29,116 nucleotides of DNA from a virus. A model generated the notes under the pieces. It had not been told where the DNA came from and did no database searches. It saw only the letters and a program-made list of their open reading frames with translations. Below are positions 1 to 29,116 of this stretch, in pieces. The DNA is taken from the IMG/VR virus record IMGVR_UViG_3300028800_000264, positions 1 through 29,116 of that record. The stretch is one strand, 5' to 3'. A program made the translations under genes and the position numbers. The first letter of the stretch is position 1, and every line of letters begins with the position of its first letter.

Positions 1-2
1 CT

Positions 3-518
3 GACATTCAGCAATTGGTGGCAGATCAGAACGCCTATCGCTCTCAGGTCGGTCAAGAGCCTCTGGTACCAGGATTGGATTGTACGCTATATACGGTTCC
101 TCAGACGACCACTGCAATCATCGGAGCCACATTGACCAATGTGGGTAGTTTTGGCTTTACTGGGGTGTTTAATCAGTTGAATGGGCCTGTTACGGCTGGG
201 TTAAACATTCTTCCCCTAGGGCTCAAGGCTGTGTACCAGAGTTGGTATGTGGTGAAGTGTACTGGTCAATATGTTTCCTCGGATAGCAATTGGCATAGCT
301 TCCAATTGAGTAGCGACGACGGTTCAAATCTGTATTTTAATGGTGGAATTGTTATTAATAACGATGGTCTACATGGAGTACAGACGGTATCTGGTACCAA
401 ATTCATTGAATATGGTTTTTACACCTTTGAGTTAGACTTCTTTCAGGCATCTGGTAACGAGGCTCTAGTTTTGAATATGGACGGAGCATTGTTGGACAAT
501 ACTCACTACTATCATTAA
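3..518 (+). CDS. PA14-like domain protein, C-terminal part (cut by window edge)
   Basis: The reading frame is open to the left edge, so this is the C-terminal 171 residues of a longer protein; the only nearby initiator is an internal TTG at 15, which is probably not the start. The segment WHSFQLSSDDGSNLYFNG followed by VINNDGLHG and a later FELDFFQ is typical of PA14/fibro-slime beta-barrel domains, which bind carbohydrates in adhesins and enzymes. In a phage this suggests a tail or fibre-tip glycan-binding module. The gene is on the plus strand, unlike the main structural block on the right. The PA14 assignment rests on the SDDGS and NDGLHG signatures. The role in adsorption is inferred. Confidence 0.7.
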   Translation, partial: DIQQLVADQNAYRSQVGQEPLVPGLDCTLYTVPQTTTAIIGATLTNVGSFGFTGVFNQLNGPVTAGLNILPLGLKAVYQSWYVVKCTGQYVSSDSNWHSFQLSSDDGSNLYFNGGIVINNDGLHGVQTVSGTKFIEYGFYTFELDFFQASGNEALVLNMDGALLDNTHYYH

Positions 519-519
519 G

Positions 520-539
520 CTTAGTCGAGCGAGACTAAG
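520..539 (+). other. Perfect hairpin just after the PA14 gene
   Basis: CTTAGTC (520-526) pairs perfectly with GACTAAG (533-539) around a six-base loop, one base after the stop codon of the PA14 gene. No U-tract follows, so it is not a standard intrinsic terminator. It could be a 3' end stabiliser, a processing site, or part of the leader of the next gene. Confidence 0.5.
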
Positions 540-546
540 TGCCGAA

Positions 547-604
547 GGCTGGGGTATCCGATATTTATCGGTACCCTGGCTGTAACTCAGGAGTGAATTT
601 TATG
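547..604 (+). promoter_or_regulatory. Structured leader with bulged hairpin and duplicated ribosome-binding segment
   Basis: A hairpin pairs 552-556 (GGGTA) with 572-576 (TACCC) and 558-562 (CCGAT) with 567-571 (ATCGG), with a single bulged T at 557 and an ATTT loop. The stem can extend outward with wobble pairs to about 548/580. It is followed by a 21-nt stretch (584-604) containing AGGAG and ending in the ATG at 602. That stretch recurs exactly at 1480-1500, also preceded by hairpins. This looks like a translational or transcriptional control leader; the mechanism is inferred. Confidence 0.5.
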
Positions 605-814
605 TCTAACAAAGTAGTTGTACAACGACACGAAGAAGGTAACAGATCCGAGTATTACTTTAACAGTTTAGATAAAGCAATTGAATTCATTAAACAATCA
701 GAGAAAGAAAAGAAGTCAGAGGATGGCTATAAGATAGACGGTGCATATGAGATTTATATGCCACGTACCTATGGGCCAAAGGGTGATTTAGTGTCGGAGG
801 AAAAACATGACTAA
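602..814 (+). CDS. Small hypothetical protein (70 aa)
   Basis: The start is set at the ATG at 602 because AGGAG lies 8 bases upstream. An in-frame GTG at 539 would place the leader hairpin inside the coding sequence and is disfavoured. The protein is charged, with a short mixed alpha/beta look (KVVVQRHEEG, then the helix LDKAIEFIKQSEKEKK), and has no membrane segment or recognisable motif. Its stop overlaps the next gene (ATG at 807), suggesting translational coupling. I do not recognise a family. Confidence 0.7.
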   Translation: MSNKVVVQRHEEGNRSEYYFNSLDKAIEFIKQSEKEKKSEDGYKIDGAYEIYMPRTYGPKGDLVSEEKHD

Positions 815-941
815 GGTACAAGCACACAACCTAAAGGCGGCTCTAATCATATTCCTAGTGTGTGGTGCGGGCTATTGCCTGGGTGGGCGAATCGGATTGG
901 GTATTGGTTTAATATTAACACTTTTAATGCAGATAATGTAA
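807..941 (+). CDS. Very small membrane protein (44 aa)
   Basis: The ATG lies inside the end of the preceding gene, 8 bases before its stop, and GGAGG sits just upstream at 796-800. The protein is a basic N-terminus (MTKVQAHNLK) followed by a long hydrophobic stretch of about 30 residues containing a GGRIG turn, so it could be one or two membrane passes. The next gene begins 3 bases after its stop. The position between two coupled genes supports it being real. Function is unknown. Confidence 0.6.
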   Translation: MTKVQAHNLKAALIIFLVCGAGYCLGGRIGLGIGLILTLLMQIM

Positions 942-944
942 ATT

Positions 945-1283
945 ATGAAAAGCATTTTTTTGATTACACTCTTATCACTTTCAGTATCCTTAACTGTCCA
1001 AGCAGAATCGTCACACGACGAATTGGTACATCTCACAGCGCATGCGGGAGCCTCTTACGCGATTACCATGATCTCAGATCAAATCTACAATAAGTTTTTG
1101 GGATGGTCACCTGACAACTCTCTACTTGGCGGCATGGTAACGGCATTGGCCGCTGGGAGCCTCTACAAGCTGGTCGAGACTGGAAAACCATCTAGTATGC
1201 CCAATGGCATCATCTACAATGGAATAGGAGCTATTGGCGCGGTAGGTACCATATTTGTTTTCGATCTTAACTTAGCTAATTGA
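945..1283 (+). CDS. Exported small protein (112 aa) with signal peptide
   Basis: The N-terminus is a clear Sec signal peptide (MKSIFLITLLSLSVSLTVQA, cleavage probably after QA at residue 20). The mature part carries HDELVHLTAHAGASYAIT, two hydrophobic glycine/alanine-rich stretches (about 60-76 and 90-108) and YKLVETGK. The H..H.GAS arrangement with later hydrophobic segments loosely resembles YfiM/DUF2279-type periplasmic or membrane proteins, but this is weak. The likely location is the periplasm or inner membrane. A role in the host envelope during infection is only a guess. Confidence 0.6.
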   Translation: MKSIFLITLLSLSVSLTVQAESSHDELVHLTAHAGASYAITMISDQIYNKFLGWSPDNSLLGGMVTALAAGSLYKLVETGKPSSMPNGIIYNGIGAIGAVGTIFVFDLNLAN

Positions 1284-1444
1284 ATACTTCTTAGAAATAT
1301 GAAGACAATATTTAAAGTTCTCGAATTCTCTTTTTGGCCCTTACTGTGCTGGGCGATCTATTTTTGCTGCCAGGGTGCCTACCCTAAACCTCGGTCCTTT
1401 TTCGTCAATCAGCCCATATCCGAGTGTCCACTGCTTCTTTCGTT

Positions 1445-1500
1445 GTTGTCCGTAATTAAGCGGCAACGTTTGTTTAACAAACTCAGGAGTGAATTTTATG
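1445..1500 (+). promoter_or_regulatory. Second structured leader with the duplicated ribosome-binding segment
   Basis: GTTG (1445-1448) and CCG (1450-1452) pair with CGG (1461-1463) and CAAC (1464-1467), leaving one bulged T at 1449. A second perfect inverted repeat, GTTTGTT/AACAAAC, spans 1468-1482. The 21 nt at 1480-1500 is identical to 584-604 and holds AGGAG and the ATG of the next gene. The shared layout of a stem with a single bulged T followed by an identical ribosome-binding segment suggests both genes answer to the same regulator; that is inference. Confidence 0.5.
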
Positions 1501-1791
1501 ACGGATACAAATGAGACATTAAGAGCCAAAGCTGTCTCTCTACTGAATAAGTTAGGAATTCGTAAAGAAGAAATATTGCCCAGCATTTGGAAAAGCTTTA
1601 AAGCCCAGACAATCCAGCTTATAGCAAACGGATACCGAGAGCGATTCATTGAATTAAAACTTCTTGAGCTGGCCAAGGTGAGAGCTACCACCTATGCACT
1701 GCGCCCTCGAGTATTGAACAAGTTTGATTACGTAGGAACTAATGGTGTGATTTCTACCAGGACCAAATCTGATAAAAGGAAGAGGGCATAA
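1498..1791 (+). CDS. Small hypothetical protein (97 aa), basic C-terminus
   Basis: The ATG at 1498 is chosen because AGGAG at 1485-1489 gives normal spacing; the in-frame GTG at 1489 overlaps that site. The protein is mostly helical (residues 6-62, including EEILPSIWKSFKAQTIQLI) and ends in a lysine/arginine-rich tail (TRTKSDKRKRA) that could touch nucleic acid. It is the first gene of a run of coupled small genes. I do not recognise a family. Confidence 0.7.
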   Translation: MTDTNETLRAKAVSLLNKLGIRKEEILPSIWKSFKAQTIQLIANGYRERFIELKLLELAKVRATTYALRPRVLNKFDYVGTNGVISTRTKSDKRKRA

Positions 1792-1998
1792 ATGAAAAAG
1801 ATTGTCGTTGAATTTACCGAGAAAGAGGCACAAATAACTTCTCATGCTCTGGAACGGGAATATGGCCAGGAAGCATGGAATATTGAACTAGCAGGCACCA
1901 AGCAATTACGGGAGCAATTCATTGATAGAAGGAATGTGGTTGAGGACGCTAAAAATAAATTAGATAAAGCGCTAGGCGCGCCAAAGGAGACCAAATGA
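1792..1998 (+). CDS. Small helical protein (68 aa)
   Basis: It starts directly after the preceding stop with a purine-rich site (GGAAGAGGG) upstream, and its end overlaps the next ATG in an ATGA arrangement. The sequence is charged and helical (EKEAQITSHALEREYGQEAW, then RNVVEDAKNKLDKAL), probably a coiled coil. No catalytic or metal-binding motif is seen. Its role is unknown; co-translation with the PhaR-type domain protein suggests they are made in similar amounts. Confidence 0.7.
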   Translation: MKKIVVEFTEKEAQITSHALEREYGQEAWNIELAGTKQLREQFIDRRNVVEDAKNKLDKALGAPKETK

Positions 1999-2240
1999 AG
2001 ATTGTGATGAAATACAAGAATAGAAAGCTGTATGATACGGAAATGTCCCGTTACATCAGTGTAGCAGAACTTGCTAAGCTGCCACTAGATAGCTTTAAGG
2101 TAGAAAAGCATCTAACGGGCGAAGACGTGACCACCGATACTCTTCTTGGCGCTCTCACGAGTGAAAATGTGGGAAGTGAAATTAAGGTTCAAGTGATGAA
2201 GCATTGTATTTCTGAACTACAAAACGGAGTGGAATTCTAA
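1995..2240 (+). CDS. Stand-alone PhaR-type (PHB_acc_N) DNA-binding domain protein (81 aa)
   Basis: Residues 6-22 (KYKNRKLYDTEMSRYIS) and 41-51 (TGEDVTTDTLL) match the conserved N-terminal domain of the polyhydroxyalkanoate synthesis regulator PhaR, whose hallmark is KYPNRRLYDT.....YIT with a later TGEDLT. Cellular PhaR is roughly twice this length, with a separate C-terminal domain that senses polymer; that part is absent. The protein may be a phage transcription regulator, or may compete with host PhaR at its operators. The domain assignment is strong. The effect on host storage-polymer metabolism is inference. It overlaps its neighbours by ATGA upstream and TAATG downstream. Confidence 0.8.
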   Translation: MKIVMKYKNRKLYDTEMSRYISVAELAKLPLDSFKVEKHLTGEDVTTDTLLGALTSENVGSEIKVQVMKHCISELQNGVEF

Positions 2241-2524
2241 TGAAAGAAATAAAGGCTAATGATGTTAGAAATTTGAGTGACGATCAATTATGCGCCATTG
2301 TCGCCCGCAATGAAGTAAGAAAGGTTGGACACACCCCTTCGAGCAAACCAATGTTATTTTCGGAAGTCTTTCGAGAGTACGCAGATGTTAAAAAGGGCAT
2401 GTGTGAAGAACAAACGGTAAAGATAGAAAAGGCTCGTCGAAAGAAGTTGGTTTCTTATCTTGTTGAAAACTTTGGTATTACGGTTGTCAAGGGACAATTA
2501 GTCGGTACCATTATCACGGAGTAA
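2240..2524 (+). CDS. Small hypothetical protein (94 aa), basic
   Basis: The start shares a base with the preceding stop (TAATG), so it is translationally coupled to the PhaR-type protein. The sequence looks helical and basic (VRNLSDDQLCAIVARNEVRK, KIEKARRKKLVSYLVENFG) and could bind nucleic acid, but no known helix-turn-helix or zinc motif is visible. I do not recognise a family. Confidence 0.65.
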   Translation: MKEIKANDVRNLSDDQLCAIVARNEVRKVGHTPSSKPMLFSEVFREYADVKKGMCEEQTVKIEKARRKKLVSYLVENFGITVVKGQLVGTIITE

Positions 2525-2526
2525 CA

Positions 2527-2679
2527 ATGAAATTAACTACAGTAATCAGGTTTGTGATATGCGTTTCTTTTGGTGCATATTTAACAACGCTAGGATATAC
2601 CGTCAACACGCGCCAATTTTGGATTCTATTGGGATTATTCATATCTTATGGGGTTGTTAGAAGTCTCGAAAAATATTAA
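2527..2679 (+). CDS. Very small membrane protein (50 aa)
   Basis: The ATG lies 2 bases after the preceding stop; the frame runs 50 codons to TAA. Two hydrophobic segments (about residues 6-23 and 31-44) separated by a short polar turn (YTVNTRQ) suggest a two-pass inner-membrane hairpin. It is followed by a good ribosome site (GGAG) for the next gene. Function is unknown. Confidence 0.6.
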   Translation: MKLTTVIRFVICVSFGAYLTTLGYTVNTRQFWILLGLFISYGVVRSLEKY

Positions 2680-2690
2680 AGGAGAATAAA

Positions 2691-2861
2691 ATGGAAAGAA
2701 AATTCAAAGTAATTGTATTATTGGGTACCGTAACCGCTGAGGGAGATGACGAAGAGTCTCTAAAGGAGGCAGTTAAGGATGCATTGCTAGAGGCTGTTGA
2801 AAACGATGACGCTGGTGAGGTAGAACTGGACTTCACCGCTGAAGAAGCAGAGGATGATTAG
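2691..2861 (+). CDS. Small acidic protein (56 aa)
   Basis: AAAGGAG lies 7 bases before the ATG. The protein opens with a beta-like stretch (KFKVIVLLGTVTA), then a helix (EESLKEAVKDALLEAVEND), then an acidic tail ending EEAEDD. Strongly acidic small phage proteins sometimes mimic DNA to block host nucleases or other DNA-binding proteins, but nothing here proves that. It sits between two small membrane-protein genes. Confidence 0.6.
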   Translation: MERKFKVIVLLGTVTAEGDDEESLKEAVKDALLEAVENDDAGEVELDFTAEEAEDD

Positions 2862-2862
2862 T

Positions 2863-3030
2863 ATGGATGTGACTATCCCTATCAAATTTAAGAAACAGCC
2901 GCCACTAATTGTCAGAATCGTTTTATTGGTTCCTCTTACCTTGTTCTTTTGGATGGCCATGTTTGGGATAGGGCTACTTATTCCATTTATTATTTTGTTT
3001 GGTAAGTATACTTATAAGGATAATAAATAA
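2863..3030 (+). CDS. Small membrane protein (55 aa)
   Basis: The ATG follows the preceding stop by one base. The N-terminal 12 residues are polar (MDVTIPIKFKKQ), followed by a continuous hydrophobic region from about 15 to 47 that can form two membrane passes, and a positively charged C-terminus (GKYTYKDNK). No family recognised. Confidence 0.6.
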   Translation: MDVTIPIKFKKQPPLIVRIVLLVPLTLFFWMAMFGIGLLIPFIILFGKYTYKDNK

Positions 3031-3056
3031 ACTTATTACTGAAGGAAATAAACATT

Positions 3057-3386
3057 ATGTCCGATAAATGGTGTGTTGGTCTAGTATCGGTAATAGGAGT
3101 AGCTTTTATAGCTCTATTGGTTTGGACTTTATTTATTGATGACGCGTATCATTCGGTAGAAGTTCATCCAAAGTTTAAGGCTGGCCAATGTGTCCAGTTT
3201 TCCGATGATTCTTTCTATAGTCGCTGCTTTGGCACTATTAAATCTTATGAGCGATATGACTATGTTCATAAGGGAGAATCAGCTAATGTAACTTACGGTA
3301 TTCATTTCTTTTGTCAACAAGACGCTCTTATCCCCGCAGAGGGAGAGACAAATGAAATGGAAACAAAACTAAGGGTGTGTCAATGA
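3057..3386 (+). CDS. Membrane-anchored small protein (109 aa), paralogue of the lipoprotein at 12004
   Basis: One N-terminal membrane helix (residues 8-26) precedes a soluble domain with GQCVQFSDDSFYSRCFGTI (43-61), which closely matches GAAVYLSDSFYKGCKGHI (31-48) in the lipoprotein encoded at 12004-12300. Both keep the G-x-x-V-x-x-S-D-x-FY-x-x-C-x-G-x-I pattern and later cysteines. I recognise the pattern as a recurrent small phage protein type without known function. The domain is likely periplasmic. GAAGGAA precedes the ATG; the end overlaps the next gene (ATGA). Confidence 0.7.
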   Translation: MSDKWCVGLVSVIGVAFIALLVWTLFIDDAYHSVEVHPKFKAGQCVQFSDDSFYSRCFGTIKSYERYDYVHKGESANVTYGIHFFCQQDALIPAEGETNEMETKLRVCQ

Positions 3387-3727
3387 AAATCCTTTTAATA
3401 GATGATCTGCGCGATCTAGACTATGTAATCGATAAATATCTGGGCAAAAGTACTACTGGTACAATCGGTTACATAGCAAGAACATACGAACAGGGCATAG
3501 AGGCTCTCAAAACTACGGGTCCCTTCGATCTCCTTTTCTTAGACCACGACCTTGCGAGTTTTGAGGGGGATAGGGAGAAAACTGGATATGACGTTGTCTG
3601 TTTTCTAGAAGCGAATTCTGAGTTGCTCCCTAGGAAAACTATTCTGGTTACCAGTAACCCCGTAGGACGGCAAAAAATGCAGACGGTTCTTGACAAGCTT
3701 TATGAGGATAAAGATGACCAAGATTAG
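3383..3727 (+). CDS. Cyclic-phosphate-processing receiver (cREC)-like protein (114 aa)
   Basis: The fold is receiver-like: an acidic pair at residues 7-8 (LLIDDLR), LDHDL at 53-57 where a response regulator keeps its phospho-acceptor, TGYD at 67-70, and SNPVGRQKM at 91-99. This set, especially LDHDL and SNPVG, fits the cREC family, predicted to process cyclic phosphate ends of RNA or nucleotides, often in phage and RNA-repair settings. A role in RNA repair or in handling cyclic nucleotide signals is inferred; no ligase or kinase gene is adjacent. The ATG at 3383 overlaps the preceding stop and is preferred over the GTG two codons upstream. Confidence 0.75.
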   Translation: MKILLIDDLRDLDYVIDKYLGKSTTGTIGYIARTYEQGIEALKTTGPFDLLFLDHDLASFEGDREKTGYDVVCFLEANSELLPRKTILVTSNPVGRQKMQTVLDKLYEDKDDQD

Positions 3728-3962
3728 AGAGATCAAAGTGGACTGCAAACACAAAGAAGGGCATCTTTATGCTATCGATATCATCGAAGGGCGATTTTGG
3801 GGTACACTTACTGGAAGTGATCCTGATGAAGTAAGAGTAAATAGATATTGTAAACAGTGTAGAGCGCAAATGGGCTATGTTACTCTATATGATAGTCTTT
3901 CAACATTAGAATTTACTTCTCCCGAATTTGATATGTGGTTTAAAGAGAAGAATGGTGAATAA
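3714..3962 (+). CDS. Small putative zinc-binding protein (82 aa)
   Basis: The ATG at 3714 is chosen because AGGA lies 5 bases upstream; other in-frame starts lie deeper in the preceding gene. Residues C11, H13, C46 and C49 (CKH then CKQC) could form a zinc site. The remainder contains FWGTLTGSDPDEV and a C-terminal FDMWFKEKNGE. The stop shares a base with the next ATG (TAATG). Function is unknown. Confidence 0.65.
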   Translation: MTKIREIKVDCKHKEGHLYAIDIIEGRFWGTLTGSDPDEVRVNRYCKQCRAQMGYVTLYDSLSTLEFTSPEFDMWFKEKNGE

Positions 3963-4189
3963 TGAAAACATTTGAACAACTTACTCCAAAACAAGCAATA
4001 AAAGCCCACGAGATTGCCTATCAAAGACTTCAAGAATCAATCGCTATTGGCCTTATTGTGGTTCCAGACGGTACCAATGAACATGACATGGCATTGGAAG
4101 CCGCACAAGGTAGTCAGTATGAAGATGATGGGCGTCCAATAATGAAGCCGATAGATGTACCGTTTTATTTTCAAGGAGGGTGTGTATGA
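3962..4189 (+). CDS. Small hypothetical protein (75 aa)
   Basis: It starts on the last base of the preceding stop. The N-terminal half is helical (LTPKQAIKAHEIAYQRLQES), the C-terminal half polar, ending VPFYFQGGCV. No motif is recognised. The next gene overlaps its stop, with an AGGAGGG site inside this gene's end. Confidence 0.65.
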   Translation: MKTFEQLTPKQAIKAHEIAYQRLQESIAIGLIVVPDGTNEHDMALEAAQGSQYEDDGRPIMKPIDVPFYFQGGCV

Positions 4190-4413
4190 AGAAGTCTGTG
4201 AAATCCACCGATCCCCGTAAGCCACAAATAGTTGGAGCATTAAAAAAAGCTTCTGGTGGCACCAAAGTGACATCTGTTAAGGAGATTGGACTGAATAGAT
4301 TTGAAGGTCACTGTATGAAAATTATCACTTTTGTGAACCCCCATGGGTACACGATTAAGAGCGATAAGTACGAAAGTCTAGGAGTGTTTTCTATAACGGT
4401 GGAGGGTGTGTAA
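4186..4413 (+). CDS. Small basic protein (75 aa)
   Basis: The ATG at 4186 overlaps the upstream stop and has AGGAGGG a few bases before it; an in-frame GTG at 4180 is less likely. The N-terminus is lysine-rich (MKKSVKSTDPRKPQ), and the rest looks like a short beta-rich domain (NRFEGHCMKIITFVNPHGYT). It could contact nucleic acid; no family recognised. The end overlaps the next ATG (TAATG). Confidence 0.65.
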   Translation: MKKSVKSTDPRKPQIVGALKKASGGTKVTSVKEIGLNRFEGHCMKIITFVNPHGYTIKSDKYESLGVFSITVEGV

Positions 4414-4586
4414 TGGAAGAACTAAAAGAAATTCTTGAGAAACTTTCCTCTATAGAAAGTAAAATGGAAATAGTTTTAAATAACTACATTCAGAATCTCC
4501 CCAAGGCACAGCGTGAGAAATTAAGGGAAGAACTAAAGGTACTCGAAACGCGCGAATGGGAACGAAGGATGGGAGATGATTTATGA
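4413..4586 (+). CDS. Small coiled-coil protein (57 aa)
   Basis: Coupled start (TAATG) and coupled end (ATGA) frame a 57-residue protein that is almost entirely charged helix (EELKEILEKLSSIESKMEIV, then KAQREKLREELKVLETREWE), so probably a dimeric coiled coil. It has no membrane or metal motif. It may act as an adaptor or oligomerisation partner; unknown. Confidence 0.6.
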   Translation: MEELKEILEKLSSIESKMEIVLNNYIQNLPKAQREKLREELKVLETREWERRMGDDL

Positions 4587-4855
4587 AAGAATATGTTTTA
4601 AAACAAGCCGATGAAAGCACAGAGGAAACTAAGGCTAGAAGTGCTTTTAAGGTTGGACTATTTCTATACGGTTATTGTCAAGGGCGCTTTGGCAGAGATT
4701 CACATGAAGATAAGAAAATTCTAAAAGTAGGTGATAATTCTATTACGGTAATGGAAAATGGAGTAGTTAGCACTTCTCTTCCTATTACAAGTTGGATAGA
4801 ATTATTGGATAGTTCTAACAATGAACTGGAATCACGCAATACAAAGGGAGATTGA
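4583..4855 (+). CDS. Small hypothetical protein (90 aa)
   Basis: The ATG overlaps the preceding stop. After a polar start the protein has KVGLFLYGYCQGRFGRDS and then a beta-like stretch (KILKVGDNSITVMENGVVS). No known motif is seen. It is part of the same coupled run of small genes. Confidence 0.65.
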   Translation: MKEYVLKQADESTEETKARSAFKVGLFLYGYCQGRFGRDSHEDKKILKVGDNSITVMENGVVSTSLPITSWIELLDSSNNELESRNTKGD

Positions 4856-4857
4856 CA

Positions 4858-5061
4858 ATGAAGTTTAAATTCGGAGATAAAGTTAAAGTGGTTAAGGGTA
4901 AGTTTCACAAGGGGGGTACTGGAATTGTTGTTGGACTCTTCTATGAAGAAGAAAAGCCAAATTTACGTCGGTACCGAGTTGCCCTAGACCACGATACTCA
5001 GATTCACGCTTCCCATAGCTGGCTAGAAAAGGTTAATCCAAAGGATGAGCTTTTAAAGTAG
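4858..5061 (+). CDS. KOW/SH3-like small protein (67 aa)
   Basis: KFGDKVKVVKGKFHKGGTGIVVG resembles a KOW motif (the V-V-x-G-x-x-x-G-x-x-G-x-V pattern of NusG and ribosomal L24 families) in a small SH3-like barrel. The ATG at 4858 is preferred over a TTG two codons upstream because GGGAG sits at the right distance. KOW domains bind RNA or proteins of the transcription and translation apparatus; whether this one does so is inference. Confidence 0.6.
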   Translation: MKFKFGDKVKVVKGKFHKGGTGIVVGLFYEEEKPNLRRYRVALDHDTQIHASHSWLEKVNPKDELLK

Positions 5062-5069
5062 GAGTATTT

Positions 5070-5306
5070 ATGAACGCTACTCAAGCTAAGGCATTGGCTA
5101 AAAAGAATGCTAAAATTTCAGATGAATTATTGAAGAAAATTGAGAAGGCTGCAAAAAATGGATATAGTAGTTTAACTATTACCAATCTATTAGATAAGCC
5201 ATTTACCGCTTCTGATCGCAGTGCGTTGCTTTTACACGGATATACGATCAGTAGTGCGTATGCTGCAACAGCAGAATCGTTTAAATATACAATTAGTTGG
5301 ACTTAA
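5070..5306 (+). CDS. Small phage protein ending in ISW (78 aa), paralogue of the gene at 6734
   Basis: The N-terminal helix (TQAKALAKKNAKISDELLKK) is followed by a GYT/GYK-type segment (LLHGYTISSAY) and the C-terminal YTISW. The same layout, an ala/lys-rich helix, an L-G-Y-x-(I/V)-S segment and a terminal ISW, appears in the 75-aa product at 6734-6961. I recognise this as a recurrent small phage protein type of unknown function. Only 2 bases separate its stop from that of the convergent minus-strand gene. Confidence 0.7.
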   Translation: MNATQAKALAKKNAKISDELLKKIEKAAKNGYSSLTITNLLDKPFTASDRSALLLHGYTISSAYAATAESFKYTISWT

Positions 5307-5308
5307 AA

Positions 5309-5731
5309 CTACTTGTCTTCTTTAAGTTTACTAAAATCTACGGAGCCACGTTTTTGTGATTCTGGTCTAGTGGCTAACTTTTCTACACGTTCCTTAATAG
5401 TATTAAATCTATTCTTCTCGCGCCTCTCAATATGCTCAACAAAAGCTTTTGATTCTTCTTTCTGCTTTTTCATGTAATTGGGATCTTCTAACTTGTAGAT
5501 ATCTTCTAGGATACCTTCTATCTCTTCGAACACATCTAAATCAGCGTAATTGGCCTCTAAGATGGTCCCTATTACCTCTTCCATGTCCATTTGGTATACT
5601 TGGGGTAGCGGAGTGTAAAATCGCTCACTGTAGGCCCTGCAAAACGATTTCCAGGTACTTTCCTCAGTTGGGGTGAGTAGGCTATCAATAGCCTTCAGTT
5701 TACAAAGTGTGAGCAAATCATTAAACATCAT
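5309..5731 (-). CDS. Putative second tail assembly chaperone-type protein (140 aa)
   Basis: It lies 15 bases downstream of the larger chaperone-like gene on the same strand and in the same frame, separated by a single TAA (5747-5749). An aromatic and charged segment (WKSFCRAYSERFYTPLPQVY, then EEVIGTILEANYADLD) and a long charged C-terminal helix resemble proteins found just after the tail assembly chaperone in other phages, comparable in position to the G/G-T pair. The role, coating the tape measure during tail assembly, is inferred. No tape-measure gene follows in this window. Confidence 0.45.
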   Translation of the reverse strand: MMFNDLLTLCKLKAIDSLLTPTEESTWKSFCRAYSERFYTPLPQVYQMDMEEVIGTILEANYADLDVFEEIEGILEDIYKLEDPNYMKKQKEESKAFVEHIERREKNRFNTIKERVEKLATRPESQKRGSVDFSKLKEDK

Positions 5732-5746
5732 GAGGCTCTCTATATT

Positions 5747-6241
5747 TTAGCCTTCATTTTCTTCTTCTGGAGCATCGCCATCTTTTTTGGCCAATGCTTT
5801 CTCGGCTGCAGCTTTAGCTTTCTTAAGCATTTCATCCTTACGCTGCTGTAAAAGGGCCATATATTTGAATTGAGAGGCCACGGCGGCCTCTAAGATGGCT
5901 TCTAGGACTGCTTGGTCAGGTACATCCCCTGCAATGCCATCTACGCCCACTGAAGAGTGCCAAAAGGGAGGGGCAGAGACAACTCGATACTTAAGCTGTG
6001 AAAGCATATAGGCAGCATTATCCTCGGCACTAAATGCCAATGCAGCATTTGGACCAAGCAATTCTCTGTACAAACGCCCGGCAGCAAGCTGCTCTGAAGG
6101 CGTCAGATAGCATTTAAATTTAAAAATCCCCGCGTAAGTTCCAAGAATTGACCCTTCCATGCCCAAAGTCCAAGTGGCAACGTTTCCTTCGATGGCCAAG
6201 TCGGAACGTTTCAAGTAAGCATTAATTTCTTTTTTTGTCAT
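5747..6241 (-). CDS. Putative tail assembly chaperone (164 aa)
   Basis: The protein has FKCYLTPSEQLAAGRLYREL, LKYRVVSAPPFW, GDVPDQAVLEAILEAA and a lysine/alanine-rich C-terminal helix ending in an acidic tail. Together these resemble small myophage tail assembly chaperones, which bind the tape measure. It sits on the minus strand inside a plus-strand block, 15 kb from the tube gene. No Shine-Dalgarno is seen; instead a TGATATAAA promoter-like element lies 6 bases upstream of the ATG, so the mRNA may be leaderless. The annotation is by pattern recognition, not a catalytic motif. Confidence 0.5.
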   Translation of the reverse strand: MTKKEINAYLKRSDLAIEGNVATWTLGMEGSILGTYAGIFKFKCYLTPSEQLAAGRLYRELLGPNAALAFSAEDNAAYMLSQLKYRVVSAPPFWHSSVGVDGIAGDVPDQAVLEAILEAAVASQFKYMALLQQRKDEMLKKAKAAAEKALAKKDGDAPEEENEG

Positions 6242-6247
6242 ACTTTA

Positions 6248-6257
6248 TTTATATCAC
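6248..6257 (-). promoter_or_regulatory. Extended -10 element (TGATATAAA) directly before the chaperone-like gene
   Basis: On the minus strand GTGATATAAA matches the TGnTATAAT extended -10 form with one change. The hexamer ends 6 bases before the ATG, so transcription would start at or next to the start codon, consistent with the absence of a ribosome-binding site. No clear -35 is seen. Confidence 0.4.
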
Positions 6258-6361
6258 ATCTTAAAAATAAACGAAAATTCTGAGTTATTAGCCAATGGGG
6301 AACAACTTTTCTGTATTGTATAGTTTATGAAAAGAGGGGAGGGGTTAGGGTTCTAACGAAC

Positions 6362-6371
6362 TTTATATCAT
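6362..6371 (-). promoter_or_regulatory. Second TGATATAAA element in the divergent intergenic region
   Basis: On the minus strand ATGATATAAA lies about 120 bases upstream of the chaperone-like gene, within the 232-base intergenic region 6242-6473. It matches the other TGATATAA elements of this genome. It could drive a leadered version of the same transcript. Confidence 0.35.
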
Positions 6372-6405
6372 ATCTTTTTAGCTAATTTTAAAAATAATTT
6401 TCAAG

Positions 6406-6473
6406 TTGACTTATTTTACGCAATGCAATAAGCTGGTGAGGTCGGAATAATCCGATCCAAACCGGAGTTACTC
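6406..6473 (+). promoter_or_regulatory. Promoter and 5' hairpin leader for the 6474 gene block
   Basis: TTGACT (6406-6411) and TAAGCT (6429-6434) are separated by 17 bases; the -35 is good and the -10 weak. The predicted transcript start near 6441 coincides with a hairpin, 6440-6446 (GGTCGGA) pairing with 6451-6458 (TCCGATCC) with one extra T and an ATAA loop, so it would sit at the extreme 5' end of the mRNA. GGAG at 6463-6466 is the ribosome site. Such 5' stem-loops often stabilise phage messages. Confidence 0.45.
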
Positions 6474-6734
6474 ATGGTCAATCTAGATGGTTTTAATATG
6501 GTCGAAATTTCCCCAAACATCTGGTCTTTTGAAGTAATTAATGGCGAAACTTACACTGGAACTTTAAAGCAAGTTATCCTATTTGCTGTAAAGCATTATC
6601 ATTTTAACATCTTAGATATCGAAGAAGCCATCAATGATATGATTGAAAATGAACATACCGTCGCACACTTCGGTATGTGGGGAACTTATGTATACGGATT
6701 TACCCCCACTGTTTCTGGAAGGATGGCAAGTTAA
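6474..6734 (+). CDS. Small hypothetical protein (86 aa)
   Basis: First gene of a plus-strand block after a divergent intergenic region, with GGAG 7 bases before the ATG. The N-terminal half is beta-like (ISPNIWSFEVINGETYTGTL), then a helical segment (ILDIEEAINDMIENE), then FGMWGTYVYGFTP. Nothing is recognised. The stop shares a base with the next ATG. Confidence 0.7.
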   Translation: MVNLDGFNMVEISPNIWSFEVINGETYTGTLKQVILFAVKHYHFNILDIEEAINDMIENEHTVAHFGMWGTYVYGFTPTVSGRMAS

Positions 6735-6961
6735 TGAAAGCATCAGAAGCAAGAAAGTTTTCACAAGGAAAAGAGACTAAACGAATTTTATCAATGATTA
6801 AGTATGTTTCTGGATTTGGTATCAAATTCCTATCCCATCCCGGTATTGTTGATGATGAAACCAAGAAGGAATTGGAAGCACTTGGCTATAAGGTAAGCTT
6901 TCATAGGCCGGGGTTCTTTAGTTCTGGCTGGGATACAGATTGTACTGATATTTCTTGGTAA
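6734..6961 (+). CDS. Small phage protein ending in ISW (75 aa), paralogue of the gene at 5070
   Basis: The ATG at 6734 is coupled to the previous stop (TAATG). The layout matches the 5070 product: SEARKFSQGKETKRILSMIK helix, ELEALGYKVSFH, and terminal DISW. The shared features indicate a duplicated family flanking the chaperone-like genes. Function is unknown. Confidence 0.7.
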   Translation: MKASEARKFSQGKETKRILSMIKYVSGFGIKFLSHPGIVDDETKKELEALGYKVSFHRPGFFSSGWDTDCTDISW

Positions 6962-7042
6962 CTAATTGTTCTTGCAAAACATTTGTACGATAAAAGTTCT
7001 TCTTATGAGGCGATTGCAACCTAGGACAGGAAGGGATAAAGA

Positions 7043-7264
7043 ATGAAACGATTAGAATCAGGAAACTGCGAGAGCTGTGGCGTCGAGAAACTCGAAGTCT
7101 TTGAAACTAATGTCATTTACAATAAGCCAAGTAAAATGCTATGTTCCCTCTGTCGTGAAACTCATATTGGAAATGCCGCATTTTGGCCTGACCAGTATCG
7201 GTATGTGACGCCTCAGATGTTGGCTGAGGCAGTACACTGGCTATTAAAGGAGCTTAAAAAATGA
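7043..7264 (+). CDS. Small zinc-ribbon protein (73 aa)
   Basis: C9-x2-C12 and C34-x2-C37 form a four-cysteine zinc ribbon (CESCG and CSLC), followed by a helical C-terminus (PQMLAEAVHWLLKELKK). AGGAAGGG precedes the ATG. Small ribbons like this are common in phages and bind DNA, RNA or protein. The 81-base spacer before it shows no strong promoter. The end overlaps the next ATG by four bases. Confidence 0.7.
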   Translation: MKRLESGNCESCGVEKLEVFETNVIYNKPSKMLCSLCRETHIGNAAFWPDQYRYVTPQMLAEAVHWLLKELKK

Positions 7265-7593
7265 AATCCTTAGATCGAATCAAGGCCAGAATCGTAGCGG
7301 CGACGCCGGAAATCGATGAAAACATTCTCGCGGAAGGGACGGTCCCAGAGTCCAACGAGCATGAGTCCAGCTTGATTGCCGCCAGCACCAGACTAAGAGA
7401 CTTCATCGCCCATTCCCGTACTGACATCCAGCGCACTGTGGCGGCTTTGGAGAAGGCGATAGAGCAGCAGAATCAAATTTTACAGAGCATTAACTCGTTA
7501 ACGTGGGGAGAAATTGCTGAATTCAAGGTGCAAATTGCGGAGAGGAACCAGAGGCAACTCAACCACATTCTGAGTGGTAGAGCGGACGAATAA
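7261..7593 (+). CDS. Small coiled-coil protein (110 aa)
   Basis: The ATG overlaps the preceding stop. After an N-terminal region (DRIKARIVAATPEIDENILA), a long helix covers residues about 45-105 (RLRDFIAHSRTDIQRTVAAL and KAIEQQNQILQSINS), typical of a coiled coil. No motif for catalysis is seen. It precedes three related coiled-coil genes but is not clearly of the same family. Confidence 0.65.
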   Translation: MKSLDRIKARIVAATPEIDENILAEGTVPESNEHESSLIAASTRLRDFIAHSRTDIQRTVAALEKAIEQQNQILQSINSLTWGEIAEFKVQIAERNQRQLNHILSGRADE

Positions 7594-7595
7594 GT

Positions 7596-8033
7596 ATGAT
7601 GACCGGAAGAGATTGCCCTGACTGTGGAAAGGCTCCCTTGGTTCTATTTTTTGACGGCTATCAGACCTATATACAGTGTAAGGATTGCTCGTTTGATGCA
7701 CTTTATGGTGAAGGAAATCAGACTATGACCTCTATTCAAGACGATATCAAGGCGGTGCGGAAAACTCTAGAGGCACTAGATGGCGTTCCGGAGCTTCATT
7801 TGTCTCGCAAGTTAGATCCCGCGATTAACCGCATCCTCACCGAACTCGAGGCCCTTCAGGTGGAGAAGAAGGAGTTGGTAAAGGCATTACATTTCTATGG
7901 GGATAGAGAAAATAATACACCTACTGGGAATTTGTGTGAAGAATCGGGACCGGTGTGGACAGCACCGAGCGCTGTATCTTGGGACAACGGCGACATAGCT
8001 CGCGACGTTCTCTCAAGGGTAAGGGCGGTATGA
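7596..8033 (+). CDS. Lar-like zinc ribbon fused to coiled-coil domain (145 aa)
   Basis: Residues 7-31 hold CPDC and CKDC, a ribbon like those at the start of Lar-type restriction-alleviation proteins, where it is usually CPFCG...CxxCG. From residue 44 the protein restarts with MTSIQDDIKAVRKTLEAL, which matches the true N-termini of the genes at 8317 and 8679, and continues through LEALQVEKKELVKALHFYGD to NGDIARDVLSRV. The ATG at 7725 has AAGGAAA upstream and may be a second start giving a 101-aa form. So this is either a genuine fusion or two nested products. Restriction alleviation is speculative. Confidence 0.65.
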   Translation: MMTGRDCPDCGKAPLVLFFDGYQTYIQCKDCSFDALYGEGNQTMTSIQDDIKAVRKTLEALDGVPELHLSRKLDPAINRILTELEALQVEKKELVKALHFYGDRENNTPTGNLCEESGPVWTAPSAVSWDNGDIARDVLSRVRAV

Positions 8034-8212
8034 CCATAGGCGATATTATCATTCTTATAGAAGAAAGAGAACAGCTTCTCAAAATACTTCACGAACAACA
8101 TAACAATAAGGAGTACTCCCAGAAAAGCCTACAGAGAGACTCTGACCGAATTGCGGAAATTGAGGGCATGGAAGTTGAAATCAAAGATTTGAGCGGAAAG
8201 AGCGAGGGATAG
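8030..8212 (+). CDS. Small coiled-coil protein (60 aa)
   Basis: The ATG at 8030 overlaps the upstream stop (ATGA). The protein is nearly all helix (GDIIILIEEREQLLKILHEQ, then DSDRIAEIEGMEVEIKDL) and probably forms a coiled coil. No family recognised. Confidence 0.6.
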   Translation: MTIGDIIILIEEREQLLKILHEQHNNKEYSQKSLQRDSDRIAEIEGMEVEIKDLSGKSEG

Positions 8213-8215
8213 GAA

Positions 8216-8320
8216 GTGATCTATTCTTGTGGAAATAGTAGAACTACGCTATGGGGACGCATTAAATGCTTTTTCTCTTTCCACTGGAACCTTGGCAGAA
8301 GCAATCGGAGAAAGAAATGA
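8216..8320 (+). CDS. Very short basic protein (34 aa), GTG start
   Basis: A GTG at 8216 with GAGGG 7 bases upstream opens a 34-codon frame whose stop overlaps the next gene's ATG (ATGA), the same coupling used throughout this block. The product contains LWGRIKCFFSFHWN and ends basic (GRSNRRKK), with C and H residues that could bind metal. The fit of ribosome site and overlap makes it likely real; function is unknown. Confidence 0.5.
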   Translation: MIYSCGNSRTTLWGRIKCFFSFHWNLGRSNRRKK

Positions 8321-8682
8321 ATTCAATCCACGACGATATCGCGACAATTAGAACGCTATTGAGGATTTTTCCGCCTGATACCGATCTCGAGGCAGTCTCA
8401 ATATTAGAACGCATCCTTGTCTCCCACGAATCTCTTGAGAAGGGAATCGAACAACTTCTCGTGAGCGAGCGCGGTAACGAAGCGGCCCTTAAGATTGAGC
8501 GCAAGTTAGTAAAGGAGCTTGAAGCGAAGGTGGCGCGGTACGAGAAGGACTTAATAGAGGTTGATAAGGTTATGGGATTTATTTTGAACCGAGATCATAC
8601 ACGTGGATATCCCACACCGAAAGAATGGGCTGAGACAGTGGAAATGGTGTTGATGGCCCGCAAGGAATTGGAGGGGAAATGA
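8317..8682 (+). CDS. Coiled-coil protein (121 aa), member of a tandem family
   Basis: The ATG at 8317 is preferred because GGAG lies 6 bases upstream and the resulting N-terminus, MNSIHDDIATIRTLL, matches those of its neighbours (MTSIQDDIKAVRKTL, MSIHNDIREVKESL). The middle is a coiled coil (ELEAKVARYEKDLIEVDKV), which parallels LEEKVVRYEKALRFY in the next gene. The C-terminus diverges (PTPKEWAETVEMVLMARKEL). Function is unknown. Confidence 0.65.
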   Translation: MNSIHDDIATIRTLLRIFPPDTDLEAVSILERILVSHESLEKGIEQLLVSERGNEAALKIERKLVKELEAKVARYEKDLIEVDKVMGFILNRDHTRGYPTPKEWAETVEMVLMARKELEGK

Positions 8683-9020
8683 GTATTCATAATGATATTC
8701 GAGAAGTAAAAGAATCACTTTGTAGATACTTCAATCCCAATGAAGCGGAAGCAATTGCGCGTATCATCACCTCTCACGAAGCGCTTGAGGCAAGGGTAAT
8801 TCAACTAGAACGAGGATTGCCCAATGAACTTGCTCTGCAAAGACTGCAATACGCACAAATTCAGAAACTAGAAGAGAAGGTGGTTCGGTATGAGAAGGCG
8901 CTACGATTCTATGCGAATGCAAAATCATTAGCCACTCTTGGAACGGATACTAGCGTCGCTGAAAACGGCTTCAATCTGAAATTGGGAAAAATAGCCCGCG
9001 AGGCATTGGAGAAAAAGTAA
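8679..9020 (+). CDS. Coiled-coil protein (113 aa), member of a tandem family
   Basis: It overlaps the previous stop (ATGA). The N-terminus MSIHNDIREVKESL and the SHEALEARVIQLERGL segment align with the upstream gene (SHESLEKGIEQLL). The end, YEKALRFYANAK...GKIAREALEKK, matches a recurrent phage motif (ALxFYAD...ARxAL) also present at 7596. The three genes look like tandem duplicates that have diverged. Function is unknown. Confidence 0.65.
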   Translation: MSIHNDIREVKESLCRYFNPNEAEAIARIITSHEALEARVIQLERGLPNELALQRLQYAQIQKLEEKVVRYEKALRFYANAKSLATLGTDTSVAENGFNLKLGKIAREALEKK

Positions 9021-9223
9021 TGAAAATCATTCTTATTTGTTTTGTTTTTCTATGCTTGACAGGTTGCGGCAATATGCCCCTCTATGAGGCCGAAACAATT
9101 GCTCAGAAATCTTATGAAATAGGATGCATAGAGCGTGGTACCGGTAGCCCTGTAGATAACTTGCAATGTCATATGTCGTCAGAAAAGTTCCATAATGAAT
9201 TACAAAAAGTATGGGAGCGATAA
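9020..9223 (+). CDS. Small lipoprotein (67 aa)
   Basis: A hydrophobic leader (MKIILICFVFLCLTGCG) ends in a lipobox LTGC, with the lipidated cysteine at residue 16. The mature part is about 50 residues with two further cysteines (IGCIERG, LQCHMS). It should be anchored to the inner or outer membrane of a Gram-negative host. Small phage lipoproteins act as outer spanins or superinfection blockers; which applies here is not shown. The start is coupled to the upstream stop (TAATG). Confidence 0.7.
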   Translation: MKIILICFVFLCLTGCGNMPLYEAETIAQKSYEIGCIERGTGSPVDNLQCHMSSEKFHNELQKVWER

Positions 9224-9501
9224 TGAATATAGACAATGGCGAATTGATGCAGGAACGGACACTTACAGTAATTTCTCATGGCGAAGAACGCGGTAAGTCA
9301 ATCAGGAACAGGGTTACTATTCCACAAGGAATGATTGTAAGCGTCATAGCAAGCGAAAATCCTGTTCAGAAAGCTGGCGGTGGAGAACAACATAAGGTTC
9401 ACGTTTTGCTTATGGACGGAAATCAATTAGAGTTATATATTAGCGGTGCAGATCTGGCTACTTTGGAACGAGCAGCAGGCCTATATTTCACTCCCGCTTA
9501 G
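9223..9501 (+). CDS. Small hypothetical protein (92 aa)
   Basis: The ATG at 9223 shares a base with the preceding stop; an ATG four codons upstream is inside that gene and less likely. The product looks like a compact beta-rich domain (RTLTVISHGEERGKSIRNRV, VHVLLMDGNQLELYI) followed by a helix (ADLATLERAAGLYF). No family recognised. Confidence 0.65.
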   Translation: MNIDNGELMQERTLTVISHGEERGKSIRNRVTIPQGMIVSVIASENPVQKAGGGEQHKVHVLLMDGNQLELYISGADLATLERAAGLYFTPA

Positions 9502-9508
9502 GAGACTT

Positions 9509-9901
9509 ATGTATTCCTGTTTAGTACACGGTTGGACTAGTCATCAGAATATGTGCCCTGTCTGTTCCTCGCTGATGATTCATTACACTTCTTCGTCTGC
9601 ACTCGAAATACCGGCAAAAAAGGAAATTACCGACAAAAAGAATCATTACGCATTATATAGGGGTGCCGACGGCAAATCCTTCGGGCCCTTTGAGGCCATT
9701 TTATTCGGGATATTTAGGTGCAGCGAATTTCTGGAAGATGTCTATCTGTTAAATATCGGAGATGAAGTTGCGCTGGTAGACGTTAATGGGTCGGTATTAA
9801 ATAAGAGATTGATTATCGAAAGTGTGACTTCAAATGAAAAAGATGAAGGGTTTACGGTACTAGTAAAAGAGTTAGTGGATTCAAGATGGTATATCGACTA
9901 G
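9509..9901 (+). CDS. Hypothetical protein with N-terminal zinc-finger-like motif (130 aa)
   Basis: GGAG lies 4 bases before the ATG at 9509. The N-terminus contains C4, H7, H12, C16 and C19 (CLVHGWTSHQNMCPVC), enough for a zinc site. The rest contains YALYRGADGKSFGPFEAILF and a beta-rich C-terminal part (DEVALVDVNGSVLNKRLI). It ends one base before the stop of a convergent minus-strand gene. Function is unknown. Confidence 0.65.
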   Translation: MYSCLVHGWTSHQNMCPVCSSLMIHYTSSSALEIPAKKEITDKKNHYALYRGADGKSFGPFEAILFGIFRCSEFLEDVYLLNIGDEVALVDVNGSVLNKRLIIESVTSNEKDEGFTVLVKELVDSRWYID

Positions 9902-9902
9902 C

Positions 9903-10280
9903 CTATTCTTTTCCAATCATCTTGGTAAGCAATTCTAGGATATTTTTAGATTGTTGACGAAGTTCTTCCCGTAATTGTTCGATCTTTTCTCCAAGATTCT
10001 TAAGCTCAGAATTATGAGTTTCTTTCAGATGCTCGAGATCTTTTTGGTTACTCTCTTTGTAGGTCTTGAGTTCTTGGGATAATTCGTGGATTTGAGTTTC
10101 CAGCTTATCCCTAAGGGCACTATCGGCCTCTTTAGCGGCCTGTAGAATAGTAGCGGCTTGTACCTTCTTTTGACGCTCAGAATCCTTGGCTATCTTTTTT
10201 ACAGTCATATAAGCAGTTCCTAGCGCTGTAATCATCGCTGCAACGCTTAAGAGGGCTGATATATTAACTGGATCGGTCAT
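9903..10280 (-). CDS. Membrane-anchored coiled-coil protein (125 aa)
   Basis: A short N-terminal hydrophobic helix (residues about 8-28, ISALLSVAAMITALGTAY) is followed by an uninterrupted charged coiled coil to residue 120 (ETQIHELSQELKTYKESN, EKIEQLREELRQQ). This single-pass layout is seen in inner-membrane spanin-like phage proteins and the context is a candidate lysis region, but no diagnostic motif exists. There is no clear ribosome site; CAATCTTTA lies just upstream of the ATG. Confidence 0.6.
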   Translation of the reverse strand: MTDPVNISALLSVAAMITALGTAYMTVKKIAKDSERQKKVQAATILQAAKEADSALRDKLETQIHELSQELKTYKESNQKDLEHLKETHNSELKNLGEKIEQLREELRQQSKNILELLTKMIGKE

Positions 10281-10291
10281 ATCTTAAAGAT

Positions 10292-10300
10292 TGCTATAAT
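10292..10300 (+). promoter_or_regulatory. Consensus extended -10 promoter (TGCTATAAT)
   Basis: TG at 10292-10293 and TATAAT at 10295-10300 make a perfect TGnTATAAT element with no good -35, which extended -10 promoters do not need. It points toward the gene at 10372, about 70 bases downstream. A second TGATATATT at 10311-10319 follows on the same strand. Confidence 0.45.
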
Positions 10301-10371
10301 CAATGAGGCGTGATATATTTATGTTGTGTGTTTCTAGCTGTTTAACAATTCTACTGTAAGTAGGTGATTTT

Positions 10372-10653
10372 ATGACACAAAAGCTAAGCGATTTTATAGC
10401 TATCTTTCTAGGCGTCCGCAAGACATTGATAATGTTTGCGTTGCTTTTAATCGGCATCGTTTTTCGAATTAAGGGATTAATCAACGGCGACCAATTGGTC
10501 AGTCTTCTTCAGGGCACCACTGTTGCATTTTTCGCGGCCAACTCAATCGAGCATGTAGGCGAAACTATTAAGCATTATGTGAATTCAAAGGGCGAACAGG
10601 TAACTGAGGAAGAAGCAGTAGTCGGAGATTCAGGAGGTTCCAATGGGAGCTAA
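10372..10653 (+). CDS. Putative holin-like small membrane protein (93 aa)
   Basis: The motif LSDFIAIFLGVRKTLIMFAL followed by LINGDQLVSLLQGTTVAFFA and ANSIEHVGE is a recurrent phage protein type usually placed near lysis genes. One strong membrane helix covers residues 17-33, a weaker one 40-57, and the C-terminal 25 residues are polar. It may act as a holin or holin partner that permeabilises the inner membrane; this is inferred from size and context. AGGTG precedes the ATG. Confidence 0.55.
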   Translation: MTQKLSDFIAIFLGVRKTLIMFALLLIGIVFRIKGLINGDQLVSLLQGTTVAFFAANSIEHVGETIKHYVNSKGEQVTEEEAVVGDSGGSNGS

Positions 10654-10954
10654 ATTAAAGGCATATCTACAGACCTTTTATTCCAAACTGACCGCCGATG
10701 TTTCCGATCTTTGGCAGCGAGATAAGGCATTTTTGGTGGTATTTTTTGCGATCATAGTTGCTTTAAAATTTAACAGTGCCCTAATTAGCATTATTAGCCT
10801 TAGTGCTAAGCGTTTATTTAACTCTACTACCGCAACCACCAATGCTCTTCAAAAAGAAGAAAATAGCGCTAATGATCAGGCAAATAAATTGGTGGAAGAC
10901 GCCAATAAATTACCCAATTCCGAAGGGAATGTAAATGACGACTGGAACAAGTAA
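10643..10954 (+). CDS. Single-pass membrane protein (103 aa)
   Basis: An amphipathic N-terminus is followed by one hydrophobic helix (residues about 29-53, AFLVVFFAIIVALKFNSALI) and a polar helical tail (NALQKEENSANDQANKLVED). AGGAGG precedes the ATG, which lies inside the end of the preceding gene. The cluster of membrane proteins suggests the lysis module, but no specific role can be assigned. Confidence 0.6.
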   Translation: MGAKLKAYLQTFYSKLTADVSDLWQRDKAFLVVFFAIIVALKFNSALISIISLSAKRLFNSTTATTNALQKEENSANDQANKLVEDANKLPNSEGNVNDDWNK

Positions 10955-11081
10955 GGTTCTTTTATGGGTCATAGTCATTGTTTGCTTGTACGCAAGCATT
11001 TCTAAAATTTACCATACTTTTACAGATGAATATTCTTTACAGGAGATCATTCGAAATGAAGCTCAGAAATTGCATAATTAG
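10935..11081 (+). CDS. Very small membrane protein (48 aa)
   Basis: The frame opens inside the end of the preceding gene (ATG at 10935) and ends inside the start of the next one (stop at 11079-11081, next ATG 11056), in a different frame from both. It has one membrane helix (residues 8-24, VLLWVIVIVCLYASISK) and a polar tail (DEYSLQEIIRNEAQK). The nested overlaps and membrane topology recall small lysis proteins. Confidence is moderate because it is short. Confidence 0.5.
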   Translation: MTTGTSKVLLWVIVIVCLYASISKIYHTFTDEYSLQEIIRNEAQKLHN

Positions 11082-11460
11082 TGTTTTAGTTATTGTTTCG
11101 CTCCTTTTCTCTCAGATTGCATATGCGGATTGCGATTTTAAGACTGGGATTACTCCGGGTCCGAACAAGACCTTTGTGTATAATGAGGCCTGCCATCAAA
11201 AGGTCGGGGCTTTAGTTCAAGATAATCAAGTGAAGACACAGCAAGTGACTGACCTAACCAAGGCAATCACTCTCAAAGATCTAGCTATAAAGGATAGCGA
11301 TAAGCGTGCCGCCGATTGGATGAACACCAGTGGCACACTTGAGAAGCGCGTTCAAGAAGTAGATAAGCTAGAGAGTACCAATAAATTTCTTTATTTTGGT
11401 CTTGGAGTATTAACCACATTTCTCGCTGCCTACGGCGCCGCTAAGCTGGTAAATAAATGA
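11056..11460 (+). CDS. Exported protein with signal peptide and C-terminal membrane helix (134 aa)
   Basis: AGGAG lies 10 bases before the ATG at 11056. The N-terminus is a signal peptide (about residues 1-25, ending IAYA before DCDFK), and the C-terminus is a membrane helix (FLYFGLGVLTTFLAAYGAAK). Between them is a helical periplasmic stretch (VQDNQVKTQQVTDLTKAITL). A two-ended envelope protein with a coiled periplasmic part could be a unimolecular-spanin-like or lysis accessory protein; this is inference. Two cysteines sit near the mature N-terminus. Its end overlaps the next gene (ATGA). Confidence 0.6.
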   Translation: MKLRNCIISVLVIVSLLFSQIAYADCDFKTGITPGPNKTFVYNEACHQKVGALVQDNQVKTQQVTDLTKAITLKDLAIKDSDKRAADWMNTSGTLEKRVQEVDKLESTNKFLYFGLGVLTTFLAAYGAAKLVNK

Positions 11461-12011
11461 GTTGGGGTGGCATAATTCCAGCCAGTATTTTGATTGATGA
11501 GAAAGAAATTTCTTATTATGTTTATTGGCATATTAATCCAATTACTGGGCGCATTTTCTATATCGGGTTGGGTACTGGCAAGAGAGCTTTTGATAGAAGT
11601 GGTCGTGGTAGAGCATGGAAGAAAGTGGTTAGCGAACTAAAGGCTCAGGGGTTGGTTCCGAGTATAGTGATTGTCGATAACTATCCATCTAGAAAAGACG
11701 CTGCTAAGAGAGAGAAAAAAGAAATTCGTCGAGCCTTGAAAATGGGATATTCTCTAACCAATATAATTGGATTTAAGAATTTTACTGAAAATGACAATGA
11801 AACATACGCATTGATTGGCGACATATTTAGAAATGAAAGAATTGAGCTGGGGATGACACAGAAAGAGGTAGGCAAAATAGCCTCGTTAACCCAACAAAGG
11901 GTGGCCTCCATAGAAGCTGGAACTAGAAATTTTAGATTTGGAACGGCAATTAAAATGGCTAAAGCCCTTAAATTAGAGATTAATTTTTCAAGGGGAAAAA
12001 GAAATGGTTAG
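11457..12011 (+). CDS. GIY-YIG nuclease-like domain fused to XRE-type helix-turn-helix (184 aa)
   Basis: Residues 18-105 fit a GIY-YIG domain: YYVY (20-23), FYIGLG (34-39), a basic helix with R43, and KREKKEI (84-90) supplying a candidate catalytic glutamate. Residues about 120-178 are an XRE-like helix-turn-helix (ERIELGMTQKEVGKIASLTQ, then VASIEAG). In such proteins the HTH would guide cleavage to a target site, as in free-standing homing endonucleases, or the protein could repress its own locus. Catalytic activity is not proven; the first GIY is replaced by YVY, which is a known variation. Starts coupled to the previous gene. Confidence 0.75.
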   Translation: MSWGGIIPASILIDEKEISYYVYWHINPITGRIFYIGLGTGKRAFDRSGRGRAWKKVVSELKAQGLVPSIVIVDNYPSRKDAAKREKKEIRRALKMGYSLTNIIGFKNFTENDNETYALIGDIFRNERIELGMTQKEVGKIASLTQQRVASIEAGTRNFRFGTAIKMAKALKLEINFSRGKRNG

Positions 12012-12300
12012 ATATCTTATATTTGCATTTCTTATGATGTTATCCGCGTGTACCACTCCCGAACCTGTGGAGAAAATGCCCACTTTTAGTTTTGGTGCAG
12101 CTGTCTATCTATCTGACAGTTTTTATAAGGGGTGTAAGGGGCATATAGTTGATTTTAGACGTTGCGTCTATATCAATAACGTCAGAGATATCTGTTACGC
12201 TATAGATGCCACATGTACCAATTCAAATGGCACTTATAACGTTAAGAAGAATTTAGATTTCATTCACGAAGAGGATTTGGTGCAAGATGAAAGCAATTAA
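12004..12300 (+). CDS. Lipoprotein (98 aa), paralogue of the membrane protein at 3057
   Basis: The leader MVRYLIFAFLMMLSAC ends in a lipobox (LSAC, C16). The mature domain has GAAVYLSDSFYKGCKGHI (31-48), matching the 3057 product, and a C-terminal IHEEDL like the ALIPAEG region there. One copy is anchored by a helix and the other by lipid, so the shared domain probably works in the periplasm. Function is unknown. The gene overlaps both neighbours. Confidence 0.7.
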   Translation: MVRYLIFAFLMMLSACTTPEPVEKMPTFSFGAAVYLSDSFYKGCKGHIVDFRRCVYINNVRDICYAIDATCTNSNGTYNVKKNLDFIHEEDLVQDESN

Positions 12301-12652
12301 ACAGATAATTGTTCTTAGAACTGATTTGAAGGTACGGCGTGGCAAAATGCATGTCCAAGCTGCACACGCAAGCCTTATGGCCTATTTACGGGCATGCGGT
12401 AGTCGTGACAGCATGATGGTCACCTACGAATGGTTACAAAAATACAATCAAACCAAGATTTGTGTTGGGGTCAATTCTGAAGAGGAACTATTGGCCATTC
12501 ATACTAAAGCACTACAGGCCGGAATACCCTGCGCCTTAGTAACCGATGCTGGAAAAACAGAATTTGATACTCCTACGAACACGGGCTGTGGTATTGGTCC
12601 GGCAGACGCTGATGAGATTGACAAAATCACCAAAGAGTTGAAGCTATTATGA
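12287..12652 (+). CDS. pth2: Peptidyl-tRNA hydrolase, type 2 (121 aa)
   Basis: The family signature is clear: KQIIVLRTDLKVRRGKMHVQ (5-24) with K20 and H22, QAAHASL, IPCALVTDAGKTEF (80-93) with D87, and IGPADADEIDKIT near the end. Length matches the compact Pth2 fold. The enzyme cleaves the ester bond between stalled peptides and tRNA, recycling tRNA. Pth2 is the archaeal/eukaryotic type, distinct from bacterial Pth, but is known in some phages and bacteria. It could rescue translation in the infected cell; why this phage needs it is inference. The start lies inside the preceding gene. Confidence 0.88.
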   Translation: MKAIKQIIVLRTDLKVRRGKMHVQAAHASLMAYLRACGSRDSMMVTYEWLQKYNQTKICVGVNSEEELLAIHTKALQAGIPCALVTDAGKTEFDTPTNTGCGIGPADADEIDKITKELKLL

Positions 12653-12876
12653 GATGGGATAGAAAGGCACTTCCATTGCCCAAAGAGGGTGATGTCAGAA
12701 TCATGATCAGATTCGCATGGATACCCAAAGAAGTTGAAGATAAAGTAGTATGGTTAGAGAGTTATTATAGCCATCAGGTATATCAATACACTGATAACAT
12801 TGATTTTACCAATAAGGTTTATAGGTGGGTTGAAACCGATAGAACATTGGTAAGCCTATATGAAGATGTATTATAA
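12649..12876 (+). CDS. Small hypothetical protein (75 aa)
   Basis: Coupled by ATGA to the Pth2 gene. The sequence has KALPLPKEGDVRIMIRFAWI and VWLESYYSHQVYQY, rich in aromatics, probably a small beta-rich domain. I recognise it only as a type of short phage protein with an R-W-x-R-K...G-D-x-R start; no function is known. Confidence 0.65.
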   Translation: MRWDRKALPLPKEGDVRIMIRFAWIPKEVEDKVVWLESYYSHQVYQYTDNIDFTNKVYRWVETDRTLVSLYEDVL

Positions 12877-12895
12877 ACGAGGCATTTAAGTTATC

Positions 12896-13423
12896 ATGAT
12901 TAAATGGTTAATGTTACTGTTGTTTTTTCTTTATATCCCCGTTCAGGCCGACTCACTTGAACTTATGGGTGGCTCTTTAACGGAGCATTATCAATCGAAC
13001 CCGGAATATGTAGGTAAAATTGGCACAGGAAACGGCCTTATCTACAATGCCCTCGTTGGAGTTCGTTACAATTTTGATAATTATCGAACTAAATGGTACA
13101 CTTCGACAGAAATTTTTGGCGGTCTAAATTCAGTCCACGAAGGGATGGTCGGCGCGGCCGGTGTTTTGGGATATAGTGTAATAAATGAGTTTCTGTATAC
13201 GGGTGCCGTCATAGGAATGTATACGCAGAACCATTCTGCATTTTTAAACAGAGGATTAGTTCCTTTCAATCTCACACAAATAGGAGATTACGATCTGGTA
13301 CCCGTAGTAGGAATAGAAATCAATTTTAAGTTAAATTTAACTGACGCATTATACTTGAAGCTTAATAATTTGATAACTCCTATTTTAACAAACACATCGC
13401 TTTCATTGGGGGTAAAACTATGA
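12896..13423 (+). CDS. Exported small beta-barrel-like protein (175 aa)
   Basis: A signal peptide (MIKWLMLLLFFLYIPVQADS) is followed by alternating hydrophobic/polar strands: NGLIYNALVGVRYNF, TKWYTSTEIFGGLNS, AAGVLGYSVINEFLYTG, YDLVPVVGIEINFKL and a C-terminal LSLGVKL. The order resembles a family of small phage or bacterial outer-membrane-like proteins with a G-x-x-x-H-Y start and a conserved N-S after the second strand. It may modify or mask the outer membrane, as superinfection or LPS-modifying proteins do; no catalytic triad is assigned. The nearest ribosome site is weak (GAGG, about 13 bases away). Confidence 0.55.
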   Translation: MIKWLMLLLFFLYIPVQADSLELMGGSLTEHYQSNPEYVGKIGTGNGLIYNALVGVRYNFDNYRTKWYTSTEIFGGLNSVHEGMVGAAGVLGYSVINEFLYTGAVIGMYTQNHSAFLNRGLVPFNLTQIGDYDLVPVVGIEINFKLNLTDALYLKLNNLITPILTNTSLSLGVKL

Positions 13424-13575
13424 GATCGGGTATAGAGAAAATGAAAAAATGGTTGATCGACCTAATTTGCAGTCGAGTTTTTAAGATGCAGAGAATTCAA
13501 CTCACCTCCATTCATGGAGATATGAATGGATACGTAATTATTAATAAGTCAATCCCCAATACGAGGAAGTATTAA
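13420..13575 (+). CDS. Very small basic protein (51 aa)
   Basis: The ATG overlaps the preceding stop (ATGA) and the stop directly abuts the GTG of the next gene. The sequence is basic (MRSGIEKMKKWLIDLICSRV, ending SIPNTRKY) with an amphipathic helix near the start. Context supports it; no family recognised. Confidence 0.5.
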   Translation: MRSGIEKMKKWLIDLICSRVFKMQRIQLTSIHGDMNGYVIINKSIPNTRKY

Positions 13576-14016
13576 GTGAAAAAACGATTGTATAAAAGCG
13601 GAACCACGTGGTGTTTCTGGCGTTGGACCATTACTGACAGTGAATATATTACTCGCCTTCATCTAATAAAAACCCCATGGTTTGCCGTTTGTCTACATTG
13701 GCTAAACAAGCCTGATCCTGAGCCTTATCTTCACGATCATCCAGTATCCTTTCTTTCTATAATTTTGAGAGGTGGCTATAGTGAGACCAGAGTAATGGAT
13801 GATGAACCAGCCAAAATTGTTAAACATAACTGGTTTAATTTTGTCAGAGCGACCCCAAAAGATCGCCATACCATTATTTTGGTTAAACCCAAAACTTTAA
13901 CTCTAGCATTAATGGGTCCCAAAGTTAGAGAATGGGGATTTCATTCTGAAAACGGTTGGATTCTTTGGAAAGACTACTATACGGCGCAGAGAGCGGCACG
14001 CAACAAGAATAATTGA
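13576..14016 (+). CDS. Cupin-like metal-binding protein (146 aa)
   Basis: The GTG at 13576 follows the previous stop with GAGG upstream. The pattern PYLHDHPVSFLSIILRGGYSE resembles a cupin motif 1 (H-x-H plus a later glutamate), and TPKDRHTIILV provides a second histidine further on. Cupin folds bind a divalent metal and include dioxygenases, isomerases and sugar-binding proteins. The substrate is unknown. A tryptophan-rich N-terminus (TTWCFWRWTI) and C-terminus (GWILWKDYY) are unusual. It ends one base before the convergent YiiX-like gene. Confidence 0.6.
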   Translation: MKKRLYKSGTTWCFWRWTITDSEYITRLHLIKTPWFAVCLHWLNKPDPEPYLHDHPVSFLSIILRGGYSETRVMDDEPAKIVKHNWFNFVRATPKDRHTIILVKPKTLTLALMGPKVREWGFHSENGWILWKDYYTAQRAARNKNN

Positions 14017-14017
14017 T

Positions 14018-14563
14018 TTAGGATGGCATTCTTACCGATTGAATCGCTTCAAACAGTTCTGGGTGGGCATTAAAAATTGTAAAAAGATCTGCTGGAGCAA
14101 TTGATCCCTTACCGTACCCCGCAAAAATATATCCCAATCCACACGCTGTAAGATAGGCCACACAAAGTTGTGAGCAGATCATTCCCTCATTAAACCAATT
14201 ATTCTGTGATTTAATATCACGTCCAAGTAGACTATTGATTTTACGCCATATAAAATAAATGTATTGAAAAAATCCATATCCAATTTCAAGATCGTTTAAG
14301 ATAGACTGCATAGCCTTATCTTTGATGCTTTGGTCAATCTTGATGTTCCATAGTTGATAAGAGGCAGCTTGATTATTGGAATATTCTGTGTCGAAACGAA
14401 TGTAATCGACACCTCCACCGGCTGCTTCTATACACATTGGGAAGCTCAAGACATCGGGCATGGTTACAAAACTATGGCTGAACTGAGATTGAGTAAACCA
14501 GCGAATACACTTAGAAATAAAACTAGATTCTGTAGTGGCTAATACTAAGTTTCCTGAATTCAT
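14018..14563 (-). CDS. YiiX-like permuted NlpC/P60 (papain-like) protein (181 aa)
   Basis: SQFSHSFVTMPD with H30, CIEAAGGGVDYI with E46 and MICSQLC with C130 match the permuted papain-like fold, where the histidine precedes the cysteine (family hallmark FSH...IEA...CSELV). Family members act on peptide or lipid amide bonds. Next to fibre genes it may be a virion enzyme that modifies the cell surface, or part of lysis; both are inference. The start at 14563 is chosen because GAGGA lies 7 bases upstream and the ATG shares a base with the preceding stop (TAATG); a start 7 codons further upstream is possible. Confidence 0.6.
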   Translation of the reverse strand: MNSGNLVLATTESSFISKCIRWFTQSQFSHSFVTMPDVLSFPMCIEAAGGGVDYIRFDTEYSNNQAASYQLWNIKIDQSIKDKAMQSILNDLEIGYGFFQYIYFIWRKINSLLGRDIKSQNNWFNEGMICSQLCVAYLTACGLGYIFAGYGKGSIAPADLFTIFNAHPELFEAIQSVRMPS

Positions 14564-15243
14564 TATGATGTCCTCATGCCCCATTTAAGGTTGCAATAAA
14601 AGTTTCCATTGACGGTAGCCGTGGCAGAACGCTGAATAGAGATATTGAGATACATCCCCGATGGAATAAATCCGTACCAACCCAAGGTGGATACTTCTGT
14701 AGGGAATACTGGATGTAATGCCCATCCCTGATTTGCCGTGGGTACTTGGATATCGCTATAAGTGCCTATTACAGTTCCAGCTCCCATACCAAGAAGATTG
14801 TCATTATCAGTAATGGTTATACCGGTAACAGCATCTCCATCTGCTCCTGGATAGAACCACGCCTCGCCTTCATCTATGTATCTGCCGTTAGCAGGAGGAT
14901 TAACGCCATTAAACGTCCCAGGAATTTGCAACGTAACTGTGGCAGAGGCTCCGGGGGCGATGTTACTAGATTGCATATTGCTCATCTGCAATAGATAGGC
15001 GACTTGTTCAAATTGAGTCCTGACATTTCCAACTGGAGATGCATTGGCAGATGGCATGAAGTTGGTTTCAAAATCTAACTGATCGCCCGTTGAGGGCGAT
15101 GCGATGGAGATTTGTGTGATTAATTCTGATTGTCCGTCAACTGCCCAAATGTAATATGTGTCAGGCGTAGCAATGTACTGTACGCTAAGATTTCTTGCGG
15201 TCACAAAAGCTTTAAGTGTTGTCCAATCTGTTCCTAACTGCAT
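14563..15243 (-). CDS. Putative virion structural protein (226 aa)
   Basis: The gene follows the 904-aa fibre-like gene by nine bases and overlaps the YiiX-like gene. The product is beta-rich and neutral, with an N-terminal segment (TTLKAFVTARNLSVQYIATP), a middle ASATVTLQIPGTFNGVNPP, and a C-terminal SATATVNGNFYCNLKWGM. It looks like a capsid, collar or fibre accessory protein. No specific family recognised. Confidence 0.6.
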   Translation of the reverse strand: MQLGTDWTTLKAFVTARNLSVQYIATPDTYYIWAVDGQSELITQISIASPSTGDQLDFETNFMPSANASPVGNVRTQFEQVAYLLQMSNMQSSNIAPGASATVTLQIPGTFNGVNPPANGRYIDEGEAWFYPGADGDAVTGITITDNDNLLGMGAGTVIGTYSDIQVPTANQGWALHPVFPTEVSTLGWYGFIPSGMYLNISIQRSATATVNGNFYCNLKWGMRTS

Positions 15244-15252
15244 AATTCCTCT

Positions 15253-17967
15253 TTAGTATTCGTACCCATTTATCAATAATTGGCCATATCCAACGGCTGC
15301 TGCAGTACCAGTAGCACCACGACCAATCATGGAAATTCCTATTCCAGTTCCAGCTGCAAATTCTAAACCATCTGGAAAGGAGATGACTTGCGTCTGTGAA
15401 ATTCCAGCCGTAGCAGATTCACCACCGATGCTCCAAATAGCGACAGCTGGAGAACCAATGGCTGCTACTCCACCAGTATTTGCTCTCAGTGTAAATTGAG
15501 CAGTTCCAGCAGTAGTAACTGCTATATAAGTCATAGATATACTTATAATTCTGTAAGTTTTTCCTGCAGTAACAACAGCTGGAGTAGTGGTTGCACCGAC
15601 CGCAGCATTACTTTTATATCCCGTTAAAGACTGCAAAGTATCGGTTGCGGTAGTTACTATCTGCGTAGCCATGAAATAATTTGTGACATTTCTTCCTACA
15701 TCTTTTAATTCTTGAATAGGTCCAGCTATATAGACGCTGCTTACATTGTTGCTTTCAACTATAACGGGCGTGGCTGTTCCTGTCATTGCTGAGATGGCTC
15801 TGATTCGAAAATTAGTACAACCAGCAACGTTTAGAGCCCCAGAAAAGTTCTGAGTAAAACTGGCTTGAACTCTGCCAATTCCAATTTGATAAACCGGACG
15901 CGCGGTCCAGCTACCGCCAGCATCAATACTAACTTCTACTTGTAGGGTACCTGTCCAAGTTCCCGTGTACTCGATTGTCACTGTTTCTATAGATTCAATA
16001 CTGTATGAATTTACTGAGCCCGCAGTAGGAGTTCCGGTATAAATTACTTGACCATTAGCCCCAGTTGTAGATGTGGTAGCCAAATCATTTGTTGTAATGC
16101 TTTGACTGATTGGGTTTGTATCAGCAAAAATGTTATGATCAGCATTTGTTCCTTGACTAGAATTCCAATTAATGGTAGCAGTACCAGAAGTATAGAGGGC
16201 CGCACGCATTCTTACTTCTTGAAAACCACCACAAGCAACCGAGTACATCTCATTTGGTGCATTGTTGGAGCCTTGGACATAACCAAAGGTTATATTGTAA
16301 GCTTCAATTGAGTCCCAATTGGTGCCATCCACCGTACCTTCCCAAAGATAGGTAAGTACAAATGTACCAGCGATCCAGAACGTAACCATTGAACAGCCCT
16401 GAGTATTGGCTATAACGGTACTATTTAATGCCGTAAGTGTTCCTGTACCATTGAGATCTAGGCCGGGAGCAGCTTGTCTTACGAAAAGAGCTTGTTGAGT
16501 GTTTATTGCAGAAGAAGTGATGGCATTTCCAGAACCATCATAAGTATTAGCTGCAACTCGTAAAGTTTGAGCACTAGTAGCGCCTGCGCCAAAGTTTGCG
16601 GCCCCAGTTGCATTGCCAATCTGAGATGCGGTTCGTAATGTTGTGGCTCCAACAGTTCCGTAGTTAGTATCGTACGGAAATGTAATTGCGGCATCAACTA
16701 ATAGTCTACCAGCAGAATCTAATTGCAATGCAGCTTGTTGACCAGTAGTTAGAGTAGGAGGAGTAGAGTTGTACTGACCACCAGCTAAACTTGAAAATCC
16801 AGCAACGGCGCCCGGCGTTACGGGGCCATCAGAATTATCTTTTACCTGTAAATAGCCGGCAGCTGTTATAACTGCTATATCTCCAGCATTGTCTGTTAAC
16901 TTGATGGGATTGTTTATATATACGGTGCTAGGTCCAACCGCTTCTGTAATCCTAACTATAGCGGTACCTGTTATTGCGGTTGTAGCTCTTAATCTGAAAT
17001 TGGTGTATCCTACAGTATTCGCTCTTCCAGTAAAGTTACCGGTAAATGCATTTAAGATGTAGTTTGTACCATCTTGTGGTACAGAATTTGGAGACCATGT
17101 GGTCCCTCCATCCATGCTTATTTCTACTTGCAGTGTCCCCGTCCATGTCCCAGTGACCTGTACTATAACTGCATATTCATTGGATAGTACAAATGAAGCT
17201 GCCGATCCGGCAGTTGGAGTGCCGGTTATGAAGTTTTGACCGTTGGCCACTACGGTCGTAGTTGACGCTGTATCTTGAACTGTAATATTTTGTGTTGCAG
17301 GCGATACCAGAGTTGGAGGAGCGACTAATAAATAACCAGAGGAATTTAATTGTAAAGATGCCTGTTGACCATTTGTCAATATAAGCGGTGTGCTATTATA
17401 GATACCACCGCCCAATAGCGATTTGGTACCGGCAGTTCCTCCATTAACAGATCCATCGGCTAGATCTGAAGTTACCCAAGGAGATGTGCCCTGTGTGGCG
17501 AATACATTAAGGGCTCCAGAAGTAGATGAGATAGCGTTTCCAGAACCATCATAGGTGTTAGCTGCTACTCTTAATGTCTGTGCTCCAGTCGCCCCTGCTC
17601 CGAAGTTAGCTCCACCCGTAGCATTACCGATTTCTGAGGCAGTTCGTAAAGTGGTTGCACCGACCACACCATAATTAGTATCATATGGAAAGGTGACATT
17701 TGCATCAACTAATAGTCTACCAGCAGAATCTAATTGCAGAGCGGCTTGCTGTGTATTAGTGAGCGCAGGAGGGGTAGTATTAAAGACACCACCAATCAAG
17801 GAAGAACTGGAAGCCGCAGTGCCTGGACTTACTGGACCATCGGAATAGTCCTTAACAAACATGTTGCCGTTGACATCGGCGGTCACATAGTTTACTTGAT
17901 TACCTATAGAGTCTTGGCCAACTATCTGTACTTCATTATTTCTTTCTATGTAAGGAAGGTCAGACAT
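15253..17967 (-). CDS. Repeat-rich fibre-like structural protein (904 aa)
   Basis: After an N-terminal segment (1-42) come repeat modules shared with the 650-aa neighbour: residues 43-168, a half copy 170-215, and 379-487, with units such as NSTPPTLTTGQQAALQLDS and TLRTASQIGNATGA. Between them are three beta-sandwich-like regions: 225-352 and 620-748 are alike (GTWTGTLQVE, NFRIRA), and 500-615 is more distant. Residues 760-904 form a separate C-terminal domain. The composition (Ala, Thr, Gly, Asn) and modular build fit a tail or head fibre that touches the host; this is inferred. GGAG lies upstream of the ATG, after a terminator. Confidence 0.65.
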   Translation of the reverse strand: MSDLPYIERNNEVQIVGQDSIGNQVNYVTADVNGNMFVKDYSDGPVSPGTAASSSSLIGGVFNTTPPALTNTQQAALQLDSAGRLLVDANVTFPYDTNYGVVGATTLRTASEIGNATGGANFGAGATGAQTLRVAANTYDGSGNAISSTSGALNVFATQGTSPWVTSDLADGSVNGGTAGTKSLLGGGIYNSTPLILTNGQQASLQLNSSGYLLVAPPTLVSPATQNITVQDTASTTTVVANGQNFITGTPTAGSAASFVLSNEYAVIVQVTGTWTGTLQVEISMDGGTTWSPNSVPQDGTNYILNAFTGNFTGRANTVGYTNFRLRATTAITGTAIVRITEAVGPSTVYINNPIKLTDNAGDIAVITAAGYLQVKDNSDGPVTPGAVAGFSSLAGGQYNSTPPTLTTGQQAALQLDSAGRLLVDAAITFPYDTNYGTVGATTLRTASQIGNATGAANFGAGATSAQTLRVAANTYDGSGNAITSSAINTQQALFVRQAAPGLDLNGTGTLTALNSTVIANTQGCSMVTFWIAGTFVLTYLWEGTVDGTNWDSIEAYNITFGYVQGSNNAPNEMYSVACGGFQEVRMRAALYTSGTATINWNSSQGTNADHNIFADTNPISQSITTNDLATTSTTGANGQVIYTGTPTAGSVNSYSIESIETVTIEYTGTWTGTLQVEVSIDAGGSWTARPVYQIGIGRVQASFTQNFSGALNVAGCTNFRIRAISAMTGTATPVIVESNNVSSVYIAGPIQELKDVGRNVTNYFMATQIVTTATDTLQSLTGYKSNAAVGATTTPAVVTAGKTYRIISISMTYIAVTTAGTAQFTLRANTGGVAAIGSPAVAIWSIGGESATAGISQTQVISFPDGLEFAAGTGIGISMIGRGATGTAAAVGYGQLLINGYEY
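15724..17841 (-). repeat. Protein-coding repeat modules in the 904-aa gene
   Basis: Repeat modules lie at about 17464-17841, 17323-17460 (partial) and 16507-16833; a second, beta-sandwich repeat lies at about 16912-17295 and 15724-16110. Copies agree at protein level but differ at many third codon positions, so the duplications are not recent. Confidence 0.6.
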
Positions 17968-17995
17968 TTATAAATCTCCACACTTATTTCTTTAT

Positions 17996-18005
17996 CTTAT
18001 ATCTC
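17996..18005 (-). promoter_or_regulatory. Weak TATAAG promoter-like element
   Basis: GAGATATAAG on the minus strand lies between the terminator of the 650-aa gene and the start of the 904-aa gene. It resembles the TGATATAA elements elsewhere but lacks the TG. It could restart transcription after the terminator. Confidence 0.25.
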
Positions 18006-18014
18006 TTACATCAT

Positions 18015-18052
18015 AAAGAAAAGGGGTTGTGTTTATTAAACACTACCCCTTT
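18015..18052 (-). terminator. Intrinsic terminator after the 650-aa fibre gene
   Basis: On the minus strand AAAGGGGT...GTGTTT pairs with AAACAC...ACCCCTTT, fully paired except for one opposed A/A position, with a three-base loop, followed by TTTTCTTT. The hairpin arms are 18020-18034 and 18038-18052. This is a strong rho-independent terminator. Confidence 0.85.
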
Positions 18053-18070
18053 CGATTAATTCAGTAATTT

Positions 18071-20023
18071 TTACTGTTCTATTCCAGAAAGCGTGGAATA
18101 GAGGTCCATAGCAGCCTTATCTAAGTTAGTAAGGATATATCGGATTCTTGCACCCGCCACCTGGTATTTTGCAGTTGGTACTGGGATTAAGATATTGCTA
18201 TCTGCTGTGGAATTAAATCCAACCCAAAAAGAATTGAAGGTGCCAGAACCAGCAGCCGTTTCATATTGAACTTCTATTTTCATTAGACCGGACGCACTGG
18301 CATAGTGCTGTTTAGTGTAAAAAGTTTTGCCAGCAGTTACAGTATAATCTACGTTAACTGATGCATTTTTTGCAACAGAGGCGGAAAGAGTGTAATGATC
18401 TACTGCAGTTCCGGGTATATCAGATTGGGACACGAAGACCGGATTGGTGGGCGAATTAACTGCTCCACCGCTAGTAATAGCAATCGGCCACGCGTTCGCC
18501 GCAGTATTTGGAGCGCCCTGGTTTGCTACGACGCGAAGCGTCTGTGCCCCAGTGGCACCAGCATTAAAGTCAGCGGCTCCAGTAGAATTACCAATTTCGG
18601 CTGCTACGCGTAAAGTTTGCGCTCCGACTACTCCCCAGTTAAAATCAGCAGCCCCAGTTGCATTGCCGATCTGAGATGCGGTTCGTAGAGTATTAACCCC
18701 TACCGTTCCATAGTTTTCATCGTATGGAAATATGACATTTGCATCAACCAATAATCTACCAGCAGAATCTAGTTGTAACGCAGCCTGTTGACCAGTGGTT
18801 AGAGTAGGCGGTGTTGAGTTATATTGTCCACCAGCCAACTGTGAAAAAGACGCTACTGTTCCAGGAGTTACTGGACCGTCAGCCTGATCCTTAGTTATCC
18901 ACGGAGAAGTTCCCTGCGTAGCATTTACATTTAATGCCCCGGCTGTGGAACTGATAGCATTACCAGATCCGTCATATAAATTTGATGCTACGCGTAATGT
19001 CTGTGCATCGGTGGCACCAGCTCCAAAATCTGCAGCTCCCGTCGCATTACCGATTTGTGAAGCTACCCTTAAAGTCTGTGCGCCAACGGCACCATAATTA
19101 AAATTGGCTGCGCCAGTAGCATTGCCAATTTGTGCGGCCGTTCTTAGGGTGGTCGCACCAACCACTCCATAATTGGTATCGTATGGAAAGGTAATATTAG
19201 CATCAACTAACAAGCGACCAGCAGAATCTAGTTGTAACGCAGCCTGTTGACCAGTGGTTAAAGTGGGTGGAGTAGAATTGTAAACACCGCCCGCTAATTG
19301 AGAGAATGTTCCTGCAGTTCCACCGGTAACCGAACCATCTGCCACATCTTTAGTGATCCAAGGAGAGGTACCCTGAGTAGCATTAACATTTAATGCCCCA
19401 GCAGTAGATGATATTGCATTTCCCGAACTATCGTATAAGTTTGATGCTACTCTGAGAGTTTGTGCATCAGTAGCTCCAGCTCCAAAGTCTGCTGCACCAG
19501 TAGCATTACCAATTTGCGATGCTACTCTGAGAGTTTGTGCACCAACAGTTCCATAATTGAAATTAGCTGCTCCAGTTGCGTTGCCGATTTGTGCTGCAGT
19601 GCGTAAAGTAGTAGCATCAACAGTTCCGTAATTAGTATCGTATGGAAAGGTAACAGTAGCGGAGACTATCAAAGCACCGCTAGAAGTTAATTGTAAGGAC
19701 GCCTGTTGCCCGTTGGTTAGAGTGATAGGGGTAGAATTATAAATACCCCCAGACAATTCGGAAAAACTCGCCGCAGTTCCGCCTGTGGCTGAACCAGATG
19801 CCTGCGTCATTACATCTAATGCGCGTTGAGCACCATTTGCTTCCGTGGTAACATAATGACCAGAGGCATCTGCGATAACGGAGTATTGGCTGCCGTTAGC
19901 ATCAACCTTAGCCTGCTGCGTAGCTGGATTGGTAGCATCACCAAGCTTGACGATAACATCATCCGGGTTTACCTGACCCGGTAACTGTGATCGTATTGGT
20001 AATTCACTATTATAGTCTGCCAT
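18071..20023 (-). CDS. Repeat-rich fibre-like structural protein (650 aa)
   Basis: The N-terminus (1-75) starts MADYNSELPIRSQLPG with DVIVKLGD. Three copies of a 150-residue module start near residues 78, 229 and 382, each with NSTP(P/I)TLT(T/N)GQQA, FPYDTNYG, and micro-repeats TLR(T/V)A(A/S)QIGNATGAA. The C-terminal domain (about 505-650) is different. It shares its repeat family with the 904-aa protein downstream, so the two probably form related or alternate fibres; that is inference. GAGGG precedes the ATG; a terminator follows. Confidence 0.65.
   Translation of the reverse strand: MADYNSELPIRSQLPGQVNPDDVIVKLGDATNPATQQAKVDANGSQYSVIADASGHYVTTEANGAQRALDVMTQASGSATGGTAASFSELSGGIYNSTPITLTNGQQASLQLTSSGALIVSATVTFPYDTNYGTVDATTLRTAAQIGNATGAANFNYGTVGAQTLRVASQIGNATGAADFGAGATDAQTLRVASNLYDSSGNAISSTAGALNVNATQGTSPWITKDVADGSVTGGTAGTFSQLAGGVYNSTPPTLTTGQQAALQLDSAGRLLVDANITFPYDTNYGVVGATTLRTAAQIGNATGAANFNYGAVGAQTLRVASQIGNATGAADFGAGATDAQTLRVASNLYDGSGNAISSTAGALNVNATQGTSPWITKDQADGPVTPGTVASFSQLAGGQYNSTPPTLTTGQQAALQLDSAGRLLVDANVIFPYDENYGTVGVNTLRTASQIGNATGAADFNWGVVGAQTLRVAAEIGNSTGAADFNAGATGAQTLRVVANQGAPNTAANAWPIAITSGGAVNSPTNPVFVSQSDIPGTAVDHYTLSASVAKNASVNVDYTVTAGKTFYTKQHYASASGLMKIEVQYETAAGSGTFNSFWVGFNSTADSNILIPVPTAKYQVAGARIRYILTNLDKAAMDLYSTLSGIEQ
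18509..19792 (-). repeat. Three tandem modules in the 650-aa gene
   Basis: Modules lie at about 19340-19792, 18881-19339 and 18509-18880, period near 455 bases, with a nested micro-repeat of about 22 codons built on QTLRVASQIGNATGAADFG. Some copies share long identical stretches of protein, while the DNA shows scattered synonymous differences. Confidence 0.65.
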
Positions 20024-20035
20024 GATAGCCCTCTA

Positions 20036-20224
20036 TTATACTTGTTTTTGCATCTCTGCAATTTTGGCTTTAAGTTCTTCTTCTCTAGCAATAGACACCG
20101 CTATGCTGGCTTCAAGCCTTTGAATTTGTTCTTGAGATTCCAAGATTCTGAGTTCTTGCTCTTCTCTGCCTGCATTGACTCGTTTGTATTCAACTTGTAG
20201 CTTTTTAAGTTCGTAATTGTTCAT
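20036..20224 (-). CDS. Small coiled-coil protein (62 aa)
   Basis: Almost the whole protein is a heptad-like helix (LKKLQVEYKRVNAGREEQEL, then ESQEQIQRLEASIAVSIARE). AGGAG lies 6 bases before the ATG. It precedes the 650-aa fibre gene by 12 bases and may be a fibre trimerisation or assembly partner, though this is only suggested by position. Confidence 0.65.
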   Translation of the reverse strand: MNNYELKKLQVEYKRVNAGREEQELRILESQEQIQRLEASIAVSIAREEELKAKIAEMQKQV

Positions 20225-20239
20225 TGGTTTCTCCTAATA

Positions 20240-20254
20240 AAGATTGGCGCAATA
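20240..20254. promoter_or_regulatory. Candidate operator-like site, copy 1
   Basis: AAGATTGGCGCAATA (plus strand) contains the inverted pair ATTG/CAAT around three bases. The same 15-mer with one change occurs at 21230-21244. Both lie in gaps between minus-strand structural genes. Confidence 0.3.
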
Positions 20255-20273
20255 GCTTTATTTCTATACAAAT

Positions 20274-20283
20274 GTTATATCAT
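20274..20283 (-). promoter_or_regulatory. TGATATAAC promoter-like element
   Basis: ATGATATAAC on the minus strand lies 50 bases upstream of the 62-aa gene, in the 72-base gap between it and the 287-aa gene. It matches the TGATATAA family of this genome. No good -35 is visible. Confidence 0.4.
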
Positions 20284-20296
20284 ATCAAATGCTTGA

Positions 20297-21160
20297 CTAA
20301 GAAATTAATAGTATCTGTATTCTGGCATTATAATTTGCCGAATAAGGTCTAGGATTATTGACTTGTATCTTAACGATATCACCAGCAACTAATGATAATC
20401 CAAAGCCAATTCCATCAGTAAAATCAAACATTTGTGTCAAATCGCCACCGAACATAGTACGAACGGTATCCTGAATTGCTCCATTGATAAATATATCGTA
20501 TCTACCTATATTCTCTCCAGAAACTGCCCCTCTCTGCAGTATCGCTGTCTTACCGCCAGGTACAGTATATGTAACTATTTGAACGGTTGCCCCGCTAGCC
20601 ACTGATACTTGATTGTACGTGTTTATAACAGGGTTGGTAGTAACACCCGATTCAACTACAACGTTAATAGATCCATCTGGATTGGGTTCTATGTAGTTGC
20701 CATTGGTTCCTTTGACCTCTACCGTACTTATGCTTATAGATCCTTCGATCGCTACGGGTAATGGATTATTATCATCGTAGAAATTGCCATATTGATCTAC
20801 CGCTACGCCTCTTATGGCTACAGTAGGATCTGCCTCGTAGACAGCAGTATCGATATCGTCAATGCCTATTCTATTTTTGTCTTGTATTTGAGCGCCTATA
20901 GCGGCATTTAAGACTACAGTGTAAGCGCTGATATTGAGAGGGGTTCCCGGTATCTTATTGTCTATGGCACCAACCACCACGGAGGTGGGGAATACCACTT
21001 TAATTTGGACCGGTAAATTTGGTAAACCAGTAGCGGTGAGGTAAGCCGATTGCTTTGTTTTAAAGCCGTGGGCACTAGCGAGGGTAATTAACCCAAATTC
21101 GCCGCCATCGGCAATAAAGGGTTGCGGTGGAACTAAATTCCACTTTTTCTCTAAAGCCAT
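20297..21160 (-). CDS. Putative tail or fibre structural protein (287 aa)
   Basis: The protein is beta-rich with no membrane or enzyme motif. The N-terminal part includes FGLITLASAHGFKTKQSAYL, the middle AVDQYGNFYDDNNPLPVAIEG and NPDGSINVVVESG, the C-terminal part a jelly-roll-like stretch (TVPGGKTAILQRGAVSGENI, then GDIVKIQVNNP). It lies between tube-proximal genes and the fibres, so it may be an adaptor or fibre base. AAGGA precedes the ATG. Confidence 0.6.
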   Translation of the reverse strand: MALEKKWNLVPPQPFIADGGEFGLITLASAHGFKTKQSAYLTATGLPNLPVQIKVVFPTSVVVGAIDNKIPGTPLNISAYTVVLNAAIGAQIQDKNRIGIDDIDTAVYEADPTVAIRGVAVDQYGNFYDDNNPLPVAIEGSISISTVEVKGTNGNYIEPNPDGSINVVVESGVTTNPVINTYNQVSVASGATVQIVTYTVPGGKTAILQRGAVSGENIGRYDIFINGAIQDTVRTMFGGDLTQMFDFTDGIGFGLSLVAGDIVKIQVNNPRPYSANYNARIQILLIS

Positions 21161-21201
21161 AAATTATCCAATCCTTTTACGGAGTTATGCCCTTGCATAA
21201 C

Positions 21202-21222
21202 AAAATCCCTGACCTTTCAGGG
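21202..21222 (-). terminator. Weak intrinsic terminator or attenuator
   Basis: On the minus strand CCCTGA pairs with TCAGGG around AAGG, followed by ATTTTG. A competing longer pairing (TGCCCT with AGGGCA further down) is possible. It lies in the 86-base gap between the DUF1617-like and 287-aa genes. Confidence 0.5.
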
Positions 21223-21229
21223 CATAGTG

Positions 21230-21244
21230 AAGATTGGAGCAATA
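21230..21244. promoter_or_regulatory. Candidate operator-like site, copy 2
   Basis: AAGATTGGAGCAATA differs from the copy at 20240 at one position and again has ATTG/CAAT around three bases. It lies between the stop codon of the DUF1617-like gene and the terminator-like hairpin. Confidence 0.3.
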
Positions 21245-21246
21245 TG

Positions 21247-21624
21247 CTATTCTACGACGATTTCTTCGAGGGCAGATGCTTCGGCAGCGGATAGCTGAAC
21301 AGATGCGCCTAAGTCATTGATTTTAATAGAACTTATAGGTACACTGACTTCAAGAAGTGACTGTAGTTCTTCTGAGAACTTTTTCATATTCTCTTCTGAT
21401 AACTTGACATTGCCGTTTTCTTCTAATTCTAGTTTGCCATCTTCTTTTACAGTTCCAAGCTTTTTAAGTGCTTCCATACGCGACGCATCATACTTGGCAA
21501 TTTCATCTTGGATTTGTCTACTGATGCCTTTAACTAAAAAAGCCGCGCGTAGAGGCAGATCTTGGGTGGCGAGCTTTCTGAAAGCATTTTGGAATACAGG
21601 ATTAACAACTTTTCCTAATTTCAT
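21247..21624 (-). CDS. DUF1617-like phage protein (125 aa)
   Basis: The layout VVNPVFQNAFRKLATQDLPL, a helical KGISRQIQDEIAKYDASRME, a charged GKLELEENGNVKL, KFSEELQSLLEVSV and a C-terminal LSAAEASALEEIVVE fits the DUF1617-type phage proteins commonly found among tail or assembly genes. Its function is not known. It has its own promoter-like elements upstream after a terminator, which may allow separate expression from the sheath-tube transcript. AGGAG precedes the ATG. Confidence 0.55.
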   Translation of the reverse strand: MKLGKVVNPVFQNAFRKLATQDLPLRAAFLVKGISRQIQDEIAKYDASRMEALKKLGTVKEDGKLELEENGNVKLSEENMKKFSEELQSLLEVSVPISSIKINDLGASVQLSAAEASALEEIVVE

Positions 21625-21644
21625 AGTTTTCTCCTAATACAATA

Positions 21645-21677
21645 CTTATATCATAAGTATTTTGATGAATAAGTCAA
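21645..21677 (-). promoter_or_regulatory. Promoter for the DUF1617-like gene (TTGACT and TATGATATAAG)
   Basis: On the minus strand TTGACT (21672-21677) is followed after 16 bases by TATGAT (21650-21655), which overlaps ATGATATAAG (21645-21654). It is therefore a good sigma70-like promoter and also a member of the TGATATAA family. Confidence 0.55.
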
Positions 21678-21682
21678 AAACA

Positions 21683-21692
21683 ATTATATCAT
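21683..21692 (-). promoter_or_regulatory. Consensus extended -10 (TGATATAAT) after the tube terminator
   Basis: ATGATATAAT on the minus strand is a perfect TGnTATAAT match, placed just after the U-tract of the tube-gene terminator, where a new transcript would be expected to begin. Confidence 0.45.
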
Positions 21693-21695
21693 GTA

Positions 21696-21727
21696 AAAAG
21701 AAAACCCCCTGATTTTCATCAGAGGGC
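21696..21727 (-). terminator. Intrinsic terminator after the tail tube gene
   Basis: On the minus strand CCCTCTGAT pairs with ATCAGGGGG (one wobble pair) around GAAA, followed by TTTTCTTTTT. The arms are 21705-21713 and 21718-21726. It ends the sheath-tube transcript. Confidence 0.85.
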
Positions 21728-21757
21728 TTTCTATTAGGAGGTGTGTATGAGAGAAAC

Positions 21758-22261
21758 TTACGGGTAACTGGTTGAGCCAAGTTCCGCGTCTCCGATCGTA
21801 CTTTCGTCGGTAACAGCGGTTCCTTTGTATGTGATGTTTACTTTGCTAGATGCTCTGGCATTATAGTTCACATTATTGGTTTCCGGAATGCAATTGATGA
21901 TAGTAGCTAATGGGGTTCCAGGATTTTGTCTGTCATGAACAGTCAAAGTTAGACTGCCCATATTGATGAGGTCTGCAAGGGTTGGAAACTGTCCTAACGC
22001 CTTAACGCCTTTTCCATAGACGCGGAATCCACTGCAGCTCACAGTAACTGCCGAATAAGCAGTGACGACAATTTCTTGTGGTCCGTACTTGCCGAGTGTA
22101 TGAATATCTTCCGTAGTTAAACTTTCATTGATAGTAATACTATCAAAAATTCCTACAACAGCTCCACCGAGAGCATCAGAACTAACATAGGTTCTGCCGC
22201 CAGTAATTGTTTTAGCTGTTAAGGGCCCAGCTGCTGGACTTGGTGTTTGATTAAGTGCCAT
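21758..22261 (-). CDS. Tail tube protein (167 aa)
   Basis: It follows the sheath gene by 12 bases, the standard myophage order. The size and beta-rich sequence fit gp19-like tube proteins: GGAVVGIFDSITINESL, GPQEIVVTAYSAVTVSCSGF, a central helix (TLADLIN), SLTLTVHDR, then NYNARASSKVNITYKGTAV. The tube forms the rigid inner channel pushed out by sheath contraction. AGGAG precedes the ATG. Confidence 0.75.
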   Translation of the reverse strand: MALNQTPSPAAGPLTAKTITGGRTYVSSDALGGAVVGIFDSITINESLTTEDIHTLGKYGPQEIVVTAYSAVTVSCSGFRVYGKGVKALGQFPTLADLINMGSLTLTVHDRQNPGTPLATIINCIPETNNVNYNARASSKVNITYKGTAVTDESTIGDAELGSTSYP

Positions 22262-22273
22262 AATTATCTCCTA

Positions 22274-25045
22274 TTAAACTCCTGCGCTTCCAGTGATTTG
22301 AGAAACGTTAATGTTAATCGGGATGAAGTAAATTGCCGTTGCAAGCTTGATCTCGACAGCTACATCCATTTCTGGTGCGTTGATTGTGATACTTGCGTTT
22401 TTGAATCCCAACGGTGCATCGCTGCTAGAACCAATTAATTTTAATTTTAGATACCCATCCATCTTTTGCGTTAAGAATGATAGCGCAGAAGCTGGAGTGA
22501 CATCAGCTAAAGACTGTCCTACAAACTGAGTGAAAAAGCTTTGAGCTAAATCGAGTGCGATTAAGTCAGAAGCATATACTGCTTGGATAGAATTGTATAC
22601 GAAGTTTGTATCAAAACCATACGTAGTTTGATCGCTAACCCAATATCCAGCTCTTCCGATATCCTTAGAAAGGAAAAGAAGACCGGCAGAGAGTGCGTCC
22701 TCAACATCGCCAGGACTACCAGAGTCAAATCCGCTCGGATCTACAAAACTGATAAGATTTGCAGCTTTGTTTAGAATGGATTTATAAAATCCACCAGCCT
22801 GCATACCAGCCGCTAAACTAGAAGCAAACCAGGGCTGGAATGTCTTGATAACTCCTTGAGAGTTAACCTGCATAACCCCCTGCATAGTTAGAGAGCAACG
22901 ATAATTTGCAAGGCTCTGAGCTTGAACTTTAGCATTTGCATAGGTTCCCAAGAAAGAAAGAATACAAATTCTATTTTTCTTAAGTGAAGGAGTACTGTAT
23001 TGAATGCAATGGCTTTTCGTTGCTGCATTAACAGCCGCTATGGTATAGGTGCTTGCCGGATCGGTCAATCCTGCCGCAATATCCAGACTTGCATCTTCTG
23101 AGAATAAAGGAACGATAATGTTACAGTTAATACCGCCAATTTGGTTCAGAACGTTAATAACGTCAGCTGCCAAAGTAGCCCCTCTGGTACCACCAGATAA
23201 GAAGGTCAGCGTTCCAGGAATTGGAAGACCGGCAAAAACATTAGGAGTAAAGCTAAAAGAAGATGAAGTTCCCATCGTTGTTTGAAATAGATAAGCTGCA
23301 TTCTTAATACGGCCAGGCTGAGTACTAGCTTCAGACGATGCAATTCCAATCGCAGTCACTCTATCTAGAGCTGAAGGGGGTAACTGAACTGCTGAAGGAT
23401 TAGCCGATGCAGAATATCCAGACTGAGAATTGATAAACGTAGCTAAATCACCAATAGTGGTAAATTGAGATAAAGGAATTGACAAGTTACTTCCCGATCC
23501 ACCAGTAACCGTAGTAGTCAATGTAGTAGCATTAATAGTCAAAGTACCGCTAGTACCTTCGTATCCCACAGAAAGAGAAACACTAGGTGCTATGTTGAAA
23601 ATTTGATTGATTCCAGCACTAGCATTTAAGATCTGAACCTCAACTGCCGGCTCTTCGCTAGAAACATATAGACCTTCGGTTAATCCAAGAGCAGCTAAAT
23701 CACCAGGAGTAGAATCAAATAGCTCGAATGATTGCCCAAACCCATTGGCATAAGAACCCGCCTCAATAGCCATAGTAAGAATTACATTGCTAGATAAACC
23801 AGCCGATGCAGTAATTCCAGCAGGAAGCAAGAGATTGAGTTCCTCAACCAATTCGGCAATATCAGAATGAGTAGAACCGATGATTACGCCAGGAGGAAAA
23901 TTAGTAATCGTATTGGTAGGACTAGATCCCACATTTCCAGTAACGGTAGTTCCAGAAGATGCACTTCCAGTAACCGCTGAGGCGCCCAAAAGTCCAAAAC
24001 TACCAGCAAAACCAAGCAACGGGGCTGATTGAGCATTAACCAACGTTGGAGCACTTAACGTAACCGCTCCAGATAGAGCAATCAAGCTACCATTAACAGT
24101 TCCACCGAGAGTATCGGTGATACTAGCGCTAGCAATAACGTTTCCCTGGAAAGTTCCAGTAAAACCTGAATTGATAGTAGCCGAGCTACCGACAACCCAA
24201 TAAATATTAGCTGCAGTTGCACCGCCAGAAAGCGTCATGGTGGGAGTGCCACCTGCGCCAGTGACTAGGGTGCTGGCTACCTGGATAACATATACTCCAG
24301 CGCCGTTAAACGTTAAGGTTCCGGGACCAGAACCTGCTAAGCTAGCAGCACCAGTACTATAAACACCAGGGGTTAGCGTTTGGCCATCGAGTGTAGCAGA
24401 AATAGGGGTTGCGGTCATTCCATTTAAGCTAGTGTAAGCAGAATGCGCAGCCGTCTGAGCAGCAGCAGCCTCAGTAGGATTTACAGGGCCAGAAGAACTA
24501 CTCAGGGTAATTACATCTACAGCTCCACCATTCAAACGAATGGAAAAAGTAGCTCCGTTTAGCGGGGCGCCAAACGCAGGGACCGTATTTCCAGTGAGTT
24601 GAGGTGGAACCTCAGGATTTAGAGAGCTGATTTCGTAATTGAAAAGGTTTCCGCCTACTCCCCAGTTTTGCGCCGTAAATGTTCCATAAGTACCAGAAAA
24701 CGCAGGTACCAATGAAGAGGCCTGAGTACCATTGTTGGTTTTTGCAATATATATTAGATTTGCCGATCCAGTAATATTTGGATCATCAGAAGGAGCCGCT
24801 AAAGCAGTGAACGAGTCTACTATCTGGCCGCTGCCATATAACTGTTCCACATTAGCTAGTTGATCTGGTGTAAAAAATTGATTGGCAAGTACAGACTGAT
24901 GATAACCAGGACCAGCATCTGCTTCGCCCATGATTACAACGATACCAGACAGGCCAAGCCCAACTGGCTGGCTCTGCACAATCACATTGGGATATGCGCC
25001 AGGAATATTTGTATTTACAAACGGTGTAACTAATCTTAGAGACAT
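22274..25045 (-). CDS. Tail sheath protein with inserted ice-binding-type domain (923 aa)
   Basis: The N-terminus (VTPFVNTNIPGAYPNVIV), the middle GGTRGATLAADVINVLNQIG with CNIIVPLF, and the C-terminal region (FLTQKMDGYLKLKL to APEMDVAVEIKL) are those of contractile tail sheath proteins; the C-terminal domain interlocks subunits and binds the tube. At 923 aa it is well above the usual 400-700. Residues about 185-391 are an inserted DUF3494-type domain with swapped halves, described separately. It lies between a loop strand (ATFSIRLNGGAVDVITLS, 165-182) and its partner helix (HSDIAELVEELNLLL, 393-407), so a sheath subdomain is split. A further variable region covers about 408-560. AAAGGAG precedes the ATG. 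Confidence 0.88.
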   Translation of the reverse strand: MSLRLVTPFVNTNIPGAYPNVIVQSQPVGLGLSGIVVIMGEADAGPGYHQSVLANQFFTPDQLANVEQLYGSGQIVDSFTALAAPSDDPNITGSANLIYIAKTNNGTQASSLVPAFSGTYGTFTAQNWGVGGNLFNYEISSLNPEVPPQLTGNTVPAFGAPLNGATFSIRLNGGAVDVITLSSSSGPVNPTEAAAAQTAAHSAYTSLNGMTATPISATLDGQTLTPGVYSTGAASLAGSGPGTLTFNGAGVYVIQVASTLVTGAGGTPTMTLSGGATAANIYWVVGSSATINSGFTGTFQGNVIASASITDTLGGTVNGSLIALSGAVTLSAPTLVNAQSAPLLGFAGSFGLLGASAVTGSASSGTTVTGNVGSSPTNTITNFPPGVIIGSTHSDIAELVEELNLLLPAGITASAGLSSNVILTMAIEAGSYANGFGQSFELFDSTPGDLAALGLTEGLYVSSEEPAVEVQILNASAGINQIFNIAPSVSLSVGYEGTSGTLTINATTLTTTVTGGSGSNLSIPLSQFTTIGDLATFINSQSGYSASANPSAVQLPPSALDRVTAIGIASSEASTQPGRIKNAAYLFQTTMGTSSSFSFTPNVFAGLPIPGTLTFLSGGTRGATLAADVINVLNQIGGINCNIIVPLFSEDASLDIAAGLTDPASTYTIAAVNAATKSHCIQYSTPSLKKNRICILSFLGTYANAKVQAQSLANYRCSLTMQGVMQVNSQGVIKTFQPWFASSLAAGMQAGGFYKSILNKAANLISFVDPSGFDSGSPGDVEDALSAGLLFLSKDIGRAGYWVSDQTTYGFDTNFVYNSIQAVYASDLIALDLAQSFFTQFVGQSLADVTPASALSFLTQKMDGYLKLKLIGSSSDAPLGFKNASITINAPEMDVAVEIKLATAIYFIPININVSQITGSAGV
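23873..24493 (-). other. Circularly permuted DUF3494 (ice-binding-like) domain inside the sheath
   Basis: Sheath residues 185-391. The first part (about 194-335) matches the usual second part of the family: helix AAAAQTAAHSAY, DGQTLTPGVYS, TLTFNGAGVYVIQV, NIYWVVGSSATI, FQGNVIASASIT and NGSLIALSGAVTL. The second part (about 342-390) matches the usual first part: LLGFAGSFGLLGASAV, then VTGNVGSSPTNTITNFPPG. In ordinary members the LG-A-x-x-F-A-V-L and FPPG segments come first. The reading frame is intact throughout. Confidence 0.85.
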
Positions 25046-25060
25046 TGTTTTCTCCTTTAC

Positions 25061-25360
25061 CTAATTCTTTTTTAATCCAAAATGGGCCATTCCATCTTCA
25101 AATTTGTCTGGTTGATCATTACCAGTAGCCTTGAGATGAATCCAAAGTATCGGCTCTAAATCTTTGGGTTTTCCATATTTCTTACGATTTTGAGTCCAAA
25201 ATAGTTTAAACTGATGTTGTCTAGCAGCCTCGGAAAGTTCCTTAGCTTTAGGTCTATGTAAAGATGCCCTATATGCCTTTGACTCTTTTAAGGACATAGG
25301 TCGAACATTTTGTTGCTCGCTTTGTTGGGCGTTCTGCTTTTTAAATTCTTTCTTAGCCAT
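25061..25360 (-). CDS. Small phage protein next to the sheath (99 aa)
   Basis: The start at 25360 is chosen because it sits one base after the preceding stop; a longer frame to 25402 would overlap that gene. The N-terminus is lysine/glutamine-rich and disordered (MAKKEFKKQNAQQSEQQN), followed by RQHQFKLFWTQNRKKYGKP, DLEPILWIHLKATG and FEDGMAHFGLKKN. I recognise it as a short protein seen next to phage sheath genes; its function is unknown. Confidence 0.65.
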   Translation of the reverse strand: MAKKEFKKQNAQQSEQQNVRPMSLKESKAYRASLHRPKAKELSEAARQHQFKLFWTQNRKKYGKPKDLEPILWIHLKATGNDQPDKFEDGMAHFGLKKN

Positions 25361-25361
25361 A

Positions 25362-27092
25362 CTATTTGCCCTTTTCGGCTTCTTTATGCTGAGCTTCCGC
25401 ACTGGATTGAGACTGAGAACCCTCTAAGGATTTTCCTCTCTTGTAATGTTTCATTCCAATAAACTTTGCAAGTTTCAAATGGCCCTTCATTTCATCATAT
25501 CCAGGCTTATTTTTGCCATCTTGTCCTACCTGAGTAGGAGTCGTACCGGCCAATTCGTTATTACCCTCTTTCTGCTCTGCCGCGTTATGCTGAGGGTCTT
25601 TCTGATGAGCTAATCGTGCATCGTCTGACGATTTTTTACTTTTTTCGCCTTCTACTTCAAACGCATGATCAGATTTTTCTGGCTCTACAGTTTCTTTTCC
25701 TGCTTCTGAAAGTTTATAGCCCATTTTCTTAGAATTAGAAGTTTCATATTTTTTCATGCTTCCGTCTTCTTGCCAGTCTTCTTGTGCCTTAGTTCGTGGG
25801 AGAGTATCACCCTGCCCACTTTCTACCGTGGGATGGCCACATTCCGGGCACTTACCAGGCTTACTGGCCTTGCCAGCTTTTGGTTCTCCGGGATCAGCAT
25901 TATCACTATAATGTCCATCTGAGCGTCCAGCAGCGCTTCCAATTTCTGATTTACCAATATCTTCAGATTTAGGAAGATTTGGCTTAGGCATGGCCTTTAA
26001 ATCACCTAAAACTTGTTTATGTGTCGCGACCGCTTTGTCTTTCCATTCTTTTGCGGCACCGAGATGTCCACTAGGATCAGCGTGTACTCTATGCATACTC
26101 GGGGCCGGGGCAGCATTTTCATGTTCTTGTCCTATGCGAGCGGCGACTCCGGCATTTGACATTCCTGGCTTGGCTCCCAATCCCGCTTGTCTATGGACGC
26201 CTTTTTCTCCACCAACTTCACCGCGTCCAGGCTTTACATTTAATGCGCCTTCAGCTTTCTCCATACTCTCTTGGTATGTCTTAAAATATTCAACTTTATG
26301 CATTCCAGAGAAATTTTCGCCAATTTTCTCCGTTTTGAACATACTTTCTTCGGCGTTCTCTGACTTTTTCATTTTCTTTTTGTCAGTAGATTTTGCTTGT
26401 TGTGCATCCTTTCCAGTGCTATAATCGTCTGGTTCATCGGGAGCAGCACCGCCGCCACCGCCGCCTGAACCCTCACCACTACCGCCTTCACCTTCTGCGC
26501 CAGGACCGTCGCCACTAGCGACATCGCCTGCATCAGTTCTTCCACCAACATTACTTATATTGATAGTAATTGGAGCCGATTTCCCTTCACCATTTGAGCC
26601 AGTACCACTATTACCAGAAATTGTTAAATTTACCGTACCAGCACCACCAGTTGATGCTCCGCCAGTTGCTGCGCCGCCAGTTCCCGCACCACCAATTCCG
26701 CTACCAACGCCACCAGTTGATGCGCCGCCAGGACTAGATCCACCAGTTTCCGTGTTCGTATCGCCAGTGGACGGAGTTGCCGCTGGAGCTACCGGGGCAG
26801 CCGCCGCTGGAGCTGCAGGAGGCGCTACTGGAGCTGCCGTTGCTGCCGGTGTTGCTGCCGCAGCTGGTGTGGCTTCAGGAGCCGCTGTCGTATCTTCTTC
26901 AGGAGCCGTATCTGCCGTAGAATCAGGTTTCTTAACTTTTTTAGGAGCAATGGCAGCATTTTTACTTGCACTTTCAGCCTTATTCATATCCCCATACTTC
27001 TTTTGAAGGTTGGATTTTTTAAGGATCTCGCCTACTTTTTCAAGTACTGCATTGGCGGCCTGTTTAGCTGTAAAAAGTTTTTCGTTAGCCAT
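25362..27092 (-). CDS. Low-complexity structural or linker protein (576 aa)
   Basis: Residues 1-45 are helical, 57-105 are Ala/Pro-rich (PEATPAAAATPAATAAPVAP), 116-215 are Gly-rich (GGASTGGVGSGIGGAGTGGA), then a lysine- and glutamate-rich region to the end. A CPECGHP at 415-421 has only two cysteines plus a histidine, so it is at best half a zinc site. No globular domain is apparent. It lies upstream of the sheath and may be a flexible neck or scaffold protein; nothing proves this. AGGAG precedes the ATG. Confidence 0.6.
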   Translation of the reverse strand: MANEKLFTAKQAANAVLEKVGEILKKSNLQKKYGDMNKAESASKNAAIAPKKVKKPDSTADTAPEEDTTAAPEATPAAAATPAATAAPVAPPAAPAAAAPVAPAATPSTGDTNTETGGSSPGGASTGGVGSGIGGAGTGGAATGGASTGGAGTVNLTISGNSGTGSNGEGKSAPITINISNVGGRTDAGDVASGDGPGAEGEGGSGEGSGGGGGGAAPDEPDDYSTGKDAQQAKSTDKKKMKKSENAEESMFKTEKIGENFSGMHKVEYFKTYQESMEKAEGALNVKPGRGEVGGEKGVHRQAGLGAKPGMSNAGVAARIGQEHENAAPAPSMHRVHADPSGHLGAAKEWKDKAVATHKQVLGDLKAMPKPNLPKSEDIGKSEIGSAAGRSDGHYSDNADPGEPKAGKASKPGKCPECGHPTVESGQGDTLPRTKAQEDWQEDGSMKKYETSNSKKMGYKLSEAGKETVEPEKSDHAFEVEGEKSKKSSDDARLAHQKDPQHNAAEQKEGNNELAGTTPTQVGQDGKNKPGYDEMKGHLKLAKFIGMKHYKRGKSLEGSQSQSSAEAQHKEAEKGK

Positions 27093-27113
27093 AATCGAAG
27101 CTCCTGTACTACT

Positions 27114-27509
27114 CTAAGATTGCTTGCGAGCAATACGGTTCTCTAAAAAATCTCTTAGTTTACAAGTACTTGGATGTTTTACATTATCAAAATCTTCTTT
27201 CTTAAAGAAAACCGATGGTTTAGCCGTCGCAGAAGGCATCTTTTTAGGTTTGGGCATCTTCATAGCATAAGGAATATGCAAAGAAGGCGCTTTCTCGCTA
27301 ACTGCCATTCCTGAGTTAGAGAGACCGAAGAGCGTTTTCTTAAAATGTTCTGCCTTTTCAATATCTTCTTGACTTTTGCCCATTTTGTGATAAATATAGT
27401 TTGAAAGTGCCCAAAAAGAATCAGAACCTTCTTTGAGACTTTTTGAAGCGGCTTTTTTGGCACGATCCCAGCGAGCCTCATCTTTTTCTGAGTGAATAAA
27501 TCCAGGCAT
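27114..27509 (-). CDS. Small phage protein (131 aa) of the E-x-x-W-x-x-AK type
   Basis: MPGFIHSEKDEARWDRAKKA and FWALSNYIYHKMGKS match a recurrent phage protein pattern (an E-x-x-W-x-x-A-K helix followed by W-x-x-x-x-x-I-Y-x-x-M), located near head or neck genes. The C-terminal half is basic and proline-rich (YAMKMPKPKKMPSATAKPS). No Shine-Dalgarno is visible; CCAATCTTTAA lies just before the ATG. Function is unknown. Confidence 0.6.
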   Translation of the reverse strand: MPGFIHSEKDEARWDRAKKAASKSLKEGSDSFWALSNYIYHKMGKSQEDIEKAEHFKKTLFGLSNSGMAVSEKAPSLHIPYAMKMPKPKKMPSATAKPSVFFKKEDFDNVKHPSTCKLRDFLENRIARKQS

Positions 27510-27531
27510 AGTCTTTTAAAGATTGGATGGC

Positions 27532-28551
27532 TTACTCGTCATCCCCATCCTCTGTCTCCGTATCTTCAATCGTAGTCCATAGCTCATTGTCTGGATTAAT
27601 GAATGGAGGGCTGTTAGAATTACTAAGTATCTGAATTCCGCCAACATAAGTATCGCAATCTATCAATTTTTTTAGATTAACATTTTCTATAAATCTATGT
27701 GGTGCCATCAACCAAGTATTCTGAACTTGTCCGGATAGCTGGATACTGCGATGATAAATTTTTTCCCCGCCTTCCGTACTCCACTCCATATTTAATTCCG
27801 GAGGACCTGACCGAATGACGCTTTCTGCAAATCCATTTGCCTCTAAAAGACTTTGACGATATCGTAATAATCCAGTCATTACTATAGACCAAAGCCACAT
27901 AACAGTTTGAATATCCCCATGGGCATGGCAGTCTATTTGATATGTTTCTTCAAAAAAAGTATGTTCTACTCTAGCCTCATAAAACTGAAACTTAGGTACT
28001 ATTCCAAGTTCGGAGGCGTCAACAGATTGATTAGGTCCAATGAATAATTGACCAGCAGCAATGGATTGAATAATGTATCCAATGCCATTTACCGGGTTAA
28101 CTAAAATCATACCAGGGGCCACTAAACTAAGGTCTACGGTATCCGGAACCGCAAGAGCACCAGTCAAATCATTATAGTCTGTTGGCATGAAAGGTTTAAT
28201 CACGTAAGGAATTGGCTTGCCAACCACATTAGGATATAAAAGCTTTTTAAATGAAGACATATCGCCCTCAGTCTTCATTTCTGGTTTTTCGCTACTAGGC
28301 CCCATAGTAATGGTCACACAGGGGGTTCTATCTCTATCATCTCTTGGACGCATGTAAACATCGATTTGGTTATTGGCAAACCATTCTTTGCACGCGTCGA
28401 TCTGCTTCTGTCCATACTTTTCTCTAAGATATGGGCTTACAGCAAGATCTTCTAACATATGCTGGATAAGCCATGAATTCTTGCGCATGTCTTCAATGCC
28501 CAAATCCAACATTGTCTTTATAATTATGTCGCCTTGAAAAATCCCTGGCAT
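27532..28551 (-). CDS. Putative neck or tail-completion protein (339 aa)
   Basis: The product begins IFQGDIIIKTMLDLGIEDMR and has a long middle with HTFFEETYQIDCHAHGD, IQTVMWLWSIVMTGLLRY and NMEWSTEGGEKIYHRSIQLS, ending in an acidic tail (DTETEDGDDE). Size, position before the sheath and mixed fold fit a neck or tail terminator protein, but I cannot assign a defined family. GGAAG precedes the ATG. Confidence 0.55.
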   Translation of the reverse strand: MPGIFQGDIIIKTMLDLGIEDMRKNSWLIQHMLEDLAVSPYLREKYGQKQIDACKEWFANNQIDVYMRPRDDRDRTPCVTITMGPSSEKPEMKTEGDMSSFKKLLYPNVVGKPIPYVIKPFMPTDYNDLTGALAVPDTVDLSLVAPGMILVNPVNGIGYIIQSIAAGQLFIGPNQSVDASELGIVPKFQFYEARVEHTFFEETYQIDCHAHGDIQTVMWLWSIVMTGLLRYRQSLLEANGFAESVIRSGPPELNMEWSTEGGEKIYHRSIQLSGQVQNTWLMAPHRFIENVNLKKLIDCDTYVGGIQILSNSNSPPFINPDNELWTTIEDTETEDGDDE

Positions 28552-28552
28552 G

Positions 28553-29116
28553 TTACTTCCATTTGTCTAAAATTTCGGGCAATATCTGATCGTAAAATGT
28601 CTGTTCAGCCCAATCTGCCGCTTTATCCATGATTTTTTGAGCTTCCAATCCTGGATGTATCCATTTGTCGCCACTTTCGGGGTTGTTAGATACCGTTCTA
28701 AAAGTCATAATATCTCTACGAACATTACCATTTTTTGCAGATTGATATACAGAAACTCGTTGCAAAGATGGAGTATTGCCTTTACCAGGAATATCGCTCG
28801 GTAGATTTAGTGAATGAAGTTTCCCAAGTCGAGGCTTTCCATCTGCACCATATTCTATTTTCTTAAACGGAATTTTCTTTTTTTTCAACTCTACGCGTAA
28901 TTTATTTACAATATCTTTAGCCGATTCAGTCATTTGAGATGGTGCTGCACCGTGTTCAAAAGGAATAACTTTATACTTATATCCCTTTTTAGATACTTCA
29001 CCATTTTTCAATAACCCTGGCTTCATATCAAAAGAAGCAGGCAATCCTTCTTCTATAAAGAGAGCTTTTTGATCTAGACTTATTACCCATATACCATCTG
29101 CAATTTGTTCTGGACT
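28553..29116 (-). CDS. Putative HK97 gp10-like neck or tail protein, N-terminus outside window
   Basis: The frame is open to the right edge (187 residues visible), so the true start lies beyond it; a TTG at 29042-29044 is internal. The sequence WVISLDQKALFIEEGLPASF is followed by DMKPGLL, KKGYKYKVIPFEHG and WIHPGLEAQKIMDKAADWAE. The E-E-G...D-M-K-P...W-x-H-P-G order is typical of HK97 gp10-like tail-connector proteins. It overlaps no neighbour; its stop is one base before the next ATG. Confidence 0.6.
   Translation of the reverse strand, partial: SPEQIADGIWVISLDQKALFIEEGLPASFDMKPGLLKNGEVSKKGYKYKVIPFEHGAAPSQMTESAKDIVNKLRVELKKKKIPFKKIEYGADGKPRLGKLHSLNLPSDIPGKGNTPSLQRVSVYQSAKNGNVRRDIMTFRTVSNNPESGDKWIHPGLEAQKIMDKAADWAEQTFYDQILPEILDKWK

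Follow-up and report, generated by a model that had tools for sequence, protein, structure and literature searches.

The window analyzed here, meaning the whole stretch of DNA under study, is a virus record of 29,116 bases. An intact ORF at 22274..25045 on the minus strand, preceded by a good Shine-Dalgarno sequence (AAAGGAG), encodes a tail sheath protein of 923 aa that carries a permuted DUF3494 insert; all features of this gene given below lie on the same strand. The host protein had been taken for a tail sheath subunit in a preliminary description of this DNA, and the assignment held: residues 489-920 match the tail sheath family phrog_279 (E 3.8e-27), and the best PDB fold match of the full-length AlphaFold2 model is the tail sheath of phi812 (E 1e-14), in a model of low quality beyond the insert (mean pLDDT 58.8). 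Across the matched parts, the protein shares 41.5% identity with the tail sheath annotated in Myxococcus phage Mx1. Pfam PF04984 was matched in the insert-free relative L076 only, with a score below the cut-off.

The C-terminal sheath region, including the conserved core, spans 22286..23581, matches phrog_279 and is kept in 389 IMG/VR relatives. The insert (23873..24493) divides a sheath subdomain, of which the strand side (FSIRLNGGAVDVITLSSSS, to residue 185; 24491..24553) aligns with the unbroken strand of ~720-aa sheaths, and the helix side (HSDIAELVEELNLLLPAGITASAG...; 23771..23872) aligns with empty-site sheaths such as L089 (HADLATLIIELNSKLPAGIVASAG). A second, unbroken flagellin-IN-like motif lies at 23393..23524, with a weak match that stays below the Pfam cut-off (PF07196, E 0.026).

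Downstream of the sheath gene, 21758..22261 (minus strand) encodes a virion structural protein (phrog_985, E 3.6e-7), which has the tail-tube position in the gene order and, from that position, may serve as the tube. Upstream, a 576-aa protein rich in Ala, Gly and Lys (25362-27092, minus strand) contains a zinc-ribbon-like motif, CPECGHP, and has no family match. Elsewhere in the window, 14018-14584 (minus strand) matches phrog_1128 (enoyl-CoA hydratase/carnithine racemase-like, moron category; E 1.2e-13), and 11457-12011 (plus strand) gave C-terminal helix-turn-helix regulator matches (phrog_3 and others, E ~3e-9).

Segment order of the insert

Judged by its sequence, the insert (residues 185-391, ~205 aa, in frame with the sheath ORF) is a circularly permuted variant of the DUF3494 domain (PF11999, Ice_binding) and not a standard member; it is filed as a permuted variant because its order of helix, coils 2-6 and coil 1 departs from the chain order of the family. 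The permuted domain starts with the long helix (residues 190-208, 24422..24478, from the AlphaFold2 secondary structure) and continues with the solenoid coils β2-β6 (residues 212-339, 24029..24412; solenoid-half profile E 7e-71, coil numbers by homology). The canonical N-terminal half, consisting of the cap and coil β1 with its FPPG end, comes last (residues 342-386, 23888..24022; N-half profile E 3e-21).

The preliminary description had claimed that the usual C-terminal half precedes the N-terminal half, and the two halves, when aligned separately, returned the same swapped order as follows: First, PF11999 aligned residues 188-334 to profile positions 58-206 in two stretches (E 2.9e-30), and the following ~45 residues (LLGFAGSFGLLGASAV...FPPG), scanned alone, matched profile positions 2-38 (E 0.016). 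The PF11999 score of the whole sheath protein was 105.9 bits, above the Pfam gathering cut-off of 28.7 bits, and re-ordering the insert in silico produced a single match over positions 2-206 with 112.8 bits, compared to 102 bits as found. Second, an N-half profile built from canonical-order phage domains only placed this half at residues 344-386 with 41.1 bits, against 13.9 bits for the best of 2000 shuffled tails. The solenoid half was located at residues 212-338 with 194 bits, and a profile search of the sheath for a second copy of either half found none. Third, a profile of the permuted domain matched 24 DUF3494 structures in the PDB, nearly all of them as two swapped stretches; in 6eio_A, profile positions 139-201 fall on chain residues 12-74 and positions 1-149 on residues 78-227. 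A DUF3494 insert in standard order is ruled out by the swapped profile matches, the PDB scan and the canonical-only N-half profile. As in a natural circular permutation, every segment of the family occurs once, in swapped order, within one predicted folding unit, and we regard this anatomy, a permuted DUF3494 domain inside a tail sheath, as nearly certain.

Predicted fold and winding order

AlphaFold2, supplied with 14 related rows, predicted a single solenoid for the insert, opened by a helix of 19 residues (pLDDT 84, 90-98 in the core; pTM 0.81), consistent with the initial proposal that the permuted chain could fold as one domain. All 31 confident Foldseek matches of this model in the PDB were DUF3494 ice-binding proteins, and the match to 6eio had an rmsd of 2.2 over 148 columns with 40% identity. 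The predicted structure is a β-solenoid with a long helix alongside, as in DUF3494. Most of the sequential fold alignments are ~150 columns long, covering the helix and coils 2-6, and a stop at this length is expected from a permutation; in the single confident model, the swapped half would fill the place of coil 1. Two truncated remnants of separate domains, or a fold unlike the ice-binding solenoid, were rejected, since each half is present in one copy and the single confident model matched DUF3494 structures only.

In the solved DUF3494 proteins, the coils stack in space as 1-6-5-4-3-2, so that coil 1 adjoins coil 6, and the long helix follows coil 1 and joins it to coil 2; this coil order has been described as unique to the family (PMC7966756, PMC7277481). 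The permuted chain, helix-2-3-4-5-6-1, is probably an ordinary sequential solenoid, in which the same stack is read straight.

Insertion site and distribution among sheaths

A scan of IMG/VR with the sheath C-terminus gave 389 relatives, and the best 80 of them were kept for reading. Among these best 80, most are ~720 aa long and lack the insert, and nearly all sheaths of 907-995 aa carry it. In the alignment, the insert stands between the strand VITLSSSS and the segment H-SDIAELVEELN, which run on unbroken in L076, L079, L089 and others. The empty sites are clean, and the split comes precisely where a strand of the sheath subdomain gives way to a helix, with the new ends just after FPPG and just before the AAAAQ helix, where they had been placed at the outset. 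The Mx1 sheath was dropped as an empty-site reference because its multiple alignment was ambiguous; L076 and other ~720-aa sheaths were used instead.

Sheaths with the same insertion and sheaths lacking it, both sought at the suggestion of the preliminary description, were found: the swapped order occurs in 27 sheath entries from 23 distinct contigs, and the ~720-aa relatives are without it. No canonical-order insert was seen in the sheaths of the 23 insert-bearing contigs. In three further contigs (L006-L008), the scores and positions of the domain equal those in L005. On a sheath tree of 76 rows, built without the insert sequence, 21 of the 76 sheaths have the insert; its distribution needs eight changes, at least four of which are forced by supported branches. 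The window and L003, both with the insert, form one supported clade with L076, which has no insert and is 76% identical. A second sheath lineage, of the L005 type, carries the insert one hairpin earlier, so that the strand and the helix are left together.

A different module of ~66 aa (YTFTVTSANATAGATYTNNGQTFTV...GTGDATI.F) is inserted in the sheath genes of L073, L112, L119 and L134, where it occupies other loops of this region, and L036 and L037 contain parts of it as well. The module gave no match to Pfam.

Probable mobility of the module and origin of the permutation

The inserts of the window and of the L005-type sheaths are 60-72% identical to each other, against 32-35% identity for the sheath after the insert. 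The reverse holds for L136 and L140, in which the sheath after the insert is 88% identical and the inserts only 69%; this lower similarity of the inserts suggests that the module was replaced between the two. A search for other permuted DUF3494 domains, likewise proposed beforehand, found them in L011/L027 and in L028, within carrier proteins of 530-542 aa and 2422 aa, respectively, and at another cut point in L037. The linker at the junction of the last and the first coil (VNAQ-SS-PLL) is kept in sequence and length in most sheaths, in L011/L027 and in L028. The sheath shares the permuted domain with two or more further types of virion protein, and the same phage group has canonical DUF3494 copies in other large virion-type proteins; these carriers, and the polymorphism of the insert, extend the preliminary description. 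Based on the identity contrasts, the conserved junction, the different insertion sites and the patchy presence, the domain very likely moves in its pre-permuted form between sheath lineages and virion proteins.

Three phage records of 162-171 kb (G002, G003 and G008) have several DUF3494 matches each, located in different large virion-type proteins. In L011 (5353-6978) and L027 (4431-6020), the permuted domain occupies one loop of a host subdomain; what look to be the orthologous proteins of L031, L038 and L066 have a canonical domain in another loop, the whole set being ~440-540 aa long.

In L037 (ORF 2604-9470, 2289 aa), residues ~1080-1275 form a DUF3494 domain that is cut elsewhere, with the order coils, N-half and then helix. 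Since its solenoid groups with bacterial copies, this permutation is probably independent. A tandem canonical array (N-S-N-H-S) was found in L070, which belongs to the same phage group, and such an array would be the expected raw material for a permutation through duplication and trimming. A tree of both halves needs four changes of order, at least two of them forced, and a single origin for all permuted copies is not rejected (p-AU 0.078); the tree of the solenoid half alone is largely unresolved. Two canonical copies fall within the main cluster of permuted ones, which makes any count of permutation events uncertain.

Relatives outside IMG/VR

A search of 50,697 GenBank phage records returned no DUF3494 relatives. 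Two scans of genome contigs gave a single relative locus, seen in the second scan only, in an Acidobacteriaceae MAG labelled palsa. In a table of 297 Acidobacteriota genomes, read by eye, the N-half lay upstream, in the canonical order, wherever both halves co-occurred; two cases included a further N-half, like that of tandem arrays, and no stand-alone permuted DUF3494 domain was found in these genomes. The DUF3494-type matches in a viral structure library were proteins of the giant virus Hyperionvirus only. In the open-access literature, with subscription papers outside the scope, no paper joined DUF3494 with circular permutation, DUF3494 with phage, or ice binding with the tail sheath.

Discussion

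Its sequence, the empty sites and the predicted fold mark the insert as an accessory domain of the sheath, held where a loop connects a strand to a helix in one subdomain. Relative to the canonical DUF3494, the chain would be cut between coil 1 and the long helix, which are connected there by a short loop; with the cut at this place, the new ends would be spatial neighbours, and the domain could hang from the sheath loop with the sheath undisturbed. Loop insertion does not strictly require the permutation, since virion proteins also contain canonical copies as inserts. A role in adhesion has been proposed for the accessory domains of sheaths (PMC9230969). These domains are located away from the tube, so each sheath subunit would be expected to show one copy on the tail exterior; this display is drawn from general sheath architecture because the full-length model is poor outside the insert. 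The most likely role of the exterior copies would be that of a decoration with low-affinity adhesive or surface-retention properties, which has been suggested for the Ig-like domains of sheaths, and we give such a role an even chance. Overall, the best explanation is a mobile, permuted DUF3494 accessory domain that would decorate the outside of the tail as an exchangeable adhesive, a reading that we favor with moderate confidence. A wider scenario, in which permutation to a sequential solenoid arose more than once within one group of large phages and a pre-permuted module, shared between virion proteins, coats contractile tails with very many solenoids that bind ice or other surfaces and retain virions at ice, mineral or cell surfaces, is speculative and probably goes too far.

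The displayed domains might instead bind ice and thereby hold virions at ice or protect them in freeze-thaw. The DUF3494 proteins with which many cold-living microbes bind ice serve their owners in this way. The closest solved relatives of the insert are ice-binding proteins (6eio, 40-42% identity), its lone relative on genome contigs comes from a MAG labelled with a permafrost landform, and many copies per particle would confer avidity. However, the ice-binding site is not marked by any sequence motif conserved across the family (PMC7966756), for which reason sequence cannot decide on this activity, and Pfam lists putative ice-binding-like adhesive domains as a family of their own, PF20597, to which the insert has a weak match as well. 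We consider ice binding possible but rather unlikely.

Doubtful as well is a cementing function, in which the insert would contact neighbouring sheath subunits and stabilize the extended or contracted tail. Domain II of the phi812 sheath, the nearest fold of our sheath, is thought to stabilize the sheath disk (PMC9230969), but the patchy presence of the insert among close sheaths (the window has it, L076 does not) argues against a needed contact, and the L005 group uses a different insertion loop. The insert could also be a neutral passenger that recombination moves about between the multiple DUF3494 copies in these phages, in line with the several DUF3494 stretches in each of the ~162-171 kb phages and with the patchy gain and loss. 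Against this very improbable reading, the insert is under purifying selection where dS is measurable (dN/dS ~0.04-0.21), many domain residues are invariant across the permuted copies, and no frameshift was found in the sheath ORF of the 23 distinct contigs. That the two halves are truncated remnants of a former tandem array is scarcely credible despite the canonical array of L070 in the same phage group, given the confident single-domain model, the conserved linker length and the exactly one complete set of segments kept in 23 contigs.

A permuted accessory domain in a tail sheath would be informative in several respects. The odd winding order of DUF3494 is perhaps not needed for the fold, as the natural permuted version reads in straight spatial order. 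Canonical and permuted copies within one phage group, one of them at another cut point, constitute a natural folding experiment, and the presence or absence of the insert among close relatives makes its effect on virions directly testable. Viruses of bacteria would seem to pass the DUF3494 domain around as a ready-made surface decoration, and the insert would represent a class of tail-sheath decoration absent from a survey of sheaths (PMC9230969).

Compared with the DUF3494 ice-binding proteins 6EIO, AnpIBP (7BWX) and TisAFP7, the insert is likewise predicted to be a solenoid with a long helix, at ~40% identity over 148 columns for 6eio. Those proteins are canonical and free-standing, whereas the insert is permuted and lies inside a phage sheath. 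The DUF3494 proteins of Hyperionvirus belong to a giant virus and not to a phage sheath, and match over ~150 columns only. Among GenBank phages, Mx1 (OR576727) has the nearest sheath and a genome similar in size to the larger relatives; unlike the similar-sized G002, G003 and G008, its genome has no DUF3494 match. In the multi-domain sheaths of phi812, T4 (gp18) and jumbo phages, the core is built from the N- and C-terminal parts and the accessory domains lie mid-chain (PMC9230969), as they do here. The accessory domains known from sheaths are mostly Ig-like β-sandwiches, and the survey does not mention a DUF3494 solenoid (PMC9230969). The insert also differs in fold from the mobile Ig-like domains of phage structural proteins. 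We know of no circular permutation among these mobile domains. Like the insert, they are exchangeable and occur in several virion proteins, and they have been proposed to bind surfaces weakly (PMC9230969).
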